A stretch of DNA of 64,000 nt from Styela clava. Taxonomy: Eukaryota > Chordata > Ascidiacea > Stolidobranchia > Styelidae. Of this stretch, positions 1 through 64,000 are shown one piece after another; the stretch's first letter is position 1; each line of letters opens with the position of its first letter. The notes beneath the pieces are model-generated. The model saw only the letters and a program-made list of their open reading frames with translations, had not been told where the DNA came from and ran no database searches. The position numbers and the translations under genes are program-made. The stretch is from assembly GCF_964204865.1 (NCBI RefSeq), contig NC_135252.1, positions 6,469,383-6,533,382 of the forward strand, in the 5' to 3' direction.

Positions 1-1165
1 CCCTTCAACCGCTGTAATATTAAATTATTGCTTATTATAGTTCCGTTGACAAATAATGTTCTCAAATCGAATGACATCTTGTGAGGTACCGGATGGACCT
101 TAGTAATTATTCAGTCAGTCAGCAATGTAAAATGCAAATATTCTTGACTGAGAAGTCAGTGTTGAATTTCTTGGTATTTATCTGGTTGCAATGGTACATG
201 ACATATCTAGTATTTATCTGTTTTTATGTTCTATAATGTCGCACGAATAAAAGATATATTTTGCATCTTTGTCATTACTATTTTTCGTCTCGATACGCCG
301 AGATTTGACAGAAAAATTTGTCCCGTGGACAAGCCTGGGGATCATATAGCTGGGTTGCCATGTTGCCAGTTTAGTCATGTTTCATTGACTGCTATCAAAT
401 CCGAGTGAATTGTCACTGAGGCCAAACAAGCTTCAAGTTTGGAACAGCTTGGATTGACTAAGAAACGCAAATTGATACACCTTGTGATAAGTGGGTTCAC
501 CTAATCCTTGCATAGAATATCTGATTTAACAGCAGAAAGGTAGTGACAATCTGACATATATACTAATTTTCGTGGAATCGCTCATTTCATCATTATCCAT
601 ATTTGGTGATGATGCCTTAAGAAGGAGGGTTTATTCAGGCATAGGTTATTGACTTCTGCATTAGATAAAGAATTGAATGGGAAGCTGTTCTGTAAGCAAA
701 GTCTACAGTACCAAGGAACATCATTTGGTTCATTACTCATCTTACGAAACTATTGTAACCTTCAAGCCGCAGCATTTTAAATAAATATTGTCAAACTGTA
801 CGTTTGTTTACACAAAGTGCAGTACGTTGGTATAACGTCTGTATCGAGATATAGTTGCAGCTTGCAGGTGATAACACCGCCCCGACCATTGCAATAAATC
901 ATATTCTAAAAAACGAGTCTTTATTTATGTGAGTGAAACATTCAAAAATCTTTTCAAAACTTCTCTCCATTAAAGATGATGTTTGCAATCCTCCGATTTA
1001 CAGTCTTCAGATTGCATGTAAACTCTGTGAAGTACAAGGCTATATATAACCTACGTGTCACAGAATATAAGTGTGAATCTTCTCATACCCCACATTCACC
1101 AGCAGACAATGGGTAGAGATTAGAAAATATGTTCGGCAAACTTTAGTAAAGTGGTATTCTAATCT
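1..1165. other. Non-coding flank, nothing recognised
   Basis: This is AT-rich sequence downstream of the PGAP2-like gene. I found no exon with plausible splice sites and no family resemblance on either strand. It presumably holds the 3' UTR of the minus-strand gene that ends at 1166. Confidence 0.5.
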
Positions 1166-4100
1166 TCAATTTTCTTGAACGCTGATGCTGTAATTATGAA
1201 AGTCGAAGCTTGCCACGTAATGGAAGAAGATATTGGATATCACAACAATATATTCGAGTAATGCGAACAATGTGTACACTGTAAATTAATAAAAAATAAT
1301 AATGATCAGCAATCTAAGAAATTTGAGCACCAATGCTAAAAACATAATATACAATAAATCAAAGTTATAGTTATTTTATTTACATTTTATATATATACGT
1401 TTGGGAATATGAAACCTCCATATTTCATCTACTGGTGTGGAGATTTCCAGGCTTGTCCATGGGACATATTTTCCTGTCCCATTCCCATCCCATCGCAATT
1501 ATGCCTGCCCCATCCCATCTCATGGGCTTCCCATTAAAATAAAATTCATTAAAAATTGTTAAATTTAGGTTTAGCGTACGAAGAGACATGCAAAACAACA
1601 AAATTTACGGAGCTATGCTCAGATATATGGACACAAAGTCCCTAACAAATTTTTTCACCATTATTTCCTCGAAAATCATACGGTTTCTGTGTCGCATGGG
1701 AAATATGCTGTCCCATCCCACCTCACGGGACGTATCTCATGGAAATTCTATTCCCATGAACAAGCTCGGAGATTTCATGACAGTCATGACTTCAGAGAGT
1801 AGAGCTGTGTGATCGGGAAAAATTTATAACCGATCTCGGGTTGGAGAGAATTTGACTCTGACTCTCGACTAAGAGTTTTAACAACTCTGGCGTGGAACCC
1901 ATGAGAAAATCAAATTTTGATAAGAAGTTTGGCATATTTAATGCTTCTATAGACTGCTAGAAAGTTCAATCTGTCTTTTTTCCCCTGGCACCACAGCCCT
2001 CGCGAGTCGACTGTTCTAGAAAGTTTTATTGTCTTGGCGACCTTGTTTTACTTGAGGAAATTTGATTGAAAACGATGTAAACATGTTAGGTTATATTCAT
2101 AATGTGTATGACATACCTTGATCTTCACAGTATGTATTGTGCCGATAGTAAAAATACATCGAAGAAGATAGCGAAAGAAGGTAGATGATACATAATATTC
2201 TTTTCCATTTTTTAGACTCCTTTCTATCTCCTGTGCCACATATACTACTTCCACAACAATATATAACGGACGAAGCAATGTAGGTTATAAAGCCAATTTT
2301 GTGCCATACTGAAACATAGTTATCACAACTCTCAGTAATGACGAAAAATTGAATAAGTTAAAGGTATGACAAATAGTGCAAATGAACCAGAGGTAAGTTG
2401 TTATCAGATAAGGTTCAAATGTACAAATATTTGCTGTGGTTGCCTACTTTTGATGTGCAAAATTTCATTGTTCAGTTACGCTTGCTTACCAAAAGTAATT
2501 AAATATGACAAACTAGATAGTATAGTAACTTACTATTAAATTTATAGTATATACATAGTTCTGACGCGCTGAAACAGAGAACGAAACGGATGCTGTACAA
2601 AAAAGTCTAATGGGACAAAACATATGTATGTTCTGGCTATTCTACATCAAATATATATATCAAAATAAACTTTGCTTGGCAATTTTCTTTTTCGGAAATT
2701 AGGCAACCAAGTAGTTTATTCAGGTAGTGATAACTTGCCGCTTACATTTTGGGTAAGTCTATTACCTTTTAGTTAAATCTCTCAATATTTCCAAAGACGA
2801 ATATTTATAGATAAAAATAAACGGTGCATAAATTTATTTCTGTTTAGCTGTAACGTTGCCTATAATATTCATTTCACCATGCTTATGCAAGATTTAGAGT
2901 TTGGGCCATGAATATCACAAGTGTGATGGATGTTAGAGGGTTGTCTATTTGCATCAAAAAACTCAAAAATCAGAATGTATATAAACATTTATTTATTTAA
3001 AAAATATATATATACTAACATTTATACTCGGTTGATGACATCATTGTGAGAATGAGTAAACTAAAAACTTCAATTGTATTCAAACTCAAATTGAAGAAGG
3101 CTTTTATACTTTGACATCTCTGTACAAACACAAGGTTTTTCCTTTACATTTTGTTGTGTAGTTATACAAAAATCTAGCTATATTTTCAACAACAATTGGT
3201 TAAGATGCTTTGAACAGAATGACACGAGAGGTGTTATCATCGGAGAATAAAAATCAAATTTCTGCGAATCATTGACAGTATATAGTGGACAGTATAGTGT
3301 AAAAACAGTTTTTTTGTAATTCAAAACTCAAGAATTAAATTAACGTTAATTACTAAATTCATGTTACGACATCTCTTTTTTATTTCGAAACATGTGTATA
3401 TTATTTGATCACAAAACTGTTTTTCATTAAGCTATGAGTATAAACTTACCGATGTACCCAATTTTCTAGCTTTCATTTCGTGTATCACTGCAATAAGAAG
3501 TCTTGGTGCTGAATGAAGAGCGATACATATTTTCCAGACTACAGATGAAGGTGGCTGGTCAATTGCTGCGCTGATCGATGGTAAATAATTTATCACCTGT
3601 TATGGTAGGACATGACTTTTATTAATACAATAGAGCAATGCTCAAATATATAGACACGAATTCCAAAACCAAGTAGTACGGGTAATATATCTTCGAGTAC
3701 TGGTATCGTAGTCTTCCCGACTTCGAGTGGAGTGACCACTAGATCTCAACGACATTTCGTGTCCGATTCGTGATGTAAATTTCTCACCCCACACAGTATA
3801 TCGTTTACACGTTTGCTGCAGCAGTTTACTTACATACAAGTAGTCTTGTAATGCAATACAATGCCACAAGTAACGATTAGGACTTATGATGGTTTACGCT
3901 CAACCATACAAAATTGCGATACTTTGATATATATTTATATTTAGGTGACCGTACATTTAAACTCACGTACATTTGAACCCATGTGTATATCCGCGGGTTC
4001 AACCTATATGCGGGTGGTAAAACCCATGGGTTAGGTAGGGTTTAAATATCCGCAAAACAAAATAAAAATTCATAGGTGCAATATATGCAGGTGCAATTGT

Positions 4101-4656
4101 CGTGTGTTCAAATGTACGTGGGTTCAAATGTACGGGGACCTTTTATTTATAATATATATATATATATATATATTATTACTTATTCACCAGTATTAAATGT
4201 TGGGACCTGCGCTAGTGTTTGCCTAACAGCATTATCTAAAATTTCATTCACAACAGTAGCCATGACCAATCGAGCTGGAAAAACACTCTGCGGGTACACT
4301 GCTTGCCAATTCAGCAAAATTCCACTCAAATTTACGTTCCAGTATATATATATAATAATAAACCGATTTTACTTATAGTTTGAAACGACCGGATGATTTC
4401 TGATGCAGTATAGCCTACCCAAATTATGTGTTGGGATTGCCAATTCGATTTGAGCATCTCGAAACTCTATGCTGTCACGTCCACTTACCCCACAATGTGT
4501 AGCCGTTGTCCTGTTGAAATCAAAACATAGTGACCAAAGTATGGAGAATATCAATCCAATCAAAGGTAGAAGAACAGTGTTAAATGCTAATTTTGGCACA
4601 GGTATTTCGACGAGAGGGTCCATTTGCCCTTTGTTCAAACTAATCAAGTAGTCCAT
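1166..4656 (-). CDS. PGAP2: PGAP2-like (FRAG1/DRAM/Sfk1 family) GPI-anchor lipid remodelling protein, complete, 5 exons
   Basis: Coding exons in mRNA order are 4489-4656, 3450-3596, 3020-3119, 2117-2308 and 1166-1278. All junctions are GT-AG, the phases agree, and the 720-nt CDS closes at 239 aa plus stop; the human protein is of similar length. PGAP2 is a multi-pass Golgi membrane protein needed for fatty-acid remodelling of GPI anchors. Family landmarks seen here are a first hydrophobic segment ending [20 protein letters not shown], then [10 protein letters not shown] and [21 protein letters not shown], a segment with [12 protein letters not shown], and a last helix with [13 protein letters not shown]. 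The tail after it ends SISVQEN. The start at 4656 follows directly after a 3' acceptor (TTATAG), so a 5'-UTR intron or trans-splicing is likely. Exon 3 (100 nt) is short and was placed by phase as well as similarity. Family assignment is confident; orthology to PGAP2 rather than a PGAP2-like paralogue is inferred. Confidence 0.92.
1448..1768. mobile_element. 321-bp hAT-type MITE, 'catggg' family, copy 1
   Basis: Imperfect terminal inverted repeats (CAGGCTTGTCCATGGG at the left, the reverse complement of CGAGCTTGTTCATGGG at the right) are flanked by an exact 8-bp duplication GAGATTTC at 1440-1447 and 1769-1776. The interior repeats the CCCATCCCA motif. It lies in the last intron of the PGAP2-like gene. 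A second copy is at 28847-29308. Confidence 0.85.
3944..4140. repeat. Fold-back element built from TTCAAATGTACGTG-like units
   Basis: The two ends are inverted copies. The left arm starts GGTGACCGTACATTTAAAC, and the right arm read on the other strand starts GGTCCCCGTACATTTGAAC. Each arm repeats a unit close to GGGTTCAAATGTACGTG, with a short AT-rich centre. It lies in intron 1 of the PGAP2-like gene. The same unit builds the larger fold-back at 56578-57215. Confidence 0.7.
4151..4173. repeat. (TA)n microsatellite
   Basis: An uninterrupted AT dinucleotide run immediately beside the right arm of the fold-back element. Confidence 0.9.
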
Positions 4657-5518
4657 CTATAACATGAAAACAACAAAATATTGATGATGTTTTCATCAAC
4701 AAGAATATGTTAAATCAAATAACAAAAATCTGCAACCATAACGTCTGAACCGCGACGCAGTTTTTATCCTGACATGCCACCCAGAGATAGCTACCTATGG
4801 TTGCTCTTGCCCAAATGCTGTGTAATGTGAATACATTTTTCACGTGTACAATTCACATCCACCAATGTGCTAATGCCCATTTGTGGCAACAATGCTTTTT
4901 CACCCTAGCAAATTATCATCATTTTTTCATGCAGCTATTTTGAATTTGAGGAATCTAAATTTAGTTGTGTATGCTTTGCTAAAATAATGCTTATAGTTTA
5001 TAACTTAACTGCTGTTGCGCAAGCATTCAAATCGTGAACGTTACTCGACGGTTATCTCCAATATTAAAGAAATAAACTTAGTGCAAACAAATATCAAGCG
5101 GTGAGTTTGGTAGAAAAACATGCTGTGAATTTATTCAACTGATAGTAATTATGTTGACGGTGAAAACAATCTTATCTTGCTACTATCTCGTACGTTGCTC
5201 TGGAAGGCACTAAACTTGATTGCTTCTGCCGAACAGAAAGTTATGGGTATTTTGCGGATAAAGAAGCTCATATGTTTCAGAATGTTTTTACTGTTGTTCT
5301 GTCCACGTCCGAACCACACAATAATAATGGGGATTAAAAAGACTCCCTCACAGGCACATTAAGTTACAAGCTCAATTCACTTTGGAAAACTTGAACATAT
5401 GTTAACGTTACTAATAATATTATTTATTAATCCTTTAAGGACTACCTGTGCTATCTATGAAAAGAAACATTCAACAAAGAGATACAGTTGTCAAAATTTT
5501 GATCGTTAATACTTTACT
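4657..5518. other. Intergenic, upstream of the PGAP2-like gene; nothing recognised
   Basis: This should contain the promoter and 5' UTR of the minus-strand PGAP2-like gene. No clear core promoter element or additional coding exon could be picked out. Confidence 0.4.
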
Positions 5519-5526
5519 ATCTAGAT

Positions 5527-6130
5527 CAGGGTCGGCCAACCTTTTTGGCCGGCGGGCCACATTTTGTTCACTAATAATTGCGCGGGCCACTTAACATGGT
5601 AATTATGTTCTAGTTTTGCTACACTGACTAAAATTTAATGAAAAAACCCTCGCACCAAACTTTCTCAATAATAATAACAATGAACAAACGAAGATACAGT
5701 AAAGTCAACAAAGTTTTTCTACACGTAGATATTTTAGTGTGAAGTTTGGCAATGTTTTTCGCTAAGTTTGTCAATATTCGCTGAAATGGACGATGTAGCA
5801 ATGCGAAGCGAATTTTCCATATGACTGTCAGAAATTAGTGATCTCACAGGGGATTTGTCTGCCCAAGTGTATACGACTATTTATGTATCGATATCTTTCA
5901 GTTGGTTTCGATTCCAAATGGCACTCATGGCTCGTTTGAAAGGGCTAGCAGAGCGCATTTCAGAAAAATGAACAAATTGTTAGTATTAAAACTTCATATT
6001 AACTACATTACTCGAAAAATAGAAGTTTTACTCAATTTTTTTTCATTTAATTCCGAAAATACAGCGCGGGCCACTCAAAACTCTTCGGCGGGCCACATGT
6101 GGCCCGCGGGCCACGGGTTGGACGACCCTG
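5527..6130. mobile_element. 604-bp hAT-type MITE, 'gggtcggccaacc' family
   Basis: It starts CAGGGTCGGCCAACC and ends GGGTTGGACGACCCTG, with subterminal GCGGGCCAC repeats on both sides. The 8-bp duplication ATCTAGAT is exact at 5519-5526 and 6131-6138. The 134-codon open frame on + that starts inside the element is not a gene. Non-autonomous; no transposase remnant seen. Confidence 0.93.
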
Positions 6131-6138
6131 ATCTAGAT

Positions 6139-8396
6139 TCTAGACATACCTTCTCTCTTTCCTGTACCCATGCTACTGAAAAGAAACGATATCAATGTTT
6201 TACTATAATACGGTGTCGATCTATATTTATTAGCGGGGGTCTCCATGATCTGTTTTGGCTATTTAAAACCCAAGCACAAGCAATGAAGTACCAATCACAG
6301 TCATAAGCAAACCTGGAAAATATCATATTACTCATAACAAAACGAGTCTACTACTTGTTGTCTCGAGCGAGACATCGAAACTCGGGTACTTGGAATTTCC
6401 CGACCAGGCTTTAATCCAGGCTTTGTTTGAAGTTAAGCAGAACTGCTATGAGTTTGAAAATTGAATACGTAATCTATCGAACCTTTTGAACTAAATCAAA
6501 CTACAATGAAGAACCTTGTTTTGATTTGCAGTCACTATTGAATTGAAACAAAACGAGGAGTAGAATCAAGCAGGTGATAAAATGTAATATTTATTACAAA
6601 TTATTAGTTGAGTGAAACTCACTTTAATATTAGCTCCTGATATAAACCTAATTATCCACCCCTTCATAACCAGTGACTTTATTCCAAGTTTCCTCTTCTT
6701 GACCTATCCAGATCCTTGTAATTTGTTCAATTCAGTCTGCAAACGAGAATCGCCTAAATTATATATAAACGATTATATTGTCTACAGTCTCTACACTCCG
6801 AGTCTCATAGAATCCGGATAGCAACTAAGATAGGATATTGAAGAGAGAATAAATTATAAAGTCAACATAAGTTCTGTTTGTGTAACTAACTCAAACAAAA
6901 AAACTGGACACTCCAGTTTGATGACATGTACATAAAATTACTGGATCGATCGAGTTTGGCAATGAAAATCCGATTCATATGCTTCATGCTGTACGACATT
7001 TTATGCACAATATTACTGAAGCAGACCTGATGAGTGTACGAAACCAGTTTTGTCTGACTTCAGGACCAACTCAGAAATTGCGAATTGTATCGTGGGACAA
7101 TAGTGTAACTGTATAACGTAGAAAGGTCAATTTTTGGAGAAGAATTCAATATAATGCGATCATTTCGACACGTTTGGTTTATACGTTTCATACAATTTTT
7201 TATTTAACGACATATTTGGACGAGTCGGCGTTACGAAAACAATCTACGTGCTAGCAATCTTTTATAAATGTCACTCATCGCTTTCCGTTAAGTTTATTAA
7301 TATTAAGTTGTTTGTCAACGTTTTTTGGTGCCTATGTTTGGCCCCATTTGGCTGGAGGGCGTCAGATATTTAAATCTAGCTACAAATACTTACTCAGCTG
7401 ATTTTCGATTTTGTAATGACAATAGCATATTATCCTACTCACGTATTACTTTCTCCATTGTCACTGGATAACACTTAAAAACCGTTGAACAGTTATTGAA
7501 AATAACCCATAATTTTGAAATTGATCGTACGTAATTGATAACTGTTTTATAAGCTTGCTTGGTATTTAATAGAATAAATAAATTGACGCCGTTGACTGAT
7601 TTCCTATTAACGTACGAAAATAAGATGTCACATCAATGATAAATTATAATTACCGCAGTTACATTAGTTATTAGTTAATATGTTACTAACGACTAAGATA
7701 ATACTGACATTTTATTTAAATTTTACAATATTTGCCAGTTGATTGTATGGATAGAACTTATCGTGTCTATCCAACTCATCAAACATAGCAGTGCTAACGC
7801 GAATTATATATGGCTGAATTCACGTTCACGTTTCTAGTTTGCAGTCACGTGTGATTTGTAACGGCGTTGTGATTGCAAAATTTGTTTGGTTTGTACTGTT
7901 TTTCAATCTAGAATATGAAATCAATCTCTGGCATTACGAGCCAAATGAGGTATTCAGAGACTATAGCCAATATTATTCCTCAACAACAGATAGAATGTAT
8001 AATCATCTCGTGCCAATGTTTGATAAACGAACCACATAGTTTTCTACGTAGTAAAGAAAATCGGTATTTGTGCGTACCTGAGTGTCATATGAAATTGTAC
8101 TTTTTTAGAAGACGATAAACATTCCTGTTAATTGTATGCATGTTCAAAAATGAGTCTATATACACAAAGAAATGTTGTTGTACCATCAAATATAAGAAAA
8201 AGTATCGAAGCTGATAAAAAACAAGAGTGCATCCCAACAAACACAGTTGAAAGTTTTGGTTGACTGGTCCATATATTTCTTTTCATAAATAAGCTGTCCA
8301 ACACGCCAGTACGCAAGCACCGAATAAGTGAAATTCGTCCATGTCACGCCAGACGTTACAGTAATTAATTATCAACTGACAATGTACGTTATTTCA
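6139..8396. other. Intergenic, nothing recognised
   Basis: AT-rich sequence with only short chance open frames on both strands. I saw no conserved domain, tRNA or clear repeat boundary. Confidence 0.4.
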
Positions 8397-8709
8397 AAAC
8401 AAAGAGAAACGGTATGAGACAAACGTACGGATGTATCGCTTTATAGTAATTAATCTTAATGTCGAATCAAGCTGGATGATGTAGCAGTTACAGGATGCAG
8501 TTTCTTCTTGTTTTTGTGATGCTATATTGCAAATATTTTTTTTTTCAACGAGGAATACTGCATAAATAGTCCACGTCTATTTGGCGCAGAGCATATGTGT
8601 AAGTGCTGTACTTGCGAGATGTACTTCGATTTTCTTATCACTTAAGCGTTCGCGCAAGAAAGTGAACGTACTGTGTATCTCTTATGCGCACGCAAGGTTG
8701 TTGAATCTT

Positions 8710-8767
8710 CTACAAGGTTGTTGAATCTTATTTGCCGCAAAACAAATAAGATTCAACAACCTTGTAG
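8710..8767. repeat. Perfect 25-bp inverted repeat with 8-nt loop
   Basis: Positions 8710-8734 and 8743-8767 are exact reverse complements (arm begins CTACAAGGTTGTTGAATC) around the loop CCGCAAAA. The 17 bases before the left arm repeat part of the arm in direct orientation. It lies about 270 bp upstream of LU gene A. I saw no matching hairpin at the equivalent place upstream of gene B. Confidence 0.9.
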
Positions 8768-9033
8768 ATAAAATGATCATGTAGCTAGCTATAATTTTTT
8801 TTGCAAACCCATGCGCGTTGTGTCATACTAGTTGATAATTTTATTGGCTGGCGCAATAACCAAAAAATAAAACGTCACAGATGCAAACCTCTAGATTTCA
8901 ACCGATTAAGTTTTCACCAATTGAGTTACCAATTTACCTGTTGTCAAACTGTCAACTGATGGCAACACACCACTAACAATTAGCATTGTTAGATTTTCAG
9001 TTCCTAATAATTAAGAGACTATTACTAGATAAA

Positions 9034-10148
9034 ATGAAAATCTCAGTTATTATCTTATTAGTCGTCTGTGTGACATCATCGCATGCCTTTACGTTAGATT
9101 TCCTCAGAGCTCGTCTTTCTTCTATGGTGAACTCAGCAAAAAAATGTTACGTCGGAGAAGATGAAAAATACAAGAGCACTAAATGCAAGATCGACGGAGT
9201 GAGTACATTATTATTGAAAATTGCCTTAAAACATTTTCCGGACATTTCGATATCAAACTTCAGGTACTTGAAGAAACAAAAGGCCCCAGAACTTACTTTT
9301 ACTTTGTCCCATCAGACCCATATTTAACCCAAAACTTTGCTATTTTTTTATAATTTAGGAGAGGACCTTTTTTTTGGAAATTCTTCCAGGTGTCCGAATA
9401 TTCAAGTATTGCCATCATGTCCAATTATATGCTTAAAACCGGAATCGATCAAAGACTATAATTGGATTGATGTGTTACTCAATAAACTTGTCTGCGACCT
9501 CAATGCGATTAAAAATGCGAACAGAATCTCGAGCTAATCATTGAAAAGCAACCCAAGCTGTAAACTCAACTTTATTAATAATTGCTGTAAGATTTATTAG
9601 TTAGAAATTAACACAAATGCACCAAACTATTTTTTCAGTCAGCTGCATGCGTAACGAAACTACTTTTTTCCGCCGATCAAGACCAGTCAGCAATAGTCAC
9701 AAAATCTTGTATGGAAAAAAACGAATGCATGCAACTTTCGGATAAAAACAAGGAATTGTGTCCTAATGATGAGTCTGCAGAAGGAGTAAGTTGAGCAATA
9801 AAACGCAAAATTAAAACTTTATGAAACCATAAGTGGTTTATGGCTGCAAGTGGGCTAGCTTCGTGGAGGCTGAACATGGCCTAGTCCTAGTGTAAGCCTA
9901 AGCCCGATCTTATTATTGATTTTCAGCCCTACGACAGCGAAACTGGTGATTGCTAACGAGTTTTGCAATTTTTCGCTTTTCTAAGAAATGAATACAGTGC
10001 GAAACAGTATGCTTAACTGTAGATGTTTAGTATATTCTTACTCTAACATACGACATCATTTTTACAGGAAAGAGTGTGCTACTACTGCTGTTTTACCGAT
10101 GATTGTAATCAAGAAATAAAAATCAAAATTGTTTCCAAAGACGATTAG
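9034..10148 (+). CDS. Secreted LU-domain (Ly6/uPAR-like) protein A, complete, 3 exons
   Basis: Exons are 9034-9198, 9639-9785 and 10068-10148, all phase 0, giving 130 aa. Residues 1-18 form a signal peptide (MKISVIILLVVCVTSS). The mature part has ten cysteines at 38, 51, 59, 79, 85, 96, 108, 111, 112 and 117. It ends with the family's C-terminal signature CYYCCFTDDCN, where the CC, the last Cys and the Asn are diagnostic. LU domains are three-finger disulfide folds found in secreted or GPI-linked receptors, ligands and channel modulators. There is no hydrophobic tail for a GPI signal, so it is predicted to be soluble and extracellular. The ATG at 9034 is chosen because it begins the signal peptide. 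A 3' acceptor (GATTTTCAG) lies 33 nt upstream. It is a tandem paralogue of gene B, with 41 of 49 residues identical in exon 2. Fold assignment is good; the ligand or role is unknown. Confidence 0.9.
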
Positions 10149-11417
10149 AACACTTTATGATATATTTTTGTTGACAACATTTGTTTATATTACATTCACA
10201 CTTGTTAGGGGCATTTCTTTATGTACAACGGCGCGTGGAAGCGCTAATGAGTTTTATAGTTTTTTTTAGCTTAGAATTCTGCATATATTAATAAAAAAAA
10301 ATGTCACTATGAACTGCAAACAAAAATGGGAAATTTTAAGATGTTTGCACAATAATTGATTACCTTGAATATCTTATATGATGAATTCTGATTGTGTATT
10401 TTCTATGATTAGTGATCAAGTAAGTTGTAGATGTACCGATCAACTGTGTTTTATATATTAATAAATATATATATAAAAAAAGAATTCTGCATGTTTCGTC
10501 ATTGCCTAATTTAACTGTTTCTAAATGTGATGAAGCACTACAAGTTTTTTTCTCATGTTTTTGCATGTTTATTGTGTACTTTTATCAATCAATCATAAAT
10601 GCAAAAAAGCAATTACAATATTAAATGTCCGAAAAGAATATTTGTCTCATGCTTCTCAGTTTTGAAAACAGAGTGAATAGTAATCAATCGGCAGTCACCA
10701 TTATGTCTAGCATAACTAACCAGCGGGTGGGGTCCCAGAGTCGGATCGCGGTTACGCGTGTGGTATCGTAGCAGGGGTTTTATCTACAAGATTATAAACA
10801 ACATTTTGCCGATAATACAGCCTCGACACCGGTTGTTCAATAGATTTATACAATATCTATAACAAGAAAGTGGCACGTTTGTATATAACTAGTGCTGCCC
10901 CATTCACAATAAAAACGAGTTCTGAAGCAACGCACGTCATAGTAACCAACTCTAAATTACTGATTTTTTTCGAATTAGGGGAAACAATTTTAATGACTGA
11001 CTTATATTGCTAGTATCTAATTATGCAATAAATACCTTATCTGTACACTGGATGTGGCGTTTGCACAAAGATCACAATATGTAGGATAGATTGGAAGGTA
11101 GAGCGACTTGGCGACAGCCGCTTTCTTGTGAATTATGAAGGAGGCAATCGCAACCAAAAAAAGATGTACACTTGCAGTAGTATTCGGTTGTTTACTGTCA
11201 CAACATCGCCATGCACGTACTTAAATTACACATGCTTAAATCAAATTTATACAACCTAATTAACATTTTCAAATATTCATGTAAACCATTTACATCGCCG
11301 TAGTTTTCAGAGACAGTTCGTTTCCGATCGGCAGTTGATGCTGCACTAGGTGAGGTTCATCTATTTCATAATAGGCGACAGACTACTTAATTCTCAAATA
11401 GCAAGTTAACTACTTTT
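10149..11417. other. Spacer between the LU duplicates, nothing recognised
   Basis: AT-rich, with a few homopolymer runs. No exon with the LU cysteine pattern and no transposon termini were seen. Confidence 0.4.
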
Positions 11418-13740
11418 AAAACAAAGAGTAGCAATATGAGACAAACTTACGGATGCATCGTTCAGATAGTAATTATTCATGTCAAATCAACTAAAACTCA
11501 GATGATTTCATTGTCGGTTGGTGTAGTTACAGGATGCAGTGTTTCTTGTTGTGCTGCATGGTGTTCTATTGCATATATGTACTGCATTGCACTATTTTTT
11601 TAATGATAAATAAAGCATAAATAGTCTACGTAAATTATATCAAGAGCAGAGGTACGGATGCTACTCTTGCAGAGGTACGGGTGCTGCCGGTTTCGATTAA
11701 ACGTATACACTTTGTATAAATGTCACGCGCTACCGGAATTAAAATCGCTTGTTGAAAAAGCGCTACAACGAGATTGGTATATAGAAATTTCAGATACAGT
11801 GAGATTAGTTGAAACAACATTGCTTGTCCATTTTTTTTTTTTATAAATTCTTTGTGGATATGGTGAGGTGAACGCAAACCAAGCTTTTTGTCCAGGAAAA
11901 GAGCCATCGAAATATGCAAGAACCTTAAGAAAAAGCAGCATTATATTGCTCATAGCACCGACAAAAATCCATTCTCGACATCATTTGTCCAAGTTGAATT
12001 TGATTCCTAATGCCAGACTAAAACCTGATTTGCAACTTAGGGAGATAACTTATCATGATTATAATTCAGTAATGCCCTCGACTGCCCTTTGCTTCCTTGT
12101 AATAAACAGTAGAGTATTTCTTATAACAAATTCTTTGTTTTAGGGGTTATTTCGAAGTAACTAGATCGTGATTTCAATTCGACAGCACGAAGTAGAAACA
12201 AATAATTCAAATACGGCAATTATTCCCCCATGTGACCTATCGATTCCAAACATCGATTGATATTGTACCAATTGTGTTACCGATTTACTCGCTATCGAAT
12301 CGTAAGTGAATTATAATGACAGCGCACCAGTAACAATTAGTAATATTGTATTTCCAGTTTTCAATAATTAAAAGAATATTGCTGGATGAAATGAAAATCT
12401 TCGTTATTATTTTAGTCGTCTGCGTGACATCATCTCAGGCCTTCACGTTATATTTCCTCAGAACGCGTCTCTCATCTATGGTGAACTCATCAAAAAAATG
12501 TTACGTCGGAAAAAATGACAAATATATGAGTGATTCATGCGAAATTGACGGAGTGAGTATATTGTTATTTGAAATTGCTTTGATACAATTTTTATTTTTT
12601 ATCTAACACATCACATATATCACATTAACATCACATCTAACACACACAGCGTTTTGCCAAATTCTTGTCGTTATTTGTTAAAAAAATGCTAATAGACTGT
12701 TCGATTTCAAACCTTTAATATTTAAACATGGATTGGGTCCCTTGAACGCAAATAGTTTTCTTTTTTTATGGTACACGACATTTTATCCAAACTTTACTTT
12801 ATTTTTAAATTGAAGAGGCATACTTTTCAATCCGTATTGCTCGGTAGTCTAAGTTCTTACCGTACCGGCACGTATGGACAAACGTCGTGTCCGTGTAATT
12901 CAAGTATTGCTCGCATGTCCAATTATATGTTTATAACCGCTGGCAATAATAGGCTGGGTGAACTATTCAAAAAAAAACTAATTTTGCCATCTATGAGAAT
13001 AAAACTACGAAAGATAGAAACTCGAATGGAATGTACCTATTTTTAATAATGGCTATGAAATTTATTAGTTAAAAATGAACCAAACTTTTTTGCAGTTAGC
13101 TGCATGCGTAACGAAGCTACTTTTGCCCGTTGATCAAGACCAATCAGCAATAGTCACAAAATCGTGTATGGAGAAAAACGAGTGCATGGAACTCTCGAAT
13201 AAAAACAATGAATTGTGTCTTAATGATGAATCCGCAGAAGGAGTGAGTTTATAATAAATAAAACGCAAAATTTAAGGGTGTTAAGCAATGAGTGGTTGAC
13301 AGTTGTTAGTGGGATAGCCCAATGCGGGCTGAACATGGCGAGGCCTGAATCCAACTCTGATTATTGATTCTGAGGCAAAATACAGCACGAATTGATGATT
13401 GTCAACTTTTTATTATCTGCCATAGTCTTCATTCTGAGTTTGGTTAATAATAATAAAACATAGTACGGGAAAATAGGCTCAAGTGTAAGCGTGTGGTCTA
13501 TTTACTACTGTATCATAGAATGTTATTCATCAGTGATATCACAAATTTCGAAAAGTTTAGTTTTCTAATGTCTTTTTTTTTCGAGTGTTATAATTCTATC
13601 ATAAACTATGTATCATACTTTTTACAGGAAAGTGTGTGTTACTACTGCTGTTATACCGATGATTGTAATCAAGAGATACAAATCAATATTATTCCCAAAA
13701 GTACTAGCGATTGAAGATTCAAAATATATTTTTGTATATT
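11418..13740 (+). repeat. Segmental tandem duplication, copy 2 (carries LU gene B)
   Basis: Counterpart of 8397-10160. The upstream part (GAGACAAACTTACGGATG, then GTTACAGGATGCAGT), the 33-nt leader before the ATG, intron segments and all three exons are recognisably the same. Positions of corresponding exons drift by 3357, 3457 and 3560 bp. Confidence 0.75.
12391..13714 (+). CDS. Secreted LU-domain (Ly6/uPAR-like) protein B, complete, 3 exons
   Basis: Exons are 12391-12552, 13096-13242 and 13628-13714, all phase 0, giving 131 aa. The signal peptide is MKIFVIILVVCVTSSQA. The ten-cysteine framework matches gene A, and the C-terminal motif is CYYCCYTDDCN. It has lost one residue in the signal peptide and gained a few at the C terminus (ending PKSTSD) relative to gene A. 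The leader also begins 33 nt before the ATG, after a TATTTCCAG acceptor. Both copies have open reading frames and conserved splice sites, so both look functional. Soluble secretion is inferred from the signal peptide and the absence of a hydrophobic C-terminal tail. The specific function is unknown. Confidence 0.9.
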
Positions 13741-14663
13741 TCATGCTAACACAATTTGTTTAAATGAAAATTTCATACCCCATGACATATCATCTTGCAT
13801 TATCGTATATTCCCACGTTTTCAACAATGCTTAGTCATTTATTCGTTACTGCATTTTCCAGTTTTTATTTTTATTTAGTTACGAATTCATCTACTTTTGT
13901 TGTTCGCTTGTTGGAAACATTATTGTAACAAATGAAAATTGTGTCTCGTTTCACTTTATAATACTGTTGCTAAATGGGAGGAATCATTTTTATTTGTACT
14001 ACGAAAATCAAAAAATCTTTCCTATGTTTTATATGTCTATTGCGTACTTTAATCAACCAATGATAAATAGTAAGAAGCAATTATACTATTAAATGTAATG
14101 CTTTTGCTAGCATATGTCTAGCATAACGTACTAATAGATAGGGATTACAGTATTTTGTGGAGTTACAGTCTGGACAGTACAGTTGAGAAGCAACATACCG
14201 TACAATTAACAATACAATACTGTTTACGAAACAACGGCAAATATTTTTCTAAGCAAAATTCATCCTAGCAATTATCCTTGTGTTTTTTCATCATCTGAAA
14301 GTCACAATACAACTAACGATATATATACTTGATAAAATCTGATCAATCGCTATGCAAGATATAAAAATTGGTTTCATGTTGCATTAACATTGAACAACGT
14401 TGATGTCAAATCTTAAAGCTCAATTGAGCGTCTGAATTCAATCTGCCAGACTTTAAACACTGAACGAGTGAGAACCTTTAGATTTTAGATCGAAAATATA
14501 TTTCTCTGTCAACTTCCTATTTGCGGTTTAAAATAATGGAATCAACAAGCAATTTTATTTTATTTTGATGTTTTATTACACTCCAACATACAATGCTCGC
14601 TTTTTTATTTGATTTTTTTCTGCTGGAAAAAAATCTGAAGTGAAGTATCTTGCGAGTTGCAAC

Positions 14664-14878
14664 CTAGGCTAACCCTCTCTCTATTCTCTCAATGACATAG
14701 TTGTCGTTGTTGCAACCATCTGTGAAACAGCAATAGTTGCAGACTGTTCCCTAAAAAATAATATATTTATAATTTCATAAGAATGCACACGCTTCATTAT
14801 ATTAATGTTACATTAGACACAAAACTGCTTTCGAACTGTTGGTAAGCAAAACGCCGTTACAGCAAAGTTTAAAATTAC

Positions 14879-14910
<32 letters not shown>

Positions 14911-15854
14911 GCTTATCAGCAGGCATAGCATATATGACGCTGACACATTCTAAAAATGGTAGATTAAAAAGAAGCAAAAGTTTATATTCATTTTGTTGCA
15001 TTTTTGTTTTATTTTTTTCAACATTGCACTAATTTCCTAATAATTTTTGTTTGGCATCAGTGCTGACATAACGAAATGATCATATAATGTGATTTGCTCA
15101 ACAATTACACCCGGGTTTGAATAAATATTATCTGAAATTCTGCTGTTACACCCAAATCTTACATCGATTGCAGTTTCTCCTGCAGTTTTGCACGCTTCCA
15201 CATTTTGGCTGCCCAATTCTAGGCATTCTGATACCGGCATGCACTGACTTTCAACCTCAGCATTTTCGTGTAGGCCCGTATATCCGTTCGTAAATGTAAT
15301 CTTGGTGTGGCACGCCATCTAAAAATATATGACAAATATTCGGTATTTTTATATGTTTAGACTAGAACATCAACGTCAGCTACAATTTATACAAACTGAT
15401 CAAAATTTTCAATGAATGTTGTTATTTCTGATTTTCCAAATAATTAATCATTTTTAATGATAATAAGTCGAAATTTAAAATTGGATTTAGAAAAAAAAAT
15501 TTGTTAAAATATTTTTGAAAAATCTGATGCCTATCTAATTTCAAATATGAACATGGACATAATAATGAACAATATAACTGCCATAAATTATGACCTAATT
15601 CCAATTTACTAAAAATCAGAAAAGTTAATAAAATAAGATTTATTAGAACGAGCATGTATGGGCAAGACACATACAATAATTCTGTGACCTTGAAATGAAG
15701 GAAGTTAACTCACAATCTGACGCGTGGAACATTGAAATCGAAATGATTTCTCAGAGAAGCGCAAGTAACATTTAGGTGATGTCGTTATTGCCGGCCATTC
15801 AGCAGCCAACGTCAATGATACGAAGGTGTATAGAAAAATCGCTGCAATTTTCAT
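14664..15854 (-). CDS. Secreted LU-domain (Ly6/uPAR-like) protein C, complete, 3 exons
   Basis: Exons in mRNA order are 15714-15854, 15163-15318 and 14664-14750, phase 0 throughout, giving 127 aa. The signal peptide is MKIAAIFLYTFVSLTLA. Ten cysteines fall at residues 29, 42, 50, 73, 79, 90, 103, 106, 107 and 112, closing with CNYCCFTDGCN. It has the same three-exon layout as A and B but very different residues between cysteines, so it is an old paralogue. It is convergent with gene B, about 950 bp from it. There is no C-terminal hydrophobic segment, so it is predicted soluble. The middle exon alone could be mistaken for a single-exon gene because it opens with ATG directly after the acceptor; the flanking exons supply the signal peptide and the CC signature. 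Confidence 0.88.
14883..14908. repeat. (TA)n microsatellite
   Basis: A pure TA dinucleotide tract in intron 2 of LU gene C. Confidence 0.9.
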
Positions 15855-17610
15855 ATTTATGCCTTGTAACTTCAAATAAATCGACTATGCTAATGATATC
15901 ACCTTTAATAAAATATAAATAATATATAAATTGGTAATGTCATCGTATATATGCAAGAAATATGTCATAAACTTCAAGATAATATAATCGAATCTCGAAC
16001 TTGAAAACATCGGTCCCAAACAATGATAAAATACCTGGCGAACAAATCAGCATCCACAATACGAGTCAAACATTAAGAAAATGCTCCATTTTTTTTATAG
16101 AATTCTGTCATAGTTTTGTTTCACGACTTTTTGTTTGCGGTACCTTATATTATACTACAATTGCTTGAACTAACTGCCGTTGACGTATACACATTATTAT
16201 ACCATTAAGAAAGCAGAAAAACCAAGTGAGTTTGATTATGTTAAATTTTTGAAGTAATTCAGCAATAATGGGCGCCAAATTCAAGACCGTTTTTTCAAAT
16301 AGGAAAGTTATGTTTCTAGGAAAATCTACTCGCTTATACCAGCCTAGAGTCCAAGAAAGTACGCTGGAAGAACAATTTCCGCACATGAGTTTTATTCATT
16401 TTTTCTGACGGAAAGGTAAACCAAACCGATATTATTACTCGTTATTTTAGTCCGATAAGGTTTTAAAATGCCAATGCTTTTCACTAACTCTTAGCTTCGC
16501 ACCATATCAACAGGTCCCACTACAAATTCAATAATCTTTATGAAAAGGGTCAACTATCATATTTCGTACTTGACGTCTCCCTTGGGTGTAGTGGAACTAA
16601 TGAAATCTTGTGTACAGAACGTGCAAATTTATTGAATCCAGTATTGAAATGTTTCCGCTGCAGACAGCGTCATGCATTACTTAAATGCATAAATATAAAT
16701 CATCCTGACTGCATCCCACAGGAAACTACATTTTTTGATCGAAGTAAGCACCGTCGAAATCAGTAGGCTATATCATATTTCGGAGTTTTTATTATAAATC
16801 ATGAAAACCAATTTTGAAATTTGTTATTAGCAATTTGTTATATTGTCTTGCGTGGGTTTATTTTAAATAGCAATGTAACGTAAAGCTCAATATATAAATC
16901 AAACTACGCGACCAAACTAAATTCAACTACGAGAATGACACCTCGATAGCGTGTCAACGTACAGATTCAAATTAATTTATTTCCTGTTGCTCTGGCTTTT
17001 AAAGCCTTTTTAGCTCAAGCGGAAATCGTATAAACAAGCTATTGAATTTATTTCATTGAATTCGGCTTTTTGATATTTCCGTCCCAGTCTGAATCTCTAA
17101 GGCAAAGTTGTATCCATTTGAATCCTTCTCAAGTTTCCCCCGTATAGGAAATGACTAAATATTTCTGCGAACAACTCTCCGGGAATTTAGCAGCAATTGA
17201 GTTCACAGCAAGTACGACTTTGTATAGAGTGCATCACTTTTACCTTAGAAGCAGGTTTAAATTATTAAAATTAAAATATAAAAGATGTGCTATTCATGAT
17301 ATTTTTGGGCTTGCTTTTACACACTATTTAAAACATATTTTAAGGGGAAGCAAGTTAGGACTAACTAGAAAAACCAGGAATCCAAATTAATTCGTCCATT
17401 GATTTATTTTGTATGCGCTATTTTCTTAAATTTTCAAATTTAAACTGCGCTGTAGTCACTTTTCCGCCTGCTTACTGAAACCTTGTATGACTAAAATAAA
17501 TTTCATCACCATATCTAATGTATTTCAAAGATAGTTTGTCACAAGATACAGAATTAGTCTAACACACATTCATAGAGAACTCGTCCCAATCGTGCCTTTT
17601 ATTCCCAAGA
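15855..17610. other. Spacer between LU genes C and E, nothing recognised
   Basis: It should include the upstream region of gene C and the 3' flank of gene E. No further LU exon or transposon terminus was found. Short open frames near 16150-16386 (-) and 17151-17390 (+) match nothing I know. Confidence 0.4.
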
Positions 17611-20600
17611 TTATTTTTCTTTCTTTCCCAACTTTTCTTGCAATATTTTCTCGAGGGCAACATTGTCGTTGCAATTGCTTGTGTTGCAGCAATAATGGCA
17701 TATTTGCACCTGTAATAATAATTTGGATCGATATTTCGATGCTGTATATATTAGGTTTTAACCACTCAGATCACTGGGCGATTGGTACAAACGCCTAAGC
17801 AAGGACACACTGAATCTACGACGCTATGGAGTTAAGAGTCGGGTATAGTTTTCGTGTTTTGGCTTAAGATTGAAATCTAAATTCAAATATTTAAAATTTG
17901 TTCCTAACTTTATCAATCCATGCTAATTCATCAATTTTATTAGGAATGTCATATACGTTTCCCAATATTAAAAGTTTTAGAAATTCAAATAAAAAAAATG
18001 TAGGCCCAATTTACGCCGGGGCATGATACAGAAAAAATAATAGGCTACAACTCAAACCAGAAAATGTTCGATTTGCTTGGGACTCCATATCAGATGCTAT
18101 TCTTGGATTATACAATCTCTTATTTATTGAGCAAATATTGCTGTACTGAGGAAAAATCAGAAAAAGAGCACACTGATTTTCAATGGTATCGATGCGTTGA
18201 AATATGCCACTTACTTGATCTGTGTTCAAGTGAATGCATTTTAACATGCATTTATAGTTTCAAGAAAAATTGTCTGGTGAATTTGATATAGTTGCATAGA
18301 GTTGAACTTTCTTGTATTTCTCAGAAAATATAGACTGACTGATTGGAATGAGAACGACTTTATGGAATCAAATTCGTAACCTGTTCTTAGTGTTTGAGTT
18401 GGGAAATTCGAACGTTTTATTTCAAGAAACGGGAGCAACAGTTGAGTATTGTGACCCTATTCATTAACTTCCGCTTCATTGTAATTAATACAATTATATT
18501 AGCAGTGGTACTTCGAAGTTAGTAGAATTTTCTATATATAGAAACAATAAAACACTCGGGCAGACGGTATAAATTACAAGAAGTAGAAAAGAACACTCCA
18601 ACCCAATTTGTTTATTTTTATTCGAGAAATATTGTATTGTGACTAAATGTTTAATGCTTACTACGGCTATATTTACTCAGAAATTGCAAGATCAAGCAGT
18701 GCTTGAAGCTGTGAACTGTGATACAGCACTATATTTTACTACGCTATAAGGGGTGCTCCTGAAGTATGCGAACCAGGTTGCAGGTACCAGGTTAGGGTTA
18801 TGCCATAATGTTATTTTCATTTCCCGTAGTTTAGTTCTATTGCAAGTTCTGGGACTAGCCAAGTGGCTCCCGTAGTATTTGTACCTGATATTAGGGCCTA
18901 ACCCTAACCTTGTACACATACTACGTTTGGTGTCCGCCATCTTGGTACGCATACTTCAGGAGTATCCTATATGGACATACTGTGGGTTATATTGTCCTCT
19001 GAAGGCGTTGGATATTTCAGTCCTGAGGGAATTTAGTACCAGCCCACGTTTGTCTGTGCTAGTAAAAAGATAAAGATCACCGTTTCTGTAATGATAACAA
19101 TACTGCCTAACCGAGTTTTATCACCTGATTTCTTTTTGCTTGAGGTCCCCTACATTGTATTCTATTTTGACTTTGTAGATTCTTGCATGGTTCTTCTTCC
19201 TTGCATTCTCTCATCACATGAACCAAATCATGATTGTAAACAATCTTCGTCAAGCAATTTCCCTAATAAAATATGCAAATAATAAACCTTTGATTTTGTT
19301 CTAATTCGTATTGTTCTAATCTAATTTTTTAGTTCATTCGACCGAGATTCACTCTCAATTTTTTTTTTTTTCATTTCTACTAGAAGGCTTGCAAAATTGC
19401 TTTAATTTGAATGATCGTTTTTGTACTAAATAAGCTTGGACATAAAAATCTTGTTTCTCTGTTGGATGAAACATGGCGGACTGGTGTGGCTGGTTTTATG
19501 GGATGGGATCTTATAGTAACACCTAGGCCCAGGTCATGTGACCCCGTGACGCGCTTGCCACGTTTCGGCTTTTGTGTTTTACAAAATTAGGACACTCGGC
19601 TGAGGGATAGCGCGCGACACGCACCCCGACTGCGACTACAAGCTTTTGTCTCAACTTTGAGTTAAGTTATTTTACCGTTTTATTGCATCTTCATATCGAA
19701 TTTATTGTTATCATTTTAACTGAAGAATATAATACACAACCAAGATTTTACACGTTTTTAACTACTAGAGACTTGAAAGCGGACAGCTGAAAGGAAGCGC
19801 AGTCTCGACACGGAGAGTCTATGGGACCATAGCAACATACCCTACACATGATTCTGTGCATTTTTGTTGGATTTGTTTGCATGGACTGGCTTTAGCACCG
19901 ATGATATAATCCCTACAGGCTACACTATATGAGACATCATTGGTCCATATATTGGCAAAATAATCTCATACTAATCAAATGCCTATGATTGTGCTACCTG
20001 AATTTAGGCCTCAGACTGAGTTTCTGAGTTTAATCACGACCGAAGACACAGCGCCAAGATGCCATGACAAAATTCTGAGTGACATTTTTCTTTATAAATA
20101 TTGCCTCTAGCAGAACCAAAAATTGTTTCCGTGCAATATATTATGAATATTTAAATCAAAATACAAAAAATAAATGTTATTAAAACAGAAGCAAGATTTT
20201 TAACTTGAAGAAACCCTATTTTTGGCGAGTTGTAATCAGAAGACGTCAGTTTTTTTTCCCTCGAGTGTCATATCCATATTTTATAAATAATTGAAATCAA
20301 CTTTATACCTTTTGTGATGGACACCGAACTTCTTTAAAATTATCGTTTTCTCCAGTAAGACAAGTTTTGCTTCCAGAAATCGATTGCTGTAATCTTCCAG
20401 AAGCGAGAATAGCATTCACCAGACCGGCAAAAGCTGTTAAAAATGATTTGAACTAAATATTGCATATAGAGTCAAATTTGAATTTTATAGCATCTATTTA
20501 AAATATCGAAAAACGTCCAGTTGACGTTCAGTTTAAATTTTGATGGATTGAGTACAACGTTTTAAATCCTATACGATATAAAAATAACACAGTAGGAAAG

Positions 20601-20835
20601 AATTACAAGAGCTCACTATTGTTCTTAAAATGCCAAGTTGACGGTTGATAGTTCATATTTTAATTTAATAAATATGGTTCAAATTATTCCATCAATTGCT
20701 TTAATTATTCAACACATTATTTTTCGTTATGAACTTACAGGGTGCCGATGCTGCAGTAGCGTTGCCAGAAGTCTGTGCGCTGGTATGCCGCAAGAGAAAG
20801 AGAAAAGCTAAGGATAACCAAATATAGTTTGCCAT
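17611..20835 (-). CDS. Secreted LU-domain (Ly6/uPAR-like) protein E, complete, 4 exons
   Basis: Exons in mRNA order are 20739-20835, 20309-20433, 19125-19262 and 17611-17709 (phases 1, 0, 0), giving 152 aa. The signal peptide is about 1-20 (MANYIWLSLAFLFLLRHTSA). Ten cysteines fall at 57, 70, 77, 94, 100, 111, 124, 127, 128 and 133, ending with CHYCCNTSNCN and a lysine-rich tail (KLGKKEK). It is longer than its paralogues because of about 30 residues between the signal peptide and the first cysteine. The signal peptide sits on its own exon, joined by a phase-1 intron, as in gene D and unlike A, B and C. An acceptor (TTTTTTCAG) lies 22 nt before the ATG. Introns 2 and 3 carry mobile sequence. 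Function unknown. Confidence 0.88.
18750..18968. mobile_element. Palindromic MITE, 'accaagatggcg' family, copy 1
   Basis: The ends are inverted (GGTGCTCCTGAAGTATGCG at the left; CGCATACTTCAGGAGTATCC at the right). CCAGGTTAGGGTTATG-type segments occur inside. It lies in intron 3 of LU gene E. Related copies are at 23543-23795, 30903-31010 and 42455-42558. Confidence 0.8.
19480..20080. other. Locally GC-richer block in intron 2 of LU gene E
   Basis: From about 19490 to 19840 the composition is clearly less AT-rich than the surroundings (for example GTGACGCGCTTGCCACG and GATAGCGCGCGACACGCACC). No open frame or inverted termini were found. Probably an old mobile-element insertion, but this is inference from composition only. 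Confidence 0.3.
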
Positions 20836-22769
20836 CACGATGATCAAAATTATTAAACTGAAAAAATAGTAAACTGTGACATTTTATTCTATAGATATAC
20901 AGTGCATTTGACTTTCGTTTGGCTACAATTTAATTCCGCTTCTGCCACACTCTTATTTCCTAGTAAATCGGTGTGAAAGATTAATTTGGTGAAAACTAGC
21001 AAGCATAACATAAACTACAACTCAACATAACTAATAGATGCTCATGCACTTAGCGAATGGCATTCAAGGCCATAGCCTCGGTCTGGATTACTGGTTAGTT
21101 CAGGATCTCTCGCTTAACCACATTTTCAATCATGTTAATATGATTGTATATGTTTAGCAGTAAATATTACTTTTTCCAATGCAGATAAACTATACAGTCT
21201 AACTGAATGTCTAATGAAAGTCTAGGGAATCATTACGTAAAACGTATGGCACTTCACAACAATTAAAAGTAAAAGTATAGTCATCTTTTGACAACTTGGA
21301 ATCCAGGTCTCAAATTTGCACAAGTCAGATCTACCATCATTTACTGCACAACGATTATATTAAATTAAACTTGAACCTTGTGGAACCATGTGAACCTTAT
21401 TGAAAGAGCTGACTTGTGAGATCTGGAAATTCTTGACCCTTTAAGTACCCTTCACGTAAAAGCAAAAATATGAACAATAAAGGTCTGCCATTCTTGAATA
21501 GATAATATTTACATTCTCTTCGTGAAATGAAAATAGCTTGACATTTTGAAATAATTAACTTTTGCGTTAGGGAAGAATTATCTACTGCAAAACGACCCTG
21601 ACAAAATTGGAAAATGACTCAATCTGTCAGAAATAATATACACGACTATTCAAAGGGTAATTTACTTTATAAAAATGTGATAATTTTACCTGCATTTTGT
21701 TATAGAAAACTCGTTTATTTTTTAAGTACACACAATACAATAAGCGTCCCTTTTAGTATAAAACATATTTCCTCAGGCTATATTTATAAACTTATATAAT
21801 CTTAAGGTTATCTTATCTTATAATATCGATGTCAATATTGAAATGCTGCTAAACTAACTTATCCTTTATTGCAGCCTTAACAACGACCTCATTTCCAATT
21901 TACTTCAAAGCCTCTCATTCTGACCGTTCTCGGCTGCATTGTTTGTAATAAAAATCTTATCTGATCTGATATCATTTTGCCGAAGGTGTTTAAATTATAG
22001 TTCAAATGATGGCACGTCACTTGTCGTTGACATTTGTTTAACCGGTTTTGAAACAAACGAAGCGCATGAGTCATTTTCGTTAGCATAATTTGTTACCAGT
22101 TTATTTCACCTTCTAGTAACTAGTTTAATACCTAATATTTTCTATATATTCTAGTTTAATACCTAATATTTTCTTATATATTCTATCTTCCTATATAATG
22201 TATATCATCTGCTAGTATTTCGGACTTGAGACTTACTTGTACTTGTAATAACCTCATCTGTTTGGGGGATATGTTTTTTAACTTCATTTTGTATTTACTT
22301 TGTCCCACATTGCTTTAAAAATAAAAGAAACAAATGTATATATGAATGTTTTCTCAAAGTCGGTCACAAAACTGACTGCGAGTTGAATAAATCAGCCCAT
22401 GAGAAACACCGACAACTACCAATGTCATGAAATCAACTGGGATGCTGAGAGATATTCAATCAACGTTTTCAGTTATTGCAAAATTCGAGTTTTATTCAGT
22501 GTGCAAAATTGCTAAAAAGTAAAGCAAAATTTCATAATAAAACATTACGACAAGTTTTGCTGATAAGAACTCGAATCGGCCTTGATTACTTGTTGATTAC
22601 TAAAGAATGATAAATGTATTTTTAACTTCATCTATGACACCGAGATAAAGAATGCTTATAATATCAACTGATTCTACTGAAGGTAATTTGATATTAGCTC
22701 CACATTAGATTACAAGGGAACTACTTCAATTGAAGCAACACATGTTGATAATCGTCCATCTGCTCCATC
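20836..22769. other. Spacer between LU genes E and D, nothing recognised
   Basis: It contains the upstream region of gene E. A short direct repeat (CTAGTTTAATACCTAATATT, twice) lies near 22118-22190. No additional exon found. Confidence 0.4.
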
Positions 22770-23069
22770 CTGTGTTTCTCAACCTGGGTTCGATCGACTA
22801 ATAAAATGCAACTCAAGTTTACGGACAAGTCGGAGATGAGAAGTGAGAGTGCTTATATGTTATATCCATATAAAATTTTACTAAGTGATAAATTTGTGAA
22901 AATAAAATATTTCATTGCAGAGTTTTGCTAAAATGATCAACATTCGTTCTGGACAATTCTCAACATGGCGCTGAGTCATATACGATTCTTCTACCTCTGT
23001 ATAGGGTTTGACGGGAGCGCGCAGAAGATCGAAGGGGTTCGGCAGGCTAGCAAAGGTTGAGAACCACTG
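22770..23069. mobile_element. 300-bp hAT (Charlie-like) MITE
   Basis: The left end CTGTGTTTCTCAACCTGG and the right end AAGGTTGAGAACCACTG are imperfect inverted repeats of the widespread CAGTGGTTCTCAACC terminus. The right half has the usual GGGTTCGGCAGGC stretch. The flanking 8-bp duplication is no longer visible, so the insertion is old. Confidence 0.75.
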
Positions 23070-23323
23070 TATTTTTGAAACCTTGAATTGAGCCCGAGCC
23101 AGCTGGCAAAATCAACAACGACGTGCTACAGAGCCACATCATGGAAATCTTCCACTTCAAAACATAACAAAATAGGTATGCAAACATATTTATTAAATAA
23201 ACAAATGTTATGCCAGTTTATATCAAAAATAGAATAAAAATCACTATTTATTCGACTAAATGAATGTTCAAAAAGTCCCTTATATCGGTAAGCAGATAAC
23301 TTGCAGCCATTATAATTTAAAAT

Positions 23324-25129
23324 CTATTCAAGAAATGTGGCAACAGTGGATGGTTCTCTGTATTGTCCGGCGATAAGCAGCAAGGTATCCAGATCGTATT
23401 CGTTGTTACAGAGATCACTTTCACAGCAAAAGTGGCAGACGCGAACCTACAAAAATGAAAATTTAATATTATATTTGTGCAAAAATAATAAAGATAGGTT
23501 TTAAAATTTATATATATATTTTCGCACATTTTAGGGTAGATTTTTAGGTAGTATGTGAACCAAGATGGCGGACACCGGAACGTAGTATATGTACCAAGAT
23601 GGCGGACACCGGAACGTAGTATGTGTACCAGGTTAGTAGGGCAGTACAAATACTACGGGAGTCACTTGACTAGTCTCTGAAATCGTAGTAGAACTAAAAT
23701 ATGGAAAATTGGATAAAATTATGGCCTAACCCTAACCTGTTACGCACACTATGTTCCGGTATCCGCCATCTTGGTTCATATACTACAGGAGTACCGATTT
23801 TTATATAGGCATACGCTAAATCGAAATGCGCTATCAAAGTTAAAATTCCATTTATCTTTCTCTTAGTTGAGCGGGGTGGGTTTGTATCGGCAAAGACCTG
23901 ATGCATGCTAAGAATCGAATCCTCGTTCTATAATCTTTATCAAGAAACATGTTAGAGTGCTGGTCTGATTTGGCATTTCCGATCATTTTGTGAATAAACT
24001 ATTTTAATATTAACAAGAACACTTCTTGAATAAACTTTGCGTGGATAGATCTTAGCTTGTGTTACGTTATTGCTTTACAATGTATCACATTACACATCAT
24101 ATGTGATCATTCTGTCTCGCTTATTTATATCGAGATAATTAGTTTTATTCAACAATACATTACTCACATTGTTTCTGAAGGCTTCATCACCAATGCAGTT
24201 CTGTATGTTGATATCTTGGTTATTCATGCAAGCTTTATCTTGTTTGCAGGAATTGGTGATTTGAATGTTGCCATTCTCTATTCTGATAGCGGTTTGACAC
24301 ATTTGCTGTAAAAATTAGCATGAAATTGATAAAGTGAAATCTAATTGGAGTTTTTATCATTTTAAATAATATGAAGACATTTCCAACTGTATATTTACAG
24401 AACGCATGTATAAGACATCCTTCCAGTTAACTTTGCATGAAAAACAGAGCGGAATTTATCAGTGTTAAGAACCTATATGCTAATTGCGTGTTGCCTAATA
24501 TATGAGACGGCAAATAATATCGCACACCGACACAATTTCTGAAATTTACAATTGATTTTTTTATCACGATTTAATGATCACCAATTTTATTAGTATTATC
24601 TAATTCTAAATCATGATTATTAGCGTTATCTTACCTCGCTTTCAGGGCAGATATCCATGGTGTAATTTCCATTTTCTCCAACATAGCAAACCCTGCCGTT
24701 TACATCGGTATCAAACAAGACATCTGAAAAAGTGAAAAAAACACAATGTATTATACTTAAGAATAAAACAATTATAAAACACAATACAAAACTTTCTCTC
24801 AATTGAATTAAAATTATTTGAATATTATATTTTATGTAAAATTATATAAGAATATTAAATTTTATATAAGTTATTCTATCTCATTTCAGTTCATCCCGAA
24901 CCGATTCATCAGATATAGGTTACATAGTTATTTTTCCATTCTAAAAACTTGTTTTTGTTTTAGAAACCGTATAAAGGCATTTGAAATTGTTAGTTATACA
25001 ATAATATTGCTTCTAGGCTAGCAATTCCACTGAACGCAATTTGATAACGACTTTCTCACCGGTTTGTCTTTTCACAATTCTAGCTTGGATGCAGACGACG
25101 AAAAGTGCTACGATAATTGCTGTCTTCAT
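23324..25129 (-). CDS. Secreted LU-domain (Ly6/uPAR-like) protein D, complete, 4 exons
   Basis: Exons in mRNA order are 25060-25129, 24635-24723, 24168-24305 and 23324-23446 (phases 1, 0, 0), giving 139 aa. The signal peptide is MKTAIIVALFVVCIQA, followed by a possible dibasic processing site (VKRQ). Ten mature cysteines fall at 36, 49, 56, 73, 79, 90, 103, 106, 107 and 112, with the closing motif CHFCCESDLCNN and a 25-residue tail. There is one N-glycosylation sequon (NYT, residues 43-45). It shares the four-exon layout and the 138-nt third exon with gene E, so D and E form one subgroup. The C-terminal tail contains a short LLLIA patch but no GPI-type hydrophobic end, so it is predicted soluble. 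Intron 3 carries a MITE. Function unknown. Confidence 0.88.
23543..23795. mobile_element. Palindromic MITE, 'accaagatggcg' family, copy 2
   Basis: The left part has a tandem duplication of a GTACCAAGATGGCGGACACC-like unit; the right end is CCGCCATCTTGGTTCATA then TACTACAGGAGTACC. It contains the AACCCTAACCTGTTACGC segment typical of the family. It lies in intron 3 of LU gene D. Confidence 0.8.
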
Positions 25130-26749
25130 TTTTCAAATTTGGTAATAATTCTTCGAACAACAGACTAGAATTTATAAGACTGTTAAATGTTGACACAACT
25201 TACTGGAGATTATGTTTCAAATCTCAAATCTAACTGTGACTTATATTGTTTGCCGTAATTTTCCGTCTTATATATTGCATACTCCACGTTACCACGCCCT
25301 GCAGGTGTCAATCAACTAATAAACGAGGATGCTTTTAAATGTTTATAGATATCCGATTGGTACGTAATAGGTATTCTGGAAGGGCGTTATACATTTTATT
25401 AACATTTTGGTTTTTGAAGTTCTTTGAAAATCTACTTTAATGGTTGGAGTGATTTCATGCATCGCATGCTTTTATCGCCAATCAAAAGACAGGACAATAA
25501 TTTCGCGGTTACGCTATTAAACAAACATAATAAAAACGATACAACTTCCCGCTACACGATAATTACTGACATCAATATTAATTGCGTTCCAACTAAATAC
25601 ACTGCGAACAATAATCATTGCTCATACCTGAAATATACTGTCAAACTACGATCGTCAAAGTATGTTAGATCACGTATGGTTACAATCAAAATAATACCTG
25701 GGCTGTTCTCGTTTTATTCGATTAAAGAGCATGCCGTGGCCAGAGCATATGTGTTTCAAACGATATTTCTGTCAAGCGTAGGTTCATGAAAGACAGCCCA
25801 GTCTTACATTGTATGTAAGTATATTTTTCTTGGTTGCTTGCACCAATTGATTCCACGAGTAAAAAAACTGTAAGCTGTAATGAACTATAGGAGTGGGAGT
25901 GGCTAAATTTTCTCGCTTGATACAGCTTACCCCTTTAAAACATCTTGTTTGAAATAAGTAACTGTTGAATGATAATAAAAACAATGTCGTCATATAGTCT
26001 TGAAATCCTGTCATGATCAATTCACATAATGCAATGCCATTCGTACACGTATGTGTATAAATGGGCGGACAAGATGATGGAGATGAATGGTTGGGCGTTG
26101 GCACCTAAATTGTGGATTACTTCTGCAAGAAATTTATTCGGCATCGTGGGTAGAGATAGAGAGTAAAATCCGGACAAACGTTTGACAAATGAATTTTTAT
26201 TCTAAATGACAAATAGAAGTTGCAATTACAAGACATTATTTATGTCCTTTCCAACCGTGAAAATACTTTCGAATCTTTGAATATATCAGCCACACAATTA
26301 CCAAAGCTTATCCGTCGTTCGATTATTCGCGCGTTAACACGTATTCACAATATTTGAACACCCTCAGAGCTTTGATAATAATTAACTCTAAGATGCAAGT
26401 CAACAGATTTTTGTGCAACATGCAATCTGATCTAGGGATAGCTAATACACATCCATTGATTGGTTTACGCTTAGGGCAGGTTTGACTGGGGACAATTCAA
26501 ATAATTCTTGCAGACATAGATACTTTATATTTTTCATGAAGTCAATAGAATAATTAAACCAGATTCGGTCGATGACCAAACACAACCTTTTGAACACTCA
26601 ATGTAGAACAGAGCAGTAGTTTATGGCTTTAAATGCCCGCTATTGGATTCTTAATATACCAATACATTTCGCACTAAAATGATAAATATAAGGCATTTTT
26701 ATCATTGTTTTATGTAGTCGAAAATAGGATCAAATTGATTGATTAGAAT
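25130..26749. other. Divergent intergenic region between LU gene D and the amidase
   Basis: This shared upstream region presumably holds both promoters. A 121-codon open frame on + at 25424-25789 has no recognisable domain, signal peptide or splice context, and I do not call it a gene. Confidence 0.45.
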
Positions 26750-29700
26750 ATGTACTGGGAGAAGAAGATAACTTTTATTTTACTATTGTTTGATTTGACT
26801 GCTGCTGAATCATTTCATGGCAGTACTGGGAAAAGAGCCGTTCCAGCTCCGATCTTTGTTGTCAATTTGGATTTACCCCCAGAGCATAAGTAACTTTTAT
26901 ATTTTATTCTAATATCCGAGTTAAAGCAGCTGTGAACTATTTTCATAATACAATCTGGTGCTGTATTTTAGGTATTCAATACTTCGCGCATAAGAACAAA
27001 ACTTGAAAAGCTTTCAATGCAAACTTTTTTATTGCAGATGGGATGATGTTTTGAAACATTTTGACAGAAGAGCTCTCATTGACTCCTATAATATTATATT
27101 CAAGTGAGTTGAATGTTGAGCTTCATTGTCAGACTCTAGTAATCAGATTATCAGACAGTTATAGTAAATTAGTATGATAGTTAATTGTGATGTAGCACAA
27201 TGCCTCAGCTTGCTCACCCAGTTCAAATACGACTATCATTAGATTAGCCATATATCGACAATAGTTGAACGCATAATTACCTCCAATATGACCTGATTTC
27301 AATACACAATAATTTATATATATATATCATTACTATTCATGATGGAAATCATGCTGTGATATTTTTTGCCAAATTCTTGCTAGATGGAATCTTGTATTAT
27401 CTCACGTATTTAAAAATGCATAGTCATTCCTTGAAAGTTTTTTCAGTATGACAGTTGTGAAACATGCTTGTTCCTTCAACAGTTCGTATATTTTAGATTA
27501 TTCGAAGACACCGAAATTTGGAAAATTGTTGAAAAATTGTCTGATAATATATACGAGCATATTCCAAAAACTTACGCCGAGGAAATTACAGGAATCAGTA
27601 AATTTCTCGGAGTTGATGCCAAAATGATTCTTCTTTTAAACTTAGTCTACGATGCAGATGCGTTTGGATCTAGTACAGGAAAGTAAGCATTTATTTCGCG
27701 TTGAAATATTCGATTAAAATAATTATAAATTGTAATGCTTTTTTGATCAAGTAACATTGATGACTTCCTGTAGAATTCACATCACCAGGGTTCACAGAAG
27801 TAATCATAGAGATTCTGGGCAAGCTTACCAGTTAGGCATGTATCCTACATTATTTGATGTTCCTTGTGTGCTGGGTTTCCAGTTTAGTCTGGCGCCCTCT
27901 ACTTGTGGGTAGATTTTGAAAAGCAGAAATTTGTAATTTAAAGTCAGTTGGAAGTTGAAAGATTTTTGTAGATCAACTCCATAGTCGAATATCGGAATGG
28001 CCCCTAATCATAGGTTTGGTAGGATTCTCGAGTACACATAAACCAATTTCTAATTAAAAGTGTATGTTATTATGTTCTCAGCGAATTAGCCATACTGAAT
28101 TTGAATAAGCTCTTTGCTTCAAACTTTCAAGTGTCAAGGATATTGTCTGCTATTGTATCCACACTCCTCCCGAACAGAAAGGATCTTTCAAATATCCATT
28201 TTGTTTACATTTTGGGAGGTATAGTCTTGTTAGAAATTAACACCAAACCAGGCAAATCCATTAATTTATCAGTAACAACCAGTGTTTAAAATTATTGTTA
28301 CAGAGCATGTACTAGTATTGTTGCAATGAATACAAAAGGTGAAATCTTCCACGGACGAAATCTTGATTTTTATCCCTTTGTTCGTAACATGACTATAGAC
28401 GTAGAATTCCAACACAACGGTAAGGTATGATATGTGTTGATTTCAGACTTATATATTTTTACTTTGATCTATGTCTCGATACACCTATCTATATATATGG
28501 TGACTAATTATATCGCATATCTTCCAATGAGGGGACTATCACCCAGACAGGGTGTAACAGCGCTACCACAAGGCTATAATTAGAAAACAGGAATATTGGA
28601 ATTCATCAAACTTTTATGTATTTTAAAAACGTATTTAAATATTCCGATATCTATAAAGAAACATAAATGTATCACTTTGTAATCAAATTAAAAATAAGAA
28701 GAAGCTTTCTCCGATCAATTTTTCTGATAGATGTGCGTCACCCCATCTGATCATTGTGAGATGATACCTTTTTACCGGGCATCGTGTCAAACTAACTCAA
28801 CTCCAATGTATTTTTGTAGTTTATAACGTTTAAACGATCTATACGCCAGGCGTGTCCATGGGACATATTTTACTGTCCCATTGCCATCCCATAGCAATTA
28901 TGCCTGTCCCATCCCTTCCCGTCCTATGGGATTCACATTAAAATAAAATTCATTAAAAATTGTTAAATTTAGGTTAAGCGTTTACTAAATATGACTACAT
29001 GTATAAAGAGACATGCAAAACAACAAAATTTTCGGACTTCGTTAACTTTATATTCATAACTATTACACATGTGTTCATCAGCCTCTCCACGAAGTATATT
29101 GTTATTGCTGAATATGTTTTGCTCTTTATAACTAACAAGAGAACTATGCTCAAATATATGGGCACGAAATCCATAACGGAATGTTTTACCATCATATCCC
29201 CAAAAATCATACGGTTTTCGTGTTCCATGAGAAATACAAATGTATGCTGTCCCATCCCATCCTATGGGACCTTTCCCATGGGAATCCCATTTTCATGGAC
29301 AAGCCTGTCTATACCGCATTCTTGCAGTCAAAATTAGATAGTAAATTCCTATTTCACAAATTACGCCTTTGATGATTAATACTTGATACCCATATGAAAC
29401 TATATTGAACCAAACGTATTTCTTGAAGACAATATCAAATGTTTTTAAATTAATGTTTTACAATTTCAGACACTTTACGAGGTGACAACTGTGGTGGGAT
29501 ACGTTGGTGTCTTGACAGCAACAAAATTTGGAAAATTTTCATTATCTGCCGATGAAAGAGATTATGGTGGATGGCAGAAGAACGTCCAATTTGCTTCCAA
29601 TGGATCTATGCCGACCTTGCTCCTTGCCCGACAGGTACATTATAAGTGCTTATTATTGCAGAGACTTATCTCTGGATAAGAAAAAACAGCACCAATAAAA

Positions 29701-31808
29701 AAATTCCACGACTTCCTTAATAATTATAATCATCATTATATATATATAAATGTGTTTTGTTTCTGTACTTCTTCCTACAGATTAGAACACATGTCTTTTT
29801 ACTTTCAAGATTTTAGAAAAGGCAAACGATTATGAAAATGCAATTTCATTACTGATGACAGCTGCAACAATAGCTCCTATTTATTTCATAGTTGGTGGCG
29901 TTGAGGCAGGTAATGGTGCTATTGTAACGAGAGATAGATGGGGAGGGATAAATGTGACCAGAATGAGAGACAAGACTCATAACAGGTAACGTTGTTCCCA
30001 TACTATTCCTCAATGCCACTGCGTCAAACACTATAGTGTAATGTGCTATTGTTGAGTTAGTATTTTAACTCTACTTCAAATGTTATTAGTGAAATTGAAA
30101 TTAGCCAATATAATACTTAATTCTAATCTTTTTATGTCAGGATTTACATAGTCGACATTCTTAAATGTTGGGTGAGCTATATATCTGGTAACTCAGACTC
30201 CTAACGAACTAACTTTAATTAATTTTCTATCCATTCAAATCTAAGAACCACCCCAACAGGGAATAGGGAAAAGGTTTAGCAGACAATGGTTCACTATAAT
30301 TTAAAATTTAGTGCAAAATTCAGAAGGCTTTATTTTTCAATTATTCGTCAGCATTTCTTAATTAATTCGCTGGCACTTATTCAGGTGGTTTATAGTTGAA
30401 ACTAATTACGATCCATGGAATAGTCCACCTGCTAAAGATGACAGAAGAGATGCGGTTATTGAATATATGAATGAGAATGGACAAGAGAATATTAATGCAG
30501 ACACACTTTATAAAGTGAGATGTTTATACGAACTAGAATGTACCGGAACATTATAATAACCAAGACTGGGGAGTCGGAGCCGGGAGTCATGAAGCTTTGA
30601 CATTTTCGTGGGGCCTGAGCCACGCTTACCGTGTTAGGTTGAGCCGGAGCTACCAGAAATTATAGTTGCTCCAACTCCTAATCATCTATTTTTTTTAACA
30701 TTTATAATTTTTTAATACTTCATACAAGTAATAAAATTTATCCTTCTCAGCTCATTTTTATAAATTTCAATATATAATATTAATTCAAAAATTTCAAGTT
30801 GAATATATATATTTAAACCCTTCATTTTGTAGTTTGAGTCCAGCTTTGACGAAACTGCATTTAAGCAGATATTTCATGGTGGTGGTCACACTCAAAAACA
30901 GACGCCCCAGGAGTACGTGCACCAAGATGGCGCATAACCTGAACCCTAACCTGATACACATACTATGTTCAGGATGTGCGCCATCTTGGTGCACATACTT
31001 CTGGAGCTCCCAAAAATCTGTTGGATTATACTGTGACTTCAGAGCTGGTCCCAGAGCCACTGTGATTTCGAACCAGGTCCTCAGCCTTGGTAATAACAAT
31101 ACTCCCATTAGAAATATTTTTATATGGGTGACACCAAACCGCCTTTCCTGTAGGGATAATTAAACGATATACCCACATCAGATCAGCAAAGATTCATGTA
31201 GTGACCCTACGTGATGTGATATGTGTTTAAGTTCCCAGCATCATTTTCCATGGCAACATGTTTGTTGGACATGGGAAAAAATATTTTAATTGCCATTATA
31301 GAGTCGCACATTCAAAAGTTGCGTTGCGAGCCTACCCTTTTCGACCGGATAGCATGTATTTTTATACCCTTATCAAAGCCTTCATATGAACGTGCTGAAT
31401 TAATTTGCGTGTAGCGAAGTACCATACTTCTACCACGCATATTATACGTTAATTGAGCAAAATGTGCCGTCATGAATAACTCTCAAATTCCAGTTCAAAT
31501 TTTATGAACACGAACGCAATATTTAGTTCTCTATACTTTGCATCACTTTGAACAAACTTATTAAATTATTTTCATTGTTATGTCGAGACTAATATTGTTG
31601 CTTATATCGTAAGTATAATTTAATTTATGATTTTCGAATTCGAAGAATTTTTTTTATCACATGACAGGTTCTATCTACATCTCCAATATTTCACGAAATC
31701 ACAGTTCATACGACGATCATGAGTGCTCAGGACAAGAATCTCTACCGAACTATGATAAGATATGATGCTCCAGAAAAAGACGATTTCGTAGATGATATTT
31801 TACTTTAA
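26750..31808 (+). CDS. NAAA-like: NAAA/acid-ceramidase-like lysosomal N-terminal nucleophile lipid amidase, complete, 8 exons
   Basis: Exons are 26750-26889, 27038-27103, 27497-27682, 28304-28424, 29470-29634, 29810-29985, 30385-30514 and 31668-31808. All are GT-AG with agreeing phases, giving 374 aa. The family hydrolyses N-acylethanolamines or ceramide in the lysosome and is made as a proenzyme that self-cleaves just before the catalytic Cys. Seen here are a signal peptide (about 1-19), the [10 protein letters not shown] segment, nucleophile Cys133 in ACTSIVA, HGRNLDF with Arg149 and Asp152 at the same spacing from Cys as in human NAAA, ETNYD with Asn292, and the DDRR motif. N-glycosylation sequons include NMT (159) and NGS (215). 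The lack of the insertion that acid ceramidase has after GRN-D favours NAAA over ASAH1, but substrate cannot be fixed by eye. Introns carry three repeats. Confidence 0.93.
28847..29308. mobile_element. 462-bp MITE, 'catggg' family, copy 2
   Basis: The left end is CAGGCGTGTCCATGGGACAT and the right end TTTTCATGGACAAGCCTGT. The flanks CTATACGC and CTATACCG look like a slightly decayed 8-bp duplication. It is longer than the copy at 1448-1768 and lies in intron 4 of the amidase gene. Confidence 0.8.
30567..30682. mobile_element. Possible short MITE with GGAGTCGGAGCC ends
   Basis: The segment runs from GGGGAGTCGGAGCCGGGAG to GTTGCTCCAACTCC, with GAGCCGGAGCTACC inside; the ends are loosely inverted. 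It lies just inside intron 7 of the amidase gene. Boundaries are uncertain and no target duplication was seen. Confidence 0.35.
30903..31010. mobile_element. Palindromic MITE, 'accaagatggcg' family, copy 3
   Basis: A near-complete palindrome of about 108 bp: GTGCACCAAGATGGCGCATA on the left mirrors GTGCGCCATCTTGGTGCACA on the right, around a CCTAACCTGATACAC core. It lies in intron 7 of the amidase gene. Confidence 0.85.
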
Positions 31809-32049
31809 TTTCATGTAAAAACGTACAAAATTTTATTCTTTCATATAACAAATCTAACTAATAATATTACTTCTTATATATTTATCACAAATATACACGA
31901 AGTTGAAAAAAGAAAAATCGATAAATCAATACAAACTTATCGTATCAGCTGAAGCTGAAGATACAGTCACGTTAATTTGTATCAACGCAAATCACAAACG
32001 ATCCTTCTAACTAAATGCTGGGAATTCATGGTTAAGCACTTGGGACCAT

Positions 32050-32251
32050 TTAAGTCACAACTTTAGGTGTATTTTTCCGACATCGGTACCGTACCCACAT
32101 GTACTTTTCAGTCCCAACGCATGGATCACCAAACTTTTGGTTTGTTACTTTAAACGAGCATGTTATTTTGTCGTCACAGAACTCTTCTAATTCGTCCTCA
32201 CAATCACATACACACGAGGTCACTTGTAGACGGGTAGATTTAGGAGGGCAT
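32050..32251 (-). CDS. Terminal exon of a SUEL-type (rhamnose/galactose-binding) lectin-like gene, partial
   Basis: The exon opens after a TCTATTTTAG acceptor at 32252-32253 and runs to a TAA at 32050-32052. It encodes 66 residues plus one split codon. The SUEL lectin C-terminal half is clear: KITCSFKV, then KFGDPCVGTEKYMWVRYRC, where the FGDPC-GT-KY-V-Y-C pattern is diagnostic. SUEL domains are secreted carbohydrate-binding folds. The N-terminal half (CEG to YGR part) and any signal peptide must lie on upstream exons at higher coordinates, which I could not find between 32.3 and 34.7 kb. It may therefore be a fragment or pseudogene. It converges on the amidase gene, with only 241 bp between the two stop codons. 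Confidence 0.65.
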
Positions 32252-34762
32252 CTAAAATAGATGATTATTTTATTCAAAAAACTAAACATATACGAGATGT
32301 TATACTGTTGCAAAATGTCTTTTCCGTGCAATAAATTGAAATATTATGAGTTTAGTTTTGAAACATGAAATGGCGAGATGAAGGAGAAGTCCCACAAAAC
32401 CAAATATAATGGCATTCTGCAAAAACAAATTTAGTCGATTTTCATACCATTTGCGCACGTGACATAGTAAATTTACGGCTAGAAATATCTGGAATTGTGG
32501 GAAAGCATTGTAGTCAAAAGCTTTTTATTTTTCATATTGACATGTAAGAATTTGTGAATAGCCGCCCGATATTGGCGCAAGGTGGTGGGCTGGAAATCCA
32601 GTTCACAGCCAAGGCGCACATTGACCCACTTTTACGTTTGTATTATGGCCGTCAAAAAAGAAAATAAATATATTTTTAAAATGATTCAACAGCTATCTGC
32701 GAAACCATTAGGCAAACAATATGAGCTACTACGTATGTTTGTGAGCGCACGATGCTGTAGCATGGTCAAAAACGCGTTCTTCTGCTTTTACATTGTGACG
32801 TAACGGACTCGGGGGATTCGAGCCTTTGACCTATTACTCGGATTCGTCGAATCTCTGTAATGCCGGACTCGTCCCATCCCTAAATTTGCTCGCATTGTCT
32901 ATATGTTGAGCTTTGCATGTACGCATATATTGCCAACTTACTATATAAAAATGTAATTTTACAGGTTCCAAAAAATATATACGACATGTTATGATCATTA
33001 AAAACTCTCGAAAACTATCTGACATTTGCCATATCTCAACGTTTATATCGTATCATTCTGCGTTTATGCACTTTATAAACTAAAGACTGAATACACTAGT
33101 TCAACTATTCGGACATATACCAACTACACTAGCCTACATTGTGCCTGATCTTTAAGTCTTTTCGTCGTTATCTTACAAGTCTGGAGTGTCGAACGCAGTG
33201 ATTGAAATTTGTCGCCTCGTACAAATTTTTCCCTCCCGAAACCTGTGCAAACTTGGAACCTTCATAGTAAACAAATTCTACACAAACCTAGTTTTCAAGT
33301 GTTTTTTAAATGTTTGCTTAAGTTAAGAATTTCACAATTTGAAAAATTGTTTATTACGTCCTAATGTGTTTAAAACATCAATTTTGAAGGCACTTTGAAA
33401 AGGGACCTTACAAATGGAATACCCTGCAGGCCTCTTGTTGTCTGAGTCCACTCAGCCCGATAAGTATGTCCTACTTTAGTTTTCTTTTATTTGAGAATTA
33501 CTCTCTTGTTCTGTGAATTCTTTTGTTTTAGGAGTTTGAATTTAATCAACATTCTAATTCCTAATTGTTAAAATTCAGAAAATATAATAGTGCTCCGCTG
33601 TTTTGCCCTCGGGCCAGGATACGTTACATACGATAGGACGTTTTACACAAACATATAATTATTAGTGCAGAAAATTTTGGGGGGAATTATTTCAACCGTT
33701 AACCGGGTAGAATTAACCGGTTAACCGTTGCATGACATTCGACTACAAGGTATAGTCAAGGCGTGTTACGTCACAATGGTTTCAAAGCAATTTCGCGTGA
33801 TCTTGTCATGGTATCGCTTCGTGCTTCGGGCATATGGAGGTATTTTAGTAAAACAAATTCTGAAATTATTTGTTATTTATTAGACAAAATTTTTGGTGTT
33901 CGATGTACAACTTCTTTAAGATATCATAAAAAATAGCATCAGCTGCGATTAGAAGCTACCAGTTCCGTACGATGTGATACGTATTTACTATATGAGTGCG
34001 GCAGGAAATATTGTGAAACGTTCGTCGCTACTTTATGAAAATATATTTATGCTATTATTCCTGCGACAGAATGCGCACTTGTTGAATGACATTGACGCTT
34101 TTACAATAAAATCCTTAACCATGACCGGAAACTTGTTCTGAATTTGTCATTGTCAAATTTTCATATTCAGCAATACTAGTACTTCAATTATTTTTGATAA
34201 TTTCTCGATGATTACCAATTGAGTTAGTGATATTCTTTCGAATTAAACGCCACGGGAGATATATTCGCGATGAACTAATGATTTTTGAAAAAATCCTACC
34301 GTATAAAAGTAATTATTACTTGAGATGTCAGTTAGCGATCAAAATAAATCGTAACCGTTAACCATTCCCAGCCATAATAATTATACAGATAGCAGAATAA
34401 TAGCCACATGAAACAGAATAAACTGCTCCTATCTAATTGTAAGATTGTATGTCTGAGTTTCCATTCCCACTATATTCATATCTATATATGTGTATAATAC
34501 TCACTTTATCAGCCTTACATTAATCGATGGTTTTTGAACAGCATCAATATTCATTTTCCTTACAAACATCCTACAAAGTCCTTCGACCCCAAATATAAAA
34601 CACGAATCAACATATTTCATTAGCTTTCCATAGATTCCATAATATTATTTTTATATTACATCATTCAGAAATACGCTTACATCATTCAGAGTGCCCCGAA
34701 AAACAGGACCCATAAATTCTTAATTACTTCTACGAAAATATATTCAAAGAGTTTAAACTTCT
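32252..34762. other. No gene recognised; possible missing lectin exons
   Basis: No exon completing the SUEL domain was found. Around 33690-33740 there is a cluster of inverted GGTTAACC motifs (AACCGTTAACCGGG, AACCGGTTAACCG), and another AACCGTTAACC at about 34350, possibly marking an old mobile element. Confidence 0.35.
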
Positions 34763-35060
34763 TTAACGGCCTTGCATACGTTGCGCAAAATTGTCAATCA
34801 CTGACGCGCACTTCTCTATGAACAATCTCTCTGCAATTGCAGTTTTGAGTTCACGAATTGTTTGAAGAATGTTCTCATACACATGATCCCCGAGATAAAA
34901 ATCAGGAGGATTCAAGTCCAATGCCTGAGGTTCCCAATCGACGTTACACCTCCTTCTGATTATCTTTTTCTGAAATCGCACTTATACCCAGTCAGAGGCG
35001 TGATTAAATATGTGGAGCGTCCTTCCTGCTGGAACCACTAATCATCAGCACTTTATCAGT
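34763..35060 (-). pseudogene. Decayed mariner-like (DDE) transposase C-terminal fragment
   Basis: The 72-codon open frame at 34763-34981 contains ALDLNPPDFYLGDHVYENIL and ends with VIDNFAQRMQGR. These are the third catalytic region (PDLNP-DFFLW) and the C-terminal R-IDNFARR motif of a common animal transposase family. Upstream in another frame, at about 35010-35060, WFQQEGRSTY resembles the family's WFQQDGAPPH motif and is preceded by a stop. Frameshifted and truncated. It lies between the transporter's 3' end and the lectin fragment. Confidence 0.7.
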
Positions 35061-35533
35061 CCAGTTACATAATGTTCCATATTTACCTCTTGAATTTCGT
35101 CTTCCAATCAAAACAGACCAGTATGACATGTTTGGAAATGGTATATTCCAGAGAGGACATAATTTTTTGTGCAAAGCGCCCTAGATTACTGAAGCTTTCG
35201 GGCATGATAATACAAAAACAGAACCTCAAGAGTAAACAAAATTGAATTAATTTGCTTCATTTTTGTAGACGTAATTGGGAAATTTATGGGTTGTGTATTT
35301 TAAGGTCATCCTGTAGTTAAAAACATTAAAACAGTTAAAAAAAAAATCCTATACATATTTTCTTTTTTATCATCTTGTAATCTTGTAATGAAATTTTGTA
35401 GAGAAAAACTATTTCCGCAAGATTCGCAAGAGGATTTCAAGATGATGACTAAATTTAAAAAAGTTAGTAAACATGTACAATTGAGCTCAAATTTCCTGAA
35501 TCGAACTCAAAATATGTAATCTCCAGAACAATT

Positions 35534-38500
35534 TTAAACGTGAGTATCCTCTTCGTTTTCGTATCCAAAATTATCAGTGCCCTTCTGAAGAAAATTATTT
35601 CATGTTATTATATGATTCTGATTCATTAGGAATTTCCGATTAAAAACCACAAAACAGTGAAATCAATGTCTTCCGTTCCATCCATCTATTACCCCGACTG
35701 AACACAGATTTTTCGCTAGTTTTATTTGAATGGTTTTAACAAATTAAAATATAATTTGAAAATTTTCGGAGTTGTAACATACAGTGCAAAATGATAGTAA
35801 TATACAGTGATGCTTACTCTGGGCACTTTTGGATCTTCTTTATCGATGTCCTTCAAATCATCACGTGACAGATGAGCAATAATGCCTGCACCTATGCTGT
35901 CTCCCAAAACATTGATGGTTGTACGGAACCGATCACTAAACAAATTAAATACATTATTTTTCTCGTGTTGAATGAATGCTTAACATGAACTAATGGAAAG
36001 AATTTCACTAACATATATTCACTGCCCGATTACATGTTTTTATTCTATTTAAGAAACCGTATTTTCCGGCGAATAAGACGATTTTCTAGACCTAAATTTT
36101 TGGCCTGATTTAGGGGGGGTCGTCTTATTGGGCGAATATGGTAATATTAATTTTTTTCGATGTCAGTTTATTCTGCAATTAGGACCATGAAATATCTTGC
36201 GAGCGATAATATGCCCTCCCCGACAGTTTAGTTTGATGAATAGGCGTTCTCGCTTGGTAAATCTGGAATATAAACGCTTTTTAATTATTGTATTTGAAGT
36301 TTCCACATTTGCGTGTGCATCACGAGCAAAAGTAATCTATGAAATGAAAGAGGCGGGCGCGCACGCCATCGCGAGAGAAACATCAATCTGTTAATCATTA
36401 CTAGACAGATCAAAGTTATTGCGCGATGACCGAATCCGAATATCAAATTTCAATACTTTGAATTGCCCATGCGTAAATACGGAGGTCTCACCATGGATTT
36501 ATAATTAGCCGCAGAAATATTTGAATAATATAATATTAACGCAAATAAACAACATTTGAGCGGAAACTAAATTTAACAATGGACATTTAAATATATAACT
36601 TTTAAAAACACAAAATTCAAGTCAAGTAAATTTTTTCATCATCATCGTTATCGTCAAACAATCGACCCCAGTCTTCGGCGGACACCTGATCGTCATAGGG
36701 GTCATTTTCGGTTGGTGTTGGTTGAGTATTGCGGTCGTCCTCGCCGTCATCCAACCATAAGAGATCGTCCTCCGTCCCATCCATAGCGTTCGAAATGCCG
36801 CATTTTTTAAAAGACCGTTCTACTGTTCCAACCTTAATGTCTCCCCACGATTTCAAAACCCATTCACAAACCGTGGCCAGTGATGCGGCGCGCATATTTC
36901 CGGCTGGAGTGAAAGTTTGGTCCCCGGAAGCCATCCATTCATTCCAGCATTTACGCAGCCGATCTTTAAAAGGTTTATTTAGACATACGCCCAATGGCTG
37001 CGTGACAGATGTTAGACCACCGGGAATCACGGCAATATCTGTGTTGCACCGTCTAACTGCTTGTTTTACATTTTCACAGAGATGTGATTTAAACATGTCC
37101 CAAACAAGCGGGGATCTTGGTTTCAGGAGTCCACCAGGACGACGCGACCACACTTCATTTATCCACCTTATACACCCCTCGTCATCCATCCATCCGTTTT
37201 CTTGAGTGTGGACGATCATTCCATTCGGGAATTTTTGTTTTTTTGGAAAGGTCTTCCTTTTAAAAATTACCATAGGCGGCAATTTTGTTCCATCCGCGAG
37301 GCACGATAGAACTACTGTGAAACGTTGTTTCTCGTGGCCTGATGTCCTAACCCATATAGTTTTCTCGCCAACTTTATTAATAGTTTTGTTTCCTACCATA
37401 TCGAAATATACAGGTGTCTCGTCCATATTTCCGATCATCTGTAACGGGTAATCGTGTTTTTGACGGTGACGAATGATAAATTTTTGGAACGAGGCGATTT
37501 TATTATCCATATCTCTTGGCAATTTCTGCGCAATCTTGGTTTTTTGACGAAGTACTAGGTTGTGCCGATTCATGAAGCGATTACACCAGCTGTTAGTTGA
37601 TCTGAAATTTAATGAATCTTCTTCGTTTTTACCAGCCCAGTTTAGTGCATAAAGACGCACCTGTGCACGCGTGACAGTCAAGCCTTTCTTTCGGTTTGCT
37701 TCCACCCATTCCGCTACACATTCCTCCAGTTTTGGCCATTTCGGTTGATTTTTCTGGTTACATTTACTTTTTCTCGGCATTTCTTTGAGTACACATTCTG
37801 CTTTCTTCCAATCACGGACCAGTTTTTCGGTAACACCGTATTGGAGAGCGGCTTTCACGTTTGTTGTTTGTAAGGCTAGCTCAACTACTTTTAGTTTGAA
37901 AGCAGCATCATAACGCATTCTTTTTGTAGATGTAGACATCTTTCACGGGGAAATAATAAACTTATATTACTGATGACGCAGTGAATGAGGCGCTTTCAAT
38001 TTGGCGCGTATATCGTCAACACGACAAAGATCAATGAAAAGAGAGTGCATTAGCGCGTAACTGAAAAATACAACAACAGAATCGGTTAAAAATAATAGTG
38101 CGCTTCTTTGCTTAACTGTCGAACGGAGACGCAGGGTTGCGATTTTCTTACTCGTCTTATTGGACGAATACACGGAAAAACCCCTTTTTTTGGTGCCAAA
38201 AACAGGCCTCGTCTTATTGGCCGGGTAGTCTTATTCGCCGGAAAATACGGTATTTAAAAATAAATTCAAGATACAATATACTGCAAATACTTACAGAAGC
38301 CAGTCAATGGCCAAGATGAGTTCAATATCTTCCGCAGGTAATCCAACAGCAGCCATTACAATCAACAAAGTCACCAATCCAGCTTGCGGTACTCCAGCTG
38401 CTCCGATACTGGCGGCTGTCGCTGTGATACTGGGGAATATCATACAATGATTTATGTGAGTCAGTTTAGTCTTCTAGATTCTAAAATACTTGAACGTGTT

Positions 38501-41500
38501 AGGATACTTGAGAGTATTAAATTCTCTAATTTCCCTGAAGTTCATTATAACAATTCTTAGCTTACAATATTCAGCCTTCAAATTACAGTAGTAGCAATAC
38601 TTACTTTTGTTGTATAGCAATACAACAAAATTATTCATTAGTGACCTTACGACATTGGCGCGTTCTCAAACTCTCTGAATTAAAATATATATCTGAAATA
38701 CATGTCTATCGTTGATAAATTGTGTTCCTTTATTGGCCATGAAACGGAATGGAATTTTGTGTTTTTCTTCGAAAGGGTTTAGGATATTACCTGACAACCA
38801 CAATCTGTCCAAAATTGAGGTAAATGTTGTTAGACTGCGCAATGAAAATTGCTGCAACTGCTTCATACAATGCAGTACCATCCATGTTGATTGTCGCTCC
38901 AACAGGAAGTACAAGTCTGTATAGACAAATTAGGTTAGGAATTAGCACTGATATAACAATAAAACACATATAATTTTATAATCAAATTTGCACGATTTCC
39001 GTTTAAAAGGATGAACACGAAACCGAAAAAGCTATGGCATATATTCAACTTACACTATATTTATGCATCTGAATGTCACGCGGTCATAGAACAGAAACTA
39101 ACACAATGCATAAACTAACTTTGTAGCACCATTGCAAGACCGTTATTCTTTCTGAATTTTTGCGTTGGAATATGGTATGTTGTACCAACCTGACAACTCT
39201 TCTGTCAACTTTGTTGTTAGTTTCAAGGCATTTGATCGTTACCGGCAATGTTGCTGAACTTGAAGCAGTGGCCAAAGCAGTCAGTAGAGCCTGTCAATTG
39301 CATGGGATGTAGAATGATTATCATAGTTTCTATGATTTTTTTTTCTAAAATATGGACTGGTTATAGCCCCCCATGAGTAAGAAAGTATATATTGACTTTG
39401 ATTGGTTGTTTGTTATGGAGGTGTAAAAAGTTAAATATGTCACCAATTTAGTGACAAGAATTATATATCGACTTGTTGTTGGTATCATGGTGAACGACAA
39501 GACAGCTTATCGTCTGTCGTCAAACGACGAATACAATCGCAGCGCCTTTCACCAATCACCCAAAATTTTGCCAGACAATGTCCTTATTTGTCAGCTTCCA
39601 ACTTACGATCGCAGTACAATATTATTAAGTAATCAAATAGAGAATTACAATCAGCGTATATACTATTTTACCATGCATGACAATATCCTAATCAAGCGCG
39701 AAACTGAGATAATTATATTGAAACTGGATAGTTTTGGTGAACTGGCTCAAAGTCTAAATTAACTGGTTTGACTGTGTTTAATATTATTAATTTGAAAAAC
39801 AACAGTGAAATCCTACTAAAATTATTAAAGTATTTCTATAGCCCAATATTTAATACCTTATTGTACTAATCGTGTACTTTAACTGTACTAATTATCTGTG
39901 GTAATGTTAGAATGTTTTACGATATCCAGGGAGACACAAATCATTTCTTGAATATAAATTTGAGCTCAGCAATCAAAACAAAGGGTTTCTTTTGGAATGG
40001 TTTACCTGTGACACGCCAACGATGTATGTGATTGGATTTTTTCGGACGAAGATAAGATACAACAGAGGAAGAAATATGAGACCGTGTATGAACAGGCCAA
40101 CAATGACTGTTGCCATATATAAGCCCAGCTGAGTGAGAATTTCCTCTGGTCGGTCCATCTCCATAATCTTGCTCGCTATCAAGAAGCAGATACCGACCGG
40201 GGAGTACCTGGAGAATTGAAATATTTAGAACCACTTGAATGAATGCATAATTGATTATAATACACATTTTGTTCTGTAGAGTGTAGAGCAGAGGTCGGGA
40301 ACCCATGGCTCGCGAGCCATATATGGCTCTTTTGGTGACGGCATATGGCTCCCAAAAAAAATCTAATATCCCAAGACTAAGCTTACTATTGTTACGAGAT
40401 TTCAAACTCTTTTATAGCCAAATTTGGCAGGAAATGACCAATACGTTTGAGAAGGCGCGTCCAGCACATGTCTATGTTATGTAAGATAATTACCAGACAG
40501 GCATTGTGACAAACAAGGGGATTCTGGAACATATATTGTGACATCACGGAGCGATAGAGTTTTAAAAACACTACGGAGATACCTAAACGAAAAAGGGCGA
40601 TGAGTATCGTAGATTTCAACTTGGGCTGCATGTGAGCAACCGTTCAAGGCCCGCAGCGACTACATGCAGCATCAGATAATCACATTAAGTGTATACAGAC
40701 ATTGTATGTGTTGACTTTTGAGTAAACATTTCAGGCCTGATTAAGTGAAGAAATGTTATATGGCTCGCACGGAAATGCAATTGAAAATATTTATATTTTA
40801 TGGCTCTCTTGACCAAAAAGGTTCCCGACCCCTGGTGTAGAGTATCATTTGAACCACTGATCATGCCTTCGATATGCCTTCAAGTGTGTGTACCAAGAAG
40901 GAGATGACTAATTTTGTTCGCCTACTTCACATCAAGTTCTGTAAATGGACTGGAATCTATATGCAGAGGGGGTATATCCACTTGGCCAACATAGACAGCT
41001 CCCGAATTCGTAATGTAACAAAAATAAGAAAACCTTCTGCACAAGAGTAACTTTCTGTATCGTACTATTTCTAGAGCTGGGCATTTGGAATAACTGATGA
41101 TTTCAGAATTCGTAATGTAACAAAAATAAGAAAACCTTCTGCACGAGAGTAACTTTCTGTACTAGAGCTGGGCATTTGGAAAAACTGATGATTTCAGAAG
41201 GGGATCAAATAATTTTTTTGAATTGAATAAAATCTATATATATATAAACTTGAAGGGTGGAAGGGACCTTTTTCATTGTTGAGTGAATTAGGTATTTCAA
41301 TGCATTATCATATACGGTAAAAGATATATAAAGCCAATAAAAATATACAAACCATATAATAATGTAAACAATTCTCATAATTGCTTCGTTGAAAGCAACA
41401 AAGAAGTCAACCAAAATTTTCCCTTCGTTTTCCATTTTTCCGATAATCAGGCCGAATGTCAAGCAAAAGACGATGAGTCCAAGAACATTGACTCCGGATT

Positions 41501-44500
41501 TGCTTTCAATGATCTTGAAATACAAAATATAATAAGTGAAAATTTAGAATAAAATTGTAATCGCAACTTTCATGTTTACGACAACTCACAAATTCTTATG
41601 AGGCATGAAAACTCATAAAAAATAAATTTAACTTCGTTGAACATTTGGGTTTTGAGCTATCATTTATGGATAAAAAAAAACCGCAATACCTTTTCTGATA
41701 AAAAAAATGATATCCTATTCGGAATATTGAAAAAAAAACTAAAATCTTATAAATGCGAATGCCAACATAATTTAATTCTCCAAGTTTTTGAAAAAAAAGA
41801 AAGAGGTCACGTCTTCGGATCACGTAATGCAAAATTTACTTACCAGTTTATAGTCACCAACAACTTCTTTTTCTACAACCATCGTGTTCGTTTTCACCGG
41901 GACAGTAGTAGCTCCACCTGGTATGGCTGTGCTATTGATTTGGTATATCATTGTCACGTTTCTGTCAACCATAATTGGCACACGAACTGATTTGATCTAG
42001 TTGAAAGGTAACTTTTTTACAAAGAATCTTTGTGAGACAACGGTTTGCAAATCAAGCGTATACGCATTAGCTAGAATTTTTGCAATGCATCAGCTATTTT
42101 AGGTGGTCAAGAATGTTGACAATGGCCAGTGAGTATGTTCTACTTCTGCACAAACTTACATTTAGAAAAAGACAATAAAAATGTTTAGCATCGTTGGCCA
42201 GCATTTTTATTTAAGTAATATTAGAAAGAACATTTTTGTTTAAAAAACCGTGATAATATTAAATTTGGCGATTTGGAATAACGTGGTGTCGACGTGTTTT
42301 GCATTTTGCTACATATTTTACTTCTAACGTCGTAATAACAAGCTAAAAATGGTTTCTAGGAAATGCGAACCATGAATTTAAAGCAAATAGGAGATCCGCA
42401 CGATTGAATAACAATATATCATTTTACATAAGAACTGTGAAATACTGAAATGTTGGACCTCCTGAAGTATGCGCACCAAGATGGCGCACAACCTGAACTC
42501 AGGTTGTGTACCAGGTTAGGGTTATGCGACATCTTGGTGCGCATACTTCAGAAGCACCGAAGTGTTTGTTGTCTTTCATTATGTTCTATGTATTTAATAA
42601 ATTTTTGATAAAAGTTACGGAAGATCTAAAACAAAATTTTCAATATGCTCGTTCCAAAGCCTTGAGTCTTTCAAGCACAAATATGTCAATGTATATTTAT
42701 TTAATATATAGTTTACTTATGGAAAAGTATGTTACTGTCCACTACTAAGAATTGAATAAATCCTGATAAAGGTAATTGCAACAAGCTACCACTGACCCAC
42801 TAAAAGCTTGCAATAGTGCGCAAACTAGACTTTGGACAATTATAAAAAACATTACCAAGGAAGCATAACCGTGGCTTGAGAACGCAAAAAGTCGACGCAT
42901 AAAATGACTTTTGACTTAGATTGTAGATTAGATTTTGACTTAGTTTGTATATATTGACTTAAAAAAATGCGGGAATGTGTCTCTAAATGTTTTTATTATC
43001 TGTTTTCGATTACATTTGAGCTCCATGTACAATAATAATAGCCGACCAGTCCTATCAACCGGAAAAAAATGTCAATGTCGAAATTCGAGTTTCATTAACA
43101 ACAATCTTTCGCCTAATTATGGTCGCTTCAGCATTAGTAGAAGACCAAACCAAACAAATTTGAACCATTGCTTTTGTTGCCGAATGCTATATTCAAAATC
43201 TTTACCTTGCTGAAGCACGCTTCAACCAAATTTTCCGGGAAAGCATTTCTGGAACAAGAAGAAATTTTGTTAATATTATCTGTATACATTGGTAAATAAA
43301 TCAAATTCTGTCATAATAGTGAAACTCTTTTAAATTTTTACCTTATTAAATCCAAGATCGCGTCCACAGGTTCAACTTGAAGATCATTGCTGCCAGAACT
43401 GACAGAGTTTCTACCGTAACGACCTATTACAAATACAATTTTATTATTGAATAAACAAAAGATAAAATAGACTTAGATATTATTTTACATGAATGTAATG
43501 AATGATATACGTAATTTTCACTCGAGAAATGGTCTGTACCAGAACTTAGTTTGAGAGCCATTCATGGTAATCGCAAGTTAAGGATCTGAAACCCTATTCT
43601 TTTCATATTCAATTAAAGCCATCGAAATTTGGGTGTAAATGAAGGTGTGAAGTCGGGCTTCCAAAAATTTATTAACTATCAAACTTCTTTTACGACGTAA
43701 AAGCTTCAGGCCATATGACAATAATTAACCAGTTACAGCAGGGCAAAGGTGATAACAGTAAATAAAATCATTGACATTATGTGCATTAACTTTTATATTT
43801 TGTTAAGATTTAGAATATTAAATTAATAATTTTATTGTTCAGTTTAGGGGTTGATGACACCATACCTGGGTTGATTGATACGACAAGAACGATTCCTAAT
43901 ATTACTGCCAGCAAAGTTGTTCCCATGTAATAGATTATTGTGCGCAATCCCAGCTTTCCTGAAGCTCTTCCTTCCAACGTAGCAACACCTGCATGGGAAA
44001 CAAGTAAATTTGAAGATTTTTTGTTGTTATAATCAATCGCAACTATAATCATATTTCATTTTCTGAAAAATTCATGAAAGATGTTACAATCTGTCAAGAT
44101 GCTGGCCTAAACAAGAAAGCCTTTAACGGAATTAAACTTCATTCAACTCATTATCAAATTGAATTTTCAATAGAGTTATTTGCACGGCTTTGTTCAGGGC
44201 AGCGACAAAAATATATCACAACAGCAGAAATGGGCCGGAATTGCGTCAAACCGATTTATAATAAAACAGCTTAATTATAAGAAATCTCAAACCAGATTTT
44301 TCTAAAAATTTTACTTTGACTTGTAGTAATAGTGTAATTCTACATATGAATGTGAAAATATCGAAAACATTGACATTCAGAGCACATTGTCCATATTTTA
44401 CTTATGCGTGCGTTTTTTCAAAGGATATATCAATATTTCAAAACAGGTTTACGATTTTCAAACTGTCGCGTAAAATAACACATAAGAGTGACATTATATT

Positions 44501-44895
44501 ATTCGGAAAAACTCGTTATATCAATAACCAAATTCATGATATCTGAGGCAACAAATTTTGATTATTTTGAACCACCACAAGTCCGAGACCAGAATTTTTT
44601 TGAATTCTCACCTAACCCGCCATTACAAAAGAAAAATCGGTGGAATTATTTATAACAAACCTGTAATCAGACTACATATAATAAGCGGAACTATTATCAT
44701 CTTCAGCATTCTGAGAAGAAGTTCTCCAGGAAACGAGAAATATTTGATGTCCAACTTCGATAAATTTGCCTCACGCATTGCAATACCAAGAACGACTCCA
44801 AGTACGACGCCAGCTACAGTAGCAAGAAGCAAAGCATTTTGTTTTGTCCATTGCTTGCAATCAGCCTTTGAACACCGTGGTCGACAACGTGCCAT
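35534..44895 (-). CDS. SLC1A (EAAT-like): EAAT-type glutamate/aspartate transporter (SLC1A family), complete, 12 exons
   Basis: Exons in mRNA order are 44661-44895, 43866-43988, 43342-43423, 43206-43248, 41844-41996, 41353-41513, 40006-40207, 39190-39290, 38791-38916, 38295-38429, 35818-35935 and 35534-35584. The 1530-nt CDS has all phases agreeing and encodes 509 aa. The product is a Na+-coupled plasma-membrane acidic amino-acid symporter. Seen here are [20 protein letters not shown] (TM2), [16 protein letters not shown], an extracellular loop with sequons at N174 and N182, the HP1 serine motif TASSSATLP (341-349), NMDGT (377-381), [14 protein letters not shown] (HP2) and [14 protein letters not shown] (454-467). 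Arg458 corresponds to the Arg that binds the substrate side-chain carboxylate in EAATs, which argues against a neutral ASCT type. The start has a strong context (ACCATGG), and an acceptor lies 28 nt upstream. The C terminus, EEDTHV, is a class I PDZ-ligand form. Introns host a Tigger element and two MITEs. Confidence 0.95.
36057..38250 (-). mobile_element. 2.2-kb pogo/Tigger-type DNA transposon
   Basis: A perfect 23-bp terminal inverted repeat (CCGTATTTTCCGGCGAATAA, then GAC) lies at 36057-36079 and 38228-38250. The right flank is TA (38251-38252), as expected for this superfamily; the left flank is AA, probably a mutated TA. TCGTCTTATTGG-type subterminal repeats occur at both ends and are likely transposase-binding sites. 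It sits in intron 10 of the transporter gene, in the same orientation as the gene. Confidence 0.95.
36617..37939 (-). CDS. Pogo/Tigger (POGK-like) transposase, intact frame, third catalytic Asp replaced by Gly
   Basis: A single uninterrupted exon of 440 aa, the only long open frame of the element. Domains in order are an N-terminal helix-turn-helix (about 8-48, [12 protein letters not shown] to TEKLVRDW), a CENP-B-type second DNA-binding region (about 70-140), and a DDE_1 catalytic core (about 165-335). The core has Asp173 in [10 protein letters not shown] and Asp281 in [10 protein letters not shown], but [19 protein letters not shown] has Gly317 where family members have Asp in QPLD. The acidic C-terminal tail ([13 protein letters not shown] and onward) is usual. 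The family cuts and pastes at TA sites. With the third metal-binding Asp missing, catalysis should be lost although DNA binding may persist. The frame is otherwise undamaged. Confidence 0.93.
   Translation of the reverse strand: MSTSTKRMRYDAAFKLKVVELALQTTNVKAALQYGVTEKLVRDWKKAECVLKEMPRKSKCNQKNQPKWPKLEECVAEWVEANRKKGLTVTRAQVRLYALNWAGKNEEDSLNFRSTNSWCNRFMNRHNLVLRQKTKIAQKLPRDMDNKIASFQKFIIRHRQKHDYPLQMIGNMDETPVYFDMVGNKTINKVGEKTIWVRTSGHEKQRFTVVLSCLADGTKLPPMVIFKRKTFPKKQKFPNGMIVHTQENGWMDDEGCIRWINEVWSRRPGGLLKPRSPLVWDMFKSHLCENVKQAVRRCNTDIAVIPGGLTSVTQPLGVCLNKPFKDRLRKCWNEWMASGDQTFTPAGNMRAASLATVCEWVLKSWGDIKVGTVERSFKKCGISNAMDGTEDDLLWLDDGEDDRNTQPTPTENDPYDDQVSAEDWGRLFDDNDDDEKIYLT
40289..40834. mobile_element. 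546-bp hAT-type MITE, 'gaggtcgggaacc' family
   Basis: The left end is CAGAGGTCGGGAACCCATGG and the right end AAAGGTTCCCGACCCCTG, with TATGGCTC repeats just inside. The 8-bp duplication GTGTAGAG is exact at 40281-40288 and 40835-40842. It lies in intron 6 of the transporter gene. Confidence 0.95.
41004..41196. repeat. Tandem duplication of about 100 bp
   Basis: Two adjacent copies (41004-41105 and 41106-41196), each starting GAATTCGTAATGTAAC and ending GATGATTTCA. The second copy lacks 11 bp after CTTTCTGTA. It is in intron 6 of the transporter, 156 bp from exon 6. Near-identity of the copies indicates a recent event. Confidence 0.93.
42455..42558. mobile_element. Palindromic MITE, 'accaagatggcg' family, copy 4
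   Basis: A 104-bp near-palindrome: GGACCTCCTGAAGTATGCGC to GCGCATACTTCAGAAGCACC, with CCAGGTTAGGGTTATG in the core. It lies in intron 4 of the transporter gene. Confidence 0.87.
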
Positions 44896-47800
44896 GGTAA
44901 AGTTTTTATATAATAAGCGAGCTCTAAAAATCGTTAAAACTGTATTAACATGATAAGATATATATTTAATTATGAGCACAAATTTGTGGCAATTTTCAAG
45001 CAATTTTCCATTTTTTAAAGTATCTCCAAAAAAACATGTCTACTATCAGATACCCGCGATTATTCATTCATAAGTTTTCTTGTACACAAATTACCTTCCA
45101 CTCAGACATATATATTATATGTGGATATGAAATCCTAATAAATAAAATTAATTGCTATTGCAATGCTTTCTACTTGCACAAGAGTTAAAATATTATTGTA
45201 ATTAGTTGCAAGGTAAATTTATCTTCAAATATTCAAAATATGGAAAATTAGGAAGAATCCTTCTACCCTTGCGTGATAAACCACATATGCCCATTTTAAA
45301 ATTTTATTGTGTAAATATTTTCAAATAAAAGTAATAAAATCAAATTGAAAGACTTGGCACACACAAAATATTTTATATCATTCATAGTTCTTTTGACTCG
45401 CTTTCACTGTAATACACGATATGTAAATAATATGATATTGCGTTTACAATTTCATTTCAGCATATTATGTTTCCCCACCTGGTATCACGATCAACAGCGT
45501 TTTAACTCTACCGAACAAAGAGGATAATATCAGAAACAGCAGTTCGCGATTCTGCAAATTGCCCTCCCTTGACACCGCGTTAAAACAGCAATACCCGCAA
45601 TTAACAAGCGGTTAAAGCGATAGACGTGAATGTGTTGGCATCGTACACATCAGGGTTAGACCCCTATCTACCTCAGCCAGCTTTAATAATTTTGGTGGAA
45701 ACTGCGGAAAGACAAGATCTTATTAAAAAATAATAGCTGCTTATAATAATAATTGCTTATACATGGCCTTGCGCGAGTCGAACGGCGTGAATAAGCATAG
45801 TGTGAATATATTCACTCACAATAATTAATATTATATTCATATGCGTATACATCCAAGTAATAGTTTACGTCTTGCTGGTCTGGCATTTTTTAAATTATAT
45901 TATTGTAAACTGATCGCTTTTAATTTTTATAAGCATAATATTCAGCATTATTATATATGCCAGTAAATTGAAATAAATCAAGAATGATTAATCGTTTAGC
46001 AATAATTAGTCGAAAAAAGTATGGTATTTGTCAAGTTCATGTTCGATTTTCAAATCACTTTTATCTCCAAACGATTCGAGGTTTCATTTAATTTCTAAAT
46101 TTAATTTGTATGACTAGGGGGAATAGGAAAGACATAACAAAAGTAATACAGATGTTTATTTCAGAGCATTCCGTCAAAATTGCATTTTCCAAACGTTAAT
46201 GCTATGCCAAATCTTGACGTATCTTCTGCCAATATAAATTCTCCACTAACAGACACCTACTAAAAATGCCACATAGATTTGTGGATAGTATATTATATTG
46301 TTTATGTGTTTTGCACATGCAATGTGTTTTTATGTACATATTTCTCAGACAGTAATTCAGAATTATTATGCTCGGGGGTATAGAGAAAAGTGCTCGGGTG
46401 TTAATTTCAATATTGGTTAAAGTATGTAACAGCAATTCTACAACATAATAAAAGATGTCAATATTTCTGAGATAAATGAATAGACTGTTATTATTCAAAA
46501 CTCGCTTAACAATAAAACTTTCGTTCAATTCAAATGCAAAACTGAATCAAATTTACTAATAATGTACATAATAAACACTCTATCTTTTCTGTCATTCTAA
46601 TCATCTTGTGAGGTTTAGTTTACGAAGAATATACCGTAAATCGTTATTCACGTATTTCGAATTAATTACCTTTACTTTCATTATACTACCACTTCCGTTT
46701 ATTATGCTGATCTGCAACCAACTGTATTTCTAAAAAGTAAATTCAGCACAATAGACAGAGGGCTTTTCAATTCAGCTAAAAATACCAAAATACGTGAGTG
46801 CTTTTGTTTACCTCAAATAAATAAAAAGTCTTGCCACGACTCCACCCCCTTTTCTTCGTGTGATGATTGATTGACGAATGGCACTGTGCAAGAATTAAAA
46901 TTGACAATACGCATCAATCGTACGTAGAATAGGAGTGCTTTCTACTTGCATTTGCGAGTAACTTGTTATTTTAGTATAGGTAAAAATGTTCTTTTGTCTG
47001 CACGTAACCAGCAGTAGAAACAAGGTTACAAATAACAATTGAAATAACAACAGCTTTCGGCAAAATAGCAATGCGACATCGCAAGTACATGGCTATTAAT
47101 ACTAAAAAAAAATTTAAAAATTTGTGTAACGGGTGGAATAGAAAATTGTACAAAATACTTTTTTGGTTTGAACACAGTATTTGACGATAACGATATTGAA
47201 TAAAACATTTTATTAATTTTTCAAAACATTTTGAAAGTCTCACTCGAGTGTTCTAATTTTAAATAATAAAGCTTGACGTACGATTTGCTCAAAATTCCCC
47301 AAACTTTTGTGAAAGGCTACCAGCTTCCAATACAAAAATGCGTATACTCCAATACAGATATATATTGCAGACTGATAATTTGACTACCTATAAACTAATA
47401 AGTTTCAGGTTATTAAGAAAACTTAAACGTAGGTTTATATGCGTCATTCTGAGTAACAAGATTCTAAAAAACAATTTTCGCACAATGATCAAATTCACGT
47501 GGGCTAACGCGTCATGACTAAGATGTTTTTTACCATTGATACTCTTCGCAAATTCAAAATCCTACAAAAATAAAACATTCGTATATGAAATTGGGTAAAA
47601 TTTTCCTAACTTCTGAATTCCGTATTCTTACGTCTAAACTTTATGGAGAGACAGTGCGAATAATACATTTATACACGTTTAATAATATAAATGAAATACA
47701 CTTGTCAAGTGAATGGATATGTAGTAATATTTTTAAACAACCATTACTTTTGGTGTGAATATTGCGTTTCTCTTATTCCGCGTATGTGGTATCGCTATGA

Positions 47801-49686
47801 CATAGCTTCCAGCAAGTGTTGTTCAGCACAAAATAGACTTAGAATAAAACTCAATTAGTCATAAAACAACTATATATATGTGTGTCGAAGGCTTAGTCAA
47901 CTAGGTACTAATAACTAAATTTAACAGAGTGAAAAAACTGCTTAACAATCAGTATATGTCTGATCCCTGTCTGCACTAAAAATATATACTTATTTTAAAA
48001 CTTTGAAATAAAACTAAAATCTTTCCCACGTTTTTTCCGTATCCTCGGGAGCCGTAATCGCGATCGAACCTTGAATTTCTGTTTTACAAGTTAGATTCAA
48101 ACATAGCATAGGCTAATGTATATTCCGGATAATCTCTGTGTAGTATACAGCTTGTTTTAGACAATTCAAGGTACTCGCAACTATTTTTCAATGCGCCTCT
48201 TATTGATACCTACAAAACCCAGAGGCGAAAGTATCTACTGAATTTTTCGTTGCTCACGGACGTGTAAATTACGCATTGTAGAATAATACTGCTTCGAGCA
48301 AGTTTACATGTGTGATTGTGGGGACAGGAAATACTATCTAAAAGGTTTATCGTCCGCATTACTGTCAGCGCGAACAAAGGCAATCGAGTAGATTCCTATA
48401 CTTATCCTTCTTTAGTTTGACAAAATATTCAAACATTGCTTCATCATCGTGCAGTATAAGTAGATTCTATTGCGTTTTTTGTTTTCCAAATAATACTGAA
48501 AAATAGTAGGAGATCATTCGAGTGTAGAAAAGCGTTTCAATCCTAATTATCCGTGTATACGAACAGAAAAGGGTTTCCCGTAACACAAGAAGCGATAATG
48601 GGTAATTTTATTGAATTTGTAAGTAAACCGAATGAAAAAATTCAATGTCAATGAATAATTTTCTTACGATCTTACACTAGTGGAAATCTTCAGATGTATC
48701 GCATATGGATTAATTTGGTTTAATGTTATATTGATAGTAAATAAAAACACAAGTAGGCAAATACCCAACTGTTCTAAAACAAATTTACCTCAAAAATATT
48801 GCAAAATATCTAATTACTGATATGATTTTTTTACACTGCAACTACTCAGACAAAAGATTAGACTTTGAATCAAGTATAAATTGTAGTCTGAAATCAATGA
48901 CCTGTTTCCTGTCATAACATATTTAGACTTATCAGGAATTTAGGTTAGGGCATTATTCTAATCCATTTGAAGTGCTTTCACAAATACTTGACTCATCCAT
49001 TAAAATAACGATGGTTCGGTGAATAGCAGTTTTCCAGTGAAAATCGTCAATAATTCTACCAGAAGTAACAATCATATTGTCGGTTTGGCCAATAAAATTG
49101 CTATGTATATATGCTATACAGCGATTTGCAGTGGGTGCATTGCCTGGGCACAAAATACCATGCCTTCCTCAGTTCAATCAAAACAAGTTTAAATTTCGTC
49201 ACCGACGATTGAATAATCCCAATTATAAGCGGAGTTACAGGAAAGCCCTAAAACCTAAAAGCTATTTGTGAGCTCGGAGCAAATTGTTGTATGTGCAACA
49301 AAAGAATCACAATAAGATGTTAAATATGAACAGCTTTACGGAGTGGTCAGTCGCCTCCATACATCATTTGTGTTTCGAGTTCGTAAACAAATATTTTTTG
49401 AAATTTCAGTTAACCGAATCTTGATATCACTGCAAGGTGGACTTCAGCCTAGGGGACCTCAAGCCTTGGAGTCGCGGTATTCACGTTTGGAGCAATATTT
49501 ATTTTTAGGTTGTTTTCCAATTTTGAAGGCTTGCTGCATAAAGTAGTACAATATAATCGGTTTAAACGTTTAAAAAAATTGATATTTGTTATATTTTTCA
49601 ATCAGTTTAATAATTGTTGATCCAAATATGTTTTAGCTGTACCAATTTATCTCAGCCGCAACGATATTCAGATTTAATAAATTAAT
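44896..49686. other. Gene-poor region upstream of the transporter
   Basis: It includes the likely promoter and leader of the transporter (acceptor TTTTTAG at 44924-44930). The rest shows only chance open frames, none with a recognisable domain. A 66-codon minus-strand frame at 48953-49153 ends near a MDESSICE segment that faintly recalls a transposase but is too weak to call. Confidence 0.4.
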
Positions 49687-49694
49687 CATTTTTG

Positions 49695-52280
49695 CAGTGA
49701 CGGCGCGTGGTCATTTTGACAACCGGGGCAAGCTACTGCGGGACCAAGTCACCCCCATCTACGGGGACAGGATGAGCGCTGTAAGTTCTCCCATCATTTT
49801 ATGAGTATAAAAACCATTCCATCGGTAACAACCAATCGGCAAAAGCGACAATTTTTAACGATAAGAAAGGGTCTTTAAAACCGGTCCAAGTCAAGGGATT
49901 AATAAATATAGACATAGTTTATTTTGAAACCTCTTTCAAAAGAAAAGGCAATATTTACCCAGATAAATACAATGACATATTAACAGAAACTTCGGGAAAG
50001 CAGACAAAACCTAAAATAAGGTTTAAAACGTTACAATGAAGAAAGGAAAGATAGATAATGCAAAGATAAGGACATGCGTCGCTCACTCATAATTATATAT
50101 GCTGCTAGACTTCTACTGCTTGAACATAAATGCAACACGCCGCGGTTTCTTGGAAGCAAAATGCTCAATAACGCGCTGATTAAAGTCATGCATCCCAGAA
50201 ATAACGTCTATGTGAATGGATAAAACAGCCAAGGAATTTAATCTATCTTGCTTCATTGTGTTTCTGAGATACGTTTTAATACGCTTCAGCGTGCTGAATG
50301 TTCGCTCTGCGTCGGCGGAAGAAATAGGCGTCGTCAAAATGATGTCCAGAAATTTTGCAGACGCCGCAAAGGTAGTTACTAGAGTGTTATCTATGAGGAA
50401 CCCATAGAGCGCGCAAGTTGATGTGATGTTCAAAAAAGTTTGATTGGTGTATATACATCGCAATTCATTTTCCAATTTACCCACGTTTATCATGGGGTAA
50501 AATTTGGAGACAGTAGCCAACAAATGGATGGGAAATTGACGTGCAAATTTTGAAAAAATTTTGGGGTTCATCAAAGAGAACGCTGCAAAGTGTTCAGTGC
50601 GCAGACGATCGCCTATATGATTCACCAGAATGTCACAGCATTCCTTTGCAGACAAAATCAAACGCTGCGTTGTTTGCCTGCGGCGTAAAGAAGCACTCCA
50701 TGTGTCGTCGAGGTTAAATTGGTGTGCATAACAATGTAAAAAATGCGCATGAGGAAAATCTTCTTTTATATAAACTTGAACACCATGTTTCGACCCACTC
50801 ATGACTGCCGCGCCGTCATAAGTTTGAGCTATCAATTTTGACTTCGCGTTGTAAGGCTGTAACACTTCTTTCAGTACAACCGATATCCCACAAGCCGTGC
50901 GATCAACGATTGGTACAAAGCTGTGAAATCTCTCGGTAGGTTTACCATCTTTCACAAACCGAAAAATCACAGCCAGTTGGGAAACGCACGTGATGTCAGT
51001 TGTCTCGTCAGACTGAATCGAAAGGAACTGGCAATTCTCAATTTCCAGAGCCAAATGTTGTAAATATATTTTATACATTGAGTCGAGCAAATCATTTTGG
51101 ATATTCTTAGATGTCCCTTTCGAAACAGTTGCGGCATCAAGATGATCTCTCAATACTGTATCTAGGGATGCGGTGTATTCCACCATATCCAAAAATACCT
51201 CTCTATTAGAAGAGCCAGCCCGTTCATCGTGCCCACGGAAGGACAGCTCGTGACAACCAATGAACTTCAAAACATCTATCAATCGACCGAGAACATGGCG
51301 GTTTTTCTCGACGTTTTGGTTGTGCCAACGAATAGAAACCGCGCGTCCTTCATCCAACTGTGCTGCAATATTAACATTTCCGAATGTTCGATATTTTACT
51401 GCATTGTCCAGATGCTCTATAGAAGATTGATGATCCCTGGCACGCTCGGAAAGATGTTTAAGATCTCTAAAACCAAATTTACACCAACGTTTACACGGGC
51501 GGTAGCAAAAAGTAGGCAATAAAAACAAAAAAGTGCATTTTTGTCTTCGCTGTAACACAACCATTCGTGTTTTTTATACCAAGTTTCTGCGCAGAATGTA
51601 CGCCGACGCTTTCCTCCGTCATGGGATTGTTCCAGTGAACAATTTTTTGGTTGATAAGGCCCAAGACGTTGTACCTCTAATTTTTGTTCCAGCGGCAGCT
51701 GCGAAAACGGAGTGCGAAGTAGTGCATCAACCTTATTCATTATGAGGTCTAAGGCTAAGAAATGCGAAGCCGGAAAGAAGTGAGGAGCTCAAAAGGAATG
51801 TGGAAAATCGAAAGCAAATGGACTAAAGGTCTCTAACTGATTCAAATAGCGAAACAAGCGACAAAAACGAAGGCGAGGAAACTATCAACTCTTCAAGCAA
51901 CCAACGAACGAGAAGGAATGCGTGAATATGTCAACACGTTGTTGTAAGGAACGTCGGCATTGTGTCGTCATAATTTCGGGGCTAGCCCCGATCGGCCCCG
52001 ATGATTTAGTGAAAGAAACAGAAAACAAACGAGACAAACGCGGCGAGTGGAAGATAAAAGAGAGAATACGATATACAATGAGCAACCGGGGCAAAATCGG
52101 CGTCGCCCCGTCGACGTTCGGCGAAGGCTTTGCGAGCGAAAAATGAACCATGTCGGGAGAATATGGCTAGTGTATACGGTCTGTGCAACCGATATTGAGG
52201 TATTTTACGAATATTTTTTATTATACCGAAAAAACAACCGGGGCATTGCCCCGGTTGGCCCTATTGACGCGCCGCCACTG
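49695..52280 (-). mobile_element. 2.6-kb hAT transposon (ZMYM/DUF4371-type)
   Basis: The terminal inverted repeats are CAGTGACGGCGCGTGG at the left and GACGCGCCGCCACTG at the right, each followed by CCGGGGCA-type sequence inside. The target duplication CATTTTTG is exact at 49687-49694 and 52281-52288. It contains a single broken transposase gene on the minus strand. Confidence 0.96.
50113..51740 (-). pseudogene. hAT transposase, frameshifted and internally deleted
   Basis: The N-terminal part (51740 to about 51490) has the TTF-type zinc finger region WYKKHEWLCYSEDKNALFC. One frameshift near 51485-51490 moves the reading to the frame that runs from 51564 to 50113 (483 codons). That frame carries GFRDLKHLSERARDH, catalytic Asp186 in IQSDETTDI, Asp250 in QTYDGAAVMSG, HCYAHQFNL, and the C-terminal dimerisation segment with Glu420 in SSADAERTFSTLKRIKTYLR. 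All three DDE acids remain. Just after HCYAHQFNL the usual helical insertion (on the order of 150 residues or more) is missing, and the text jumps to the region that precedes the dimerisation domain. Both lesions make the product non-functional. Confidence 0.9.
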
Positions 52281-52565
52281 CATTTTTGAATAATTTTATT
52301 GAAGACCCGTTTATTTAAAAAAATGGAGTGATAATTTTATTTATCAGTTGTGTTATATTTATCAGTAACTGGGTAATGCTCCCCACCTCTCGCTACTATA
52401 AACAGATAATTGGGACGTAGGAATTTCTGGTCCCATGTCGCTTTATTACACCGTCAAGTTTCCCAATTAAAGTATTCAAAGTTAACTTTGTAATTTTCGG
52501 ATCAGCAAGGTGCTCCCGATTATCCGAGTTGTGCCAGCACTTTACTGTTTTTGTGCTATTTTTTA

Positions 52566-52592
52566 GTATATATATATATATATATATATATA
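52566..52592. repeat. (TA)n microsatellite
   Basis: A pure TA run just outside the hAT element, about 100 bp before the next transposon terminus. Confidence 0.9.
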
Positions 52593-53086
52593 CAGTTTAC
52601 TTATTTGTGGGAGTATTGTTCTTGTGTTCAAGCATATCAACGGTTTCCAGATATCATTATATTCAACAAAGCCAACTAATTGTTCTTATCGCATATATTA
52701 GGGGTGGCCAACCTGCTTTTGATCGCGATCGACTAAAATCCTGAAAAAGGCTTGCAATCGATTGATCGATAATAAGGGCATACACAAAAACGAATGGATA
52801 CTGAATAAGCAGATAACTGCACACACGTACGGCTTTGTGGGCGCATTTCTAATGAAATTGACACAGAATTTATATTTTATTGTTTCATTTAAGTTGTTAA
52901 TTTGATTATTTAATTGTATACATTTTTAAACTTTTGCAGGGAAAAACTTGCAATTTTTTACGTATGTGTATATTGTATTTTGCGCATGTAAAGTAGGCCT
53001 ACTGTATTCTTTCTGTTGTAAACACACAACTGGTTCGAAGAATTTTTGGGGGGTATTTCAATAAAATTCGAACTTGTTAATGAGCA

Positions 53087-53922
53087 TTAGTAGGGGAGTA
53101 GGGTAGCAATAACACCAATTTCCCACGCGTATCGATACCGACCAGTGAATGAAAGACTGAAAATAACTGGAAGTATTTTAAGTGAGCATAGGCGGTAGGT
53201 GCTCCATTTAAAGTTTATGTGTTTACTTGGACCATTTGTCAATTTCAATTCTTGTTTTCGAAAGCTGCGATAGATTAGAGCCAAAATAAAAAAAACTCTC
53301 AAAATCAGCATCAAAAATATTGCAATGGTAAATATAGAAAGAATTCTTATTCAAGGCAAGGCTCGGCGAAGCGCAAATTTAGTAATTCACAGATTACTCA
53401 ATTTTAAGTTTTTTTTTGAAATATTTTTGTTCATATAGAGAAAAAGTTGTCAAAGTTAACGTACAAAGTCATTCGTTCGTTAACTTGAATATCTATACGC
53501 AAAAATTACCTCGTAGGTGGCATAATCGTTTTTTTCGTAGAAAAGTATGCTAGGTGAAAAAGAAGGACATCACTATCATTTAAATAGTTCCTGTCCGGAG
53601 TAACGATACAACCACCGCAAGCTTTTGATAAAGTCTTTGAAACTAGCAAATACTTTGTTGAAAATTTTGGCGTTCCCCAAAATAATATCATCTTCGGCTT
53701 TGTAATTGTGCCAACCACAAAATTCACACTCGATCTCGATTCATGTCTTTTTTCTAGTTGTTCAACGTTGTAAATATTCATAAGTTCACTAACACTTGTT
53801 CCTTCATAGTTTTATTGAAGAAATACTTTATGTTTGATTTGAGGTGGGAAACGTTTCAGAATGAATATGATAAGCATAAGAAAGCCGGAACTGATGGCCA
53901 AAGTTTGTGTATAAAAACGCAT
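53087..53922 (-). pseudogene. Alpha-1,3-fucosyltransferase (GT10) N-terminal fragment, broken
   Basis: Exon 1 (53510-53922) starts with a type II signal anchor (MRFYTQTLAISSGFLMLIIF), then a stem. An in-frame TAA interrupts it at 53812-53814. The same frame then continues into the GT10 N-terminal domain: KMILFWGTPKF, then CIVTPDRNYLNDSDVLLFH and MPPTR before a GT donor. A second exon beginning at 53264 (acceptor ATCGCAG) gives GPSKHINFKWSTYRLCS, matching the ESP-T ... F-WT-TYR segment, but then diverges where DSDI-PYG is expected. The conserved GT10 C-terminal catalytic motif is absent downstream. The family adds fucose to N-acetyllactosamine glycans in the Golgi. The stop, lost motif and missing C-terminal half point to a pseudogene. 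A very short intron covering the stop cannot be excluded. Confidence 0.65.
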
Positions 53923-56577
53923 TGCGCAAAGATAGTAGAGATTAATATTATTCTGTAGAAATATATTCTTGACTTGATTGGAAATCAAAAAATTTGTTCC
54001 ATAACGTGAAAAAAACGGCAAATAATGAGGACGAAAAGCCCTATTACCTTTTGCTCTCTTTCTTGTTCAAGATGCTTCAGAATTTAGATAAACATTATTG
54101 TTAAAACTGCGACGTGGCTGAACAGTCTTTAGAGAGGCATTACCAAGAGTTAATTATTTCGCAAGTTTAGATTGTACGTGGCGCAAATTTAACGAGATTG
54201 CCACCAATTAATTTGGAAAACTAGTTTTACATGAAAATCCATATTACGTATTCGTGCTCACAGGCACAAATTCCTCAAAACAGTCCAGAGTAAGTATTAC
54301 TTTTAACCAGCATAAATGATACATTCTTTTTATGATTGGGAGGCATCCTGGAGTTTGACAATCCAATTCTAATCCTACAAAAATGCATTCCTGCAAACAA
54401 TATTCTAGCGATATATCATTAATGCGAAATAAAGTCTACCAGACTTGATCATGATCTGCATAACTGTTCTGGGCAAAACTGGATTCAAACATAAGCTAAA
54501 TCTTCGCACATGCCCGAATTAAAACTGTAATAAGCATTTGTGCAAACACTTAATCTTATTATTCTTCATAAGAAAACTCCGTGAATGATTAGAATACTAT
54601 TTCAAAACTTTGCTTCCGAAATATAATCAAGATCAGATAGATAAAGAGACATTTCGAATGTTAGTTAACGTAATTTATCAAGAAAATGTAGCAGTTAACA
54701 GCGTTTATTAATTCAAGTATTGAATTAAATCTTTTAACAACTTGAAATTGACGACAAAAATAAAGGAATTCGTTGGGGCTACACAAACGATATCTACTTT
54801 TAGGGGACCCCAAACAACGGGCACGACACCATTCTATAATGAATTCACCCAAAAAAATTTAGTTGTATAGTCTTTTGTTCCATTTAAATTGTTAACTTGA
54901 ATATTTGATTGCACACGGAGTAAATGTTTCATCATCTATTTAATATTTCTTCAAATCATATAATTCAAAGATGTGACCTGCCTAATCTTCAGTCGTAAGT
55001 GTTGAAAATTCCCCAAGAACCTTGCCAAGTAATCATGTATTATCTGAATAGCGAAAAATAAATATTCTCAAACCACGAATGTCACTTGACACTCAAACTT
55101 CAGTATCCAATTTACAATTTCCTTCAACGCGGTTTATTGCTTGCTTAGAATTGGAAAAAATTAGGCAGTTTGATTCCACTGCTACCATTGCGAAAGAAAT
55201 TTATCACACTACTCTTGGAGTGAGACAATAACTTTTGCATACTGCGGATGTTATTTTAGGTTCGTTTGTCGGTCTAGACACGCGAAATTCAGGCGTGTAT
55301 TCAGGAGTGTGCCAAACTTTTCTGCTGCCCGGGGCAAGTTTCTGATAATGCTGCCCCTAATTAGGATTGGGTATTTCGAATCGAATATTTGAATCGAATA
55401 GTAAATTATTCGAATCGGTTCAGAGCAAAATTTCGAATCACCGTCAACTTTTTTTTATTTCCGCCAATGGTCGAGGTAAATTTCCCAATTTTCCTATTGA
55501 AGCCATATTTTTTCAGCGCAATTCTGACATATTACTCTTTTCTGTAGTGAGTTATTGATAAAACGTGTTTTTATTGTGTGTGAACGCTCAGCAATGTGCC
55601 TAAGTGTTATATCGTAACGCTAATAACCGAATTGCGTAAGTCATTTTTAGCAGTTTTGAGAAAAACGTAAAAAACTTCCTAATGATATTGTTATGCCATT
55701 GAGAGTCAATAATTTGCCATGGTTCAATTTTTTGATCGTAACCGGATTTAGGTTAATTTGTATGATGTAGTTAGGTGACGTCATAATGGCGCACTGTGAC
55801 TTAGGCAGAAATGTGTCTATGACTTGGGGACATACGCAATTTTGCAACTTGGCTATATGCACCAGTCCTGAAAACTAAACATTCCAAAAACGAATGTAAT
55901 TCTCAGTATCTGGAATGTCTAATCCCCAAAATAGCTAATCAGTTTCAATTACATTATTTTTTATGTTTAAAAATATATATTATATCAATATAACACGTTC
56001 TGCACACCCACCGAAATAAGGTTAAGATTAAATATAAAGAATAAAACAACAATGCATCCAATATAAAAGCCAACCAAGGTGAATTGGACTCGGACAGTGA
56101 ATATCACAAGTGCACGCCTTCCTATACTGTACTACTGTAGTATAAATTTAAATTATTACGCGCTAAGCTAGAATCCGAAATGCAAAAACTCGAAAATACT
56201 TCGCCGAGGTTATTTTGCCTTTGTGAGGTCACAATAGTCCTGCGGTAACAATGATGCTTCATTACGACGAAACAATAGACCTTATTCATTAAAAACCCAT
56301 CCTACGCGCAAAAAAAGTGATGTAAAAAAATATTTTTTAACATTAGCTCTAATGGGGAATGTCATCACCAGAGCAGAAATTTGCATTTTATGTAATTTTC
56401 TAGATATCTTTCATTGTATACGTTTTGAGGATAGAACGATAGACGTATTAGCAGTCGCACAGATGGATTTTCTGGCATGGTTTTAACATTGCCTTGTTTT
56501 CGCATAGTATTTGTTAGTTTTTGGTTGTGTTTTGGAAATTTTAGAATGAATCAGGAATTTCAATGATTAGGTGAAAG

Positions 56578-57215
56578 CACATTTGCAGTCAGGACATTTG
56601 CACCTGTATACTTTTGCACTTACCGACACTTGTGTTTCGTTCTCTGCGGGTTCTCAACACATGACTCGACATCACTCAACTTATATTAACAGTAAACATA
56701 AAAAGCACTGCACAGTAAGACAGTTACAATAGGACTATCACGTTTTACAAGGACAACCAAGCGCATTAAACACAGATGGCGCTGTACGGTATATTACGTC
56801 ATATCGTAACAACTTGCACTCATAGATTTGTACCCATAGTTTTACATTAGCAACCATGCACTTTTGCAACCAGTACATTTGCACCCGCGGACATTTACAT
56901 TTGCACCACAGACATTTGTACTTATAGACATTTGCACCCGCGGATATTTACGCCAACGTACATTGCACCCATAGATGCGAATATCCGTGAAGTTAAAGAT
57001 TCATGAGTGCAAATGTACGTTGGTGCAAAGGTAGTGGGAGCAAATTTTTGTTGGGTTCAAAAGTACATAGGTGCAAATGTCTAATGGGTTCAAATGTATG
57101 TGGGTGCAAATGTCCATGGATTCAAATATTCATGGGTTCCAATGTTCATAGGTACAGTCTGTATGTGGGTGCTAAAATCTGCGGGTGCATATGTCCGTGG
57201 GTACAAAGATAATGG
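56578..57215. repeat. Large fold-back minisatellite of GGTGCAAATGTMCGTGG units
   Basis: The left arm repeats ACATTTGCACC(C)GCGG-like units; the right arm repeats the complement, GGTGCAAATGTCCATGG-like units. The turn is near 57000. A 200-bp stretch without units (about 56650-56855) interrupts the left arm. The open frame on + at 57003-57212 (repeated CKCPW-type residues) is a by-product of the repeat, not a gene. Confidence 0.75.
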
Positions 57216-57289
57216 AACCCAATGATTATACTGTTTTCTCGTATAGTTTAATTGCAAAAATCAAAAATTAGTAATAGCTGTGATAGAGT

Positions 57290-58133
57290 CTGGTGGTTCC
57301 CAACCTTTCTATCCTGGCGGACCGGTAAAATTAAATTAAATGTACTCGCGGACCGGCAAAAAATTGAAATGACCGGAACAGATAATATTATGCAATGTCG
57401 GGCACTCAATACGCTTCTAGACAAAAAAAGCACACTTAAAAACATTTCACACGAAGAAAAACTATCAAATTATGTGCCGGCCAAAAATTAAAATGGGTAA
57501 AACATAATGTACTACCATCTATTTTCGTAATAAAAAGCAGTACTGGGTACCCATTATGCGTAAGAAAAGCACGCATAAAACATCTCACATAGAAAAACAT
57601 GTACATGCCGAATAATGTATAAACACAATTAACTCTAGTGAGAATTTTGCTGCTGTTTCGTTTCCAATATTGGATTGCAAACGAGGCCTCAACGCTTAGC
57701 CCGTTGAGCCACACCGCCGCGCCTGCTACTCTTATATTATTATACTGCTCTTGACTGTTTTCTGGTTTACACAAAGGAAATATGCATAACGTTTTATATA
57801 GATGGTCATAATAATCAGGAATATGACGCAGAACAGAAAAAGCATGCGTGTCGATTTTTAGATTTCTGAATTTTGCCAGATTTCATGGAGTGCATTCGCG
57901 ATGAATCGGAGCCAAAAAAGCGAAAAGTGTGATTACTCGGCGCCAAGATGTCGCGAAATACGTCGCAATATGACGGCGGAAGAGAAATTGCGTAATAAAC
58001 CAACGCAACCTTCTTCGGTAAAGTCTTCGGTAAAGAGATTGATACAGCATAAAAACAACGGAATTTCTCGCGGACCGGCAAAAAAGCTTCGCGGACCGGC
58101 ACCGGTCCGCGGACCGGCGGTTGGGAACCACTG
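57290..58133. mobile_element. 844-bp hAT-like MITE, 'ggttcccaacc' family
   Basis: The left end CTGGTGGTTCCCAACC and the right end GGTTGGGAACCACTG are inverted. GCGGACCGGCA repeats sit inside both ends. No clear 8-bp duplication. It carries a tRNA-derived SINE head. Confidence 0.8.
57640..57724 (-). repeat. tRNA-derived SINE head
   Basis: Read on the minus strand, GTGTGGCTCAACGGGCTAAG fits a pol III A box (TGGCTCAACGGG). About 25 nt later GTTTGCAATCC is a degenerate B box. It does not fold into an obvious full cloverleaf, so it is a SINE rather than a tRNA gene. Confidence 0.5.
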
Positions 58134-58656
58134 TTAAGACAGATAGACAATAACAGGGTTGAATATTTTGAATTAAAATGATTATTTGAAACATATAAAC
58201 TAGTTCAAAGCGCCAACTCGCGAAACCACCCTTAAAATGAGCATCTAAAATGTTGCAATTGTAAAATAGAATAGGAAGAATTTTTCTGGGGTAATGGCCG
58301 GTAAAACATCCGTTGTTGACTCACCATCACCAAAGTCAGTCAGTCACACATGACTAAACACATAATGTCAGCTTTTAATTAAATAAAGACACATCGAGAA
58401 AAACATGTGAAATAACTCGAACTCTTTTACAGCTTGAGTTTGCTGCCCCCTACAACATGCTGCCCGGGGCGGGGCCCCTTTCGCCCCCTCTAGGCACACC
58501 ACTGACTGTATTCTTCCTGTTGTAAAACACACAACTGGTTCGAGGCAATCTTTGGGGGTATTTCAATAAAATTCACCAAACGCCTGATCGACTGCTCAAA
58601 ACGTGGCAATCGACCGGTCGATCGCGATCGACGTGTTGGCCACCCCTGACATATAT

Positions 58657-60070
58657 AGAATATTGGATGTATAATTGCATTATATATAATATAGAATTAG
58701 AATATTAATGTTGAAGCACAAAATTTATTTATTTTGGCGCACTGAGCTGCAAATGCATGTTACAATTACGGTATTCATGTAAACCAGGCTGAGCAACCTT
58801 TTAATACACGAGGGTCAAATACAAATAAGTAAGTAAAATCGCGGGCGGCAACTTTATTTTAAACATAGTCTTACTAATAGTTGAAGGCAAAGAAAATTCG
58901 GTTATTGATCTTATGAAAAGCGTTGTTCGCTTCACACAATTGTAACGTCACTAGCATAGATAGTAAGTTGAACTCAGTTATAGGCTTTGCAACACAAAGA
59001 AATTGGAATTACCCGCACCTACCAGCATAAACTAAATTAAAACTCGTTCGCGGGACGCACGCCATTCAAAGGCAAGTAGGCTTTGCAAGTAAGGCAAGTA
59101 AACCTTTGACTCTGAGGTTGAAAGTGATCAAGAAAAGAATGATAATGAGAAAGGATGATAGGGAAAGAATGAAAAGAGGGTAAAAATTGATGTGAAATAA
59201 CAATGAAAAAAAAAAACGAAAAAAACACGCCTTAGAAAAGCAAGGAGATAGGTGACGCGTACAATAAAGACCGTAGGAGTACAAAACTTATAATTATTAC
59301 ATATAATCTTCAGTTCTTCCGAAACTTCCTTCTTTAATTTGTAATAGGCTTCCCTCAAAATTAATTTTTGAACTTTGAAAGGCATGTACCTATATAATAT
59401 ATTCACTAACAACGTGCGGCAAATTTGCTTGCGTGATTCGGCATCATTCCAAACAATATAATGATGCATTGAAACCAGATACCCTCGAGGGAAAACTGTT
59501 AATATTAATTTGTTTATATAAGAATAAAGTTTCCGATTGTGATGAATAGTTTGTTTAACAGATACTTCTGATTTGTGAATTAGAACAAGATTTGAACTTT
59601 TCTTTGAATTGTTTGAATTGAATTGTATTTTTTACAAATATCAGAAAACTTGCCTCGAATTCAACAATATTATTGCAAATGCTCTGGTAAATTACAGTAA
59701 TTGATATCTTTCATTTTACGTGATTTTCGACAGAATATTGAAGATTTTCAGGCCAAAAATGTAAACGGATAAATTTACCACTCTTTAAACCCTAACATTC
59801 TTTTAAAAATAAATCTATACTAGTCACATTCATAGTTGTAAATAGATTTTCAACATAAGAGAAAAGAGTTTATTTGTTAGAGCACTGTTTTTGGGGTATA
59901 CGACCATATATATTCCTCCAGTCGTTATGAATATTTTAATTCATTTTCAGAATATAATTTTTAACGTTTTGGCCGTTTATAAAATAGAAGAATACGATAT
60001 GTATCAATAATACTTTTCTGTAAATTATCCGGGTATTTGATATCAATTCATATTCAATATACAATTAAGT
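58657..60070. other. No confident gene
   Basis: AT-rich. One minus-strand open frame (59128-59469) is discussed as a finding because part of it faintly resembles a BACK domain. Nothing else recognised. Confidence 0.35.
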
Positions 60071-60078
60071 GTTAGCAT

Positions 60079-60526
60079 TAGGGTTGCCAACTATGAAAAG
60101 TTTCAATAAAATACATAGATTACCGTCATCATTTATTTTGTAACTTGCAGGAAATAACAATATAAAACAATGAAATAAAAATTGTATACAAGCTAAAAAT
60201 ATATACTAAAACAATCTTCATGTGTTTTTCATTTAATGTTAATTTAACATTGGCCCAAACAATGTTAATAAAATTATTATTTCTTTGGCTATTTGAGCCG
60301 GATCAAAGCGAAATTAAAAAGAATAAATAAAAGCTTGCAAATATATAAACGGAGGCGATTTTTTGAGAACTGAACAATATCAAACACAGTACTATAACTA
60401 TCGGGCAAAACGACGTTGGAAAGAATAAAGGACAATTAGCATCTTTTCTGAATGCTAAAAAGGACAAAGACCGAAAAGCTTAACCAAAGAATTGTCCTTT
60501 GAAAAAAAAGACGGTTGGCAACCCTA
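60079..60526. mobile_element. 448-bp hAT-type MITE, 'agggttgccaac' family
   Basis: Ends TAGGGTTGCCAAC and GTTGGCAACCCTA are perfect inverted 13-mers. The 8-bp duplication GTTAGCAT is exact at 60071-60078 and 60527-60534. AAAGGACAA/TTGTCCTTT motifs recur in the right half. Confidence 0.95.
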
Positions 60527-60534
60527 GTTAGCAT

Positions 60535-62957
60535 ATAACAGAAATGATTTAATTTAAGAACAACTTTTGGTCGCAATGTTGATACAAAATTACATAGAAT
60601 TTGCTCAACCTAGCCCTGATCCATTATCTTATTTATATTTTTTTTGCGCATTCGCAGACCACTGCATCTTTATCATAATTTTAATCGGTGATGTGAATGT
60701 TCCTTGTATCATATAACATTTAATAACTCCATTTTGCCGCGAGTGTTACTTCCGTTTAAAAGTGTAACGAGTTTCTCTAATACCGATGAATTGCAAAACC
60801 TTTTGTTTTCTATACATTACATTCAACAAAAACAGCTTGGAGACCAAAAAAGCCTCATCCGGAAAGACTTCAATAAAACAGTTATCTAAGAGCCCATTGA
60901 TGATTCGGAACAAGCAGTGGCGTCCAATATTCACTGCATATGCCATATAAATGCAATACTAAGTACATCACTGTATGAATTAAGAGTGCGAACTATTGAA
61001 TTTTCCAAATATGTAGGGTTATTCAAAAATTATAGGGTAGAAGTATATTGCTGACTGAATATGCATTTTATAGTAGAAGAACATTGTCAGCAAGCAACGT
61101 TTGCTGAAATTTACAACTACATAAAGACGTTATATTCAAGTTCGGATTAATTATCTAATCATACGTTTTATTTCATTGTGGTTTGCGGCAAAAAGTGTTT
61201 ATTTAGACTATTGTGTTGTTACATTTGCTTCCCAAAAACATCTCGTGAAAATCAAGTTCAATACTAACTCATGCTATAGCAAGCTATAACGATTGAATAA
61301 ATGTTACAAATATATTTCAACAATCCTGAGTGGTTATATGCTTCAACAATTCGACCTATAATTTTGCTCTGATATTCGGACTAGAGTGTGTAAAAAGTAA
61401 ATTTACTACGCTAATGAAAGGGTTTATTTTTCATTCTTTGTGTGTAAAGTCGCCGTTATACGCTTGGTAAGAAACATCAACGTATATTGTTCATACTAAT
61501 AGTCTATTGCAATCGGATGAGATCGAAGGTGGAAATTATATATGATTTAATTTCATATCAATGAAAACGAAACAAACGATTACGTCGACGTCAGTGCAGA
61601 TTGCTAAACAGATCTACGGCAAATTCGGGAATGAGGATTGTGAACATCGCACATAATACTTTTATCCTGACGCACCAACGTAGATATCCCCTCGGGTTAT
61701 GTTTGAGCGTCATGAAAGGCAGTCGAGCAAGCTCAGTACTTAATTTGAGTAACACTATACCCAGAGTAAGAAATACAGTATATTAGCAATATAGGCGTTT
61801 ATATGAATATCTGGATTCAACTAGTTGTACAACGATGTATCAAAGGACAGTCGAAAGTGTCGTATATACCTTGGTAGAAAGTTATCATTTATAAAAAGTT
61901 AACCCCAAAAGAAGAAATACTTGAAATAAAGTATTATGAATATATATATATATAGGAACTCGAGAAGTTATTTCAAGCGTCTTCTTTTGTATTGTACAGC
62001 ATGTGAAACGACTCGATAATAAATAAAGATAGCTGATATGATTTACCATTATGCTACATATGCATACATGATACTGACAGCCATGAAGCATACCCCCTGA
62101 GAGTAAACAATTAGTACATTGATGATAACCGGCTCATTAAACGCTTTTTTGGTTTCACAATTGAGAATGGATATTGTACCCCAATTGTACATTTGTGTTT
62201 TTAATATTAAACTGAAGGGACCAACACATTCATGACACTTTTTAATAAAATTTCGATAATTCGATGAAAACGGTACAAAAATTTTGGAAGTCAGATGTTC
62301 GAGCAATTTTAGTGTGTCAAATTTGTTGTTAAGCGTTTTTCCATGAGCAATCCATTATTTTACTGATCCTTTTTTTCATCTTCTGTGGCCTGAATTTTGT
62401 TCGAAAATTAGTTTTACATTTTTACAAGACAATTCAATCATGTAAGTTAAAGTTACAAAGGACTTGTTACTGGTTATCAGTGCTTGCCTAATCAGATGTA
62501 TAACGCGTTTGTTTCTGTATATCAAATGCGTGATGTGCCCCTGCCATAGTCAACTGATCAGGTTGTCGAGGTTATTCTGAGGTGGGCCTCGTCAAAAGAA
62601 ATCTTACTACCTGTACTATGAACAGATTTAGCAGATTTTTCTATTCTTAATTGAATAATGCAATCCGATTCCCTTCTTAATTTTGCTTTATGTCTAATAA
62701 GATATATATTTGCGAACATTAGGGTTTAAATTTGAATTTAATGACACCAATTTGGTGTCAGTTCAACTCCGCTTTATATTTAATTAACGAATACGTTGTA
62801 AAAAAATATAAATTTTGGTTTTCCTGTATTGTTCAGATTACATTGTTTAGATAAAAGGAATAAATATAATATTATGTTCTTAACTAATTTATATTTTGCA
62901 ATACGTTGATCAGTTTGCATCCTTACATCAATCGGGGCACATATAGGAAACGCCGTC
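60535..62957. other. Intergenic, upstream of the terminal gene; nothing recognised
   Basis: AT-rich with short open frames only. A short palindrome GACACCAATTTGGTGTC lies near 62743-62759. No promoter element can be assigned with confidence. Confidence 0.4.
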
Positions 62958-64000
62958 ATGTTAAGCAATAAAAAGAAATGTAGTTTAATCATAGCGGCTA
63001 TGGCACTTTTGCTCATACTAACCTTTTCTTCGAAGATGGAACGCAGGTAGTAATTTGTAAAATATGATATTTCAGTATTGTTTTAAAATGAGCTATTGTC
63101 AGCAACGATTACGACAACTGGGTACTAAGTCTTAAGGTTCAAGTTTCATCTTATTTATAATTAAAATGTTTCAACTAAAGCAGTTTAAACCACTATTGAG
63201 AATGCTCTTAGTGATATTTACTGATACTGATTGTTACTTTTTTGTGAAATGTATACCCAATTTATCAAATTTTACCACTTTGAAAGGAATACCTTTTTTA
63301 TACTTGTAATGCATATTGTTATTACCCATTCATAACAATGAATTTTGACATTATACAAAGATTTCGTTATTTTTAGGACTACATTATCTGCACTTCAAGA
63401 GACTAATGACATAGACAAGGTCTCAACGGCAAAACAAGCCACCAGCACAATATCAACAACGGAGAAACCAATGTCGAAATCAACTAAACCAAAACAACCA
63501 GACACTCCAGACCCAGATCCAGTACTAGAGTGGGAGTCCCAAACGCAACCCACAACCAAATTGGACCCATATACTCTTCGCTGTAAAGGTGCGTCTTATT
63601 TACACCGAATAATTACAAAAAAAATTGACTTTTCTATAACTGTGAATTTGAGTAGAAGATTACGAATAATAATAGAAAAAATGCTACTTTTGTGTATCTA
63701 AATTTCAAAGTAATTAAATAAAATTAGAAGTGGTATCCAAAAATTGGCATTTAATTTGCTGTGTACGTATATGTATACCCCGATACCATAAGATCAATCA
63801 TTAGTTAAGAACTTGCTGAAAATAATTTGTCCGAGTGGTTTAATCAAGTTAGCAAGTCAGAGTGGACTTTCCAATTGAGATTGAGCTTCAAACAATAATT
63901 TTATTCCGATATGAGACAACCTAATATTTTTGAAGTCGTTAAAGAATACAAATTTATTTTAATGAATTGTTACAGTTCGAGACATGGGATGTTTTATTAT
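62958..64000 (+). CDS. Type II membrane protein with Thr/Pro-rich stem, 5' part only (truncated by window end)
   Basis: Exons are 62958-63046, 63377-63588 and 63976 to beyond 64000; junctions are GT-AG and the phases (2, 1) agree. The N terminus is MLSNKKKCSLIIAAMALLLI, a short basic tail followed by one hydrophobic helix ending near residue 24. This is a signal-anchor layout with the C terminus in the lumen or outside. Residues 30-100 are rich in Thr, Ser, Pro and Lys (TTEKPMSKSTKPKQPDTPDP) and look like an O-glycosylated stem. Then LRCK-VRDMGCFI begins a cysteine-containing domain as the window ends. The layout suits a Golgi glycosyl- or sulfotransferase or a type II surface protein, but the catalytic or ectodomain is not in view, so no family is assigned. 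The start was chosen because it places the helix at the N terminus. Confidence 0.7.

Follow-up and report, generated by a model that had tools for sequence, protein, structure and literature searches.

Five small, probably secreted LU-type proteins in a tunicate gene cluster, most likely of LYPD6-like ancestry

A stretch of 64,000 nucleotides of the Styela clava genome (NC_135252.1, positions 6,469,383 to 6,533,382; hereafter the window) contains a cluster of five genes, A to E. Judging from their sequences, the products of these genes are probably small, soluble, secreted members of the LU (Ly6/uPAR, three-finger) superfamily, which most likely derive from a LYPD6-like ancestor. The gene family is sound but fairly ordinary. 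A GH6 domain also points to a tunicate.

Gene models and exon layout

The original prediction of two genes on the forward and three on the reverse strand agrees with the gene models. Five complete genes lie between positions 9034 (ATG of gene A) and 25129 (ATG of gene E), with A and B on the + strand and C, D, and E on the - strand. All introns of the models have GT-AG borders; those that come first in D and E fall in phase 1 and the rest in phase 0. The exons are:

9034..9198, +, gene A exon 1: ATG, signal peptide, N-terminal segment, first two domain cysteines, finger I, GT donor in phase 0 (exon profile)
9639..9785, +, gene A exon 2: C5, C6, C7, first extra finger III Cys (gene model, exon profile)
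10068..10148, +, gene A exon 3: VCxxCCxxxxCN, then stop (gene model, exon profile)
12391..12552, +, gene B exon 1 (gene model, exon profile)
13096..13242, +, gene B exon 2 (gene model, exon profile)
13628..13714, +, gene B exon 3 and stop (gene model, exon profile)
15714..15854, -, gene C exon 1: signal peptide, finger I (gene model, exon profile)
15163..15318, -, gene C exon 2 (gene model, exon profile)
14664..14750, -, gene C exon 3 and stop (gene model, exon profile)
20739..20835, -, gene D exon 1: signal peptide, then phase-1 intron (gene model)
20309..20433, -, gene D exon 2: finger I (gene model, exon profile)
19125..19262, -, gene D exon 3 (gene model, exon profile)
17611..17709, -, gene D exon 4 and stop (gene model, exon profile)
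25060..25129, -, gene E exon 1: signal peptide, then phase-1 intron (gene model)
24635..24723, -, gene E exon 2: finger I (gene model, exon profile)
24168..24305, -, gene E exon 3 (gene model, exon profile)
23324..23446, -, gene E exon 4 and stop (gene model, exon profile)

The window contains five copies of the motif C-xx-CC-x4-CN, whereas none of 100 dinucleotide shuffles contained it. Profiles of the 15 domain exons returned those 15 exons and nothing else better than E 0.2, and no sixth member or pseudo-exon was found in the window. Since the profiles were built from the exons that they recover, this search tests only for further copies. The layout differs from that of a typical LU gene, which has three exons with LU exons flanked by phase-1 introns (PMC6600238): here the domain is split by two phase-0 introns, and only D and E, which have four exons, carry a phase-1 intron ahead of it.

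Protein features

By hydropathy, all five proteins have a hydrophobic, signal-like N-terminus and none has a hydrophobic GPI-like tail (the C-terminal value over 11 residues never exceeds 1.1). At this level both the predicted signal peptide and the predicted lack of a GPI anchor are borne out, and the proteins are probably secreted.

Ten cysteines follow the signal region in each protein, spaced C-x12-C-x6/7-C-x16/19/22-C-x5-C-x10-C-x11/12-C-x2-CC-x4-CN. The closing CC-x4-C is followed by Asn in all five, and in 10/10 sequences of an alignment of this and a second cluster (see below). The domain had been described as a ten-cysteine LU domain with this ending; the count, the ending and the LU relationship stand, but the cysteine set is not the canonical one. 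Of the ten plesiotypic LU cysteines (1-5, 2-3, 4-6, 7-8, 9-10), all five proteins lack the finger I cysteines C2 and C3, and four of them have CxxG instead of CxxC. A predicted extra pair is found in finger III (C...VCxxCC), as in LYPD6.

Non-cysteine identity is 74% between A and B and 14-26% in the other nine pairs. The claim that little but the cysteines is common outside A/B was nearly right: one Thr and two Asn are also invariant.

Placement in the LU superfamily

Profile searches against LU/uPAR domains had been proposed as a check. No window protein scored above the cut-off of any Pfam family, including UPAR_LY6 and related models, and gene C had no Pfam match. PF16975 (LYPD6) was the best family by E-value in three of the five proteins, all below cut-off (best score 18.8 bits vs a curated 31.5). 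Receptor models matched weakly (Activin_recp, types I and II, E 0.3; ecTbetaR2, E 0.043). Against the PDB, the 17 distinct sequences listed for a five-protein profile were all three-finger proteins, all weak (E 0.24-5.6; ALK1 chains 0.45 and above), as were all 30 for a ten-sequence profile, with LYPD6 first (E 0.1). The matches named include toxins, CD59, ALK1, and SLURP-1, which we take to be three-finger proteins. Direct profile alignments gave lower E-values (LYPD6 fragment 1.3e-5, SLURP-1 2.3e-5, CD59 3.9e-4); a single control, the lectin domain of the window, gave 0.43.

An unrelated ten-cysteine fold which acquired its CCxxxxCN ending by convergence would agree with the failure to reach any Pfam cut-off and with the missing canonical CxxC. 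It is disfavoured by a shuffle control: when the target cysteines were held fixed and the rest shuffled, 0/60 shuffles reached the observed score for L021 (a dispersed domain described below), LYPD6 and CD59 each, with either profile. The similarity to known LU domains extends beyond the cysteines. A common intron and the intermediate features of L021 also speak against convergence, which we consider very improbable. The profile matches, the cysteine-fixed shuffles, the phase-0 intron and L021 together place the window proteins in the LU superfamily, on its LYPD6-like side.

The missing C2 and C3 do not bar this membership, because the 2-3 bond is also lost in accepted members: ACVR2, BMPR2 and the snake toxins other than those of the basal type (PMC6600238). 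The ACVR2 and BMPR2 ectodomains have in addition gained a bond comparable to the extra one of LYPD6 (PMC6600238), but they belong to transmembrane kinase receptors, whereas the window proteins consist of a lone soluble domain.

The closest comparison is with LYPD6 and LYPD6B (PF16975), in which the extra finger III pair with CxxCC is also found and both extra cysteines align. The finger I CxxC, which is kept in LYPD6, is absent from the window proteins, and ten residues separate C7 from the first extra cysteine, compared with four in LYPD6. LYPD6 is also GPI-tethered (PMC8494132), while the window proteins lack such an anchor and are soluble by hydropathy.

Relatives elsewhere in the genome

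The genome contains at least two LU clusters besides that of the window. One of them, 6.5 Mb away on the same chromosome, has at least seven further genes of the same type; the count is a lower bound because only about 35.5 kb in and beside C3:13.00-13.10 Mb was covered. CxxG is found in 11 of the 12 genes of the two clusters together. The genes at 13.064 and 13.066 Mb were left out of the two-cluster alignment, tree and intron counts. The gene at 13.096 Mb, whose finger I exon was positioned by eye, entered the alignment but not the tree.

Eight dispersed LYPD6-like loci were collected (L011, L012, L016, L018, L019, L021, L022, and L024; a ninth place, C9:5090060, was left out). L012 and L019, where no finger I exon was seen, entered neither the dispersed-domain alignment nor the tree and were not counted for finger I or introns; joins across introns in L016 and L022 were made by eye. 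Weaker matches (L034, L036, L037, L039, L040, L044-L047) were scanned by motif only, and L057 and L058 were left out. The two-cluster profile matched the six remaining dispersed domains at 1.6e-17.

Among these, L021 (C3:0.29 Mb) has the CxxC as well as the extra pair with CxxCC; it scores above the cut-offs of UPAR_LY6 and Toxin_TOLIP and matches the two-cluster profile at 4.5e-10. This suggests that it is an apparent intermediate, in keeping with a LYPD6-like domain that lost one disulfide and kept another. It is also the best match to the LYPD6 family in a search of the genome for a LYPD6 orthologue, although below cut-off.

A phase-0 intron lies two or three residues before C5 in all five window genes and in five of the six dispersed domains (not L022). 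In the second cluster its acceptor is present in 5/5 genes checked and its donor in 4/5.

Phylogeny

A tree of the five window sequences groups (A,B),C against D and E with local support of 0.88-0.92. In a 17-sequence tree (IQ-TREE) the window genes do not form one clade and the deep nodes are unsupported: E adjoins the dispersed domains and D falls among second-cluster genes (19-39%), the split between dispersed and cluster genes has 39%, and the LYPD6 fragment is placed beside gene C with 41%, a position to which no meaning is attached. With deep nodes unsupported, the order of disulfide losses was not obtained from this tree, and the case for LYPD6-like ancestry and for the direction of change is made by the cysteines, introns and profiles.

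Duplication and selection

Genes A and B are a tandem duplication, which takes in about 150 bases upstream of each ATG (blastn):

8887..10139, +, A copy of the A/B duplication (blastn, 76-90% identity)

The aligned pieces on the A side (8887-9237, 9390-9441, 9572-9880, and 10059-10139) match 12235-13699 on the B side, and a weaker piece (67%) pairs 8392-8576 with 11414-11631. The A/B dN/dS is 0.27 (bootstrap 95% 0.14-0.51). This indicates purifying selection on the pair, and positive selection on it is rejected. The ratio had been proposed as a check, and it shows no sign of the rapid evolution that a reproductive or defence role would lead one to expect. One gene pair of the second cluster has a dN of 0.23 with dS saturated.

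Proposed mode of action and possible functions

A LYPD6-like LU ancestor would have kept its extra finger III disulfide and lost the C2-C3 disulfide of finger I, with Gly in place of C2 in most members. The window type has its own intron ahead of the final exon, and tandem duplication would have produced two clusters on one tunicate chromosome. The expected pairing by homology is 1-5, 4-6, 7-8, and 9-10 plus the extra finger III pair, and the three-finger fold, like the direction of these changes, is presumed. The mode of action is most likely that of secreted LU proteins such as SLURP-1: once released from the cell, the rigid disulfide core would present three loops that bind and tune a cell-surface receptor or an extracellular ligand. 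Like the window proteins, SLURP-1 is a soluble single-domain protein and it is among the closer profile matches, but it has the canonical ten cysteines (PMC6600238).

Clustering and divergence had been taken to indicate reproduction, defence or receptor modulation. The genes are indeed clustered, divergent, LU-related and, by hydropathy, secreted; the step from there to a role is weak given the A/B ratio, and LU genes are often found in small clusters (PMC6600238). Soluble modulators of a cell-surface receptor are the most likely and most general option, and a receptor-modulating role, taken alone, has about an even chance of being correct.

Gamete or seminal proteins acting in fertilisation or mate recognition, like Bouncer (cited in PMC7407461), SPACA4, or PMF and SPF of salamanders, would be in line with divergent genes for secreted proteins in a cluster, and three-finger proteins were repeatedly co-opted in this way after duplication and disulfide change (PMC8830517, PMC4029566). 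Purifying selection on A/B counts against this, as does the second-cluster pair, and a reproductive role is unlikely. A role in immunity or defence in body fluid is rather doubtful, though it has a parallel in starfish, a non-vertebrate deuterostome in which the three-finger proteins Lystars 1-4 are found in coelomic fluid (PMC9410279); positive selection was not seen here, and Lystar5 is Lynx2-like and predicted to be GPI-anchored with six disulfides (PMC9410279). Similarly doubtful is a cholinergic role, in which the proteins would be soluble counterparts of LYPD6 and SLURP-1 on nicotinic receptors. These two are among the nearest profile matches and LYPD6 modulates nicotinic receptors (PMC8494132), but residue conservation outside the cysteines is small.

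A further reading, which we regard as quite improbable, is a tunicate-specific radiation of soluble LYPD6-derived proteins (at least 12 genes, two clusters, common finger I loss). It would comprise secreted recognition ligands or decoys, which might act, for example, between gametes or individuals or on a Wnt or TGF-beta type receptor system, and an acidic-tailed, GPIHBP1-like carrier branch. In three of the seven second-cluster members the LU domain is preceded by a strongly acidic open stretch with a putative exon start and 12-14 Asp/Glu among its last 40 residues, resembling the disordered acidic N-terminal part of GPIHBP1 (PMC6600238, PMC4755760). By Asp/Glu count this stretch is absent from the window genes, and unlike GPIHBP1 the proteins have no GPI-like tail.

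The accessible open-access literature searched yielded no description of this protein family and, on tunicate LU clusters, nothing save a mention of three-finger proteins in Ciona (PMC3737499). Such families may be undercounted, since the Pfam LU models tried miss these genes at cut-off. The cluster documents a set of three-finger proteins, soluble by hydropathy, in an invertebrate chordate. Loss of the 2-3 bond together with a finger III bond is reported for type II BMP/activin receptor ectodomains, and here the same combination is predicted in a free-standing secreted form.

Cluster of genes for probably secreted LU-like proteins

The original prediction of five neighbouring genes encoding secreted proteins with an LU (Ly6/uPAR) domain proved real and well described. 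All five models, A-E, were rebuilt from splice sites in the window (C3:6469383-6533382; genome 376.6 Mb, 379 contigs), with GT-AG at every intron.

Exons of the rebuilt gene models
9034-9198, 9639-9785, 10068-10148, + strand: gene A, 130 aa
12391-12552, 13096-13242, 13628-13714, + strand: gene B, 131 aa
15854-15714, 15318-15163, 14750-14664, - strand: gene C, 127 aa
20835-20739, 20433-20309, 19262-19125, 17709-17611, - strand: gene D, 152 aa
25129-25060, 24723-24635, 24305-24168, 23446-23324, - strand: gene E, 139 aa

Intron 1 is phase 1 in D and E; every other intron is phase 0. Each protein has a strongly hydrophobic N-terminus (best 10-residue mean 2.4-3.9, Kyte-Doolittle) and none has a hydrophobic C-terminal stretch (at most 1.1 over 11 residues), from which, by this simple hydropathy check and no trained predictor, they are read as probably secreted without a GPI anchor. 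CxxCCxxxxCN is found at five places in the window and in none of 100 dinucleotide shuffles. Profiles of the 15 domain exons found no sixth copy in the window. In exon 1 of gene E (25060-25129) a KR dibasic site, noticed by eye soon after the signal-like stretch, is a possible propeptide cleavage site.

Relationship to three-finger proteins

None of the five proteins reached a Pfam cut-off. Below threshold, LYPD6 (PF16975) was the best family by E-value in three (A 0.0054, B 0.016, E 0.0019); other such hits were the three-finger families Activin_recp, UPAR_LY6, ecTbetaR2 and Toxin_TOLIP and the unrelated FNIP and NusG_II. Gene C had no Pfam hit, and gene D matched only ET (E-value 2.9) and Toxin_TOLIP (5.4), both below cut-off.

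In the PDB, a profile of A-E (E up to 10) found 17 distinct sequences, every one a three-finger protein, and a ten-sequence profile that adds five members of a second cluster found 30 (30/30 three-finger), with LYPD6 at the top (E 0.1). Single-sequence searches with E returned LYPD6 only (2/2, E 1.4-1.6), and those with A returned SLURP-1 and LYPD6 (3/3, best E 0.064). Profile alignment gave 1.3e-5 for a LYPD6 fragment, 2.3e-5 for SLURP-1 and 3.9e-4 for CD59, values that are somewhat flattering because the fragments were picked as PDB hits; the control, one lectin domain from the same window, gave 0.43. When targets were shuffled with cysteines fixed, 0/60 shuffles reached the observed score for LYPD6, CD59 or L021 (a LYPD6-like domain elsewhere in the genome) with either profile, the narrowest margin being that of LYPD6 with the ten-sequence profile (32.9 observed, 29.3 best shuffle). 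The similarity of A-E to LU domains therefore goes beyond cysteine spacing.

All five share the spacing C-x12-C-x6/7-C-x16/19/22-C-x5-C-x10-C-x11/12-C-x2-CC-x4-CN. The canonical LU domain is described as having ten cysteines, paired 1-5, 2-3, 4-6, 7-8 and 9-10, with Asn after the tenth (PMC6600238). Compared with it, A-E lack C2 and C3 of finger I but carry two additional cysteines in finger III. With one pair missing and one extra, the total comes to ten only by coincidence; the predicted "ten-cysteine LU domain" thus holds for the number and the LU similarity but not for the cysteine set. The two extra finger III cysteines recall LYPD6, for which the same source describes an additional disulfide in the third loop, and ACVR2 and BMPR2, described there as having lost the 2-3 bond and gained one comparable to that of LYPD6 (PMC6600238).

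A larger family in the genome

A-E belong to a larger family that extends beyond the window. A second cluster, at C3:13.000-13.097 Mb on the same chromosome, came up when E, D, C and one of its own proteins served as queries; A as query matched A and B alone. For five members (13.000, 13.077, 13.084, 13.088 and 13.096 Mb, the last with its finger I exon placed by eye) the boundaries of exons 2 and 3 were checked, and the minus strand carries two more (13.064 and 13.066 Mb). Members were counted in the stretches read, and their models are without signal exons. At 13.081 Mb an exon (L049, C3:13081017-13081166) has VCHFCR in place of VCHFCC (CxxCR for CxxCC); no matching exon 2 was found nearby, and it is probably a broken, decayed copy.

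The ten aligned members (five per cluster) have all ten cysteines and two Asn in common. The C2 position holds Gly in nine and Arg in gene C (Gly in 11/12 with the minus-strand genes added). Three of the seven second-cluster genes have a strongly acidic open stretch before the LU domain (12-14 Asp/Glu in 40 residues; loci L069, C3:13061501-13068500, and L052), an open-frame reading in which exon starts are not fixed. Their layout resembles that of GPIHBP1, as a lead only.

Among eight dispersed LYPD6-like loci, finger I is visible in six (L011, L016, L018, L021, L022, L024), all with Cys at the C2 position. By eye, with no family search, several adjoin exons resembling EGF, sushi or C-type lectin modules. 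L021 (C3:0.29 Mb) has CxxC as well as the additional cysteine pair of finger III and CxxCC; it exceeds the cut-offs of UPAR_LY6 (29.2 vs 24.8 bits) and Toxin_TOLIP (31.4 vs 21.2) and falls below that of LYPD6 (28.6 vs 31.5). Alignment with the two-cluster profile gave 4.5e-10 for L021 and 1.6e-17 for the six dispersed domains.

LU clusters are common, and a further one on C16 (C16:14565893-14653566) holds 9 of the 15 UPAR_LY6 matches found. Three matches there (14578216, 14583996, 14589776) have equal scores and a spacing of exactly 5,780 bases, which suggests that they were duplicated very recently or result from an assembly artefact. Outside both C3 clusters, locus L036 has the same type of ending, CxxCCxxxxCN (CRHCCDMNYCN), and a long Pro/Thr-rich stretch of open frame follows it.

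Introns and phylogeny

A phase-0 intron lies 2 or 3 residues before C5 in all window genes and 5/6 dispersed domains, L022 being the exception that reads straight through. At this site the five second-cluster genes checked have an acceptor in five and a donor in four. In two other LU loci (L053, L054) C1-C7 lie within one exon. An intron directly before xxVCxxCC is present in 10/10 cluster genes checked versus 0/6 dispersed domains, where, partly by eye, this region is a single exon in three and has an intron elsewhere in three. The clusters therefore have one intron in common with LYPD6-like domains and one of their own.

Built from 17 short sequences, the tree supports shallow groups only, with 94% for the dispersed domains minus L021 and 81% for a group of three second-cluster genes, and does not settle the order of change. 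Window genes do not form one clade: E is placed beside the dispersed domains and D among second-cluster genes (19-39%).

Divergence and proposed role

A and B arose by a tandem duplication that also covers about 150 bases upstream. Across 128 codons they differ by 23.5 synonymous and 30.5 non-synonymous changes, and their dN/dS is 0.27 (95% 0.14-0.51, 2,000 bootstraps). Between two second-cluster genes, compared over 70 codons, dN is 0.23 and dS is saturated. In both pairs amino-acid change is slow relative to synonymous change, which is not an arms-race pattern, although a few selected sites would be missed by these pairwise tests of two pairs. In intron 1 of A and B (9390-9441; 12887-12939) a 53-base stretch is 85% identical within surroundings that do not align; it may be a regulatory element or a relic exon.

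A-E would act as soluble three-finger proteins that bind a surface receptor as ligands or modulate it. At the class level this is the best reading, by analogy with known LU proteins; any particular target would be a matter of inference. Candidate systems are a cholinergic or Wnt co-receptor system as for LYPD6 (PMC8494132), the blood-cell surface as for starfish Lystars (PMC9410279, PMC11595613), and reproduction (PMC8830517, PMC4029566).

Other features of the window and genome

Additional features of the window
23548-23630: tandem repeat of a 34-base unit containing CAAGATGGCGGACACCGGAAC, in 2.4 copies
32050-32343, - strand: exon of a SUEL lectin domain (D-galactoside/L-rhamnose-binding), 34.1 bits (cut-off 31.4)
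36617-37942, - strand: transposase, 441-residue open frame with DDE_1, HTH_Tnp_Tc5 and a Brinker-type DNA-binding domain, each of which exceeds its Pfam cut-off
44650-45039, - strand: open frame that matches the first part of the sodium:dicarboxylate (glutamate) symporter family (PF00375, 38.9 bits, profile 1-53 of 387)
50113-51573, - strand: hAT transposon, 486-residue frame in which DUF4371 and the hAT dimerisation domain exceed their cut-offs

An open frame beside the hAT frame (51417-51788) had no Pfam match at E 0.1. Inverted text like the 34-base repeat was seen by eye near 18900-18970 and 23740-23800; the unit is suggested to be a dispersed repeat.

Among animals, a glycosyl hydrolase 6 (GH6) domain joined to cellulose synthase is known as a tunicate trait, and with a GH6 domain present here the genome is read, with moderate confidence, as that of a tunicate. 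GH6 was found in none of 14 control genomes, which show no UPAR_LY6 either and hence are no test of animals. The GH6 domain of this genome scores 35.4 bits (cut-off 27) and sits on a contig of 23.8 Mb; an open frame with transmembrane-like stretches was seen near it by eye.
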